Source: Terebella lapidaria (Eukaryota > Annelida > Polychaeta > Terebellida > Terebellidae). Taken from it: a stretch of DNA of 64,000 nt. The notes under the pieces are model-generated. The model saw only the letters and a program-made list of their open reading frames with translations, was not told the origin of the DNA and searched no databases. The stretch's first letter is position 1, and each line of letters starts with the position of its first letter. A program made the position numbers and the translations under genes. The stretch covers positions 62,001 to 126,000 of the forward strand of contig OX424557.1 in NCBI GenBank assembly GCA_949152475.1, in the 5' to 3' direction. Shown piece after piece: positions 1 to 64,000 of the stretch.

Positions 1-2256
1 TAATGTCCTAACAAGGTAGATGTAATGCTTTAACAAAGTAGATGTAATGTCCTAACAAGGTAGATGTAATGCTTTAACAAAGTAGATGTAATGTCCTAAC
101 AAGGTGGATGTAATGTCCTAACAAGATAGATGTAATGTCCTAACAAGGTAGATGTAATGCTTTAACAAGGTAGATGTAATGCCTTAACAAGGTAGATGTA
201 ATGTCCTAACAAGGTAGATTTAATGCTTTAACAAAGTAGATGTAATGTCCTAACAAGGTAGATGTAATGCCCTAACAAGGTAGATGTAATGCCTTAACAA
301 GGTAGATGTAACGTCCTAACAAGGTAGATGTAATGCTTTAACAAGGTAGATGTAATGTCCTAACAAGGTAGATGTAATGCTTTAACAAGGTAGATGTAAT
401 GCTTTAACAAGGTAGATGTAATGCCCTAACAAGGTGGATGTAATGTCCTAACAAGGTAGATGTAATGTCCTAACAAGGTAGATGTAATGCTTTAACAAGG
501 TAGATGTAATGCCTTAACAAGGTAGATGTAATGTCCTAACAAGGTAGATGTAATGCTTTAACAAAGTAGATGTAATGTCCTAACAAGGTAGATGTAATGC
601 CCTAACAAGGTAGATGTAATGTCCTAACAAGGTAGATGTAATGCTTTAACAAAGTAGATGTAATGTCCTAACAAGGTGGATGTAATGTCCTAACAAGGTA
701 GATGTAATGTCCTAACAAGGTAGATGTAATGCTTTAACAAAGTAGATGTAATGCCCTAACAAGGTAGATGTAATGCTTTAACAAGGTAGATGTAATGCCT
801 TAACAAGGTAGATGTAATGTCCTAACAAGGTAGATGTAATGCTTTAACAAAGTAGATGTAATGTACTAACAAGGTAGATGTAATGCCCTAACAAGGTAGA
901 TGTAATGCTTTAACAAGGTAGATGTAATGCTTTAACAAGGTAGATGTAATGCCCTAACAAGGTGGATGTAATGTCCTAACAAGGTAGATGTAATGTCCTA
1001 ACAAGGTAGATGTAATGCTTTAACAAGGTAGATGTAATGCCTTAACAAGGTAGATGTAATGTCCTAACAAGGTAGATGTAATGCTTTAACAAAGTAGATG
1101 TAATGTCCTAACAAGGTAGATGTAATGCTTTAACAAAGTAGATGTAATGTCCTAACAAGGTGGATGTAATGTCCTAACAAGGTAGATGTAATGTCCTAAC
1201 AAGGTAGATGTAATGCTTTAACAAGGTAGATGTAATGCCCTAACAAGGTAGATGTAATGCTTTAACAAGGTAGATGTAATGCCTTAACAAGGTAGATGTA
1301 ATGTCCTAACAAGGTAGATGTAATGCTTTAACAAAGTAGATGTAATGTCCTAACAAGGTAGATGTAATGCCCTAACAAGGTAGATGTAATGCTTTAACAA
1401 GGTAGATGTAACGTCCTAACAAGGTAGATGTAATGCTTTAACAAGGTAGATGTAATGTCCTAACAAGGTAGATGTAATGTCCTAACAAGGTAGATGTAAT
1501 GCTTTAACAAGGTAGATGTAATGTCCTTACAAGGTAGATGTAATGCCCTAACAAGGTGGATGTAATGTCCTAACAAGGTAGATGTAATGCCCTAACAAGG
1601 TAAATGTAATGCTTTAACAAGGTAGATGTAATGTCCTAACAAGGTAGATGTAATGCCCTAACAAGGTAGATGTAATGTCCTAACAAGGTAAATGTAATGC
1701 TTTAACAAGGTAGATGTAATGCTTTAACAAGTTAGATGTAATGTCCTAACAAGGTAGATGTAATGTCCTAACAAGGTAGATGTAATGTCCTAACAAGGTA
1801 GATCTAATGCCCTAACAAGGTGGATGTAATGTCCTAACAAGGTAGATGTAATGTCCTAACAAGGTAGATGTAATGTCCTAACATGGTAGATGTAATGCCC
1901 TAACAAGGTAGATGTAATGCTTTAACAAGGTAGATGTAATGTCCTAACAAGGTAAATGTAATGCTTTAACAAGGTAGATGTAATGCTTTAACAAGTTAGA
2001 TGTAATGTCCTAACAAGGTAGATGTAATGCCCTAACAAGGTAGATGTAATGCTTTAACAAGGTAGATGTATTGTCCTAACAATTTAGATGTAATGTCCTA
2101 ACAAGGTAGATCTAATGCCCTAACAAGGTAGATGTAATGCTCTAACAAGGTAGATGTAATGTCCTTACAAGGTAGATGTAATGCCCAAACAAGGTAGATG
2201 TAATGTCCTAACAAGGTAGATGTAATGTCCTAACAAGGTAGATGTAATGTCATAAC
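1..2256. repeat. 22-bp minisatellite array
   Basis: About 100 uninterrupted copies of a 22-bp unit (taatgtcctaacaaggtagatg). Units differ mainly at the three bases after taatg (tcc, ctt, ccc, cct) and at aaggta/aaagta. The variants recur in a similar order over several hundred bases, which suggests block duplication. The array runs off the left edge. I see no coding potential. Confidence 0.97.
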
Positions 2257-2790
2257 AAGATCAAATTCCTCAACAATGTGAATGTAATGTCCTAACAAGG
2301 CAGATGTTATGCCCTAACAAGGTAGATGTAATGCCTTAACAAGATCAAATTCATCAACAAGGTGAATGTAATGTCCTAACAAGGCAGATGTTATGCCCTA
2401 ACAAGGTAGATGTAATGCCTTAACAAGATCAAATTCCTCAACAAGGTGAATGTAATGTCCTAACAAGGCAGATGTTATGCCCTAACAAGGTAGATGTAAT
2501 GCCTTAACAAGATCAAATTCCTCAACAAGGTGAATGTAATGTCCTAACAAGGCAGATGTTATGCCCTAACAAGGTAGATGTAATGCCTTAACAAGATCAA
2601 ATTCCTCAACAATGTGAATGTAATGTCCTAACAAGGCAGATGTTATGCCCTAACAAGGTAGATGTAATGCCTTAACAAGATCAAATTCCTCAACAAGGTG
2701 AATGTAATGTCCTAACAAGGTAGATGTAATGTCTTAACAAGGTAGATGTACTGCCTTAACAAGGTAGATGTAATGGCTTAACAAGGTAGA
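2257..2790. repeat. 84-bp higher-order repeat derived from the 22-bp minisatellite
   Basis: The start aagatcaaattc recurs at 2257, 2341, 2425, 2509, 2593 and 2677, exactly 84 bp apart. Each 84-bp unit is one 18-bp shortened monomer plus three 22-bp monomers. This looks like a younger amplification at the edge of the minisatellite; the last 50 bp return to plain 22-bp units. Confidence 0.95.
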
Positions 2791-2808
2791 TGTTAATGCC
2801 TAAAAAAA

Positions 2809-3784
2809 ATTAGTCCAAATGCTAAGATAGGTTACCAAACAATTTTGGTTTTGGCCATGGCAAGTAACAAATGACCTTGAGATTTGCCAATCAAGGTCAT
2901 CTGTGTGAACAAATGACCTTGAGATTTACCAATCAAGGTCATCTGTGTGAACTTCAATGTCACCATTGAGTGTGCGGCATTTGATTTTCTATATGTTTAT
3001 AATACGAAGTCTCTAGGTGCAAGCGTTTACGCTGCTGAGGCCAATTTACACATTCCGAGTCAGACATTTAGCACTCAAGGTCATCCAAGGTCAAGTTCAA
3101 GGGCATCTTTAGTTGTGCCATATATGTCTTCACATAAGTTCATGATGCAAAGATAAGCTCTATCTACAAGCATTTCATCTGTAGAGGCGAATCTGGGCAG
3201 TTTTTTTTACCCAAAAATGGCTGTTTTGACCTTTCAAGTTCATTCAAGGTCAAATTCAAGGTCACCACACCAATCGCCATATATGACTTCCTATTGGAAA
3301 GTGCCAATATCTAAGCTCTATTTCAGGCGTTCTTATGAGTACAGTTCTGGCAGCTCCCATTATGAACGAAAAAAGAAGTCCAAATTTTTTTCCAAACGGT
3401 GAAAATATGTTTTGGCCTAGAAATGACCCAAAATGGATAATAATGTGATTTGGGGCAAAAAACTGTTTTTTCACCGACCCTTCAGAAAATCAAAATCAAA
3501 ACTTATACACATTATAAAGGTACATGACGGGAATCTTTTGAGAAGAAAATCTCAAAACTGATCAGACAGTTTTCGAGCGAAAGGCCGCCAAAGTCCAAAA
3601 TTGGCCATTTCTCTAAAAAAATAGAAAATAACCCCCTCTTGAAATATTTTTAGGCATTTTTGTGCAACATTTCAGAAAAATTCGCCAGTAAACTTCAAAG
3701 ATCAAAAATGTGGACCAACAACGACCAGACGCCGGATGCAATGCCATGACAATAGGTTAACAGACCATATTTCTGGTAACCTAA
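2809..3784 (+). mobile_element. Family H (HINE-like) copy, body type A
   Basis: The copy opens with ttagtcc...gctaagataggttacc and closes with ggtaacctaa, the family's subterminal inverted repeats. The body has the stem-loop gaccttgagatttaccaatcaaggtc twice, the segment starting atggctgttttgacc, and a tail with a short microsatellite before a degenerate 3' hairpin. It is the most diverged copy in the window (terminal motif accaaac instead of accggac), so probably old. No protein is encoded. Confidence 0.8.
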
Positions 3785-4640
3785 AATGAACAAAATGAAC
3801 TGCATAATTTGCACTATTGCAAAAATTTTCTAGTGTTTTTTAGAACTAATATTTTTTGTCTCCTTCATATTTTTTTATTACATGAATGTAGATGTGTATG
3901 CCAATAAACACTACTACTTCTGATACCTTAACAACAAGAAAATAGAGAGGCACTGCCCTAAAAATAATGGTTACTAAGTTTCAGGAATTGTCAATCGAAA
4001 ATCAACTGGTAAATTTGAGTTTTGTATGCACAGCACAAGTAGGTTTTGTAGGATTCAGAAAGTGCAGACATTTACATTCATTAGGTATAAATATGTACTT
4101 CTAATATGTTTTTGTGATTCCAATTCAAACAGACCTCAATAAATGATGACACTGTTGTTGCAGAAATGTGTAGAAATAAATAAATTACTTGCCTCTTGTT
4201 GCCGAGATCTACACACAACACACAACAGAGCTAAACACTTCCTAGAGAGAAAACAAATCAATGTATAAAAACATACAGCAAAACATCAACATAAACTAGA
4301 CACGGTGCTCTCGAGTCGCTTACGACCATCTGGGTGTATCCCCCTGATGCCCTGTCATCACTGGTGCCCAAAATATGTTCATTCAGATTGAATATTGTCA
4401 GTGCCGGGCCAGTGTGTTTCATCGATATCAGTAGAGACAGTTCTAAGCCTCAACTACTTTTAATGCATTCAGTACATTTACGTGTAATACTCTTTAATAA
4501 CAATAAAATATTCATTAACCTAATATTTCATACCAAACATGCACTTTCCAGAAAAAGTGTGTTATAAGATTTACATATGAAACCTTGCTGAATCCCCAAC
4601 ATCATGGGTCATTTCAATGCTATTAGTTATCCCATGTTTG
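3785..4640. other. AT-rich stretch without a recognisable gene
   Basis: No convincing coding region. About 100 bp at 4290-4400 (tagacac...tcgcttacgacc...gggtgtatccccc) resembles 16498-16600, so both are copies of an unnamed dispersed repeat. The remainder shows nothing I can classify. Confidence 0.5.
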
Positions 4641-4875
4641 TTCACGGGATACGGAATTATATCTACGTATAGCTGTACGTATCCCACGAGGCCGAAGGCA
4701 CTGACTTTATCACTGACTGAAAACGAGACTCGCAAGGGATACGAGAACTTGTATCGAAGATGGTGCGTGTCAAATTAGATATTCAGGATACGGGTTTATA
4801 TCACCGGTGTGGTTGACCAATCACAGTCTCGGATTTTTGCTCAGTCAGTGATAAACATATATATACACTGATATA
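4640..4875. repeat. Imperfect inverted-repeat element beside the 95-bp satellite
   Basis: An arm near 4707-4735 (ttatcactgactga...cgagact) is matched in inverse orientation near 4820-4852 (agtctcgg...tcagtcagtgataa). Between them lie short inverted gggatacg/cgtatccc motifs. It looks like a small palindromic non-autonomous element. Part of the arm resembles the satellite motif tatcactggtcatgcatgactga, so it may be related to the origin of the array. Confidence 0.5.
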
Positions 4876-5777
4876 TGAATATGTTTAGTTATCACTGGTC
4901 ACGCATGACTGAACAGAGCTCTTATATACTGCTGGTTGAGAGACACAGCCTATAGTGTTGTGCTGCACAGGCTGGCTTATCAGTTATCACTGGTCATGCA
5001 AGACTGAGCAGGGCTCTTATATACTGCTGGTTGAGAGGCAGAGCCTATAGTGTTGTGCTGGACAGGCTGGCTTATCAGTTATCACTGGTCATGCATGACT
5101 GAGCAGGGCTCTTATATACTGCTGGTTGAGAGGCAGAGCCTATAGTGTTGTGCTGGACAGGCTGGCTTATCAGTTATCACTGGTCATGCAAGACTGAGCA
5201 GGGCTCTTATATACTCTTTGTTGAGAGGCAGGGCCTATGGTGTTGTGCTGGACAGGCTGGCTTATCAGTTATCACTGGTCATGCAAGACTGAGCAGGGCT
5301 CTTATTTACTCTTGGTTGAAAGGCAGGGCCTATAGTGTTGTGCTGGACAAGCTGGCTTATCAGTTATCACTGGTCATGCATGACTGAGCAGGGCTCTTAC
5401 ATACTGCTGGTTGAGAGACAGAGCCTATAGTGTTGTGCTGGACAAGCTGGCTTATCAGTTATCACTGGTCATGCAAGACTGAGCAGGGCTCTTATATACT
5501 CTTTGTTGAGAGGCAGGGCCTATGGTGTTGTGCTGGACAGGCTGGCTTATCAGTTATCACTGGTCATGCAAGACTGAGCAGGGCTCTTATTTACTCTTGG
5601 TTGAAAGGCAGGGCCTATAGTGTTGTGCTGGACAGGCTGGCTTATCAGTTATCACTGGTCATGCATGACTGAGCAGGACTCTTATATACTCTTGGTTGAG
5701 AGACACAGCCTATAGTGTTGTGCTGGACAAGCTGGCTTATCAGTTATCACTGGTCATGCATGACTCAGCAGGGCTCT

Positions 5778-5780
<3 letters not shown>

Positions 5781-5810
<30 letters not shown>

Positions 5811-6047
5811 CAGATTTATTTAACGACGGTCCATGATGATAGGCAATTCTGCCTGTCTTCCCCATCCCCCGTCGGGTGACAATTTAGAATTTGGAAAGCA
5901 CATTCGAATGGAGAAACCTTTGCGTTGCCAGGATGAAAACTCCACCTACTTTGTGCCGGTGACGGGGATCGAACCCGCGTCACCTACCGCCTCTGAGCTT
6001 CGTTGCTTCAAGAGCCACCGGTCCCATCCACTCGGCCACAGAGGCGG
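5781..6047 (-). mobile_element. tRNA-derived SINE inserted in the 95-bp satellite
   Basis: Read on the minus strand, the head carries a Pol III A box (TGGCCGAGTGG, 6028-6038) and a B box (GGTTCGATCCC, 5964-5974). A long variable-arm-like segment between them suggests a tRNA-Leu or tRNA-Ser ancestor. The 3' tail is (ATT)n, seen as aat repeats at 5781-5810. The satellite motif TTAT flanks it on both sides (5777-5780 and 6048-6051) as a target duplication. It sits cleanly within one satellite monomer, so it postdates the array. Confidence 0.85.
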
Positions 6048-9000
6048 TTATATACTCTTTGTTGAGAGGCAGAGCCTATAGTGTTGTGCTGGACAGGCTG
6101 GCTTATCAGTTATAACTGGTCATGCATGACTCAACAGGGCTCTTATATACTCTTGATTGAGAGGTAGAGCCTACAGTGTTGTGCTGGACAAGCTGGCTTA
6201 TTAGTTATCACTGGTCATGCATGAATTAGTAGGGCTCTTATATACTGCTGGTTGAGAGACACAGCCTATAGTGTTGTGCTGCACAGGCTGGCTTATCAGT
6301 TATAACTGGTCATGCATGACTCAACAGGGCTCTTATATACTCTTGATTGAGAGGTAGAGCCTACAGTGTTGTGCTGGACAAGCTGGCTTATTAGTTATCA
6401 CTGGTCATGCATGAATTAGTAGGGCTCTTATATACTGCTGGTTGAGAGAAAGCGCCTATAGTGTTGTGCCGGACAAGCTGGCTTATCAGTTATTACTGGT
6501 CACGCATGACTGAGCAGGGCTCTTATATACTCTTGGTTGAAAGGCAGGGCCTATAGTGTTGTGCTGGACAAGCTGGCTTATCAGTTATCACTGGTCATGC
6601 ATGACTGAGCAGGGCTCTTATATACTCTTGGTTGAAAGGCAGGGCCTATAATGTTGTGCTGGACAAGCTGGCTTATCAGTTATCACTGGTCACGCATGAA
6701 TGAGCAGGGCTCTTATATACTCTTGGTTGAGAGACAGAGCCTATAGTGTTGTGCTGGACAAGTTGGCTTATCAGTTATCACTGGTCATGCATGACTGAGC
6801 AGGGCTTTTATATACTCTTGGTTGAAAGGCAGGGCCTATAATGTTGTGCTGGACAAGCTGGCTTATCAGTTATCACTGGTCACGCATGAATGAGCAGGGC
6901 TCTTATATACTCTTGGTTGAGAGACAGAGCCTATAGTGTTGTGCTGGACAAGCTGGCTTATCAGTTATCACTGGTCACGCATGACTGAGCAGGGCTCTTA
7001 TATACTGCTGGTTGAGAGACAGAGCCGATAGTGTTGTGCTGGTCAGGCTGGCTTATCAGTTATCACTGGTCATGCATGACTGAGCAGGGCTCTTATATAC
7101 TGCTGGTTGAGAGGCAGAGCCTATAGTGTTGTGCTGGACAAGCTGGCTTATCAGTTATCACTTGTCATGCATGACTGAGCAGGGCTCTTATATACTCTTG
7201 GTTGAGAGGCAGAGCCTATAGTGTTGTGCTGGACAAGCTGGCTTATCAGTTATCACTGGTCATGCATGACTGAGCAGGGCTCTTATATACTCTTGGTTGA
7301 AAGGCAGGGCCTATAGTGTTGTGCTGGACAAGCTGGCTTATCAGTTATCACTGGTCATGCATGACTGAGCAGGGCTCTTATATACTGTTGGTTGAGAGGT
7401 AGAGCTTATAGTGTTGTGCTGGACAAGCTGGCTTATCAGTTATCACTGGTCATGCATGACTGAGCAGGGCTCTTATATACTGCTGGTTGAGAGGCAGAGC
7501 CTATAGTGTTGTGCTGGACAAGCTGGCTTATCAGTTATCACTGGTCATGCATGACTGAGCAGGGCTCTTATATACTCTTGGTTGAAAGGCAGGGCCTATA
7601 GTGTTGTGCTGGACAAGCTGGCTTATCAGTTATCACGGGTCATGCATGACTGAGCAGGGCTCTTATATACTCTTGGTTGAGAGACAAAGCCTATAGTGTT
7701 GTGCTGGACAAGCTGGCTTATCAGTTATCACTGGTCATGCATGACTGAGCAGGGCTCTTATATACTCTTGGTTGAAAGGCAGGGCCTATAGTGTTGTGCT
7801 GGACAAGCTGGCTTATCAGTTATCACTGGTCATGCATGACTGAGCAGGGCTCTTATATACTCTTGGTTGAGAGGCAGAGCCTATAGTGTTGTGCTAGACA
7901 AGCTGGCTTATCAGTTATCACTGGTCATGCATGACTGAGCAGGGCTCTTATATACTGTTGGTTGAGAGGTAGAGCTTATAGTGTTGTGCTGGACAAGCTG
8001 GCTTATCAGTTATCACTGGTCATGCATGACTGAGCAGGGCTCTTATATACTCTTGGTTGAGAGGCAGAGCCTATAGTGTTGTGCTGGACAAGCTGGCTTA
8101 TCAGTTATCACTGGTCATGCATGACTGAGCAGGGCTCTTATATACTGTTGGTTGAGAGACAGAGCCTATAGTGTTGTGCTGGACAAGCTGGCTTATCAGT
8201 TATCACTGGTCATGCATGACTGAGCAGGGCTCTTATATACTCTTGGTTGAAAGGCAGAGCCTATAGTGTTGTGCTGGACAAGCTGGCTTATCAGTTATCA
8301 CTGGTCATGCATGACTGAGCAGGGCTCTTATATACTGCTGGTTGAGAGGCAGAGCCTATAGTGTTGTGCTGGACAAGCTGGCTTATCAGTTATCACTGGT
8401 CATGCATGACTGAGCAGGACCCTTATATACTCTTGGTTGAGAGGCAGAGCCTATAGTGTTGTGCTGGACAGGCTGGCTTATCAGTTATCACTTGTCATGC
8501 AAGACTGAGCAGGGCTCTTATATACTGCTGGTTGAGAGGCAGAGCCTATAGTGTTGTGCTGGACAAGCTGGCTTATCAGTTATCACTGGTCATGCATGAC
8601 TGAGCAGGACCCTTATATACTCTTGGTTGAGAGGCAGGGCCTATAGTGTTGTGCTGGACAGGCTGGCTTATCAGTTATCACTGGTCATGCATGACTGAGC
8701 AGGACCCTTATATACTCTTGGTTGAGAGGCAGGGCCTATAGTGTTGTGCTGGACAGGCTGGCTTATCAGTTATCACTGGTCATGCATGACTGAGCAGGGC
8801 TCTTATGTACTGCTGGTTGAGAGGCAGAGCCTATAGTGTTGTGCTGGACAGGCTGGCTTATCAGTTATCACTTGTCATGCAAGACTGAGCAGGGCTCTTA
8901 TATACTGCTGGTTGAGAGGCAGAGCCTATAGTGTTGTGCTGGACAAGCTGGCTTATCAGTTATCACTGGTCATGCATGACTGAGCAGGACCCTTATATAC

Positions 9001-11895
9001 TCTTGGTTGAGAGGCAGAGCCTATAGTGTTGTGCTGGACAAGCTGGCTTCTCAGTTATCACTGGTCACGCATGACTGAGCAGGCCTCTTATATACTGCTG
9101 GTTGAGAGGCAGCGCCTATAGTGTTGTGCTGGACAGGCTGGCTTATCAGTAATCACTGGTCATGTATGACTGAGCAGGGCTCTTATATACTGCTGGTTGA
9201 GAGGCAGCACCTATAGTGTTGTGCTCAACAGGCTGGCTTATCAGTTATCACTGGTTATGCATGACTGAGCAGGGCTCCTATATACTGCCGGTTGAGAGAC
9301 AGAGCCTATAGTGTTGTGCTGGACAGGCTGGCTCATCAGTTATCACTGGTCACCCATGACTGAGCAGGGCTCTTATATACTGCTGGTTGAGAGGCAGCGC
9401 CTATAGTGTTGTGCTCGACAGGCTGGCATATCAGTTATCACTGGTCATGCATGACTGAGCAGGGCTCTTATATACTGCTGGTTGAGAGGCAGCGCCTATA
9501 GTGTTGTGCTCGACAGGCTGGCTTATCAGTTATCACTGGTCATGCATGACTGAGCAGGGCTCTTATATACTGCTGGTTGAGAGGCAGGGCCTATAGTGTT
9601 GTGCTGGACAGGCTGGCTTATCAGTTATCACTGGTCATGCATGACTGAGCAGGGCCCTTATATACTGCTGGTTGAGAGGCAGCGCCTATAGTGTTGTGCT
9701 CGACAGGCTGGCTTATCAGTTATCACTGGTCATGCATGACTGAGCAGGGCTCTTATATACTGCTGGTTGAGAGGCAGAGCCTATAGTGTTGTGCTGGACA
9801 AGCTGGCTTATCAGTTATCACTGGTCATGCATGACTCAGCAGGGCTCTTATATACTCTTTGTTGAGAAGCAGAGCCTATAGTGTTGTGCTGGACAAGCTG
9901 GCTTATCAGTTATCACTGTTCACTGATGACTGAGCAGGGCTCTTATATACTCTTTGTTGAGAAGCAGAGCCTATAGTGTTGTGCTGGACAAGCTGGCTTA
10001 TCAGTTATCACTGTTCACTGATGACTGAGCAGGGCTCTTATATACTGCTGGTTGAGAGGCAGAGCCTATAGTGTTGTGCTGGACAGGCTGGCTTATCAGT
10101 TATCACTGGTCATGCATGACTGAGCAGGGCTCTTATATACTGCTGGTTGAGAGGAAGCGCCTATAGTGTTGTGCTGGACAGGCTGGCTTATCAGTTATCA
10201 CTGGTCATGCATGACTGAGCAGGGCTCTTATATACTGCTGGTTGAGAGGAAGCGCCTATAGTGTTGTGCTGGACAAGCTGGCTTATCAGTTATCACTGGT
10301 CACCCATGACTGAGCAGGGCTCTTATATACTCTTGGTTGAGAGGAAGCGCCCATAGTGTTGTGCTGGACAGGCTGGCTTATCAGTTATTACTGGTCATGC
10401 ATGACTGAGCAGGGCTCTTATATACTCTTGGTTGAGAGACAGAGCCTATAGTGTTGTGCTGGACAAGCTGGCTTATCAGTTATCACTGGTCACCCATGAC
10501 TGAGCAGGCTCTTATATACTCTTGGTTGAAAGGCAGGGCCTATGGTGTTGTGCTGGACAGGCTGGCTTATCAGTAATCACTGGTCATGCATGACTGAGCA
10601 GGGCTCTTACATACTGCTGGTTGAGAGACAGAGCCTATAATGTTGTGCTGGACAGGCTGGCTTATCAGTTATCACTGGTCGTGCATGACTGAGCAGGGCT
10701 CTTATATACTCTTGGTTGAGAGGCAGAGCCTATAGTGTTGTGCTGGACAGGCTGGCTTATCAGTTATCACTTGTCATGCAAGACTGAGCAGGGCTCTTAT
10801 ATACTGCTGGTTGAGAGACAGAGCCTATAGTGTTGTGCTGGACAGGCTGGCTTATCAGTTATCACTGGTCGTGCATGACTGAGCAGGGCTCTTATATACT
10901 CTTGGTTGAGAGGCAGAGCCTATAGTGTTGTGCTGGACAGGCTGGCTTATCAGTTATCACTTGTCATGCAAGACTGAGCAGGGCTCTTATATACTGCTGG
11001 TTGAGAGACACAGCCTATAGTGTTGTGCTGGACAGGCTGGCTTATCAGTTATTACTGGTCACGCATGACTCAACAGGTCTCTTATATACTGCTGGTTGAG
11101 AGACAGAGCCTATAGTGTTGTGCTGGACAGGCTGGCTTATTAGTTATCACTGGTCATGCATGACTCAACAGGTCTCTTATATACTGCTGGTTGAGAGACA
11201 GAGCCTATAGTGTTGTGCTGGACAGGCTGGCTTATCAGTTATTACTGGTCACGCATGACTCAACAGGTCTCTTATATACTGCTGGTTGAGAGACAGAGCC
11301 TATAGTGTTGTGCTGGACAGGCTGGCTTATCAGTTATCACTGGTCATGCATGACTCAACAGGTCTCTTATATACTGCTGGTTGAGAGACAGGGCCTATAG
11401 TGTTGTGCTGGACAGGCTGGCTTATTAGTTATCACTGGTCATGCATGAATTAGTAGGGCTCTTATATACTGCTGGTTGAGAGGAAGCGCCTATAGTGTTG
11501 TGCTGGACAAGCTGGCTTATCAGTTATTACTGGTCACGCATGAATGAGCGGGGCTCTTATATACTCTTGGTTGAGAGGCAGAGCCTATAGTGTTGTGCTG
11601 GACAAGCTGGCTTATCAGTTATCACTGGTCATGCATGACTGAGCAGGGCTCTTATATACTCTTGGTTGAAAGGCAGGGCCTATAGTGTTGTGCTGGACAA
11701 GCTGGCTTATCAGTTATCACTGGTCATGCATGACTGAGCAGGGCTCTTATATACTGCTGGTTGAGAGACAGAGCCTATAGTGTTGTGCTGGACAAGCTGG
11801 CTTATCAGTTATCACTGGTCATGCATGACTGAGCAGGGCTCTTATATACTGCTGGTTGAGAGACAGAGCCTATAGTGTTGTGCTGGACAGGCTGG

Positions 11896-11924
11896 CTTAT
11901 CAGTTATCACTGATAACTGATAAG
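11896..11924. other. Perfect 13-3-13 hairpin at the end of the 95-bp satellite
   Basis: cttatcagttatc and its exact reverse complement gataactgataag are separated by act. The left arm is ordinary satellite sequence and the right arm is its inverted copy, after which the 121-bp satellite begins. This could be a foldback formed at the array boundary. Confidence 0.9.
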
Positions 11925-11934
11925 CATTGACAAA

Positions 11935-14900
11935 AACTGCATTTCAAGATGACTGAATTGGAGCTAGACCGAACATTTCACCATAAGTTATATTTCAACT
12001 CATAATATGTGCCAAACGTGGTTTCAAGTTGAAATTCAAAGTAAAAGTTGACCAAAACTGCATTTTAAGATGACGAAATTGGAGCCAGATTGAACTTTTC
12101 ACCATAAATTATATTATAATTCATAATATGTGCCAAAATTGGTTTCAAGTTGAAATTTAAAGTAAAAGTTGACAAAAACTGCATTTCAAGATGACGAAAT
12201 TGGAGCCAGATTGAACTTTTCACCATAAGTTATATTTTCACTCATGATATGTACCAAACATGGTTTCAAGTTGAAATTCAAAGTAAAAGTTGACAAAAAC
12301 TGCATTTCAAGATGACGAAATTGGAGCCAGATTGAACTTTTCACCATAAGTTATATTTTCACTCATGATATGTACCAAACGTGGTTTCAAGTTGAAATTC
12401 AAAGTAAAAGTTGACAAAAACTGCATTTCAAGATGACGAAATTGGAGCCAGATTGAACTTTTCACCATAAGTTATATTTTCACTCATGATATGTACCAAA
12501 CGTGGTTTCAAGTTGAAATTTAAAGTAAAGTTGACCAAAACTGCATTTAAAGATGATGAAATTGGAGCCAGATTGAACTTTTCACCATAAGTTATATTTT
12601 CACTCATGATATGTACCAAACGTGGTTTCAAGTTGAAATTCAAAGTAAAAGTTGACAAAAACTGCATTTCAAGATGACGAAATTGGAGCCAGATTGAACT
12701 TTTCACCATAAGTTATATTTTCACTCATGATATGTACCAAACGTGGTTTCAAGTTGAAATTCAAAGTAAAAGTTGACAAAAACTGCATTTCAAGATGACG
12801 AAATTGGAGCCAGATTGAACTTTTCACCATAAGTTATATTTTCACTCATGATATGTACCAAACGTGGTTTCAAGTTGAAATTCAAAGTAAAAGTTGACAA
12901 AAACTGCATTTCAAGATGACGAAATTGGAGCCAGATTGAACTTTTCACCATAAGTTATATTTTCACTCATGATATGTACCAAACGTGGTTTCAAGTTGAA
13001 ATTCAAAGTAAAAGTTGACAAAAACTGCATTTCAAGATGACGAAATTGGAGCCAGATTGAACTTTTCACCATAAGTTATATTTTCACTCATGATATGTAC
13101 CAAACGTGGTTTCAAGTTGAAATTCAAAGTAAAAGTTGACAAAAACTGCATTTCAAGATGACGAAATTGGAGCCAGATTGAACTTTTCACCATAAGTTAT
13201 ATTTTCACTCATGATATGTACCAAACGTGGTTTCAAGTTGAAATTCAAAGTAAAAGTTGACAAAAACTGCATTTCAAGATGACGAAATTGGAGCCAGATT
13301 GAACTTTTCACCATAAGTTATATTTTCACTCATGATATGTACCAAACGTGGTTTCAAGTTGAAATTCAAAGTAAAAGTTGACAAAAACTGCATTTCAAGA
13401 TGACGAAATTGGAGCCAGATTGAACTTTTCACCATAAGTTATATTTTCACTCATGATATGTACCAAACGTGGTTTCAAGTTGAAATTCAAAGTAAAAGTT
13501 GACCAAAACTGCATTTAAAGATGACGAAATTGCAGCCAGATTGAACTCTCCACCATAAATTATATTATAATTCATAATATGTGCCAAAATTGGTTCAAGT
13601 TGAAATTCAAAGGAAAAGTTGACCAAAACTGCATTTCAAGATGACGAGATTGGAGCCAGATCGAACTTTTCACCATAAGTTATATTTTCACTCATGATAT
13701 GTACCAAACGTGGTTTCAAGTTGAAATTCAAAGTAAAAGTAGACCAAAACTGCATTCCAAGATGACGAAATTGGAGCCATAAGTTATATTTCAACTCATA
13801 AATATGCCAAACTTGGTTCCAAGTTGAAATTCAAAGTAAAAGTCGACAGAAACTGCATTTCAAGATGACGAAATTGGAGCCAGATTGAACTTTTCACCAT
13901 AAATTATATTATAATTCATAATATGTGCCAAAATTGGTTTCAAGTTGAAATTCAAAGTAAAAGTTGACCAAAACTGCATTTCAAGATGACAAAATTGGAG
14001 CCAGATCGAACTTTTCACCATAAGTTATATTTTCACTCATGATATGTACCAAACGTGGTTTCAAGTTGAAATTCAAAGTAAAAGTTGACAAAAACTGCAT
14101 TTCAAGATGACGAAATTGGAGCCAGATTGAACTTTTCACCATAAATTATATTATAATTCATAATATGTGCCAAAATTGGTTCAAGTTGAAATTCAAAGGA
14201 AAAGTTGACCAAAACTGCATTTCAAGATGACGAAATTGGAGCCAGATCGAACTTTTCACCATAAGTTATATTTTAACTCATGATATGTACCAAATGTGGT
14301 TTCAAGTTGAAATTCAAAGTAAAAGTAGACCAAAACTGCATTCCAAGATGACGAAATTGGAGCCATAAGTTATATTTCAACTCATAATATATGCCAAAGT
14401 TGGTTCCAAGTTGAAATTCAAAGTAAAAGTCGACAGAAACTGCATTTCAAGATGACGAAATTGGAGCCAGATTGAACTTTTCACCATAAATTATGTTATA
14501 ATTCATAATATGTGCCAAAATTGGTTTCAAGTTGAAATTCAAAGGAAAAGTTGACCAAAACTGCATTTCAAGATGACAAAATTGGAGCCAGATCGAACTT
14601 TTCACCATAAGTTATATTTTCACTCATGATATGTACCAAACGTGGTTTCAAGTTGAAATTCAAAGTAAAAGTTGACCAAAACTGCATTTAAAGATGATGA
14701 AATTGGAGCCAGATTGAACTTTTCACCATAAGTTATATTTTCACTCATGATATGTACCAAACGTGGTTTCAAGTTGAAATTCAAAGTAAAAGTTGACAAA
14801 AACTGCATTTCAAGATGACGAAATTGGAGCCAGATCGAACTTTTCACCATAAGTTATATTTTCACTCATGATATGTACCAAACGTGGTTTCAAGTTGAAA

Positions 14901-15960
14901 TTCAAAGTAAAAGTAGACCAAAACTGCATTCCAAGATGACGAAATTGGAGCCATAAGTTATATTTCAACTCATAAATATGCCAAAGTTGGTTCCAAGTTG
15001 AAATTCAAAGTAAAAGTCGACAGAAACTGCATTTCAAGATGACGAAATTGGAGCCAGATTGAACTTTTCACCATAAATTATATTATAATTCATAATATGT
15101 GCCAAAATTGGTTTCAAGTTGAAATTCAAAGGAAAAGTTGACCAAAACTGCATTTCAAGATGACAAAATTGGAGCCAGATCGAACTTTTCACCATAAGTT
15201 ATATTTTCACTCATGATATGTACCAAACGTGGTTTCAAGTTGAAATTCAAAGTAAAAGTTGACAAAAACTGCATTTCAAGATGACGAAATTGGAGCCAGA
15301 TTGAACTTTTCACCATAAGTTATATTATAATTCATAATATGTGCCAAAATTGGTTCAAGTTGAAATTCAAAGGAAAAGTTGACCAAAACTGCATTTCAAG
15401 ATGACGAAATTGGAGCCAGATCGAACTTTTCACCATAAGTTATATTTTCACTCATGATATGTACCAAACGTGGTTTCAAGTTGAAATTCAAAGTAAAAGT
15501 AGACCAAAACTGCATTCCAAGATGACGAAATTGGAGCCATAAGTTATATTTCAACTCATAATATATGCCAAAGTTGGTTCCAAGTTGAAATTCAAAGTAA
15601 AAGTCGACAGAAACTGCATTTCAAGATGACGAAATTGGAGCCAGATTGAACTTTTCACCATAAATTATGTTATAATTCATAATATGTGCCAAAATTGGTT
15701 TCAAGTTGAAATTCAAAGGAAAAGTTGACCAAAACTGCATTTCAAGATGACAAAATTGGAGCCAGATCGAACTTTTCACCATAAGTTATATTTTCACTCA
15801 TGATATGTACCAAACGTGGTTTCAAGTTGAAATTCAAAGTAAAAGTTGACCAAAACTGCATTTCAAAATGACGAAATTGGAGCCAGATCGAACTTTTCAC
15901 CATAAATTATATTATAATTCATAATATGTGCCAAACTTGGTTTCAAGTTGAAATTCGAAA
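11935..15960. repeat. 121-bp satellite array with higher-order structure
   Basis: The unit contains gcatttcaagatgacgaaat and tggtttcaagttgaaattc; gcattt recurs at 12181, 12302 and 12423. About 33 copies are present. From 12181 to 13500 monomers are nearly identical. From 13500 onward monomer types alternate, and the marker agaccaaaactgcattcc falls at 13741, 14327, 14915 and 15501, giving a 586-588-bp higher-order period of five monomers. Short minus-strand open frames are by-products. Confidence 0.95.
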
Positions 15961-16602
15961 TAAAAATAGACTTAACTATACTCTGATTTTTCTGACTCAT
16001 TTACACCGTTTTTTGCCGATATTTTTGCGATATTTAATGGTATCGTATTGTAACTTGGCATACTTCACCTGGATATCAAACGGCATTTTTCTGCAAACTT
16101 TCAGACTTCTGCTCATAGAATTGTGAGAGTTAGCAATCTACTGCAATGATAAATTTTCCCTGAAATCCTGTCGTTTGCATGTCAACAAATATTGTTTTCC
16201 TTTGGCACGTGATGGGCGATTCTGTTCCGATAATTTGCATAGGGGCGAGGGTTAGGATTTGGGACCGCCCACGCAGGTAAACTGATTCGAAATTACTCGC
16301 ACGTGCAGGCACCTTGACGACAACTGACAACCCGATCCCCCTATTATGACTAATTTGAACTTGTCCATTTGGATTCCGTCATCAGTTGTCGAGAACCAAG
16401 CAATATGTCGGCGCCCATGTTTCGAGCAAATCCTCGCTTAAATAAAACTTTTGTGTTTTGAAAGAAACAGATAGCGTTCCGGAAGGCAGGTTTGTGTAAA
16501 CTAGACGCTTCCGGTCGCCTACGACCGCTTGGGTGTATCCCCCATAGCCCTATCATCTCTGTTGCCCCAAATATATCGCTGATGTACATTGTGAGTGTGA
16601 AA

Positions 16603-17000
16603 CCTTTCAAGCTTATTGAAGGTCGAATTCAAGATCACCACTAAAATCACTGCATTCGAATTTCCATTTCGACATGTCCGAAAAAAATAACGAAATTACA
16701 GCCAGATAAAAGTTTTCACCTAAAGCTATATTTCAATTCAGAATATTTGACAAACTTGGTTCCAAGTTGCGAGATGACTAAATTGGAGCCAGATCGAACT
16801 TTTCACTATAAGTTATATTTCAACTCATACTATGTGCCAAACTTGGTTCCAAGTTGAAATTCAAAGTAAAAGTTGACCAAAACTACATTTCAAGATGACG
16901 AAATTGGAGCCAGATCAACTTTTAACCATAGTTTAAATTTTAATTCATAATATGTGCCAAACTTGGTTTCAAGTTGAAATTCGAAGTAAAAATTGACTTT
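16603..17000. repeat. Family H scrap followed by degenerate 121-bp satellite monomers
   Basis: cctttcaagcttattgaaggtcgaattcaag at 16610-16640 resembles the family H type A core. From about 16740, motifs such as gacgaaattggagccagatc and acttggtttcaag are diverged 121-bp monomers separated from the main array by 0.8 kb. They are probably older relics of the same satellite. Confidence 0.7.
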
Positions 17001-17460
17001 ACTGGTACAAATAATGTTAACTTATCCGGTTACACCCATGAAATCTCTACTGGACAAAAATTTTAAATTGTTGAGCTCAATAATAAATGTTTCTGGTCTT
17101 AACTATTTTTCTTGAGGTCAATAATAGACTTAACTAGTAAAAATGATGTTAACTTATTCGGCTACAGCCATGAAAGCTCTACTGCACAGAAGCTTTACCT
17201 TGTTGAGCCCAATAATAAATGTTTCTTGTCTTAACTATTTTTATTGTGGTCAATAATAGACTTAACTAGTAAAAATAATGTTAACTTATTCGGTTATACC
17301 TGTGAAATCTCTACTGGACAAAACCTTTACCTTGTTGAGCTCAATAATAAATTTTTCTCGTCTTAACTATTTTTATTGTGATCAATAATAGACTTAACTA
17401 GTAAAACCAATGTTAACTTATTCGGTAATATTGTTCTTTTTTCACCAAAAACATCAGTTC
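17000..17460. repeat. Tandem repeat of about 130-134 bp
   Basis: Three to four units start near 17000, 17135, 17267 and 17397 with taaaaataatgttaacttattcgg, followed by gaaatctctactg and ctttaccttgttgagc. Further units lie at 18060-18176 and 29993-30145, on either side of the ISL2EU element. The transposon therefore inserted into this repeat. Confidence 0.85.
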
Positions 17461-17960
17461 TGTATTCTGAACAAGAATCCAGTGCAATTTGCTTTCATAG
17501 TACAGGTTATTGGAGTGATCACACATGTCAAAGTAGGTATTTTAATTGTCGTAATAAGTTAACCTCTTAACTAATCAATATTTATTCGATCATTCTGAAA
17601 AACAATAGGTTTCGTGTGACGGTCTTTCTCATTGAGCCTGTGCGATTTCATCATCATTCATTGAAAACTCCCACCCGTAGAGCGTTCACAACCCATGTGT
17701 GTTAAACAGGCTAATTTGAGCACAAAATGTTACGCCAATCGGCTATTTTGGTTGCTATGGCAAGCAAAATCGATAGGTGTCCAGATCTCACCATAAGACA
17801 TGTCCATATGAAATATTATCAAAATCGGTTCATATTTTCAAGCTGCAGCGCGTTCACAAGAAAGTGTCTGCGGACGCGGCGGCGGCGGCGGCGGCGGCGG
17901 CGCGACGATCGTAAATCCATAGTATCCGCCGAACTTTGTTTGGGGGATACAATTAATTGC
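17430..17960. repeat. Unit duplicated at 30140-30495
   Basis: From ttattcggtaatattgttct through ggtttcgtgtgacggtctttc to ccatagtatccgccgaactt, this stretch matches 30140-30495 closely, apart from an extra block at 17700-17845 and an expanded (CGG)n. The pair flanks the 11.8-kb transposon. It represents two copies of one dispersed or tandem repeat rather than a target-site effect. Confidence 0.8.
17875..17904. repeat. (CGG)n microsatellite
   Basis: About nine uninterrupted cgg triplets, embedded in tctgcggacg...gcgcgacg. The duplicated copy at 30420-30450 has only a short ggcggcgg run, so the triplet expanded in this copy. Confidence 0.95.
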
Positions 17961-18176
17961 CGTTTGTATGACAGATATGCAATATTCAGTTGAATAGTTC
18001 GCTCGAAGTAACTTGACTGAACTGAAGGCAAAAAACGGTGTAAACGAGTTAAAAAAATCAGAGTATAGTAACAATACACCCATGAAATCTCTACTGAACA
18101 AAACCTTTACCTTGTTAAGCCCAATAATAATAATTTCTTGCCTTAACTATTTTTATTGTGGTCAATAATAGACTTA

Positions 18177-18208
18177 CCGTATTCGCGCGCATACAGTCGC
18201 ATGTGCGT
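18177..18208 (+). repeat. Left terminal inverted repeat of the ISL2EU element
   Basis: Begins ccgtattcgcg and continues gcatacagtcgcatgtgcgt. It differs from the reverse complement of the right end at four positions, all in the outer ten bases. A MITE inserted 6 bp inside it. Confidence 0.9.
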
Positions 18209-18213
18209 ATAGT

Positions 18214-18430
18214 CCAGGGCACAAAATTGCCCCTTGTGGGTAGCCATAGGCTCCCAAATTTTCAGATTTGCTCCCAGGAAATAGAGCATGCGAGCCAATT
18301 GGCTAATGAAAATCTGTAAACTTACATTAAAATGTGCTTCTAGGAGCCAATTGGCTCCTGAAAATTGTTGAATAGGAGCCAAATAGGAACCCTTTGGCTC
18401 CTGGAAAAAAATTTTAATTTTGTGCCCTGG
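18214..18430. mobile_element. 217-bp MITE nested in the ISL2EU element
   Basis: The termini ccagggcacaaaatt and aattttgtgccctgg are perfect inverted repeats. TATAGT flanks both sides (18208-18213 and 18431-18436) as a 6-bp target duplication. The interior is rich in ggagccaattggctcct-type palindromes. There is no coding capacity. The superfamily is uncertain: the CAGGG-like ends recall hAT elements, but those usually make 8-bp duplications. Confidence 0.88.
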
Positions 18431-18777
18431 TATAGTCGAAGGTGTGCAAATATTTCGAATATATGCACATGACAGTAAAAATTTTTAATCGTAAGATCAT
18501 CTGTTCCATGTCATCTGGTCATGTGCTTGACTGATATCATGCAATCGTGACTTTGTCAGTTCGTGCCAATCGCGGCTGTGTCTGTGGTCAATAGATTGCA
18601 AACTGTCAAATAAGTTGTGATGTTGATTGCTTAATTACGGTCAGTGTAATTGACACTTGTGATTTCGTTTGACATCTTATGATCGGGATGTGTCATTTCT
18701 GTTCATGAGTGTGGAATAAACATCTTGAAAAGCCCTTGTTTCGTTCGTGTTTGTGATGTTTGCCGCCCAGCAGGAAG

Positions 18778-18854
18778 TTGCCATAGAGAGCAGAAGTGTG
18801 ACGTCATTTAAGCCCTGCCCACTTTCCCGCTGGTTCTAAACAAACGCGTACGTG
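18778..18854 (+). promoter_or_regulatory. Promoter-like block upstream of the transposase, inverted copy of 29563-29639
   Basis: Contains a palindromic CRE, TGACGTCA (18799-18806), the GC-box-like gccctgcccac and ctggttctaaacaaacgcg, ending about 35 bp before the transposase ATG. The same block lies inverted at the other end of the element ahead of the YqaJ gene. Conservation of the block and its spacing suggest a promoter, or a subterminal transposase-binding site, or both. Confidence 0.7.
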
Positions 18855-18887
18855 GTTCACAGAGCTGTCAAGACGAACCATATCAAC

Positions 18888-20882
18888 ATGGTGCAGTGTT
18901 TCGTTCCAGATTGTAATCATCAGTCAGAGCGGGAATCCTGTAAATTTTATAGGTTTCCCAAAGAGAAGAAAGATCTGAAGCGATGGGTAACCATGGTAAC
19001 ACTCATCAGGTAAAAATACAAAAAACAGGAAGATTCAGCCCTATCGATTTTTCTGGCAGTCGTCCATATCCAGCTGGTACACACGTGGTCACTACGGACT
19101 ATTAGAAATGCGGATCCATAGGCGGATTCACCAAATTAAGTGCAATGCATCTCAGCACACACATCATAAATAAATAAATGAACAAGAATAACTTTTAAGC
19201 ATCCATTAATATTGTGAAATATCTGAAAAGTAAGCCTATGTATATCTAAGTTATGGGTTTCAAGTTTAAAATGTAACTGACTGGAACTGATTGTTCAGCT
19301 CCGAAATGGAGAATGTAAGGAATTGTAATGCCAAGTTCATTATTATTCATAATATGTGAATAATTGTTAGCCGAATATGGATCTACATGTATTGTGTGTG
19401 TGTGTGGGGGGGGGGGGGGCACTAACACACAGGCGTTGATTTGATACTGGGTCGTGGGGTCGCTGGTACGAATCCAGCTCATTCCCATAGATTCCTATTA
19501 TATGTAAATATTGGATATCTGCTTCCTTCCCAAAACTATCATTTCATGTGTCTACATTTTAGTTACTAATAATAACAAGTACATGTATACATTTTCTTTG
19601 CAGGAGAGCTGACAAGGAACCAAATGAACATTCCAGGGTTTGCAGCTGTCATTTTCGAAACGGGTGCAAGGACGGAGGGCATGTCATATTCAAACGCAAT
19701 TCAGACAAACTGTTTGCCGAGGACCCTAAAACTAACAAGAAACAAAGGAAAAATAAGATGCCTAGCCAGCCACCAGAAGGGTCAAAGACGACGGATGATT
19801 ATCTCGACCAGGAAGGTGCCAGTGGGAGTTGTGATGGAACCCGTCAGAACTTGGAACTTATGAGGACATGTGACCTACCGAAAATCGAGAACCTGATTCT
19901 CCAGAGTGAATTGGACTCTACAAAAAAGCAACTGGAACAGTGTCAAAGCCATGCACAATATTGTAGACAGCGCTATTCAGTTGATTGTTTGGAGTCAAAT
20001 GTAATTTGAATGGAAACAGGGTTACCCACGAAAGAAATATTCTATATTGTTGTAAATTATGTGAAACGGTTTGAAAAATCAATTGTGTATTATGCGAGGT
20101 GGAATGTTGACTCCCTGTCAATTCAGGACCAGGTATTTCTAACTCTAATGAAAGTTAAACAAAATTACTCTAATTTGCATATTGCACAGTTGTTTCACTG
20201 TAGTATGTACTGCTACTGTCAGGAATATTGTACATACTTTTATCAATGTCCTATGCCAGTTGTTGTACGTGGATCCCATGAAAAGTATTCCTTCTCTAGA
20301 GAAAAACAAGCTGTCAATGCCTGAATCATTTATGATGTTTGGAAATTGTAGGATTGTTATTGACTGTACGGACGTCGAAATTGCAGCTCCCAAGTTGAAG
20401 AGTAAACAAAAACTAACTTATTCTTCATACCGGGGAATGCACTCCTTCAAAATCCTTATTGGTGTGGCTCCCAATGCAACAATTACTTTCGTTAGCAAGC
20501 TGTTCCCTGGCTCGGTCTCAGACAAGGCTGTTGTTGAACAATCTGGCATACTGGAACACTTGAAAGCAGGGGATTTAGTCTTGGCAGACAAAGGTTTTCT
20601 GATAAACGACATTGTACTGGAGGGTGTGTCTGTGAATATACCACCATTCTTGAACAAAGGCAGATTTACGGAGAGTGAAATAAAACTAACAAAGAACATT
20701 GCCCGGGGCCGAATCCATGTCGAACGAGCAAACGCAAGAATTAAAGACTTCCGAATATTAGGATTCATATACCTTCATATCTAAGATGTCACGCAGAGAA
20801 GATTGTGAAATTGTGTTGTGGACTTGTAAACCTGCAATATTCGCTTATCAAGGAAATAAGGAACACCATTTACCTTGAATAA
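18888..20882 (+). pseudogene. ISL2EU transposase: THAP domain, helix-turn-helix, DDE nuclease (broken)
   Basis: Exon 1 (18888-19009) starts MVQCFVPDCN and ends at a gtaaaa donor; exon 2 begins at 19604 after a tttctttgcag acceptor. Joined, they give a C2CH THAP zinc domain with C4, C9, the F23-P24 pair, W33, C54 and H57. A Gln/Glu-rich linker, possibly coiled coil, follows, then a helix-turn-helix block (GLPTKEIFYIV ... SLSIQDQVFLTLMK) and a DDE_4-type nuclease core with IDCTDVE, LADKGF and HVERANARIK supplying the acidic triad. The THAP domain should bind element ends and the DDE core cut and join DNA. Breaks: an in-frame TGA at 20007, a frame change near 20188, and a 2-bp TA expansion near 20770, after which the family-like C-terminus (PSYLRCHAEKIV) continues to a stop at 20880. 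AATAAA overlaps that stop. Confidence 0.88.
19010..19603 (+). other. Intron of the transposase gene
   Basis: Bounded by gtaaaa and ctttgcag, and splits the THAP domain within an arginine codon. It holds a (GT)n/(G)n run at 19397-19420 and no other recognisable feature. A tRNA-B-box-like string near 19465 lacks an A box at proper spacing. Confidence 0.8.
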
Positions 20883-21108
20883 AAGTATGTAGCCTACATG
20901 TTTTTCGTGTCTTGATATACTGAGTAGTCATTCACGATTCAATAGCATATAAAACTACAGAACCATTCACAAATTTAACTGGAAGGACAAGTATTGAATA
21001 AAATTTATTATCGATAAAAAAACACTAACGCAGTTGAAACCATACTCTCATATTTCTACTGAACATGAATTTTAATATAACGCATATCTCATGTAATTAT
21101 TGCATTCC
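20883..21108. other. Short convergent intergenic region of the ISL2EU element
   Basis: Between the two stop codons lie 226 bp of AT-rich sequence, with AATAAA-type signals for the plus gene (20878) and the minus gene (near 21004). It is consistent with tail-to-tail transcription units. Confidence 0.6.
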
Positions 21109-21838
21109 TCACAAACCTCTGTTTTCATTAGTTTGGCAATTAAATATAACTATCAGTTTCGGAACGATATGATTGATGTAGAACTCTTTCAGAATCGCCA
21201 GGTTTTCAGCCCATTCAGGATCTTTGGGAATTTCGACTACCATCACTTGCTTTGTGGTCCACACGACGAAGTAACACAGACTTCTCCCAGTAAGATGCAA
21301 CTGGCCCTGTACCTGGTGCCAATAGTTGTGTCCTTTTTTGAGCTCGTAGATATCATGTTCAGGTTTTCTGAGACAGAAATCTTTAGAAACGATGGCCTCT
21401 TCTACTGTTGAATTGCGTTGAGTATATATGGGCATTTGACCTCCACTAGAGCATCATCTGCAACCAAGCCATCGGGAGACGCCCCGAGCACACCTGAGAG
21501 ATCAAGCCAAAGACCGGACTCCTCTACTGCCTTGCCTGTAGCTTCAGTGAATCCTTTGATGCCTTCACTTTCGTTAGTTATCCCCCAGTTGATAGCTTTC
21601 ACCCGAGACAGATCGCTGTGCTGCACTATTCTCTGGACCAGACTCTTGGTGACTGTCTTCGCGTTGAGCACACTCCCAAAGTTACTGGCTGTCAGGCGTC
21701 CCTTCCGCAGTAGCGACCAGGATGGGTTTAATCTCTGTCCCACTGTTGACTTGTGCACCCGTTTCTGCTCATCAGGTGTTATTGCCAACTTTTGTAGAAG
21801 ATATTCTTTTTTCATGTCATGTCTTACAAAGTCCTCGG

Positions 21839-21982
21839 TATAATAAGAACGAACACGCAAGCTCACGTCATTGTTATTGTAATAATACCGAACGTCAGCC
21901 CTGACCTACATTATAGATATGGTAAGAGCGGCAACATATAAACTACGGAAACATATAGACATGCAATATGCTATATATGACA
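21839..21982 (-). repeat. 3' LTR of the nested Ty3/Gypsy element
   Basis: 144 bp, TGTCATATATAG...CTTATTATA on the minus strand, identical to the other LTR. Its unusual end is TA rather than CA. The purine tract is adjacent on the inner side. Confidence 0.92.
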
Positions 21983-24900
21983 TCCCCCTTCTTAAGCAAT
22001 AAAGGTACTCTATATATCATTGGTTATATCATTCAAAACTCTACATGACCAAAGTAACATAACATGCAATTGCATCAAAACATCGACATACAAAATCACA
22101 AAACATCAATCATGTCAACATCATCAAACATGCATATATCCAGACCAGTGTTCATTTCTTCAGTACAAAGTCTTTAAACTTTGAAGGCAGCCGTGTACTT
22201 CTGTTTGACCTTCGCAGCTCCTCTGGATCTTCAGGTGTTGCTGGTTCCTGTGTGGGCTCGGCTACGGGTGTCGTTCGTGGTGGACTGTTTGGTGGATCTG
22301 GTGGTGGATCAGGTTGTTCCAGTTGAAATCTTGGTGGTGGAGTTTCACTTTCGTCTCTGGGTCCTGGTCCCAGGAGATGTTTCCTGTTCCTTCTGTATGT
22401 TGTGTCGCCTTGATCCACCAGATACGACCTTGGTGTATCTGCGATGGCTGTAATCATACCTGGTTTCCACTTGTCTTGTAAGCTGACATGCACTTTATCT
22501 CCAATATTCAATTGGGTCAGTGGTCTGGCATTCCTGTCAAAGTACTCTTTTTGTTTTTCGCGGACCTCAACCAGATGTTTCTTGACATTTTTCACAACTT
22601 TTGGCTTCAGTAGAGATGTACTGACCGGAATCACCGTGTTTGTTCTGCGGCTCATTAGTCGCTGCGCTGGAGAACCAAGGTTACTGTCTCGAGGAGTGTT
22701 ACGATACTCCAGTATGACCAGATTTGGATCTGTGCCATCTTGTTTTGCTTTTCTCAGCAACGACTTTGCGATTCCTACCCCTTTTTCGGCCATTCCATTA
22801 CTCTGGGGGTAATTTGGGCTTGAAGTTGTATGCTTGAATCCATACATGTGTGCAAACTCAGCAAATTCTCTAGAAGAGAACTGCGGCCCATTGTCAGTAA
22901 TAACACGATGGGGTATGCCGTATCTCGCGAAGTGTGGTTTACACATGGTAATGACAGCACGTGATGTTGTTTTTGTCAACTGGTTGATCTCGAAAAAGTT
23001 GGAGTAATAGCATATCATCAACAGGTATTGATGACCATCAAATTCAAACAAGTCCATACCAACTGTTGACCATGGCAAATCAGGCACAGGTATGTTGATC
23101 AGTGGTTCCTTCTGATTTTGCCTGCTGTTTTCTCTGCACACCATGCAGCGTTGCACAACATTCTCGACATCCTGGCACATGTACGGCCAGAACAACACAT
23201 CTCGAGCTCGACGTTTACATCTATCGATCCCGAGATGAGAAGAATGTATCTTTTTCAGCATATCCTGTTGCAATGCTTTTGGCACAATCAACTTGTTGTT
23301 TTTGAACAACAGCTCATCACATACTGTAATTTCCTCCCTGTAGTGCCAATATGGTTTCAGTTCAGGTGGCACATCACGCTTCTTGTCAGGCCATCCATTG
23401 GTCGTGTAACTTTTCAGCCGCTGTAGAGTTGCATCATGCTGCGTTTCTCTGTGAAACTCACGTAGCCTGACATCAGAAATTGGCAACATCTCCACTACGT
23501 TGACTTGAAACTCATCAGCTGACTCGCGGTCTGACGACGTATCATCCAGATATGCCCTTGATAAAGCGTCGGCTATGTGTAGCTCTTTTCCAGGTTTGTA
23601 TTGCACTCGGAGATTGTACAGTTGCAGTCTCATCAGCATTTTCTGGAGTCTCAGTGGAGCACAGTACAATGGCTTGTTAAAGATGAACTGTAAGGGCTTG
23701 TGATCAGACTCGACATGCACTACATCTTGACCATAGATGTAGTCATGGAATCTGTTACATGCAAACAGAATTGCATAAAGTTCCTTTTCTAGCTGGGCGT
23801 AGTTTTGTTGAGCTGATGTCAATGCTTTCGAAGCATAAGCTACTGGCTGCTGATTCTGTAGTAACACAGCTCCCACACCTTTCGAGCTTGAGTCAACTGA
23901 AAGTGTCACTGGCAAACTTGCATCGAAGTATTGCAAAACTGGGGCTTCTGATGCAATCTTCTTGAGTCTCTCGAATGCATCCTGCTGCGATTTCTCCCAG
24001 TGCCACTCAATGTTCTGTTCTAGAAGCCCACGTAGTGGTGCACTCTCACTAGACAAGTTAGGAATGAACTTTCCTAGGTAAGTCAGCATTCCCAGAAATC
24101 TCTGCAAATCTTCCTTGCACTCTGGATTCTGCATTTCCTGGACAGCAATGACTTTATTTGAGTCTGGCTTCAGACCATCCTTGGTCAGCACATGGCCCAC
24201 ATATCTGATACTGTCCAATCCAATCTGACACTTGTCTTTGCTCAGTTTGATTTTCTTCTGACGACAGCGCTTCAGGGCTTCACGAAGCCTCCCGTCATGC
24301 TCACTGAGTGTACGACCCCAAATCAGCAAATCATCCACAATGACCTCAACACCTTCTAGGTCATCAAATATATCACTCACTCACTCCTGGCATGCGAGCG
24401 ACAACTTCTTCAACAGTTCTCATGGGAAAGTGGTGGTGTTTGATTGCCTTATTCAGGTCACGAGGATCAATACACACACGCACTTTGTTGTTAGGCTTCT
24501 GCACTAACACCATGCTGTTTACCCAGTCGGTTGGTTCATTTACACGCTGTATCACATCTAACTGTTCCATACGCTCAAGTTCTGCTTTCAGTTTTTCTCT
24601 TAGTGCAACTGGCACTCTCCTTGGTGGGTGAACTACTGGTGTAACACTCGGATCCAACTCGATGTGATGGACCGTGTTTTCAATACACCCGAGTCCTGAA
24701 AACACATCACTGTACTCTTTCAGTACATTGTACTTCTCAGCGATGTTCACTCGCTTGATTAGCTTCAGCGCAACTGATGTTTCAAGACCTAGCACTGATG
24801 GGGCGTCTCCATCGACAATGTAGAACTCAATGTTTTCCTGTTTTCCTTGGTACTGGCAACTCAACATTACCGTTCCACTGGTTGTGATTCTGTTGCCGTC

Positions 24901-25981
24901 AAACGTCACCAGACGAACATGAGTGGAGTGGATTGAGTGGAGTTGCGTGGATTCTAGGTATTGCATTAAATGCAGCTCGTGACATTATATTGCACTCTGC
25001 TCCAGTATCAATCTTGAACTTGATCCGAGTTCCATTGATGAACAGTGGTACAACCCATGCTCTGGTTGTACACCCTGGCATTGTCACTGTACCAACAAAG
25101 AAATCATTGTCACTAGCACTGTCACTTTCTTCTTGCTCATGTTCTTTGTGCACGCCATATACATGTCTCCGGTGTCTGTTCTGTGTCTTCTTCTCAGGAC
25201 ACTTCGACACAAAATGTCCAAACTTTTTGCATTTGAAACAGGTTGCGCCCTCAGCTGGACATCTGTTCTTGTCATGGTCTATACCACAATTCCGACATCG
25301 ATGCGTTGACTGTTTCTGTGACGACTGTTTGTAAGATTTCGGCCGTGCACCACCACCTCTGGCTCTCACGCTGTGTACTTCAGCTGTACCGGTGGATTGA
25401 TGACTCAGCTGTTTGATCTGGCTGCTACTTGCCTCACTAGCACGGCATATGTCAACCGCTTTCTCTAGTGTCAAGGTAGATTCTCTCAGTAGCCTTGCAC
25501 GGATTTGATCATCTCGTATACCACAAACTAGTCTGTCTTTCACCAGTCCTTCAGCAAGATCACCGAATTCACATGTTTTTGACAACAACTTCAGGGCAGT
25601 GACGTATTGTTCAATAGTTTCACTCGTTGATTGACTACGAGTATTGAACACATGTCTTTCCCAAGTCACATTCTTTCTGGGCTCACAATACTGTTCAAAC
25701 TTCTCGAATATTTTGTCAACCTTTTTATCGTCACCTGCATTGTCCCATGTAAACGTGTTGTAGATATCGATCGCCTCGTCCCCGGCCACGTGGAGAAATG
25801 TTGACGACTTGACAGCGTCGGATTTTGATGCCAAATCGGTCGCCACCATATACAGCTTAAATCTCTGCTTCCACTTTCTCCAGTTTTCAGCGAGGTTACC
25901 TTCTAAATGTAGAATATCTGGCGGTCGTAGTGACTGTTCCATCTTCTCGTCCTTTCTGTATTTCTTTGGTTTCTGACACCA

Positions 25982-26125
25982 TATAATAAGAACGAACACG
26001 CAAGCTCACGTCATTGTTATTGTAATAATACCGAACGTCAGCCCTGACCTACATTATAGATATGGTAAGAGCGGCAACATATAAACTACGGAAACATATA
26101 GACATGCAATATGCTATATATGACA
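25982..26125 (-). repeat. 5' LTR of the nested Ty3/Gypsy element
   Basis: 144 bp, a short LTR for this superfamily, with the primer-binding site directly next to it. The outer flank is CTCGG, matching the other side. Confidence 0.92.
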
Positions 26126-26475
26126 CTCGGAAAGGATAATTTCTTCCACAGTCTTGATGGGAAGAGGCGCGATTTCTGGTTCAGGTGAGAGAAGCTTACG
26201 AGTGAACTGCCCATACGCCTTCAAATCTTTGTAAAAAGATTGTCGATCTTCATCCGTGATGCTTCTTTTCAGGGGGTTGTACTCTCCTGCTGGGTAAAGG
26301 TCTTCCACCGCGGTCTTTCATCGCGAGTTTTGGTTTTTTTCCAGGAACATTCAACGTCCGTTCTGCTCAGATTGTGTATAGCGTGGATTACTAGAGCAGC
26401 TGCATGGATACATTTAAAGGCTCCCCGTGGACATTCACATTCACTCGATTCGATGGTAGAATTCGCAAGTTGAAC

Positions 26476-29352
26476 CTGTTTCGAGATAATACGTGAATGG
26501 ATACTGTATTATATCAACGCAGTTTTGTAGCACATTGCCAAACTATATCACCCAAATTTGGTCGTTGTTGCTCTCTAATATAGTGGCCGAAACACACCTG
26601 AATATGCCCTTCCCTTGTTTAATCTCATATACTCATTTGCCCTGACTCATCACCAACATTACTCCAAATTTACCCATAACCATGCAAAAGTAAATGGGAT
26701 AATACGAGTATAAATTTTATACATTTCATTTGATGTTTAGCAACAGAGCCAAATACAAATCCACTCAATCGAAATGAAAAACTATATTCCATCATATTGG
26801 CCGACCCTGTATGTTACTAGTATGTCATCCAGTGTGGAATCGGAATTCGTTTGTATTGATTGAAATATTAAAAATTCTGAAATATTAATGAATTTTCATC
26901 ATGCATGAATTGAAATGATACTGAAATATTAATGAATTTTCATCATGCATGAATTGACTCATCATGTTTATAGTGCATTGAGGAACATGAATAATAATTT
27001 TGAACTTTCTAGTTTTGCTTTACTGTGTGAAATTTGTTAATTGAATATTCAATTAACAAATTGCATGTATTTCATACTCGATTTTCAAAATCGGTTTGCT
27101 ATGTCAACTGATTTTCGACGATAATCAGCCCATCATGAATGTTTTCATGTGTTATTAAAGTAGTTTTTACAGATATATTAGTTTGGTTTGCTTCCAGATA
27201 CAATTTGATTCATTCCTCCATACCTTTTCATATCATTGAAATACAAATGTACATATTGTCAATGATAACAGTCGTGACAAGTCAAACATAACATGCGTGA
27301 CACAATGTCAATGTAACGTATGTGACACACTTTATTGATAGCTAGCACGGTAATTTCGACAAAAATCACTAAGATTGACATGCATCAAATGCCTGACTAA
27401 TAGTTTTATTCACATATATCCATAAGTAATGGGAAATCTCTCCCAAATCAATCTAGAGGAAAATAATAATCGCGAGTAAATCCCCTCTTTATCACGAGGC
27501 GCTATAACTATGTTCATATTAAGGTCAAGCAGTATATTGATATCAAACTTTTTGTACTTTGTTATTACTTTTATCAGCTATGTACCGGTATTGCTTTTTC
27601 TGAAAAATACAAGTAACATTTGGCATTTTTATACACAAATGTGTCAAACATAACACACGTGACGGTACTCGACCTACCCCTATACATTCTGCAATAGCTT
27701 ACAGTAATAGTCGATGGCTTTTCGATACAATGCACAAATATCACAACAAAGCAGAAACACTAATTGCTAAATCTAGTTGTCATTTTTATTTTTCATGTAC
27801 TGGGTCACATTTTGAGCCCCCATTTCTGAGAATGCATCATATATATATGCATTTACACATCAGTATGTAATGATTATTAGGCCTATTATATGACCAAATT
27901 CATCTGCAGATTTAATTTGATGGATATGGGGATTTCATCACATAATTTACATATTTTACACACGTATACATGTACAGATGAATTAACACTGATCGTGATC
28001 CAATGCTTCTATTGAACAGTAAGCCTAATTATAGGTTATGAGATTATACTTTATTACCCCCCTCCCCTACACACACACACACACCTAAACACACACACCT
28101 AAACACACACAAACAATATTACAAACACTCACAATAGCAACTCAATAAGCTCATACAAATGTGGCGATTTTGCCCTAAGCACGCGGCAGGTGATTGTAAA
28201 CATACGTGCGTTGCCACGGCAATGCATTGTAATTTACGTTCCAGTAAACTATAACAATGGTTTGACCATGCTGCGCGTGCTGTCTCTAGTTTGTGGTGTA
28301 TTATATATACACTGGAAGCTACTCGATCGAGGAGATTGTCCGAGAGAGAGTGTCGGGACAGCACGCAAGCTCACCATGAGCTTTGCGTCCCTGTTTCGTG
28401 AGTAGAGGCCCTTGGGGCCTGGGGACGATTTCCAAGGGGGGGCCCGGGCCGGGGGAGACGAGTTGCTGACTCGGGGGCGCAAGCCCTGTGGATCGCCAGC
28501 TCTCTCCCGCCCCGGGACGGTGTGACACAGGCTCTGGCAGACCGTCGGGCTGGCTCAGAGTTCTATCTCTGTGACAGTGCCTTCGGTGAGACCGGCCAGC
28601 AACATGCCCACGTGTACGTGCTCCGTGGAGCCGCTCCATGGCTCCTCGGACTCTACACACGGCTACATTACCATAACGAATGTATAATGTGCATGTTGTA
28701 GATAAGGTGATGATGATGATATGTGTTATGTTGTGATGTATGACGGCCGGGCCCGTTCCGGATATGTGGAGCCCGTTCCGGATGTGCGGAGTCCCGTTCC
28801 GGATGTGCGGGACTCGTTCCGGAGCCCGTTCCGGATGTGCGGAACCCGCTCCGCATGTTCTGGATCCGATCCGGAGGTGCTGTTACCTGGTTGTAGTTGT
28901 TACCGTAGAGAGCGGCGCCCTGTAACGGGCGCCGAACTTTACACAAACGAATTAAACTTTGCAAACCAGCACTCTTCACAATCGCAAATATTGTTGATTT
29001 TATTTGCTTCAAAATACGATACATTTGTGTACTTATAATTCACCAGTGTAATAGATCCTCTGTGCGAAATGCATCATACTGATCACTATTGTATACTAAA
29101 ACTGTTATTGACTATTGTATGCCTACTGTTCACATGAACGTGTAAATGGCTCTGCCCCTCACACACAGATTCACACAAGTTCATGGGTAACAGTTTGCAA
29201 ACAAGATCCACTCCAAAACGATCCGCTCATATCATCACGTGCACTCAGTTTATAGATTAATCCCCCCCCCCCCCTCTCTCTCTCTCTCTTTCCCAGTCAC
29301 CGATAGAGCACGTGCAACTTTGTTGTGTTTCTATTTCTATGGTTTCACGTAC
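26476..29352 (-). other. Intron of the SWIM-YqaJ gene, AT-rich and holding a solo LTR
   Basis: Bounded by gtacgt and aaacag on the minus strand. Apart from the solo LTR (28160-28943) it contains a 44-bp direct duplication (tgaaatattaatgaattttc, around 26877-26960), an (AC)n run at 28068-28115 and a poly-C/(CT)n run at 29262-29290. No coding region was found in 26480-28150. An intron of this size is large for a transposon gene; about 0.8 kb of it is the LTR. Confidence 0.7.
28160..28943 (+). mobile_element. Solo LTR of the 57-kb Gypsy family
   Basis: Starts TGTGGCGATTTTGCCC and ends GCCGAACTTTACA, the same termini as the LTR at 56947-57662, with long shared blocks (ggggacgatttcca, gtgacacaggctctggcag). 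CAAA flanks both sides. No internal retroelement sequence is adjacent, so it probably arose by LTR-LTR recombination. A local expansion of ccgttccggatgtgcgga units at 28750-28870 explains much of its extra length. Divergence from the 57-kb LTR suggests an older copy. Confidence 0.88.
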
Positions 29353-29562
29353 CGTTACTTTATAGGCCTTGTTTTTCATGCTAGCACGCACAGTTCCTTT
29401 CAAAATGCCATCTGCATAAACAAAACTTTCGACATGACCGGAATGATAGTGATTTTCACCCCGATTAACGGATTTTGTTTCATCAGCAAAGAAAGAAGTA
29501 AGTGCTGATATAGATACTGCTGCCATATTGGAAAGACGCTACGGTCCCGCCAATGCCTGACC

Positions 29563-29639
29563 GCGTGCGCGTTTGTTTAGAACCAGCGGTAGAGTGGGCG
29601 GGGCTTAATGACGTCATCACTTCGGCTCTCTATAGCAAC
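29563..29639 (-). promoter_or_regulatory. Promoter-like block upstream of the SWIM-YqaJ gene
   Basis: On the minus strand it reads ctatagagagccgaagtg, then TGACGTCA (29609-29616), ttaagccccgcccac and ctggttctaaacaaacgcg, closely matching 18778-18854. The CRE is about 83 bp from the YqaJ start codon, the same distance as on the transposase side. Confidence 0.7.
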
Positions 29640-29960
29640 GAACCAAACAACAAGTTTTATTTGTTTCCCGAAGTCCCAACAGCTTCACACAATGATAGAT
29701 TATACTCATATTACATCATGCACATACACCAACACAAGTACTGATGTCTGAATTCATTCGTGCACCAAACCATGTAATTGCAATTGACGAGTCGGGCGGT
29801 TTTGACGGTCGTGACTGTCGGCCTCGTATAACTGTCAAACTGTGTGAGCCTGATCAAAGGGATTTGCAGTCAACCCCTCATCGAAAACGATCGCACATGT
29901 GCGTATGTACAAAATATTTTCCAAATTAAGAGTGGCCTAAAACAAGCAAATTTCGGATAA

Positions 29961-29992
29961 ACGCACATGCGACTGTATGCGCCCGAACCAGG
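29961..29992 (-). repeat. Right terminal inverted repeat of the ISL2EU element
   Basis: acgcacatgcgactgtatgc followed by gcccgaaccagg, then TA and the 130-bp tandem repeat. The inner 22 bases are identical to the left end in inverse orientation. Confidence 0.9.
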
Positions 29993-30495
29993 TAACTAGT
30001 AAAAATAATGTTAACTTATTCGGTTACAGCCATGAAATCTCTACTGCACAGAACATTTACCTTGTTGAGCCCAATAATAAATATTTCTTGCCTTAATATT
30101 GTGGTCAATAATAGACTTAACTAGTAAAACCAATGTTAACTTATTCGGTAATATTGTTCTGTTTTCACCAGAAACATCAGTTCTCTATTCTGAACAAGAA
30201 TCCAGTGCCATTTGCTTTCATAGTACAGGGTATTGGAGTGATCACACATGTCAGAGTAGATATTTTAATGGTCGTAATAAGTTAACCTCTTAACTAATCA
30301 ATATTTATTCGATCATTCTGAAAAACAATAGGTTTCGTGTGACGGTCTTTCTCATTGAGCCTGTGCGAATTCATCATCATTCATCGAAAACTCCCACCTG
30401 TAGAGCGTTCACAAGAAAATCTCTACGGCGGCGGACGCGGTGACGCGATGAAGACAAATCCATAGTATCCGCCGAACTTTGTTTGGGGAATACAA
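29993..30495. repeat. Continuation of the 130-bp tandem repeat and the duplicated unit
   Basis: taactagtaaaaataatgtt resumes directly after the ISL2EU right end, followed by one shortened 130-bp unit and the copy of 17430-17960 (attgttctgttttcacc to ccatagtatccgccg). This confirms that the repeat was continuous before the transposon arrived. Confidence 0.85.
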
Positions 30496-30649
30496 TAATC
30501 ATAGCTGAGAACCAACCCACACTAAACCAAGTAAACCGTTCTATATGGAATACAGTGATACATGTGGTAACAAGATATCTTCAATGCTAAAATATAAATA
30601 ACAAAAAGAATTTCAAACAGAATAAAGTTGTGTGTGGGATGAAAGACTA

Positions 30650-31113
30650 TCATTGTTGGCGTGGAGGCAGCCACTGACCTGAGTGGTTGGGAAGTGCCCT
30701 CTGCAGTGCTATAGCTTCATATGGTAAGTTGTTAAGTGTGTCTTCCAGACTGGACATCTGCATGTGGAAAGCTCCCTGCTGAGCTGCTGTCATCCTCTCC
30801 TGCAGGTTACACGGCATGTGTGTGTAGTCGCTAGCGAGGGGCACGTTACCGGCCTGCGGCACAAAGTTGTTGTGATGCTGACGGTGCTGATTCACGGGTA
30901 CTTGTAGCTGGTGCTCCTGGTAAGGTGCTGAGTTGCCATGGTTACCCAGAGCCAAGTACGGACTGGGCACCTGTGCATTGTACGGAGAGCTGGTGGGGGC
31001 GATGGTGTGGTTACCACCGGAGACCGTGGGTGACAGGATGTTGGTTTCCATGGAGACCTGGGTGGCTGTGTCCATCCCTGGCATCGTAGCGTCCCTAGGA
31101 CTGGGTGTCGGCA
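30650..31113 (-). CDS. Terminal exon of an unidentified Pro/Gln-rich host protein
   Basis: Minus-strand open frame of 154 codons from a ggttttctgttgtcag acceptor (31114-31129) to TGA at 30650. It starts with two bases of a split codon. The protein is rich in Pro, Gln, Ser, Asn and His (SSPYNAQVPSPYLALGNHG, NQHRQHHNNFVPQ) and ends with a possibly helical stretch (SSLEDTLNNLPYEAIAL) and LPPRQQ. It has no repeats and looks like ordinary unique coding sequence, unlike its surroundings. The upstream exon at 43678-43913 ends in the complementary phase. I do not recognise the family; the composition suggests the C-terminal region of a transcriptional regulator. No clear AATAAA follows within 100 bp. 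Confidence 0.65.
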
Positions 31114-31379
31114 CTGACAACAGAAAACCAGCTTGTTAGATTTGTAGTGTAAACATGTGCAGAAAAGTACAACTTGCTGAGTCAAGGGCATAGGATTACA
31201 TGTTACCCTGTTTCATGTACTTTCTAGATAATCTTTCTAACATTTTTTTTTATTATACCATCTATTCTTTATTGCCCGGTTTCAGTGTTTAGTGTTTGTG
31301 ACGTTTTCCTTGTGCTTATAGGCTGGCACTGTAAATTGCTGGAAGGAGAGCGAGATATCATGCACAGCTCACATCTCCG

Positions 31380-33850
31380 TCAAGAACAAAGAGCTCTTGG
31401 CCCCTGGACAACTGAGTGTGGGCAATCTCAGAGAGAGGCCGTTTGCCTCAGCGTACTCGATTTTGGTGCCCGGACAACGGAGTGTGGGCAATCTCAGGGG
31501 GAGGTCGTTTGGCTCAGCGTACTTGCTCTTGGCCCCCGGACAACGGAGTGTGGGCAATCTCAGGGGGAGGTTGTTTGGCTCAGCGTACTCGCTCTTGGCC
31601 CCAAGACAACTGAGTGTGGGCAATCTCAGGGGGAGGCCGTTTGGCTCAGCGTACTCGCTCTTGGCCTCCGGACAACTGAGTGTGGGCAATCTCAGAGGGA
31701 AGGCCGTTTGGCTCAGCGTACTCGCTCTTGGCCTCCGGACAACTGAATGTGGGCAATCTCAGGGGGAGGTCGTTTGGCTCAGCGTACTTGATCTTGGCCC
31801 CCGGACAACTGAGTGAGGGCAATCTCAGGGGGGGGGGCCGTTTGGCTGAGCGTATTCGCTTTTGGCCCCCGGACAACTGAGTGTGGGCAATCTCAGGAGA
31901 AGGCCGTTTGGCTCAGCGTATTCGCTCTTGGCCCCCGGACAACTGAGTGAGGGCAATCTCAGGGGGAGGCCGTTTGGCTCAGCATACTCGCTCTTGGCCA
32001 CCGAACAACAGAGTGTGGGCAATCTCAGGGCGAGGCCATTTGGCTCAGCGTACTCGCTCTTGGCCCCCGGACAACTGAGTGTAGGCAATCTCAGGGGGAG
32101 GCCGTTTGGCTCAGCGTACTCGTTCTTGGCCCCCGGACAACTAAGTATAGGCTATCTCAGGGGGAGGCCGTTTGGCTCAGCATACTCGCTCTTGGCCTCC
32201 AGACAACTGAGTGTGGGCAATCTCAGAGGGAGGCCGTTTGGCTCAGCGTACTCGCTCTTGGCCCTCAAACAACTGAGTGTGGGCAATCTCAGAGGGAGGC
32301 CGTTTGGCTCAGCGTACTCGCTCTTGGCCCTCAAACAACTGAGTGTGGGCAATTCAAGGGCGAGGCCATTTGGCTCAGCGTACTCGCTCTTGGCCCCCGG
32401 ACAACTGAGTGTAGGCAATCTCAGGGGGAGGCCGTTTGGCTCAGCGTACTCGCTTTTGGCCACCGAACAACAGAGTGTGGGCAATCTCAGAGGGAGGCCG
32501 TTTGGCTCAGCATACTCACTCTTGGCCCCCGGACAACTGAGTGTGGGCAATCTCAGGGGGAGGTCGTTTGGCTCAGCGTACTCGCTCTTGGCCCCCAGAC
32601 AACTGAGTGTGGGCAATCTCAGGGGGAGGCCGTTTGGCTCAGCGTACTCGCTCTTGGCCCCCAGACAACTGAGTGTGGGCAATCTCAGGGGGAGGCCGTT
32701 TGGCTCAGCGTACTCGCTCTTGGCCCCCAGACAACTGAGTGTGGGCAATCTCAGGAGGAGGCCGTTTGGCTCAGCAAACTCGCTCTTGGCCCCCGGACAA
32801 CGAATAGTGGGCAATCTCAGGGGGAGGCCGTTTGGCTCAGCGTACTCGCTCTTGGCCCCCGGACAACTGAGTATAGGCTATCTCAGGGGGAGGCCCTTTG
32901 GCTCAGCGTACTTGCTCTTGGCCCCCGGAAAACTGAGTATAGGCTATCTCAGGGGGAGGCCGTTTGGCTCAGCGTACTCGTTCTTGGTCCCCGGACAACT
33001 GAGTATAGGCTATCTCAGGGGGAGGCCGTTTGGCTCAGCGTATTTGCTCTTGGCCCCCGGACAACGAAGTGTGGGCAATCTCAGGAGAAGGCCGTTTGGC
33101 TCAGCGTACTTGATCTTGGCCCCCGGACAACGGAGTGTGGGTAATCTCAGGGGGAGGCTGTTTGGCTCAGCATACTCACTCTTGGCCCCCGGACAACTGA
33201 GTATAGGCTATCTCAGGGGGAGGCCGTTTGGCTCAGCGAACACGATCTTGGCCCCCGGATAACTGAGTGTGGGCAATCTCAGGGGGAGGCCGTTTGGCTC
33301 AGCGTACTCGCTCTTGGCCCCCGGACAACTGAGTGTGGGCAATTTCAGAGGGAAGGTCGTTTGGTTAGCCTACTCGCTCTTGGCCCCCGAACAACTGAGT
33401 GTGGGCAATCTCAGAGAGAGGTCGTTTGGCTCAGAGAACTCGCTCTTGGCCCCCGGATAACTGAGTGTGGGCAATCTCAGGGGGAGGCCGTTTGGCTCAG
33501 CGTATTCGCTCTTGGTCCCCGGACAACTGAGTATAGGCTATCTCAGGGGGAGGTCGTTTGGCTCAGAGAACTCGCTCTTGGCCCCCGGATAACTGAGTGT
33601 GGGCAATCTCAGGGGGAGGCCGTTTGGCTCAGCGTACTCGCTCTTGGCCCCCGGACAACTGAGTGAGGGCAATTCAAGGGCGAGGCCATTTGGCTCAGCG
33701 TACTCGCTCTTGGCCCCCGGACAACTGAGTGTAGGCAATCTCAGGGGGAGGCCGTTTGGCTCAGCGTACTTGATCTTGGCCCCCGGACAACTGGGTGTAG
33801 GCAATCTCAGGGCGAGGCCGTTTGGCTCAGCGTATTCACTTGAGACTATG
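31380..33850. repeat. 66-bp minisatellite open in both strands
   Basis: About 37 copies of a 66-bp unit (ctgagtgtgggcaatctcag ... cttggcccccggacaa). Because 66 is divisible by three, frames stay open: up to 466 codons on the plus strand (22-residue unit SVGNLRGRPFGSAYSLLAPG) and 220 codons on the minus strand. Substitutions are common and fall at all codon positions. It lies in the presumed intron of the host gene. I treat it as non-coding; expression cannot be excluded. Confidence 0.93.
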
Positions 33851-35083
33851 GATCATCCCTGTGGTAGTATGTACTCATTCTATCCCCTGGTTGAAACGTA
33901 TGCGAGTCTGGCCAGCAACACCCCCATGTGCTCGTGTACTGAGAGTCACCTCCATGACTCTCGCGGTTTCAGGTACTACATGTGTACTAGGCTGTGATGT
34001 TTGCTGACTGATGCTATGTATGAGTCGGACCTTGCCTGTGGACTAACACCTGGGTCACAGGTTCCGGCAATGACTGTGCTGAAATTCAGTGGCCAGGTCG
34101 CCTGTGCCCCAGAGAACCAATGTATCATTGTACATTAACCTTTCATGGTCAGTCAAGGTCAGATCCAAGGTATGCAGCAGAAAGTCACCAGATGACCATG
34201 ACTCAATATCTGCACACAAGTAGCAATGAACATAGGTTGGACTTGATGTTTGATGAGTGGTTGTTCACACATGATTTCCAGGGTGCACAAGAGTCATCAT
34301 TTGTGACTTATATGCAAAATAGCCATCTTGGGTAATAACAATTACCGTAATTGTTCAATTACTTCGAACATTCGAATAATTCAAACACCAAAAATTATTC
34401 AAGACAATAATTTTCAAATTGACTTGTTTATGCAAAATTTTGATCGAATTTTCAATTAAAACAATGAACAAAATCAACTTCTAAGCTGCCACAACTTACA
34501 ACTCACCAGGCGGCAGCACTACCAAATGAATTATCAGTGATATCATTCGCCAGGTGGCAGTGTTTGTGATTATGTCAATTATGTCAACAATAGTCAATGG
34601 TGTCATGGTATTGTGTGCAGAAGTAGAGCACTGACCTCTGAGTGGCATATGGCTCCGCTTTTCGGCGAGAGTGACTTGAGTGTGCATGTAAACTTACTAA
34701 AATTTAGTATCAATAGTAGGCTATAAATGACAATAAGCCGACAATTTAGCAGCAGATTATTCAAACATGGTATAACATGGAAATCTTTCAAACCTGGTAA
34801 CCGTCTGCGATTAACCTATTAATGGTGCAGGACCCGAGTTCAAGCCTTCTTGGGTCATGGCGGCATCTGTCATTCAACTTACATATCAGCCCGTTCTCTT
34901 ATTCTGGATTATTGTGTTTTCTGTTTTGAAGGGCAATTTTACCATGAATCTAATAATTCAAACATTTCAAAATTTAATTATATATATTTAATTTAATTAT
35001 AACTAGACATAAAAGCCTATAGGCTTTGTGGCATCCCCCATTTTGTTCTTATCATTTCAAATGGTCATACTGGACTGAGAAAA
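33851..35083. other. No recognisable gene; degenerate repeats and AT-rich DNA
   Basis: At 34135-34175 a scrap of aaggtca-rich sequence resembles family H type A. 34320-35080 is AT-rich with no convincing frame. I see no splice-bounded open frame strong enough to call an exon. Confidence 0.5.
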
Positions 35084-36803
35084 ATTAGCCCAAGGGCTAA
35101 GATAGGTTACCGGACAACTTTAGTTGAAACAGGACAGGTGAGATATGACGTTAAGATAAACCAATCATCTTCGTGAACTTCAATGTCATCATTAAGTGTG
35201 CAGCATATAACCTTGTATTCATGTATGTTCAAAATACAAATACAAGTTCTATCTACAAGTCTTTTGTCTATAAACGAAATTTACACATTTCTTGTTGGAC
35301 GTGACACTGAGATATAGCACTCAATGTCATCTGACGTCAAGTTCAACGTCACCCAAAAAAGCCACATATATATGTGGTATACATGTATATGACTTCCAAT
35401 TCCAGCTATACCTACAAACATTTTTTGGCTGTAGAGGCCAATTTACACACTCAAGGGGCCTTTTAAGCAATTCAAAGCACTCCATCTTTATACACAATGT
35501 CAGGGACCCCAATTAGCATGTTTTATAACAAAAATCTCAAAACTGATCAGATAAATTTGAAGGAAAACGACCAAAAATTAAATTTGGGGCCTATTCAGCC
35601 TAAATTTCTAGCCTTTTGAGCAATTCAAGGCACTTTATACACTATATACATATTTATACACATCATGTCAAAAACCCCAATTACTATGTTTTGAAATAAA
35701 AATCTCAAAAGTGATCAGACAGTTTTCGATTAAAGACAAACAAGGTGCAAATTTGGGCATTTTTCGACTCAAAAATGGCTGTTTTGACATTTCAAGGTCA
35801 TCCAAGGTCAAATTCAAGGTCACCACACAAGTCGCCATATATGACTTTCCATTTGAAAGTGCCAATATCTAAGCTCTATCTTCAAGCGTTCTATGAGTAC
35901 AGTCCCGGCAGCTCTCATTATGAAGGAAAAAAGTGCCGAAAATTTTCTAAGTCCAAAATTTTTTTCAAAGGGTGAAAATTTTTTTTTGTCTAGAAATGAC
36001 CCAAAATGGATAGTAATGCGATTTGGGACCAAAAAAAATTTTTTTCGCCGACCCGTCAAAAATTCAAAATGGCCGCCACACGGAGACCGGCGATTCAAGG
36101 GCAACAAAACTTATAGACATCATAAAGGTACATAAGGGTAATATTTTGAAACAATAATCTCAAAACTGATCAGACAGTTTTCGAGAAAAGACTCCAGGTG
36201 CAAATTAAAGCATTTCTCGACCCAAGAATGGCTGTTTTGACCTTTCAAGGTCATCCAAGGTCAAATTCAAGGTCACCACACAAGTCGCCATATATGACTT
36301 TCCATTTGAAAGTGCCAATATCTAAGCTCTATCTTCAAGCGTTCTATGAGTACAGTCCCGGCAGCTCTCATTATGAAGGAAAAAAGTGCCGAAAATTTTC
36401 TAAGTCCAAAATTTTTTTCAAAGGGTGAAAATTTTTTTTTGTCTAGAAATGACCCGAATTGGATAGTAACGCGATTTGGGACCAAAAAAATTTTTTTCGC
36501 CGACCCGTCAAAAATTCAAAATGGCCGCCACACGGAGACCGGCGATTCAAGGGCAACAAAACTTATACACATCATAAAGGTACATAAGGGGAATCTTTTG
36601 AAACAAAAATCTCAAAACTGATCTGACAGTTTTTGAGAAAATGGCCGCCAAAGTCCAAAATTGGCCATTTTTCGTCAAAAATGGCCGCCATTTTGAGAAG
36701 AATGCGAAAATCAAAAAACTAAAAAATAAGCCCCTCTTGAAATATTTTTAGGCAACTTTGTGCAAAATTTCAGGAAAATCCGCCTGTAAACTTTAAAGAT
36801 AAA
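35084..36803 (+). mobile_element. Family H copy, type A, 3' end replaced by the next copy
   Basis: Starts aaaattagcccaagggctaagataggttaccggac. The body contains two type A core units about 453 bp apart (atggctgttttgac at 35775 and 36228) carrying aaggtcaaattcaaggtcacc and a gaaaatggccgcc tail. It ends at gataaaa where the next copy begins, so its terminal hairpin is missing. The second core unit is nearly identical to 40082-40475. Confidence 0.85.
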
Positions 36804-38154
36804 ATTAGGCCAAGGGCCAAAGATAGGTTACCGGACAATGTTTAATATTTTAGAAGTTAGCCAGGTCACTGGTTGAATTCAAGGTCAAAAGAATATTCAG
36901 CATATATAACATTAAGCATATATCATGTCCACAGTTGATTGCTAAGCTGTAAATTCAATAATCAGAGAGATATAAGCAATTTTGTGCTGTGGCCTTGAAA
37001 ATGAAGGGGCAAAAGTCAAATTCAAGGTCATCAAAATATTCATTGTATATCATTTTCTATATGATGTCCACAATTGATTCCCAAGCCATACATATGAGCC
37101 AATATGTATGAGCCTTGGACCTTGGAAAATGAGGTCAGAGGTCAAATTCAAGGTCACGAGAATATTCAGCATATATCATTTCCTATATGTCCACAATTGA
37201 TTCCTAAGCTGTAAAATCGATAATAAGTAAGATATCAGCCATTTTGTCCTGTTACCTTGAAAATGAGGTCAAAGGTCAAATTCAAGGTCATGACAATAAT
37301 CTGCATATATCATTTCCTATATGTTCATAATTGATTACTAAGCTGTAAAGTCGATAACAAGCGAGATATTAGCCATTTTGTCCTGTGACCTTGAAAATGA
37401 GGTCGAAGGTCAAATTCAAGGTCATCAGAATATTCAGCATATATCATTTCCTATATGTCCACAATTGATTCCTAAGCTGTAGAGTCGATAATAAGCGAGA
37501 TATAAGCCATTTTGTGCTCTGACCTTGAAACTGAGGTCAGAGGTCAAATTCAAGGTCACGAGAATATTCAGCATATATCATTTCCTATATGTCCACAATT
37601 GATTCCTAAGCTGTAGAGTCGATAATAAGCGAGATATAAGCCATTTTGTGCTCTGACCTTGAAACTGAGGTCAGAGGTCAAATTCAAGGTCACGAGAATA
37701 TTCAGCATATATCATTTCCTATGTGTCCACAATTGATTCCTAGTCTCTAATCTCAATATTAAGTGAGATATTAGGCATAATGTGTCCCATTATAAAGCAT
37801 AGGAGAATTTAACATGGGAAAGTCCCATCTGGGCCGAGTTTGGGCCCAAAATGGCCCACTTCGAGCGATTCAAGCGCAACGAAATTTATAGACATCATAG
37901 AAGTACATATGAGGAGTGTTATGTATCAAAAAGAAAAAAAGTTACTGAACAGATTTTGAGAAAATGGCAGCCAAAGTCCAAAATCAGGCATTTTTCGTCG
38001 AAAACGGCCGCCATTTCGAAAAAAATGCGAAAATCAAAAAACTAAAAAATACCTCCTTCTTGAATTATTTTCAAGTATTTTTGTGCAAAATTTCAGAGGA
38101 ATTCGCCCGTAAACAAAAAAGATAAAAATGTGGACGACGACGACGACGACGACG

Positions 38155-38195
<41 letters not shown>

Positions 38196-38257
38196 ACGAC
38201 GGACGACGGACGCAACGCCATGCCAATAGGTTATCGGACCATAGGTCCGGTAACCTA
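36804..38257 (+). mobile_element. Family H copy, type B, with both ends
   Basis: Begins attaggccaagggccaaagataggttaccggac and ends at the hairpin cggaccataggtccg followed by gtaacctaa. The body has four to five 134-bp units (37100-37740) with repeated nuclear-receptor half-sites, then the tail (aaaatggcccacttcgagcg, gaaaacggccgcc) and a long (GAC)n stretch at 38131-38210 just before the hairpin. Confidence 0.87.
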
Positions 38258-38769
38258 AAAATGTGGACGGACGACGGACGGACGCAACGAGACGGCAATA
38301 GGTTATCGGACCATAGGTCCGGTAACCTAAAAAAGTTACTGAACAGATTTTGAGAAAATGGCCGCCAAAGCCCAAAATTGACCGATTTTCGACGAAAACG
38401 ACAAATTCAAAATGGCCGCCACACGCAGACCAGCGAATCAAGGGCAACGAAACTTATACACATTATGAAGGATATAATAAGGCATCCTTGTGCAAAAAAA
38501 GAAAAAAAGTTACTGAACAGATTTTGAGAAAATGGCCGCCAAAGTCCAAAATTGGCCAATTTTCGAAGAAAACGGCCGCCATTTTGAAAATATTGTGAAA
38601 ATCAAAAAACTAAAAAATACATCCTTCTTGAATTATTTCTGTGCATTTTTGTGCAAAATTTCAGAAAGATTGGTCCGTAAACAAAAAAGATAAAAATGTG
38701 AACGCCGACGCCGACACCGGACGCAACGCCATGCCAATAGGTTATCGGACCATAGGTCCGGTAACCTAA
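38258..38769 (+). mobile_element. Two concatenated 3' tails of family H
   Basis: 38258-38330 repeats only atgtggac...ggtccggtaacctaa. 38331-38769 repeats a longer tail starting aaagttactgaacag and ends again in the hairpin and gtaacctaa. They follow the full type B copy directly, head to tail. Confidence 0.85.
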
Positions 38770-41700
38770 AAAAATTAGCCCAAAGGCTAAGATAGGTTAT
38801 TGGACAATTTTGGTTTGGCCATGGCAGCATTGGCAGGTAACAGACCTTGAGATTTACCAATCAAGGTTTGCAGTGTAAACATATGACCTTGGGATTTACC
38901 AATCAAGGTCATCCGTATGAACTTCGATGTAACCATTACATGTATGTGTGCGGCATTTGATATTCTATATGTTGGGTGGAATCGTTTAGGCCGCCTAGGT
39001 CAATTTACACATTCCAAGTCAGACATTTGGCACTCAAGGTCATCTGACGTCAAGTTCAAGGTCATCATTAGTTGTGCCATATATGTCTTCCTATATGTTC
39101 ATAATGCAAACATGAGCTCTATCTGCAAGCATTTCATCTACAAAGGCAAATCTGGGCATTTTTTGACCCCAAAATGGCTGTTTTGACCTTTCAAGGTCAT
39201 CGAAGGTCAAATTCAAGGTCACCACACAAGTCGGCATATATGACTTCTCATTTGAAAGTGCCAATTTCTAAGCTCTATCTTCAAGCGTTCTATGAGTACA
39301 GTCCTGACAGCTCCCATTATGAAGGAAAAAAGTGCCGAAAATTTTCTAAGTCCAAAATTTTTTTCAAAGGATGAAAATTTTTTTTTGCCTAGAAATGGCC
39401 CAAAATGGATAGTAATGTTATTTGGGGCGAAAAAAATTTTTTTCGCCGACTCGTCAAAAAATTCAAAATGGCCGCCACACTGAGATCGGCGATTCAAGGG
39501 CAACAAAACTTATACACGTCACAGAGGTATATGAGAGGAATCTTTTTAAGCAAAAATCTCAAAACTGATCAGACAGTTTTTGAGAAAATACAGACCAGGT
39601 GCAAATTTGAGCGTTTTTCGACCCAAAAATGGCTGTTTTGACCTTTCAAGGTCATCCAAGGTCAAATTCAAGGTCACCACACAAGTCGCCATATATGACT
39701 TCCCATTTGAAAGTGCCAATTTCTAAGCTCTATCTTCAAGCGTTCTAAGAGTACAGTCCGGACAGCTCCCATTATGAAGGGAAAAAGTGCTGAAAATTTT
39801 TTAAGTCCAAAATTTTTTTCAAAGGGTGAAAATTTTTTTTTGTCTAGAAATGACCCAAAATGGATAGTAATGCGATTTGGGACCAAAAAAAATTTTTTTC
39901 GCCGACCCGTCAAAAATTCAAAATGGCCGCCACACGGAGACCGGCGATTCAAGGGCAACAAAACTTATAGACATCATAAAGGTACATAAGGGTAATATTT
40001 TGAAACAATAATCTCAAAACTGATCAGACAGTTTTCGAGAAAAGACTCCAGGTGCAAATTTGAGCATTTCTCGACCCAAGAATGGCTGTTTTGACCTTTC
40101 AAGGTCATCCAAGGTCAAATTCAAGGTCACCACACAAGTCGCCATATATGACTTTCCATTTGAAAGTGCCAATATCTAAGCTCTATCTTCAAGCGTTCTA
40201 TGAGTACAGTCCCGGCAGCTCTCATTATGAAGGAAAAAAGTGCCGAAAATTTTCTAAGTCCAAAATTTTTTTCAAAGGGTGAAAATTTTTTTTTGTCTAG
40301 AAATGACCCAAAATGGATAGTAACGCGATTTGGGACCAAAAAAATTTTTTTCGCCGACCCGTCAAAAATTCAAAATGGCCGCCACACGGAGACCGGCGAT
40401 TCAAGGGCAACAAAACTTATACACATCATAAAGGTACATAAGGGGAATCTTTTGAAACAAAAATCTCAAAACTGATCAGACAGTTTTTGAGAAAATGGCC
40501 GCCAAAGTCCAAAATTGGCCATTTTTCGTCAAAAATGGCCGCCATTTTGAGAAGAATGCGAAAATCAAAAAACTAAAAAATAACCCCCTCTTGAAATATT
40601 TTTAGGCAACTTTGTGCAAAATTTCAGGAAAATCCGCCTGTAAACTTTAAAGATAAAAATGTGGACGGACGACGGACGACGGACGACGGACGGACGCAAC
40701 GCGACGGCAATAGGTTATCGGACCATAGGTCCGGTAACCTAAAAAAGTTACTGAACAGATTTTGAGAAAATGGCCGCCAAAGCCCAAAATTGACCGATTT
40801 TCGACGAAAACGACAAATTCAAAATGGCCGCCACACGCAGACCAGCGAATCAAGGGCAACGAAACTTATACACATTATGAAGGATATAATAAGGCATCCT
40901 TGTGCAAAAAAAGAAAAAAAGTTACTGAACAGATTTTGAGAAAATGGCCGCCAAAGTCCAAAATTGGCCAATTTTCGACGAAAACGGCCGCCATTTTGAA
41001 AATATTGTGAAAATCAAAAAACTAAAAAATACATCCTTCTTGAATTATTTCTGTGCATTTTTGTGCAAAATTTCGGAAAGATTGGTCCGTAAACAAAAAA
41101 GATAAAAATGTGAACGCCGACGCCGACACCGGACGCAACGCCATGCCAATAGGTTATCGGACCATAGGTCCGGTAACCTAAAAAAATTAGCCCAAAGGCT
41201 AAGATAGGTTATTGGACAATTTTGGTTTGGCCATGGCAGCATTGGCAGGTAACAGACCTTGAGATTTACCAATCAAGGTTTGCAGTGTAAACATATGACC
41301 TTGGGATTTACCAATCAAGTCATCCGTATGAACTTCGATGTAACCATTACATGTATGTGTGCGGCATTTGATATTCTATATGTTGGGTGGAATCGTTTAG
41401 GCCGCCTCTAGAGGTCAATTTACACATTCCAAGTCAGACATTTGGCACTCAAGGTCATCTGACGTCAAGTTCAAGGTCATCATTAGTTGTGCCATATATG
41501 TCTTCCTATATGTTCATAATGCAAACATGAGCTCTATCTGCAAGCATTTCATCTACAAAGGCAAATCTGGGCATTTTTTGACCCCAAAATGGCTGTTTTG
41601 ACCTTTCAAGGTCATCGAAGGTCAAATTCAAGGTCACCACACAAGTCGGCATATATGACTTCTCATTTGAAAGTGCCAATTTCTAAGCTCTATCTTCAAG

Positions 41701-42240
41701 CGTTCTATGAGTACAGTCCTGACAGCTCCCATTATGAAGGAAAAAAGTGCCGAAAATTTTCTAAGTCCAAAATTTTTTTCAAAGGATGAAAATTTTTTTT
41801 TGCCTAGAAATGGCCCAAAATGGATAGTAATGTTATTTGGGGCGAAAAAATTTTTCTTCGCCGACTCGTCAAAAAATTCAAAATGGCCGCCACACTGAGA
41901 TCGGCGATTCAAGGGCAACAAAACTTATACACGTCACAGAGGTATATGAGAGGAATCTTTTTAAGCAAAAATCTCAAAACTGATCAGACAGTTTTTGAGA
42001 AAATACAGACCAGGTGCAAATTTGAGCGTTTTTCGACCCAAAAATGGCTGTTTTGACCTTTCAAGGTCATCCAAGGTCAAATTCAAGGTCACCACACAAG
42101 TCGCCATATATGACTTCCCATTTGAAAGTGCCAATTTCTAAGCTCTATCTTCAAGCATTCTAAGAGTACAGTCCGGACAGCTCCCATTATGAAGGGAAAA
42201 AGTGCTGAAAATTTTTTAAGTCCAAAATTTTTTTCAAAGG
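38332..42240 (+). repeat. 2.41-kb tandem segmental duplication
   Basis: The stretch from about 38332 recurs from about 40744 at a constant offset of 2412-2415 bp (for example aaaatggccgccaaagccca at 38357 and 40769). The first unit is complete to 40743; the second is kept to about 42240. Differences are few (for example a 4-bp ctag insertion near 41405), so the event is recent. Confidence 0.9.
38774..40742 (+). mobile_element. Family H copy, type A, with both ends
   Basis: Starts attagcccaaaggctaag five bases after the previous gtaacctaa. It contains three core units (39174, 39629 and 40082 for atggctgttttgacc) and ends with a (GGAC)n run and the hairpin at 40705-40742. The type A stem-loop gaccttgagatttaccaatcaaggt lies at 38846-38870. 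Confidence 0.87.
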
Positions 42241-42702
42241 GTGAAAAATTTTTTTTGCCCTAGAAATGGCCCAAAATGGATAGTAATGCGATTTGGGGCG
42301 AAAAAATGTTTTTTTGCCGACCCGCCAAAAATTCAAAATGGCCGCCACACGGAAACCGGCAGATTTAGGGCAACCAAACTTATACATATCACAGAGGTAT
42401 ATGAGGGGAATCTTTTGAAACCAAAAACTCAAAACTGATCAGACAGTTTTTGAGAAAATGGCCGTCAAAGTCCAAAATTGAGCGTTTTTCGACAAAACCG
42501 GCCGCCATTTTGAAAAAAATGCGAAAATCAAAAAACAAAAAAATACCTCCTTCTCAAAATATTTTTAGGCATTTTTGTGCAAAATTTCAGAAAGATTTGA
42601 TCGTTAACTTTAAAGATAAAAATGTTAACGCCGGCCGGACGGACGGACGACGGACGCAACGCCATGCCAATAGGTTATCGGACCAAAGGTCCGGTAACCT
42701 AA
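40743..42702 (+). mobile_element. Family H tail plus a second full type A copy
   Basis: 40743-41181 is a tail (aaagttactg to gtaacctaa) and 41186-42702 a full copy ending at ggtccggtaacct. Most of it is the second unit of the 2.41-kb duplication, but the last 460 bp (42240-42702) come from a different copy, with gccctagaaatggcc and caaaggtccgg variants. Confidence 0.85.
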
Positions 42703-42949
42703 AATCGAACATTTTGGGAGAAAACAGGGGGGTGTGCTACTATTAGGGCATGTGCCACTATTAGGACCAATACAGTCAGTCAACAAACTGGGCCACATTT
42801 ATCAACATGTGATCAAATTAAGCTCTTTTTAGCCCATAAAAGCCTTATTGCGGTGTGGAACATTGCAAAGAATACGACTGAATGGGTAAAATTGTGAAAA
42901 TTGTGAATGGTCGACTCATCGACGAACCATGACAGACACCGTGTTAATA

Positions 42950-43640
42950 AGTTACCAATCTGTAGCGTATATGATGTGAGATATGTGATGTGAGATGTGT
43001 GATGTGAGATACGTGATGTGAGAGATATGATTTGACATAATTGATGTGAGATATATATGTGATGTGAGATACATGATGTGAGATATGTGGTATGAGATAC
43101 ATGTATGTGATGTGAGATAATATATGTGGTATGAGATACATGTATGTGATGTGAGATAAGTGATGTGAGATATGTGGTATGAGATACATGTATGTGATGT
43201 GAGATATGTGGTATGAGATACATGTATGTGATGTGAGATATATGATGTGAGATATGTGGTATGAGATACATGTAAGTGATGTGAGATATATGATGTGAGA
43301 TATGTGGTATGAGATACATGTATGTGATGTGAGATAAGTGATGTGAGATATGCAGTATGAGTTACATATATGTGATGCGAGATATGTGATGTGAGATATG
43401 CGGTATGAGATACATGTATGTGATGTGAGATATGCGGTATGAGATACATGTATGTGATGTGAGATATGTGATGTGAGATATGCAGTATGAGATACATGTA
43501 TGTGATGTGAGATATATGATGTGAGATATGTATGTGATGTGAAATATGTGGTATGAGATACATGTATGTGATGTGAGATATATGATGTGAGATATGTGAT
43601 GTGAGATACATGTATGTGATGTGAGATATGTGATGTCATG
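42950..43640. repeat. GATGTGAGATAT-type minisatellite
   Basis: Irregular array of gatgtgagatat and ggtatgagatacatgtat blocks, arranged in units of 32-48 bp. Minus-strand frames rich in Ile, Ser, His and Thr come from this composition. It lies immediately downstream of the host exon's 5' splice site, within the presumed intron. Confidence 0.92.
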
Positions 43641-43677
43641 TTATGGCAGCCATGTATCTGAGTGGTTTGTGACGGAC

Positions 43678-43913
43678 CTGGCTGAGCTGGGCTCTGCTGC
43701 CATGGACCGGTCTCCTGGGGTGAAGGCTCCTGGGGGTAGGGCTCCTGGGGATAGGGCGGGGGTGGGGGCAGACTGCCAAGCTTCGTGCCGTGGAGGGTGG
43801 GCAGACCCTGGGTGGAGGGCAGCGGCTGGCGGCACCCCATCGGCAGACTGTGTGATGTGGCTTGGCGTCTTCCGGGACCGATCACCGCGTTCTGGAAACC
43901 TCCGCCCACGTGG
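43678..43913 (-). CDS. Internal exon of the unidentified Pro/Gln-rich host protein
   Basis: Minus-strand open frame bounded by a ttttcctatagcag acceptor and an AG-gtccgt donor. It encodes about 78 residues: HVGGGFQNAVIGPGRR, then a Gly/Leu/Pro linker, a proline-rich PPPPPYPQEPYPQEP stretch and GPWQQSPAQP. It ends with one base of a split codon; the exon at 30650-31113 starts with two, giving a clean Val. Composition and GC content match that exon and differ from the AT-rich repeats around. Family H starts about 13 bp upstream of the acceptor. The intervening intron would be 12.6 kb, almost all repeats. I do not recognise the protein. Confidence 0.6.
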
Positions 43914-43926
43914 CTGCTATAGGAAA

Positions 43927-45743
43927 ATTAGCCAAAGGGCTAAGATAGGTTACCGGACAATTTTGGTTTTAAGCATTGCAGGTGACATTACTGACATATG
44001 ACCTTGAGATTTACTAATCAAGGTCATCTTTGTGAACTGCAATGTCATCATTAGGTATGCTGCATATGACTTCATATATGTTCATAATACAAACATATAA
44101 GCTCTATCAACAAGTATTTTGTCTGTAGAGGTCATGTACACATGTCAGGTCAGGCAAGATTGTGAGATTTGGCCTTCAAGGTCACATATAAGGTCAAATT
44201 CAAGGTCACCAAAAGATGTGCCATAGATACATGACTTCTTGTAAGCTTATATACAATCCTAACCTGTACGTGGAAGTGTTTAAGCCTCGGTGGCTATAAT
44301 TCACACATTTCAGTCAAGGTCATTCGCGGTCAAGCTCAAGGTGATCATCATTTGTCATGATTGTTCCATATATGACTTCCCATATGCTCATAATGCAATC
44401 TTAAGCTCTATTTACAAGCATTTCATCTGTAGAGGCAAATCTGGGCATTTTTAGACACCAACATGGCTGTTTTGACCTTTCAAGGTCATCTAAGGTCAAA
44501 TTCAAGGTCACCACACAAATCGCCAGATATGACTCCCCATTTGAAAGTGCCATCTAAGCTCTCCAAGCGTTCTATGAGTACAGTCCGGGCAGCTCCCATT
44601 ATCATGATTATGCAGGAAAAAAGTCCCAATTTTTTTTTCAAAGGGTGAAAATTTGTTTTCTCCTAGAGAATGGCCCAAAATGGATAGTAATTGCGATCTG
44701 GGGCGAAAAATTTTTTTTTCGCCAACTCGTCAAATATTCAAAACGGCCGACACACGGAGACCGGCAATTCAAGGGCAACCAAACTTATACACATCACAGA
44801 GGTACGTAAGGGGAACCTTTTAAAACAAAAACTTACCCCCAAAGGCTAAGATATAGGTTACCGGACAATTCTGGTTTGGCCATGGCAGCATAGGCAGGTA
44901 ACAGACCTTGAGATTTACCAATCAAGGTTCGCAGTGTGAACATATGACCTTGAGATTTACAAATCAAGGTCATCCGTGTGAACTTCGATGTCACCATTAC
45001 ATGTATGTGTGCGGCATTTGATATTCTATATGTTCATAATACGAAGATATATCTGAGTGGAATCGTTTAGGCCACTCAGGTCAATATACACATTACGAGT
45101 CAGACATTTGGCACTCAAGGTCATCTGACGTCAAGTTCAAGGTCATCATTAGTTGTGCCATATATGTCTTGCTATATGTTCATAATGCAAACATGAGCTC
45201 TATCTGCAAGCATTTCATCTATAGAAGCAAATCTGGGCATTCTTTTACCCCAAAATGGCTGTTTTGACCTTTCAAGGTCATCGAAGGTCAAATTCAATGT
45301 CACCACACAAATCGCCATATATGACTTCCCATTTGAAAGTGCCAATATCTAAGCTCTATCTTCAAGCGTACTATGAGTACAGTCCTGGCAGCTCCCATTA
45401 TGAAGGAAAAAAGTGCCGAAAATTTTCTAAGTCCAAATTTTTTTTCAAAGGGTGAAAAATTTTTTTGTCTAGAAATGGCCCAAAATGGATAGTAATGCGA
45501 TTTGGGCCGAAAATTTTTTTTTCCGTCGACCCGTCGAAAATTCAAAATGGCCGCCATACGCAGACCGGCAATTCAAAGGCAACCAAACTTATACACATCA
45601 CAGAGGTACATAAGGAGAATCATTTCAACCAAAAATCTTAAAACTGATCAGACAGTTTTTGAGAAAATGACCGCCAAAGTTCAAAATTGAGCGTTTTTCG
45701 ACAAAAATGGCCGCCATTTTGAGAAAAATGCGAAAATAAAAAA
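43927..45743 (+). mobile_element. Two successive family H type A copies lacking 3' ends
   Basis: Copy starts at 43927 (attagccaaagggctaag) and 44831 (cccaaaggctaagatataggtt). Each shows the stem-loop and the atggctgttttgacc core (44463 and 45255) but stops without a hairpin where the next copy begins. The first runs into aaaacaaaaa, the second into gcgaaaataaaaaa. Confidence 0.82.
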
Positions 45744-48116
45744 ATTAGCCCAATGGGCTAGAAAGGTTACCGGAGAAATATACAGAGTTAAGCCGAGAAA
45801 GTTGAAGGTCAAATTCAAGGTGACCACTGAAATCGCCATATCTCTGACCTTGAAAATGGGATCAAAGGTTAAATTCTAGATCACCAAACTATTCAGCATA
45901 CATCATTTCCTATATGTTCACTCTGGACCCCTAAGCTGTAAATTTGATAATAAGCGAGATATAAGACATTTTGTAATCTGACTTTGAAAATAAAATCACT
46001 GAAATTGAAATTTAGGTAAAAGGTCAAATTCAATATCATTAAAATATTCAGAATATATCATTTCCTATATGTTCACAATTGATTCCTAAGCTGTAAAGTC
46101 GATAATAAGCGAGATATTAGCCATTTTGTCCTGTTGACCTTGAAAATGAGGTCAAAAGTCAAATTCAAGGTCACTAGAATATTCAGCATATATCATTTCC
46201 TATATGTTCAAAATTGATTTCTAAGCTGTAAAGGCGATAATAAGCAAGATATTGGCCATTTTGTCCTGTGACCTTGAAAATGAGGTCAAAGGTCAAATTC
46301 AAGGTCATGAGAATATTCAGCATATATCATTCCTATATGTTCACAATGGATTCCTAAGCTGTAAAGTCGATAATAAGCGAGATATTAGCAATTTTGTCCT
46401 GTGACCTTGGAAATGAGGTCAGAGGTCAAATTCAAGGTCATGAGAATGTTCAGCATATATCATTTCCTATATGTTCACAATTGATTCCTAAGCTGTAAAG
46501 TCGATAATAAGCGAGATATTAGCCATTTTGTCATGTGACCTTGAAAATGAGGTCAAACGTCAAATTCAAGGTCATGAGAATTTTCAGCATATATCATTTC
46601 CTATATGTTCACAATTGATTCCTAAGCTGTAAAGTCGCTAATAAGCAAGATATTGGCCGTTTTGTCCAGTGACCTTGAAAATGAGGTCAAAGGTCAAATT
46701 CAAGGTCACGATAATTCTCAGCATATATCATTTCCTATATGTTCACAATCGATTCCTAAGCTGTAAAGTCGCTAATAAGCAAGATATTGGCCATTTTGTC
46801 CTGTGACCTTGAAAATGAGGTCAAAGCTCAAATTCAAGGCCATGAGAATATTCAGCATATATCATTTCCTATATGTTCACAATTGATTCCTAAGCTGTAA
46901 AGTCGATAATAAGCGAGATATTAGCAATTTTGTCCTGCGACCTTGGAAATGAGGTCAAAGGTCAAATTCAAGGTCACGAAAATATTCAGCATATATCATT
47001 TCCTATATGTTCACAATTGATTCCTAAACTGTAAAGTCGATAATAAGCGAGATATTAGCCATTTTGTCATGTGACGTTGAAAATGAGGTCAAAGGTCAAA
47101 TTCAAGGTCACAAGAATATTCAGCATATATCATTTCCTATATGTTCACAATTGATTCCTAAGCTGTAAAGTCGATAATAAGCGAGATATTAGCCATTTTA
47201 TCTTGCGACCTTGAAAATGAGGTCAAAAGTCAAATTCAAGGTCACGAGAATATTCAGCATATATCATTTCCTATATGTCCACAATTCATTCCTAGTCTCT
47301 AATTTCAATATTAAGTGAGATATTAGGCTTAATGTGTGCCATTATAAAGCATAGGAAAATTTAACATGGGAAAGTCACATTTGGGCCGAGTTTGGGCCCA
47401 AAATGGCCCACTTCAAGCGATTCAAGCGCAACGAAATTTATACATGTCACAGGGGTACATATGAGGAGTGTTTTTCATCAATAAGAAAAAAAAGTTACTG
47501 AACAGATTTTGAGAAAACGACCGTCGAAGACCAAAATTGGCCATTTTTCGACGAAAACGGCCGCTCTGACCTTGAAACCAAGGTCAGAGGTCAAATTCAA
47601 GGTCACGACAATATTCAGTATATATCATTTCCTATATGTCCACAATTGATTCCTAGTCTCTAATCTCAATATTAAGTGAGATATTAGGCTTTAATGTGTC
47701 CCATTATAAAGCATAGGAGAATTTAACATGGGAAAGTCCCATTTGGGCTGAGTTTGGGCCCAAAATGGCCCACTTCGAGCGATTCAAGCGCAACGAAATT
47801 TATACATGTCACAGGGGTACATATGAGGAGTGTTATGCATCAATAAAAAAAAAAGTTACTAAACAGATTTTGAGAAAATGGCCGCCAAAGTCCAAAATTA
47901 GGCATTTTTCGTCGAAAACGGCCGCCATTTTGAAAAAAATGCGAAAATCAAAAAACTAAAAAATACCTCCCTCTCGAAATATTTTTAGGCATTTTTGTGC
48001 AAAATTTCAGAAAAATTCGATCGTAAACTTTAAAGATAAAATTGTTGATGGACGACGACGACGACGCCGGACGCATCGCCATGCCAATAGGTTACGGATC
48101 AAGGTCCGGTAACCTA
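45744..48116 (+). mobile_element. Family H copy, type B, long, with 3' end
   Basis: Begins attagcccaatgggctagaaaggttaccgg. It has about ten 134-bp units (45830-47290), a tail duplicated once (47380-47570 and 47580-48060) and a short (GAC)n run with a degraded hairpin (gttacggatcaaggtccggtaacct). Confidence 0.85.
46100..47290. repeat. 134-bp tandem array rich in nuclear-receptor half-sites
   Basis: Each unit contains TGACCT, 8 bp, AGGTCA, 1 bp, AGGTCA, 6 bp, AGGTCA, that is an everted repeat (ER8), a canonical DR1 (AGGTCAAAGGTCA) and a DR6. TCAAGGTCA, the ERR/NR5A monomer consensus, recurs in every unit. Similar arrays lie at 37260-37740, 49020-49670, 51983-52740 and 54410-55040. Binding is inference; the motifs and spacing are visible. 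Confidence 0.85.
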
Positions 48117-50227
48117 AAAATAACCCCCTCTTGAAATATTTCTAGGCATTTTTGTGCAAAATTTCAGGAAAATCCGCCTGTAAACTTTAAAGATAAAAAT
48201 TAGCCCAAGGGCTAAGAAAGGTTACCGGACAATACATTTTAGATATTAGCCTTTTGTCCAGTGACCTTGAAAATAAAGTCACTGATAAATTCAAGGCCAT
48301 GAAATTTTCAACAAATATATCACTTCTAGTATGTCCACAATAAATTCCTAAGCTGTAAAGTCGATAATAAGTGAGACAGTGAGACCTTGAAAATGAGGTC
48401 AAAGTTCAAGTTCAAGGTCATGAAAATATTCAGTATATATCATTCCTCTATATTCGCAATTGATTCCTATGCTGTAAATGTAAGTATCAATCTATTACCA
48501 CCAATACAATCAGATTTTGATGATGCCAATAAGAAACGCAAAATACTACATTTTGCAATAGAAACAAACAAAGCCCGACCAAACAGTTTATCCAAAGACA
48601 CACTGGCGTCTTCAGGGGCAGACAATGTGTTAAATCTAGTTGTTTCTACTGTACACCAGATGGAATTAGTATACAACTGCCCAACAACCTATGAAAATAA
48701 TTTAGAAATCCGAATCCAACCCCATGGAACAGATACATGACAAGTACAAAAGTACCCAATCACAAGCCCGAAGGCTACGGAGTTGATGGTATCCTCGGGA
48801 ACAGATTTAACCTCCGCCAGCAGTGACACCGACTCAGTGATATAAATGTAAGTATCAATCTATTACCACCAATACAATCAAATTTTGATGATGCCAATAA
48901 GAAACGTAAAATACAACATTTTGCAATAGAAACAAAGCCCGACCAAATAGTTTATCCAAAGACACACTGGTGTCATCAGGGGCAGATGTAAAGATGATAA
49001 TAAGCGATATATTAGCCATTTTGTTCTCTAACCTTGAAAATGAGATCAAAGGTCAAATTCTAGATCACCAAAATATTCAGCATACATCTTTTCCTATATG
49101 TTCACTCTGGACCCCTAAGCTGTAAATTTGATAATAAGCGAGATCTAAGCCATTTTATATTCTGACTTGAAAATAAAATGACTAACCTTGAAATTTAGGT
49201 CAAGGGTCAAATTCAAGGTCACTAGAATATTCAGCATATATTATTTCCTATATGTTCACAATTGATTCCTAAGCTGCAAAGTCGCTAATAAGCAAGATAT
49301 TGGCCATTTTGTCCTGTGACCTTGAAAATGAGGTCAAAGGTCAAATTCAAGGTCACGAGAATATTCAGCATATATCATTTCCTATATGTTCACAATAGAT
49401 TCCTAAGCTGTAAAGTCGATAATAAGCGAGATATTAGCCATTTTGTCCTGTGACCTTGAAAATGAGGTCAAAGGTCAAATTCAAGGTCACGAGAATATTC
49501 AGCATATATCATTTCCTATATGTTCACAATTGATTTCTAAGCTGTAAAGTCGATAATAAGCGAGATATTAGCCATTTTGTCCTGTGACCTTGAAAATGAG
49601 GTCAAAGGTCAGATTCAAGGTCACGAGAATATTCAGCATATATCATTTCCTATATGTCCACAATTGATTCCTAGTCTCTAATCTCAATATTAAGTGAGAT
49701 ATTAGGCTTAATGTGTCCCATTATAAAGCATAGGAAAATTTAACATGGGAAAGTCACATCTGGGCCGAGTTTGGGCCCAAAATGGCCCACTTCGAGTGAT
49801 TCAAGCGCAACGAAGTTTATACATGTCACAGAAGTACATATGAGGAGTGTTATGCATCAATAAAAAAAAAAGTTACTGAACACATTTTGAGAAAACCACC
49901 ATCAAAGTCCAAAATTAGCCATTTTCGACGAGAACGGCCGCTATGACCTTGAAACCAAGGTCAGAGGTCAAATTCAAGGTCACGACAATATTCAGCATAT
50001 ATCATTTCCTATATGTCCACAATTGATTCCTAATCTCTAATCTCAATATTAAGTGAGATATTAGGCTTAATGTGTCCCATTATAAAGCATAGGAGAATTT
50101 AACATGGGAAAGTCCCATTTGGGCCGAGTATGGGCCAAAATGGCCCACTTCGAGCGATTGAAGCGCGACGAAATTTATAGACATCATAGGAGTACATATG
50201 AGGAGTGTTATGTATCAAAAAGAAAAA
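48117..50227 (+). mobile_element. Family H tail fragment and a type B copy with foreign insert
   Basis: A short tail piece (48117-48198) precedes a type B start (attagcccaagggctaagaaaggttaccgg, 48199). The body holds 134-bp units at 48330-48480 and 49020-49670, separated by unrelated sequence (48464-49000). It ends in the usual tail without a hairpin where a type A copy begins. Confidence 0.8.
48464..49000 (+). other. Captured sequence, partly duplicated, with coding-like frame
   Basis: About 150 bp (gtaagtatcaatctattacc ... ggggcaga) occurs at 48479-48631 and again at 48848-48987, with a 4-bp difference. Between them, 48480-48740 has an open frame (LLPPIQSDFDDANKKRKIL, SGADNVLNLVVSTVHQMELV) unlike the repeats around it. 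It may be a fragment of a gene carried by the element. I do not recognise the protein, and the duplicated copy is not open through the same length. Confidence 0.5.
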
Positions 50228-51310
50228 ATTAGCCCAAGGGCTAAGATAGGTTACCGGACAATTTTGGCTTTAAGCATTGCAAGTGACATATGACTTTGAG
50301 ATTTACTAATCAAGGTCATCTTTGTGAACTGCAATATCACCATTAGGTATGCTGCATATGACTTCATATATGTTCGTAATACAAACATATAAGCTCTATC
50401 AACAAGTATTTTGTCTGTAGAGGCCAATTTACACATGTCGGGTCAGGCAAGGTTGTGAGATTTGGATTTCAAGGTCATATATAAGGTCAAATTCAAGATC
50501 TCCAAGAGATGTGCTATAAATACATGACTTCTTGTTAGCTTATACACAATCCTAACCTGTATGTGCAAGTGTTTAAGCCTTGGCTAATTTACATATTTCA
50601 CATCAGACATTTAGCACTCAAAATCATCTGAGGTCAAGGTCATCATCAGTTGTTCCATATTATATGACTTCCTATATGCTCATAATGCAAACTTTTAAAG
50701 CTCTATCTACAAGCATTTCATCTGTAGAGGCAAATCTGTGCATTTTTTTCTACCCCAAAATGGCTGTTTTGACCTTTCAAGGTCATCAAAGGTCAAATTC
50801 AAGGTCACCACACAAGTCGCCATATATGACTTCCCATTTGAAAGTGCCAATTTCTAAGCTCTATCTTCAAGCGTTCTATGAGTACAATCCGCGCAGCTCC
50901 CATTATGAAGGAAAAAAGTGCCGAAAATTTTCAAGTCCAAAATTTTTTTCACAGGGTGAAAAATTTTTTTTGTCTAGAAATGGCCCTAAATGGATAGTAA
51001 TGCGATTTGGGCCGGAAAAATGTTTTTTTCGTCGACCCTTCGAAAATTCAAAATGGCAGCCATACGCAGACCGGCGATTCAAGGGCAACCAAACTTATAC
51101 ACATCACAGAGGTACATAACTAGAATCTTTTGAAACAAAAATCTCAAATCTGATTAGACAGTTTTCGAGAAAAGACAGACAAGGTGCTAATTTGGACATT
51201 TTTCGACCAAAAAATGGCTGTTTTGACCTTTCAAGGTCATCCAAGATCAAATTCAAGGTCACCACACAAGTCGCCATATATGACTTTCCATTTGAAAGTG
51301 CCAATTTCTA
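50228..51310 (+). mobile_element. Family H copy, type A, truncated
   Basis: Starts attagcccaagggctaagataggttaccggac and resembles the 43927 copy in its first 350 bp (ggctttaagcattgcaagtgac). It has core units at 50758 and 51214 and stops at gtgccaatttcta, where unrelated sequence follows. Confidence 0.82.
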
Positions 51311-51980
51311 GGGCCTGCACGATTAATGGGTTAACCGCCGACGGCTAGCATTTTTTTAATAACCGCCTGTTAAATCTCCAAACGATTAACCGGTTAACCG
51401 TCAAACACCGGTTAACTGTCTTTTATAACCTTGATCAGTGATCACCAAACTGTCTGCTCATGCTCCTGAGGCATGCTTTTGAGGGCATTTAACTCGTTAA
51501 CTTTGTCGCCATGGGGCCATAAAGCGATCTGCGGTTTGTCGTGGTCGCGTGGATGCGTGCCACCTGCTAAAGGGATTATGTGTGTGCATCTTTCACAGAT
51601 ACACAGGCTCGCGGCTTTCTCTCATATTAATATCGAAATTAATGAAGTTAAATAGGGGAAATACAAGTTTTCTTAAATGAAACATAAAGACACCTACACA
51701 CACATAGACATATAGCAATCAAAACCATTCGGGGGACGTATTAAGAAGTGAACCCCAAACACTTCGCCTCAGGCTTAACTTCGAATGGTAAGGATTGTAT
51801 ATGTGAAAGAATGTGCAATGTTAGGTATAACGCAATCAGAACTGGAAAGAGCACACATATTCAGTAATATGCAAAATATGTACAGTTAATACAGTTTAGT
51901 TCATTGAGTTATACATATATGTTGAGGTTATATTTCAACATTTTCCAAATCTTCACCAAGAAGTAAAAGATTTAAAAAAA
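51311..51980. other. Unclassified interspersed sequence between family H copies
   Basis: Opens gggcctgcacgattaatggg with repeated ggttaaccg motifs, which recalls ends of hAT-like DNA elements, but I find no matching inverted end. An inverted pair accattcg/cgaatggt lies at 51723-51790. No gene is visible. The left flank is type A and the right flank type B, so a deletion or recombination accompanied it. Confidence 0.45.
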
Positions 51981-53121
51981 TGAGGTCAAAGGTCAAATTC
52001 AAGGTCATCAGAATATTAGGCGTTTATCATTTCCTATATGCCCACAACTGATTCCTAAGCTATAAAGTCGACCATAAGTGAGATATTAGCCATTTTGTGT
52101 TCTTGACCTTGAAAATGAGGTCAGAGGTCAAATTCAAAGTCACAAGAATATTCAGCATATATCATATCCTACATGTCCACAAATGATCCCGAAGCTGTAA
52201 AATCGATAATAAGTGAGATATTAATCATTTTGTCCTGTGACCTTGAAAATGAGGTCAAAGGTCAAATTCAAGGTCATGACAATAATCTGCATATATCATT
52301 TCCTATATGTTCATAATTGATTCCTAAGCTGTAAAGTCGATAAGAAGCGAGATATTAGCCATTTTGCCGTGACCTTGAAAATGAGGTCAAAGGTCAAGTT
52401 CAAGGTCATGACAATAATCTGCATATATCATTTCCTATATGTTCATAATTGATTCCTAAGCTGTAAAGTCGATAATAAGTGAGATATTAGCCATTTTGCC
52501 CTGTGACCTTGAAAATGAGGTCAAAGGTCAAATTCAAATTCATGACAATATTCTGCATATATCATTTCCTATAGGTTCACAATTGATTCCTAAGCTGTAA
52601 AGTCGATAATAAGCGAGATATTAGCCATTTTGTTCTCTGACCTTGAAACCGAGGTCAGAGGTCAAATTCAAGGTCACGAGAATATTCAGCATATACCATT
52701 TCCTATATGTCCACAATTGATTCCTAGTCTCTAATCTCGATATTAAATGAGATATAAGGCTTAATGTGTCCCATTATAAAGCATAGGAGAATTTAACATG
52801 GGAAAGTCCTATTTGGGCCGCGTTTGGGCCAAAATGGCCCACTTCGAGCGATTCAAGCGCAACAAAATTTATAGACATCATAGGAGTACATATGAGGAGT
52901 GTTATGTATCAAAAAAAAAAAAGTTACTGAACAGATTTTGAGAAAATGGCCGCCAAAGTCCAAAATTGGCTGATTTTCGACGAAAACGGCCGCCATTTTG
53001 AAAGAAATGCGAAAATCAAAAAACAAAAAAATACCTCCCTCTCGAAATATTTTTAGGCATTTTTGTGCAAAATTTCAGAAAGATTCGACCGTAAACAAAA
53101 AAGATAAAAATGTGGACGACG

Positions 53122-53153
<32 letters not shown>

Positions 53154-54229
53154 ACGGACGACGGACGCAACGCCATGCCAATAGGTTAGCGGACCAAAGG
53201 TCCGGTAACCTAAAAAGTTACTGAACAGATTTTGAAAAAACGACCGTCAAAGTCCAAAATTGGCCATTTTTCGACGAAAACGGCCGCCATTTTGAAAAAA
53301 ATGCGAAAAGCAAAAAACTAAAAAATACCTCCTTTTTGAATTATTTTTAAGCATTTTTGTGCAAAATTTCAGAAAAATCCGATCGTAAACTTTAAAGATA
53401 AAATTGTTTACGGACGGACGGACGGACGGACAGACGGACGGACGGACGACGGACGCAACGCCATGGCAATAGGTTATCGGACCATAGGTCCGGTAACCTA
53501 AAAAAGTTACTGAACAGATTTTGAGAAAACGACCATCAAAGTCCAAAATTAGCCATTTTCGACGAGAACGGCCGCTATGACCTTGAAACCAAGGTCAGAG
53601 GTCAAATTCAAGTTCACGAAAATATTCAGCATATATCATTTCCTATATGTCCACAATTGATTCCTAGTCTCTAATCTCAATATGAAGTGAGATATTAGGC
53701 TAAATGTGTCCCATTATAAAGCATAGGAGAATTTAACATGGGAAAGTCCCATTTGGGCCGAGTATGGGCCAAAATGGCCCACTTTGAGCGATTCAAGCGC
53801 GACGAAATTTATAGACATCATAGGAGTACATATGAGGAGTGTTATGTATCATAAAGAAAAAAAGTTACTGAACAGATTTTGAGAAAACGACCGTCAAAGT
53901 CCAAAATTGGCCATTTTTCGACGAAAACGGCCGCCATTTTGAAAAAAATGCGAAAATTAAAAAACTAAAAAATACCTCCTTTTTGAATTATTTTTAAGCA
54001 TTTTTGTGCAAAATTTCAGAAAAATCCGATCGTAAACTTTAAAGATAAAATTGTTTACGGACGGACGGACGGACGGACGGACGACGGACGCAACGCCATG
54101 GCAATAGGTTATCGGACCATAGGTCCGGTAACCTAAAAATGTGGGCGGACGACGGACGACAGACGACGGACGGACGACGGACGCAACGTGACGGCAATAG
54201 GTTACCGGACCATAGGTCCGGTAACCTAA
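51981..54229 (+). mobile_element. Family H type B copy followed by three concatenated tails
   Basis: 134-bp units run from 51983 to 52740, then a tail with (GAC)n and the hairpin at 53180-53213. Additional tails end at 53501, 54135 and 54229, each in cataggtccggtaacctaa preceded by ggacgg repeats. The start of this type B copy is missing. Confidence 0.85.
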
Positions 54230-54231
54230 AA

Positions 54232-55510
54232 ATTAGGCCAAGGGCCGAAGATAGGTTACCGGACAATATTTAATATTTTAGATGTTAGCCAGGTCACTGG
54301 TTGAATTCAAGGTCAAGAGAATATTCAGCATATATAACATTAAGCATATATCATGTCCACAGTTGATTGCTAAGCTGTAAATTCAATAATCAGAGAGATA
54401 TTAGCAATTTTGTGCTGTGGCCTTGAAAATGAAGGGGCAAAGGTCGAATTCAAGGTCATCAAAATATTCAATGTATATCATTTTCTATATCATGTCCACA
54501 ATTGATTCCCAAGCCATACACTCAATAGAGGAGCAAGATATGAGCCAGTTTGTCCTGTGACCTTGAAAATGAGGTCAGAGGTCAAATTCAAGGTCCCGGG
54601 AATATTCAGCATATATCATCTCCTATATGTCCACAATTGATTCCTAAGCTGCATAATCGATAATAAGTGAGATATTAGCCATTTTGTCCCGTGACCTTGA
54701 AAATGAGGTCAAAGGTCAAATTCAAGGTCATGACAATAATCTGCATATATCATTTCCTATATGTTCATAATTGATTGCTAAGCTGTAAAGTCGATAACAA
54801 GCGAGATATTAGCCATTTTGTCCTGTGACCTTGAAAATGAGGTCGAAGGTCAAATTCAAGGTCATCAGAATATTCAGCATATATCATTTCCTATATGTCC
54901 ACAATTGATTCCTAAGCTGTAGAGTCGATAATAAGCGAGATATAAGCCATTTTGTGCTCTGACCTTGAAACTGAGGTCAGAGGTCAAATTCAAGGTCACG
55001 AGAATATTCAGCATATATCATTTCCTATATGTCCACAATTGATTCCTAGTCTCTAATCTCAATATCAAGTGAGATATTAGGCATAATGTGTCCCATTATA
55101 AAGCATAGGAGAATTTAACAAGGGAAAGTCCCATTTGGGCCGAGTTTGGGCCAAAATGGCCCACTTCGAGCGATTCAAGTGCAACGAAATGTATAGACAT
55201 CATAGGAGTACATATGAGGAGTCTTATGTATCAAAAAGAAAAAAAGTTACTGAACAGATTTTGAGAAAATGGCCGCCAAAATCCAAAATTGGCCGATTTT
55301 CGACAAAAACGGCCGCCATTTTGAAAAAATTGCGAAAATCAAAAAACTAAAAAATACCTCCTTCTTGAATTATTTTTGTGCATTTTTGTGCAAAATTTCA
55401 GAAAGATTGGTCCGTAAACAAAAACGATAAAAATGTGGACGACGCCGACGCCGGACGCCGGACGCAACGCCATGCCAATAGGTTAGCGGACCAAAGGTCC
55501 GGTAACCTAA
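54232..55510 (+). mobile_element. Family H copy, type B, with both ends
   Basis: Begins attaggccaagggccgaag, two bases after the previous gtaacctaa, and ends with cggaccaaaggtccg and gtaacctaa. It closely resembles 36804-38257 (same opening, cagagagatat, and ggccttgaaaatgaagggg), so the two share a recent source. Confidence 0.87.
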
Positions 55511-55914
55511 AAACACTTATACTTACACATTATTTGAAGGATGCACCAGGATGCACCATGAATATATTATGTGACTTCCCAATTAATATTCATACTATAT
55601 TTATACCTCAATATTGAAACATCAAGGTGATCCAACATCTCCCCCGTGAAACTGTCTCACCCCCAAATCCGCGAAACTTTATCCCCCGCGAAACTTACCC
55701 ATTTACAGTACCTCTTAACACCCCACTTGTCTTGCCACCAATGTACTACAAGTTAAGGACCTTTATTGGAATAACTGTGATGTTCTGTATACTTTATCAT
55801 GTGTTATGATATTTTCTCGTGCCAATATACATAAAACTAGGCGTCAAGGCCTAAAGATGCCTTGGAGGCATTTCGGTGTTAGGACTAATTCGTAATATTT
55901 AAAACATGTTTCCC
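55511..55914. other. No gene seen; gcgaaac-type repeat
   Basis: Motifs gtgaaactg, gcgaaactttatccccc and acccatttacagta (55645-55708) reappear at 56295-56380 (gcgaaacttaatgg, gggtttacagta). This suggests a small dispersed element split by, or duplicated around, the 147-bp tandem repeat. Confidence 0.5.
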
Positions 55915-56275
55915 AGGGGCTCTACGACACACCGCTTCCTAGATATCAACGAAAATGAAAAATGTCGACTCAGCAAAAAAAATTTCAGGTCAAGCTCAAA
56001 GTTCATCTGTAATACCCCTTAGACATGTTTGTCTAGAGCCACAAGTCCAAAAATAACATCCGTTTCGCTCTACGACGCACCGTTTCCGAGATATCGAAGA
56101 AAACGAAAAATTCGGACTCGGCAAAACAATTTCGGGTCAAGGACAAAGTTCATCCATAATACCCCTTAGACATGTTTGTCTAGGTCGACGAGTCTGAAAA
56201 TGACGTCAGTTCCGCTCTACGACGCACCGTTTCCGAGATATCGAAGAAAACGAAAAATGCCGACTCGGCACATAA
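55915..56275. repeat. Tandem repeat of about 147 bp, 2.5 copies
   Basis: gctctacgac(a/g)caccg occurs at about 55919, 56068 and 56214, each followed by gatatc(a/g)a and cgaaaatgaaaa-like sequence. taccccttagacatgtttgtcta is shared by the first two units. No coding potential. Confidence 0.85.
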
Positions 56276-56946
56276 AATTTCGCTACCAAAAAATTTTGCA
56301 ACCATTAAGTTTCGCGATTTCGACCTCACCGCGAAAAACGCGAAACTTAATGGCCGCGAAACATTAATGGGTTTACAGTATTGCATGAATATTTTTCGAG
56401 TTATCGTCCGAAAACCAAGTCTCAAAATTAGCCTTGATTTCATCCTCACGGACCTCACGGACCTCGGATCTGGCTCAAAAATAATAGGGTTCTTCCACAA
56501 ATCATTTCTGACTAGTGGTGAAAATTTGACAAGGATCAATCAAGGCAATCTAAAGTTATCGTCCGGAAACCAAAACGACGGAAGAAGAAAAAAAAAAAAT
56601 AAAAATTCTGCTACAACCATAAAGGCATATATATATCTGCCGAAATGCCTTAACTCCAGTGATGAACATCAGTATAAAAGTGTGCTCTCCCTCCTGTGTG
56701 TTTTATTGTTATTTCAATTACAAAATTTCATTGATTATTTACTGTGTGTTATCATGGTTATTTCACATACTTTTTTGGTATGTATTAATGTTTATGAATT
56801 ATTTAGGCTACAGTACGGCAAAGTGTGTGCAGATCACAACCTGTTTTATTTTTTCATTCAATAAGAAAATGTGAGGCGAAAAGGAATGACGCACAATAGT
56901 CAACAGTTCTTGGATGACAGATAGCAAGTTACGATGAGAATGTTAT
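56276..56946. other. AT-rich spacer with short duplications
   Basis: gttatcgtccg(a/g)aaacca occurs at 56399 and 56560, and cacggacct is doubled at 56446-56465. The open frame at 56367-56864 is AT-driven, hydrophobic toward its end and without a recognisable domain; I do not call it a gene. Confidence 0.45.
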
Positions 56947-57662
56947 TGTGGCGATTTTGCCCAAAGATCGCGGCAGGAGTCTTCGCAAAACACTAGCTAG
57001 TATTACGGCCTATTTTTAGATCGCTCGAGTTCGGAGCGTGCGCTGCCTAGCAACGCACTGTACTTGATCGCGCCCAGTAAACTATAACAATGGTTTGACC
57101 TAGTCTCTCCCCCCGCCTCTTGGCTCGATATATACGCGAGCATTTTGCTTGGTCTGTGAGATTGTCCCAGAGCAAGCCAAGAGGCAGGACGAGAGGCTCG
57201 CCATGAGCTTTACATCCCTGTATCTCGGGTAAGGCCATGCGGGCCCTGGGGACGATTTCCATTGGGGGCCCGGGCTGGGGTAGAGACAGTTGCTGACTCG
57301 GGGGCGCAAGCCCTGTGGATCGCCGGTCTCTTCTCCACCCGGGGTGGTGTGACACAGGCTCTGGCAGACCGTCGGGCTGGCTCAGAGTTCCATCTCTGTG
57401 ACAGTGCCTTCGGCGAGGCCGGCCAGCAACATGCCCACGTGTACGGGTTCCGTGGTGCCGCTCCCATGGCACCTCGGGCTCTACATACGGCTACATTACC
57501 ATAACTATGTAATATGTATGTTGTAGTTAAGGAGTTGGTGAGATGCATTTGTTATGTCGTAGTGTATGACGGCCGGACTCGTTCCGGGCTGACTGTACCT
57601 GGTTGTAGTGTTCCGTAGAGTAGTGCCGGACGCCCTGTAGCGGGCGCCCGCCGAACTTTACA
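56947..57662 (+). repeat. 5' LTR of the GC-rich Ty3/Gypsy fossil
   Basis: Has a TATA-like cgatatatacgcg near 57124 and the same termini and core blocks as the solo LTR at 28160-28943, but lacks that copy's internal ccgttccgga expansion. The palindromic ccctgtagcgggcgcc near its end is shared by both. Confidence 0.88.
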
Positions 57663-60600
57663 GTGGTGCTGAGTGACCAGGGTCAGCCCGACGGCGTTCC
57701 ATAGCAGCCTACCGTCACAGTTCCTTTGCTCCCTCGTCCCTGGGGACCGTCTGCTCCTCCGGGACCAGATAGTAAGAATGACTAAACCAAAAGGGAAGGG
57801 AAAGAGAGGTAGCAGTGTCGCGGACCACACCCGGTCGCGCGACAGCTGTGAGCAGCCCTCGGGCGGCTCCGGCGAGAGACAAAGGAGCACGGAGACCTCC
57901 GCTAACCGGACCCCGTCTGCGGACACGGTCCACCCTGCAGAGTCGACTCCAGGACCCTTGACTCCATCTCAGGACGTTGAGTCGAGCTCTGCGGGGCCGC
58001 AACAGAAATTGCTGCCGGAGCTTAGTCTCGGCGGGTTAGGCGCGGTTGGTGGAGCCGGGAACGACTTCATGCCGCGCGCACCTACGTCCGGAAGTGGGCC
58101 GCAGCAGGTGGCACTCTCCCAGGGGGCATCTCCGGATGTCCGGGATCGAGTGAACGCCGGCGCGAGCACCTCCGGACAAGTGGACCAGCAGTACCGGATG
58201 CCCATTCCGGCCGTGAGAGCCCCTCGTCCGGATTCCGGACGGTTCGCACCAGGTGCAGTGGACCAACTCACTAATACCTTGGGTGGGTTGGCTCCGCTGG
58301 GGCGCTACGACCGCGCCTGGTCGCCACATCAGGGACGACCTGACCGAAGGGACCGCTCACCTTCTCCACAGTCCAGGAACCCTCCGGGGTCTTTGTCGGA
58401 GAGGGAGAAGTGGCTGATTTCCACGGCACTTGAACAGTTCAAGTTGAATCAGGCCACTCAGAGTGTTGACCCGACGGTCCCCTACGCTACGGGGATGACT
58501 GGGCCCCCGGCTCCTCCCCCAGTCCTCTCAAGTCCGCAGACGCCGGTGGTCCCCGCAATGGGATCCGCGCCTGCTCAGCGACTTGGAGGCACCACGCCGG
58601 CTGCAGCTCCGACCGTTCCGGTGGCCGGACTTAGTGCTGCGTGGTCAGGCTATCCTGGCAGTCAGGGTGCATCGGGCATACTGTGGCAACCGGCGGCTCC
58701 GGCCGAGAGCTACGCCAGCTATGCCGCCCCGTCTGGAGCCTACCCAGTGGGTTCGATGGGAGTCCCAGCCGCACCAAGTCAGGGTAGTATGACAGCGGGA
58801 ATGTACCCGACGGCAAGCATGAGCTACCCTGCCCCCATGCCAGCGGCGTCGATGTCTGCCCCAGCGGACTCCGCCGTGGGAGCGGGTGGTACACGGGCCT
58901 TGCCGACCTACACTGCCGACCCCGGAGCCGATTACGCCGGTCGAGTGCGCTCTCCACGTGACAAGGCGCCCGACCAGTCATCATGGCGGAAACGGTTTAA
59001 CGGGGACAATGCCGATTTGGAGGATTACTTACTCCAGATATGGCAGACGGCAGTGTATGAAGGATGGACCCAGCTCGAGGCTGGACATATCCTCTCGGGG
59101 AGCTTAGAGGGTAAAGCTCTCCATGTTATGCAGTGTCTGCCGGTGGGAGCAGTGACTTTCGGCGAGGTTGTGCGGCAACTACGCCTACTGTTCACCCCGA
59201 CGACCAACAGGCGGCAGTTTGAACGGGAGTTCAAAGCGCGGGTCCGCCTACCGACTGAATCCGTTACCGAGTATGCTTTCAATTTGCGCATACTCGGCCG
59301 GAGGGCTTATCCGGACATGGATGCCGGTCGGTTTGAAACGATGATGATCAATCAGTTCATCGATGGCCAGCCATACCACATTGCTTACGGGCTGGCCACC
59401 CATGAAAAACGATCGATGGAGGAGGCAATCAACTCCGCCATTGCGTTAGAGGTAGCTGTCCGTCCAAGACAGATGCCTCCGGCCCCGGCTACGGCCCCGG
59501 CTGCGGCCCCGGCTGTACTCACGCAAGCGGCGGCTCCGTCTCCGGCCGCAGCATCGCAGGTGACCCCATGGTCGGCCCGGCTCCCCGAGCACCCACTGTG
59601 GAGTCCAACCCTCAGTGGGTTGGTTCACCGGCACCCCCGCTAGGGATGCCTGTACAAGTGGCACCAGCTGTCGCGTCATGCCCGTCCTCAGACGAGTGTG
59701 ACTATGAGGAGTATGATTTCAGCACCGCGCAGATGATTGCGTACTGCGCCGGAATAGACTCTCCGGGCCCTGCCGAGTGTCGTGCGTTCGCCTCCGGACC
59801 AGCTCAGAACCGTCCCTGCTATTTCTGCGGAAAACAGGGAAAAACGGATCTTCCCAATCCGCGCCGGAGTAACTACCCTCGGCCTGGTCCACAGGGACAG
59901 CAAGGCCGCCCCTTTCAGAAGGGAAACTGAAATCGGACGTGGTGGCGACCAACATTGCGTCCGGGGACAGTAGTTCCGTGGCGCCGGACGCCTCCTCACC
60001 CGCTGATGAGCCGGACGACCCTCAAGTAGATATAACTTCTCTGGAAGTGGTCCTTGAGGATCAGTCTAGCTCCTCCGCAGCTGAGGCGGACAACGAGGAT
60101 TCCGTAGCTGAGCCCAGTGTTCCGGATGATTCCGATCATCCGGTGTGCGCACTGGTGAGGGACCCCTGCTGGTACCTGCCCCTGTCTTTTGGACAGGAGC
60201 CAGTCCGGTTCCTCGTAGACTCTGGCTCGGAGGTTACCATCGTAGCCACAGGAACCTTTAAGCGTGAGCCAGCGCTCCACGACATGGTGTTGCAGGATCC
60301 CGGGCGTTACACACTCCACGGAGCGGGTAACAATAGCATCCATATCCACGGTATAATCGATCTGCCTATTACTCTTGGGGACAAGATGTATATCACAGAG
60401 GCAATCGTCGTGGATATCGGAGCGCCTGGGATAATTGGGATGAACTTTCTGCGGATCCACCGGGTAATCGCTAACTTCTGTTCTGGCGAGCTCGGGATGG
60501 GAGAGGACACCCACTTTCTCTTCCGCTCGGGTCCGAGCAAGTCATTCCAACTCCGGGCGGCGCGTACTACAGTAGTGCCGCCTATGAGCGAGATCATCAT

Positions 60601-61869
60601 TGAGGCGAGGCGGCGTCGTCCCCGCATGCCCCTCGATGGTTGTCCGTGTGTAGTGCAGCCGGTGAGCAGTTTTGCCCAAGGAACCGGACTCGTGCTGGGT
60701 GGGGCTCTGGTCAAGTCCAATGCCCGCACGATGCCCATCCTTGTGGTAAATCCCACGGATGTTCCCGTTGTACTGAGGCGCGGTTGTGTAGCAGCTACCG
60801 CAGCACCCGCGTCATCGAGTCGTGTCATCCCTGACGATCCTGTCTGCCGCGCTGCGTGCAGAGACCGTTCACCCTGCCGGACCATCTGGAATCTAGAGTT
60901 CCGAAGGACCAGCTGGATGAAGATCAGCGTCAAGCTCTCCGCAAGCTGCTCCGGCAGTATGCGGATGTGTTTATGAGTCCGGACGATGCGGTTGGCAAGA
61001 CGGACGTTGCCAAACACCGCATCGACCTCCAAGACGAGCGTCCCATTAAACAGCGTCTACGGCGAGCAGCGATCGTGCACCAAGAGGTCATAGACCGGGA
61101 GGTTCAGAAGATGCTCGAGCTAGACATCATCGAACCCAGTGATAGCCCTTGGGTGAGTCCTGTGGTTATGGTGAAGAAGGATGGCTCGTGGAGGTTCTGC
61201 GTGGACTATCGGAAGTTAAACGATGCCACGCGGAAGGACTCATATCCTCTCCCGCACGTCGAGGATACCTTCGATTCCCTGGCCGGATCGCACTACTTTT
61301 GTGCTCTGGATCTGGCCTCCGGGTATTGGCAGGTTGAGATGGAGGAGAGCGATAGGGCGAAGACTGCCTTCGTTACCAAGAACGGGCTCTACCAATTTAA
61401 GGTAATGCCGTTCGGGCTCTGTAACGCGCCAGCGACGTTCGAGCGCCTCATGGAGATGGTACTTAAAGGGTTCCTCTGGAAGCGATGTATGGTCTACATC
61501 GACGATGTCGTCGTGTATGGCCGGTCGTTCGAGGAAACCCTCACCAACCTCCAGATGGTGCTCCATCGCGTCCGCGAAGCAGGCCTTAAGTTGAAGCCAA
61601 GTAAGTGCGAGCTGTTCGCGCAGGAGATCCTGTACTTGGGCTTCATGGTAATGGGCACCGGAGTTAGACCAGACCCCAAGAAGCTAGAGGCCGTCAAGAA
61701 CTGGCCTCGCCCTTGCAGCGTGGCGGACGGGAGGTCCTTTTGGGCTTCGCGAGTTACCACCGCCGGTTTGTGCGAGGTTTTGCAGAGATCGCGTGCCCCC
61801 TTACTAGCCTCACGGAAAAGGGCGTCGATTTCGTCTGGTCGGCTGAGCAGGAAATCCGGAGGACCTAAG

Positions 61870-64000
61870 CCGCTGGCGCCTAAGCCGGACGGCAAGTCAG
61901 GGTCCTCCGCCAAGTCCGGGGGTACCAAGGCGCCAAATCCTTCGGCAAGCGGTGCGGACGGTACCTCCGCAAAGTCCGACGGGGTGCGGGAGGTTCCGGC
62001 AAGCAGGCGCCCTCCGGGGCACCAAAAGGAACCTCCTCCGGCAAATCCTCGCGGCGGAGAGCGGGTCCAGTCCAGTGGACCAAGGGCGGCCCTTGCCACA
62101 GAAGGGAGACCTCCGGTTGGAGCTCCTTCGCCGGCAAGCGGAAAAGGACGGGGCTACGGACCTGTCCGACGCCGCACTGGACGCAGGGTGGCGAGCTTAC
62201 TGCGACGAACTGCAGAAAGCTGTCGCTCAGCAACGCGCGCAGAGTGTGCCTCGACAACCCAGGTCGAGCGGTCGTTCGGGGGCGTCCAAACACAAACGGA
62301 CGTCTTCGGAGCAGCCTTTCATCCAGAGGCTGCGGGCTGGTATGGGCCCCGAGCTCCCTGGTGTGCGTCAAGGGCACACGTTTCTTGCGCGTTATGGCAG
62401 GGACGCGTACAACCGACGTTTGCGGAGGGGGGAATGACGGCCGACACGCCTTTTACAAGGCCTCGTCCATGGACGAGGAGCGTGCCGGGCTGGCACTCGT
62501 GACGGAGAGTGGAGTACTCTGCCCTCTCTGTCCGCATTCCCTTATCGGGTATAAGGACCCGCATCGTGCGCTCAATCGGGATTGTAGGTATCCTTCCTAC
62601 GACCATTTGAGCCGGCACATCGCGGGTTACCATTACCCCTGGGTGAAGTTGTTTGTCTGTCGACGGTGCTACCCTCGTAGCCCTGAGGAGAAATACTTCC
62701 CCAGTTTGGAGGCCTTGAACAACCACTGTGCTGGTGCTCACTACGGTGAGGGACTTCACACCGGTGAGGAGGAAGTCGGGCCTGTATTCAATTTTGGATT
62801 CATTCCACCTCGGGTGGCGACGTCTATGACTACGTCAGGGACGTCGAAGAAGCGCGTTTTTCACTACGGTCCATGGCGCTTTGCACAGCGCGTCATGGAC
62901 GATGCTTGGAAACAGTCTGGCGTCGTGTCTGCGGGCTCGAGCTACACAGCTCGCCTGATGGCATCGATGACCAAGACCCCGGCGGAGTACCAGGCGGCGG
63001 AAGCCGCCCGGACAGCAGCTGAGGCTGTCCGTCAACCGCCTGCGACTCCAGTAGTGGAAGAACGGAACCGGGTTACTATGATAGTGTCGGAGATGCCGCA
63101 GATCGCGGCACAGACACGCGTGGCATCCCCCAAGCGTCCGCCCCAGCCAAAGACTCAGGGGAAAGGCTCGTCCGCCGGAACGGATCCGGTCCGGACGATG
63201 CCCCTGCAGTCTCCGGGCGCCTTGACGCAGGAGGATTAACCGGGCTTGCTGGAAGTGACGGTCCCTGTGGGTCCGTCAGAGGGACGTGTGGTGTCTGGCA
63301 CCACCGCCTCCTCGAGTTCCACGTCGGTGGTCAGGCCTAAGACCCCACGTGAAACTCCTTCCACTGCAAGTAGTTCCGGACGTGCGGCACCTCTCTCGAG
63401 GTCCACATCCGCGTCTTTTGTTCCGATTGCGGGAACGTCCGCGGGATGACAAAGTTTAGCCTCCCTGAACATGGACACCCTCAATCTGGCGGAAGATGTG
63501 CTCCGACAGTTCGGATCTGAGGCTGCCAGCGCCTACGCGACTCTCCGCGAGTCTGTGGGCCAGGCGGTCGGCCATTGCCGTGATGGTTTAGATCAGATAC
63601 CGTCGGATCCAGCGTTGGCAAGCCTGCCGGTCCCTCGCGCCATTGGTGACTTGGGATCCACAGGTGTAGCCGTGTTGACCCGCGCGAGAGGAGTACCCCT
63701 GGGACCACCCCCAGCGTGGTAGGCTCACTCAGACCGCGGAGTACCTCGTTGCGGAGATGGACCGCTCTCTGGAACGGCTTAGCCGGTACCGTGCGGAGGC
63801 CTCTCGTGGCGCGTGCCACCTTGCACATGACCAAGGCCTCATGGAAGGTACCCGGCAGGAGCCTTGAGAGCTTCCGGACTTTGTCGGCCGACTGTGAACG
63901 GCGCGCTTTCGCCCAAGGGCAAGCCGCCGCCCGCGCCGAGCAGTCCGAAAGGACCTCCGTCTCCCCCGAGATGACCGCACAGATGGAACAACTGGAGGCT
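61870..64000 (+). other. Foreign GC-rich coding-like segment inside the Gypsy fossil
   Basis: After the reverse transcriptase region, the sequence becomes a Lys/Ser/Pro/Gly low-complexity stretch (GKSGSSAKSGGTKAP), then a block with KGDLRLELLRRQAEKD and YCDELQKAVAQQ, the finger-bearing frame at 62469-63239, and further open frames rich in Ser/Thr/Val/Pro and in possible coiled coil (MDRSLERLSRYRAEASRG). None resembles RNase H or integrase. Several overlapping frames are used, so this part is also broken or lies in another element. Its right end is outside the window. Confidence 0.6.
62469..63239 (+). CDS. Unknown 256-residue protein with two C2H2-like zinc fingers
   Basis: The frame starts MDEERAGLALVTESG and stops at 63237. 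Two finger-like motifs lie in tandem: C18, C21, H50, H55 with the core YPSYDHLSRHIAGYH, and C64, C67, H86, H91 with the core FPSLEALNNHCAGAH. Both follow an aromatic-x5-Leu-x2-His-x4-His pattern, so they look like duplicated fingers, the first with a long insert. The C-terminal half (residues 110-256) is Ala/Pro/Arg-rich and probably disordered, ending TMPLQSPGALTQED. Codon and GC usage match the adjacent gag-pol. It could be an accessory or captured gene of the retroelement, or part of another element inserted there. The family is not recognised. Confidence 0.5.
   Translation: MDEERAGLALVTESGVLCPLCPHSLIGYKDPHRALNRDCRYPSYDHLSRHIAGYHYPWVKLFVCRRCYPRSPEEKYFPSLEALNNHCAGAHYGEGLHTGEEEVGPVFNFGFIPPRVATSMTTSGTSKKRVFHYGPWRFAQRVMDDAWKQSGVVSAGSSYTARLMASMTKTPAEYQAAEAARTAAEAVRQPPATPVVEERNRVTMIVSEMPQIAAQTRVASPKRPPQPKTQGKGSSAGTDPVRTMPLQSPGALTQED

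Follow-up and report, generated by a model that had tools for sequence, protein, structure and literature searches.

What are the repeated motifs that recur between positions 35084 and 55510 of the window, the 64,000-nucleotide stretch of Terebella lapidaria DNA analysed here, and how did they come to lie in a one-way cluster? The original prediction, made from the letters alone, read them as the left and right ends of a Helentron/HINE-like rolling-circle element. Our results make it very probable that they are the two ends of an abundant, non-coding and recently active family of non-autonomous Helentrons (HINEs). The class of element is already known, and the family is a fresh example within it.

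The ends of the elements and their orientation

The shared motifs are real. Allowing up to three mismatches, the left motif had six matches and none in 100 shuffles, while the right motif had 11 and again none in shuffled sequence. Shorter cores gave 10 left-type (up to two mismatches) and 12 right-type matches (no mismatches) in the span 35084-55510, all 22 on one strand; the shuffle background over the whole window, at up to three mismatches, averaged 0.8 for the left-type and 0.7 for the right-type core. The ten left-type copies bear out the predicted minimum of ten, but these are not ten separate elements, as there is no one-to-one pairing of 5' with 3' ends. The region is a nested and head-to-tail cluster of HINE ends.

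Asymmetric inverted repeats, an end hairpin, a microsatellite and A-run junctions were all found as described, but the assignment of left and right had to be reversed. The sense strand of the family is the minus strand of the window. The supposed right end is the biological 5' end and the left the 3' end, and the junctions are therefore T-runs on the sense strand. With the strand turned, the structural HINE features given in the available parts of PMC4067079 and PMC7492417 are present and in matching order.

Read on the minus strand, an element starts with TTTT-AGGTTACCGGACC-tat-GGTCCGATAACCT, continues with a GTC/GTCC microsatellite and then tandem repeats, and closes with GTCCGGTAACCT..TTAGCCCTTGGGCTAA. 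Complementary subTIRs of 11-15 bp lie near both ends (5' AGGTTACCGGAC, 3' GTCCGGTAACCT). The termini were compared in a set of 58 five-prime and 66 three-prime ends gathered by pattern. An inverted repeat (AGGTTACCGGACC-tat-GGTCCGATAACCT; commonest form, 12/13 pairs) adjoins the 5' subTIR, and the 3' subTIR is followed by the palindrome TTAGCCC-TT-GGGCTAA. In the variant palindrome TTTGGCC-CTT-GGCCTAA, judged by eye, one pair is altered on both sides and another is broken. The microsatellite and central tandem repeats are found inside these ends, and elements with the same ends hold repeats of either of two kinds, 134 bp or 455 bp. The features are as follows.

3' ends:
35085-35115, minus strand, core 35101: 3' terminus (palindrome and 3' subTIR), exact match to the predicted left motif
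36805-36836, minus strand, core 36822: 3' terminus, TTAGGCC..GGCC palindrome subfamily
38775-38805, minus strand, core 38791: 3' terminus, head-to-tail with 5' terminus 38733-38769, T7 junction
41187-41217, minus strand, core 41203: 3' terminus, head-to-tail with 5' terminus 41145-41181, T7 junction
43928-43958, minus strand, core 43944: 3' terminus
44852-44866, minus strand, core 44852: 3' subTIR core
45745-45775, minus strand, core 45761: 3' terminus, GGAG variant, nearest to the 3' end of Rep-encoding family G
48200-48230, minus strand, core 48216: 3' terminus
50229-50259, minus strand, core 50245: 3' terminus, exact
54233-54264, minus strand, core 54250: 3' terminus, GGCC subfamily, head-to-tail with 5' terminus 54193-54229, T5 junction

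5' ends:
38222-38258, minus strand, core 38244: 5' terminus (5' subTIR and inverted-repeat hairpin)
38294-38330, minus strand, core 38316: 5' terminus
38733-38769, minus strand, core 38755: 5' terminus
40706-40742, minus strand, core 40728: 5' terminus
41145-41181, minus strand, core 41167: 5' terminus
42666-42702, minus strand, core 42688: 5' terminus
48103-48117, minus strand, core 48103: 5' subTIR core, inverted repeat degraded
53177-53213, minus strand, core 53199: 5' terminus
53465-53501, minus strand, core 53487: 5' terminus
54100-54136, minus strand, core 54122: 5' terminus
54193-54229, minus strand, core 54215: 5' terminus
55474-55510, minus strand, core 55496: 5' terminus

Repeats (no strand assigned):
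38133-38208: GAC/GTC microsatellite, directly inside a 5' end
53115-53163: GAC/GTC microsatellite, directly inside a 5' end
53410-53455: ACGG/GTCC-type microsatellite, directly inside a 5' end
37118-37778: central tandem repeats, 134 bp, 4.9 copies
46005-47326: central tandem repeats, 134 bp, 9.9 copies
49185-49705: central tandem repeats, 134 bp, 3.9 copies
51977-52755: central tandem repeats, 134 bp, 5.8 copies
54304-55084: central tandem repeats, 134 bp, 5.7 copies
39146-40495: second-kind central tandem repeats, 455 bp, 3.0 copies
41555-42493: second-kind central tandem repeats, 455 bp, 2.1 copies

The HINE family has no coding capacity. The longest of the 64 stop-to-stop frames of at least 70 aa is 180 aa outside the spacer array at 42.8-43.9 kb, within which frames reach 327, 227 and 182 aa, and a Pfam scan of five of the 64 gave nothing above the cut-off.

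Genome-wide abundance and age

The exact terminal 15-mer occurs 9,389 times in the genome (4,611 and 4,778 by strand); the control, the same 15-mer read backwards, occurs once (0 and 1). A full-copy search returned 5,977 candidate places, and scoring 40 of them yielded 41 matches of almost full length (96-100% identity), one of them the query itself. The HINE copies are ~1.54 kb long and 96-99% identical to one query copy. Our sample of 37 copies was drawn from the 40 other long matches by similarity to one copy. Mean substitution divergence from the majority, computed with locus L047 added to these copies and gaps ignored, was ~1.2%, a value that covers the youngest group only because the sample was chosen in this way.

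Insertion into T-runs

A local search for empty sites produced spanning matches for eight of the 37 copies. For L068, L071 and L072 the spanning match proved to be an adjacent element, and these three were set aside; L094 and L095, which have similar flanks, were treated as a single site. Searches with joined flanks gave empty sites for three of 16 elements and then for one of six, five of which were repeated. Nine independent empty sites were available (L047/L049; L064, L079, L096, L094/L095; L092, L067, L066, L073). Insertion had added four T at five of them, five T at two, two or three at one and none or one at the last. Exactly five T flanked the 5' side in 23 of the 37 copies, and none of the 37 had fewer than two T on either side. 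Insertion is thus between two T in T-rich DNA without target duplication, as had been predicted, with the limit that within T-runs a short TT duplication and T carried by the element are not fully separable.

Could the extra T be the mark of a cut-and-paste, DDE-type MITE-like family that duplicates a TTTT target? The gain is indeed four T at five of the nine sites, and at least four T stand on the 5' side in 36 of 37 copies and on the 3' side in 34. However, all seven empty sites fetched for L073 read TATA-T4-C (TATATTTTC), and the filled site reads TATA-TT|T6-C (TATATT|TTTTTTC), a gain of four T in which nothing beyond TT, and so no 4-bp repeat, recurs across the insertion. Among 100 listed head-to-tail junctions 89 were pure T, and five of these held only two T. 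Nor are the ends simple terminal inverted repeats: at the 3' end the subTIR is enclosed in a palindrome, and at the 5' end it is doubled into a hairpin. A Rep/PIF1 element also terminates in this 3' end. Neither a consistent target duplication nor a DDE element with these ends turned up in the analyses, which were aimed at the termini, at empty sites and at Rep, PIF1 and endonuclease domains. We regard a MITE-like family as highly improbable.

Nesting and the one-way cluster

Sixteen of the 37 sampled copies had HINE sequence in their flanks. All 16 showed plus-strand matches, and one (L072) also showed minus-strand matches. The nested, head-to-tail cluster of the window arose, in our reading, because copies enter each other's T-runs in one orientation.

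We infer the following steps for a Helentron-type movement. A Rep/helicase encoded elsewhere in the genome would nick the T-run beside the 5' hairpin, and a single strand would be peeled off as far as a stop at the 3' subTIR and palindrome. The freed strand would then enter a T-run, in most cases directly after the first T of the run. With T-runs of fixed polarity both flanking and lying within each element, new copies would stack into old ones in the same orientation, and such stacking would yield nested and head-to-tail clusters like that in the window.

Rep-encoding elements

The search for a Rep/helicase partner with these termini was successful in part: the genome holds at least 150 Rep matches and one Rep/PIF1 family with the same 3' terminus, but no partner with both ends was found. 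Of 234 first-look Rep candidates, 150 were scored and all 150 exceeded the cut-off. The Helentron residue described in the available text of PMC4067079, RG-S-PH, was present in all 30 fetched matches, the best-scoring 30 of the 150, family G (below) not being among them.

This residue also bears on whether the family could be a canonical Helitron (5'-TC..CTRR-3', inserting between A and T). The 3' CTAA fits CTRR, a palindrome is nearby and the target is not duplicated. Against this, the element does not begin with TC, its palindrome sits directly at the end and not ~11 bp inward, and the target is T^T. Together with the Helentron residue in the 30 fetched Rep matches, these differences make a canonical Helitron extremely unlikely.

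The Rep/PIF1 family, family G, ends in 42 bp that are 97.6% identical to positions 45738-45779 of the window, and the sequence preceding them showed no HINE body. In a search with its 3' end, 27 of the 32 other matches reaching the end stop at query positions 726-730, which is CTAA plus a few T; five more distant matches, 82-85% alike, stop at query 448 and are without such a 3' end. Rep lies upstream on the same strand in 24 of the 33 matches that reach the 3' end (query included), and PIF1 is listed for 10. In 20 of the 24 Rep-linked copies Rep is 6.3-8.0 kb away on the same strand. This distance comparison used 32 of the 33 end matches, 34 of 150 Rep rows and 15 of 150 PIF1 rows, the latter two picked as family G-like; the match outside it, C11:20119045, ends at query 731 and has no listed Rep nearby. 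In five copies (C2:57087025, C16:2297268, C9:36049350, C14:35161006, C15:23807343) the Rep and PIF1 matches have the same frame length, 2,514-2,548 aa, which places both domains in one frame, as in Helentrons. The family G elements, which have their 3' terminus in common with the HINEs, are the best trans-acting candidates so far.

Looking by eye within 32 kb, we also saw a Rep of another family (C1:38295697) on the same strand as one of these 3' ends and 23 kb from it; it was not counted.

The 5' side of the Rep elements gave a different result. No Rep-encoding element with both HINE termini was found, no HINE termini lay within 1.5 kb of 30 Rep matches, and stretches of 3-4 kb, 1.5-5.5 kb upstream of 20 Rep matches, held no HINE 5' end belonging to the Rep element itself. 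Searches with GGAG-type 5' end patterns gave 26 and 31 places, none of which lay close to a Rep of family G, and searches for Helentron 5' ends by imperfect hairpins and shared similarity boundaries gave no clear end. Upstream of the family G-type Rep on C9 we noted by eye a candidate 5' region, CCCCGAACAAAGTTC.., unlike the HINE 5' end. Of the 3' sides of eight Rep loci, one has the HINE 3' end in sense (L114, family G); at L113 the palindrome faces the other way, and at L110 there is a weak one with three mismatches. A search for a C-terminal AP endonuclease was swamped by other elements, and among the 150 of 2,067 candidates scored none was noticed by eye beside a Rep match.

It is possible, though we doubt it, that the 3' terminus of family G is a HINE fragment that happens to lie downstream of Rep, and that the real partner is another Helentron, unsampled or extinct. 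The different candidate 5' region would fit this, as would the HINE copies that adjoin Rep loci (L047, complete, and L055, 3' end only). A chance fragment is harder to reconcile with similarity that ends at the terminus, within five bases, in 27 of the 32 other matches, or with the regular spacing of Rep on the same strand in 20 of the 24 Rep-linked copies with no HINE body along. A speculative and rather unlikely explanation, suggested because copies enter each other's T-runs in the same orientation, is that Helentron 3' termini are portable modules. A Rep element failing to stop at its own end may end at a neighbouring HINE 3' terminus and spread with it, and family G, with its different candidate 5' region, would be such a hybrid, now numbering ~30 copies. 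The 5' ends of family G bear directly on this. If AGGTTACCGGA.. were common to the copies, family G would be a full HINE partner, and if a region like the CCCCGAACAAAGTTC.. of C9 were common to them, the hybrid would be supported.

Comparison with known systems

The Terebella HINE family is very large and recently active, and empty sites support its class. It explains the origin of nested one-way clusters, and through its 3' end it is connected with Rep/PIF1 elements that are themselves present in many copies. Both kinds of element look recent, and a genome of this sort would lend itself to tests of how Helentron ends are recognised.

Among the closest descriptions is that of Cg_HINE from Crassostrea gigas, as given in the part of PMC7492417 available to us. 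It is alike in the 5' subTIR, the inverted repeat, the GTCC-type microsatellite, the central tandem repeats (there mostly 140-180 bp) and the 3' subTIR followed by a palindrome, as well as in its T-rich target, lack of target duplication, many copies and several families with unrelated repeats. It differs in that Terebella elements with the same ends hold 134-bp or 455-bp repeats. The comparison is by description and not by terminal sequence. The available account of C. gigas reports no autonomous Helentron relatable to the Cg_HINEs; here, in contrast, there is a Rep-encoding family with a common 3' end.

Helentrons and HINEs of the mite, Culex and Drosophila, in the available text of PMC4067079, resemble ours in their subTIRs, 3' palindrome, TT insertion, variable element-borne T and a Rep with the Helentron residue in the same genome. 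The partners described there are similar to their own HINEs over long stretches (84-99.9% identity for two mite subfamilies) and have terminal structures in common with them, whereas in Terebella only the 3' end is so far common to the Rep elements. The inverted repeat beside the 5' subTIR is DINE-1-like and unlike the mite HINEs of that text. The short tandem arrays between conserved flanks also recall the Pearl elements of bivalves, going by their description in the available part of PMC7492417 only.

Element ends, orientation and copy number

The two motifs that the original prediction had placed at the ends of this non-autonomous Helentron family, here the HINE family, are genuine. In the window the left and right motifs are far above chance expectation in a shuffled comparison, and shorter cores found 10 left-type and 12 right-type ends, every one on the same strand. 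Across the genome (761.6 Mb, 438 contigs) there are 9,389 occurrences of the exact 15-base core, against one of the backward-read control. They are the two element ends, as proposed, with the polarity reversed. Read on the minus strand, the element starts with a T-run and AGGTTACCGGACC-tat-GGTCCGATAACCT, continues with a GTC/GTCC microsatellite and 134- or 455-bp tandem repeats, in that order, and finishes in GTCCGGTAACCTATC-TTAGCCCTTGGGCTAA and a T-run. The order of parts is identical to that of the oyster Cg_HINEs, given in the accessible text of PMC7492417 as 5' subTIR (short inverted repeat near the element end), IR, microsatellite, repeats, 3' subTIR and palindrome, and the end called left is therefore the 3' end.

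The 3' palindrome has two main forms, TTAGCCC-TT-GGGCTAA and TTTGGCC-CTT-GGCCTAA, among 18 variants compared by eye. On this reading, which concerns a single event, one pair is changed on both sides and another is broken in the second form. Further features in the window were as follows.

3748-3784 and 2826-2840: diverged HINE-family 5' and 3' ends, beyond the reported span
42967-43636: degenerate GATGTGAGATAT-type tandem array, then a GC-rich stretch, flanked by two HINE blocks
about 48476-48990: foreign stretch within a HINE body, containing a near-duplicate of itself (by eye)
about 51310-51970: foreign stretch within a HINE body (by eye)

The motif TCAAGGTCA occurs at 102 places in the window against 0.7 expected, mostly between 35.7 and 55.0 kb and often within tandem-repeat monomers. 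We take it to be a putative extended half-site for ERR/SF-1/FTZ-F1-type nuclear receptors.

A complete 1.54-kb copy (L047) used as a genome query gave 5,977 candidate places. Among the 40 scored, and with L047 included, 41 near-full-length matches had 96-100% identity. Of the 40 others, 37 were retrieved along with their flanks. Divergence of these copies and L047 from the majority sequence of the set is 0.65-2.1%; as they were chosen by similarity, this dates the youngest group only.

Insertion and clustering

Before AGG, the T-run was exactly five in 23 of the 37 copies, two in 1, four in 2 and longer in 11; after CTAA, it was two or three in 3 copies and at least four in 34. Nine independent empty sites were identified among paralogous sequences. 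Insertion had added four T for copies L064, L079, L096, L092 and L073, five for L094/L095 and L066, two to three for L067, with a target run of 11-12 T, and none to one for L047, where the paralog of the site is only about 83% alike. The clearest site, L073, reads TATA-TTTT-C when empty (7 of 7 fetched places) and TATA-TT|TTTTTT-C when filled, leaving no room for a 4-bp duplication. The varying gain accords with Thomas et al. (PMC4067079), whose accessible text describes element-borne T in variable number. The element would carry about four T with it, usually on its 5' side, and would usually insert just past the first T of the target run. The repeat flanking L067, which also lies at C15:30684995 and other places, is abundant, has an 11-12-T run and is used as a HINE target; of the 40 best places from a joined-flank search, 38 are part of it.

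HINE sequence was present in at least one flank of 16 of the 37 copies, with same-orientation matches in all 16; L072 alone also had minus-strand matches. The pattern of a 5' end no more than 16 bases downstream of a 3' end matches 1,126 times in the genome, against none for the reversed pattern. This search covered same-orientation joints, and joint types were tallied in 100 of the 1,126. Pure T joints made up 89 (T5 51, T4 13, T6 7, T7 6, T8 6, T2 5, T10 1, T3 0); 4 (GAT) were no true junctions and 7 had mixed spacers. Rolling-circle concatemers may be the source of the T4 joints. As the T-run has polarity, repeated insertion beside or inside older copies yields nested, head-to-tail clusters. 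T-run polarity and repeated insertion suffice for the clustering, and a further mechanism is unneeded.

A Rep/PIF1 family with the same 3' end

A profile search with PF14214 (Helitron_like_N) gave at least 150 genomic matches (150 scored of 234 candidates), all above the cut-off and many within frames of more than 2,000 residues. Many of these frames also contain PIF1 helicase matches. RGSPHAH was present in all 30 matches fetched, the best-scoring of the 150, with family G outside these; its S is the Helentron residue in the accessible text of PMC4067079. None of the 150 lies in the window.

Eight Rep loci were read on their 3' side. Among them family G, which encodes Rep and PIF1 (copy L114, contig C5), carries CTCCGGTAACCTTTCTAGCCCTTGGGCTAA-T7 there in sense, a 42-bp match to window 45738-45779 at 97.6% identity. 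No HINE body was found before this end in L114. With the family G 3' region as query (1,009 candidates, 40 scored), at least 32 further matches reached the end. Similarity stopped at query 726-730 (CTAA and a few T) in 27 of the 32 and at 731-742 in 5; in five more distant places (82-85% alike) it stopped at 448, without the family G 3' end. The linkage tally looked at 32 of the 33 end-bearing matches, query included. Among the Rep matches listed, a family G-type Rep preceded 24 of the 33 on the same strand, at a distance of 6.3-8.0 kb in 20 cases, and none preceded the other 9; among the PIF1 matches listed, 10 of the 33 were linked to PIF1. Rep and PIF1 frame lengths were equal in five copies. 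A Rep/PIF1 element thus finishes in the HINE family's 3' terminus.

The 11 bases TCCGGTAACCT are identical between the two families. Membership of one family is defined by subTIRs identical over at least 11 bp, according to the accessible text of PMC4067079, so the identity places them together on the 3' side only. The search for Rep/helicase elements with both termini found a common 3' end and no 5' end. The HINE 5' end was absent from the 3-4-kb stretches upstream of 20 Rep matches, and two pattern searches gave no place near family G. Upstream of the family G copy on contig C9 (L118), CCCCGAACAAAGTTCAGCGGATA precedes a tandem array; CCCCCAAACAAAGTTCGGCGGATA precedes the same kind of array on the window's minus strand at about 17.9 kb. 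By eye, CCCCGAACAAAGTTCAGCGGATA and CCCCCAAACAAAGTTCGGCGGATA look like one 5' region, unlike that of the HINE family. If so, family G would be a hybrid of a different 5' region and the HINE family's 3' end, which we consider unlikely.

A candidate second Helentron/HINE-like family, with repeats of about 120 bp (GTCATCTTGAAATGCAGTTTTGGTCAAC) and a candidate 5' region CCCCCAAACAAAGTTCGGCGG near 17926-17946, lies at window positions 11900-18000 (approximate; minus strand) and in the genomic sequences L117 and L118; its tandem array also occurs upstream of family G Rep. Repeats with GGGGGATACACCCA, a GGTCG hairpin and CTAG|T lie at window 16543 and 4344 (minus), at L005:1951 and L044:3435 (minus), and in L117 running into L045. 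The hairpin with CTAG looks like a Helitron or proto-Helentron 3' end. In L005 and L117 a decayed family G 3' end precedes it by about 100 bp, like a former terminator that was bypassed.

Comparison with known elements

HINEs with tandem repeats are already known from bivalves and insects. Among titles and abstract openings of open-licence papers retrieved on Helentrons and HINEs, we found no report of a link between a HINE and an autonomous Helentron in a mollusc. The accessible text of the oyster study (PMC7492417) describes 11 elements that could not be related to any of 10 autonomous Helentrons. No autonomous partner is linked to the Cg_HINEs there, whereas the T. lapidaria family has its 3' end in common with the Rep/PIF1 family G.
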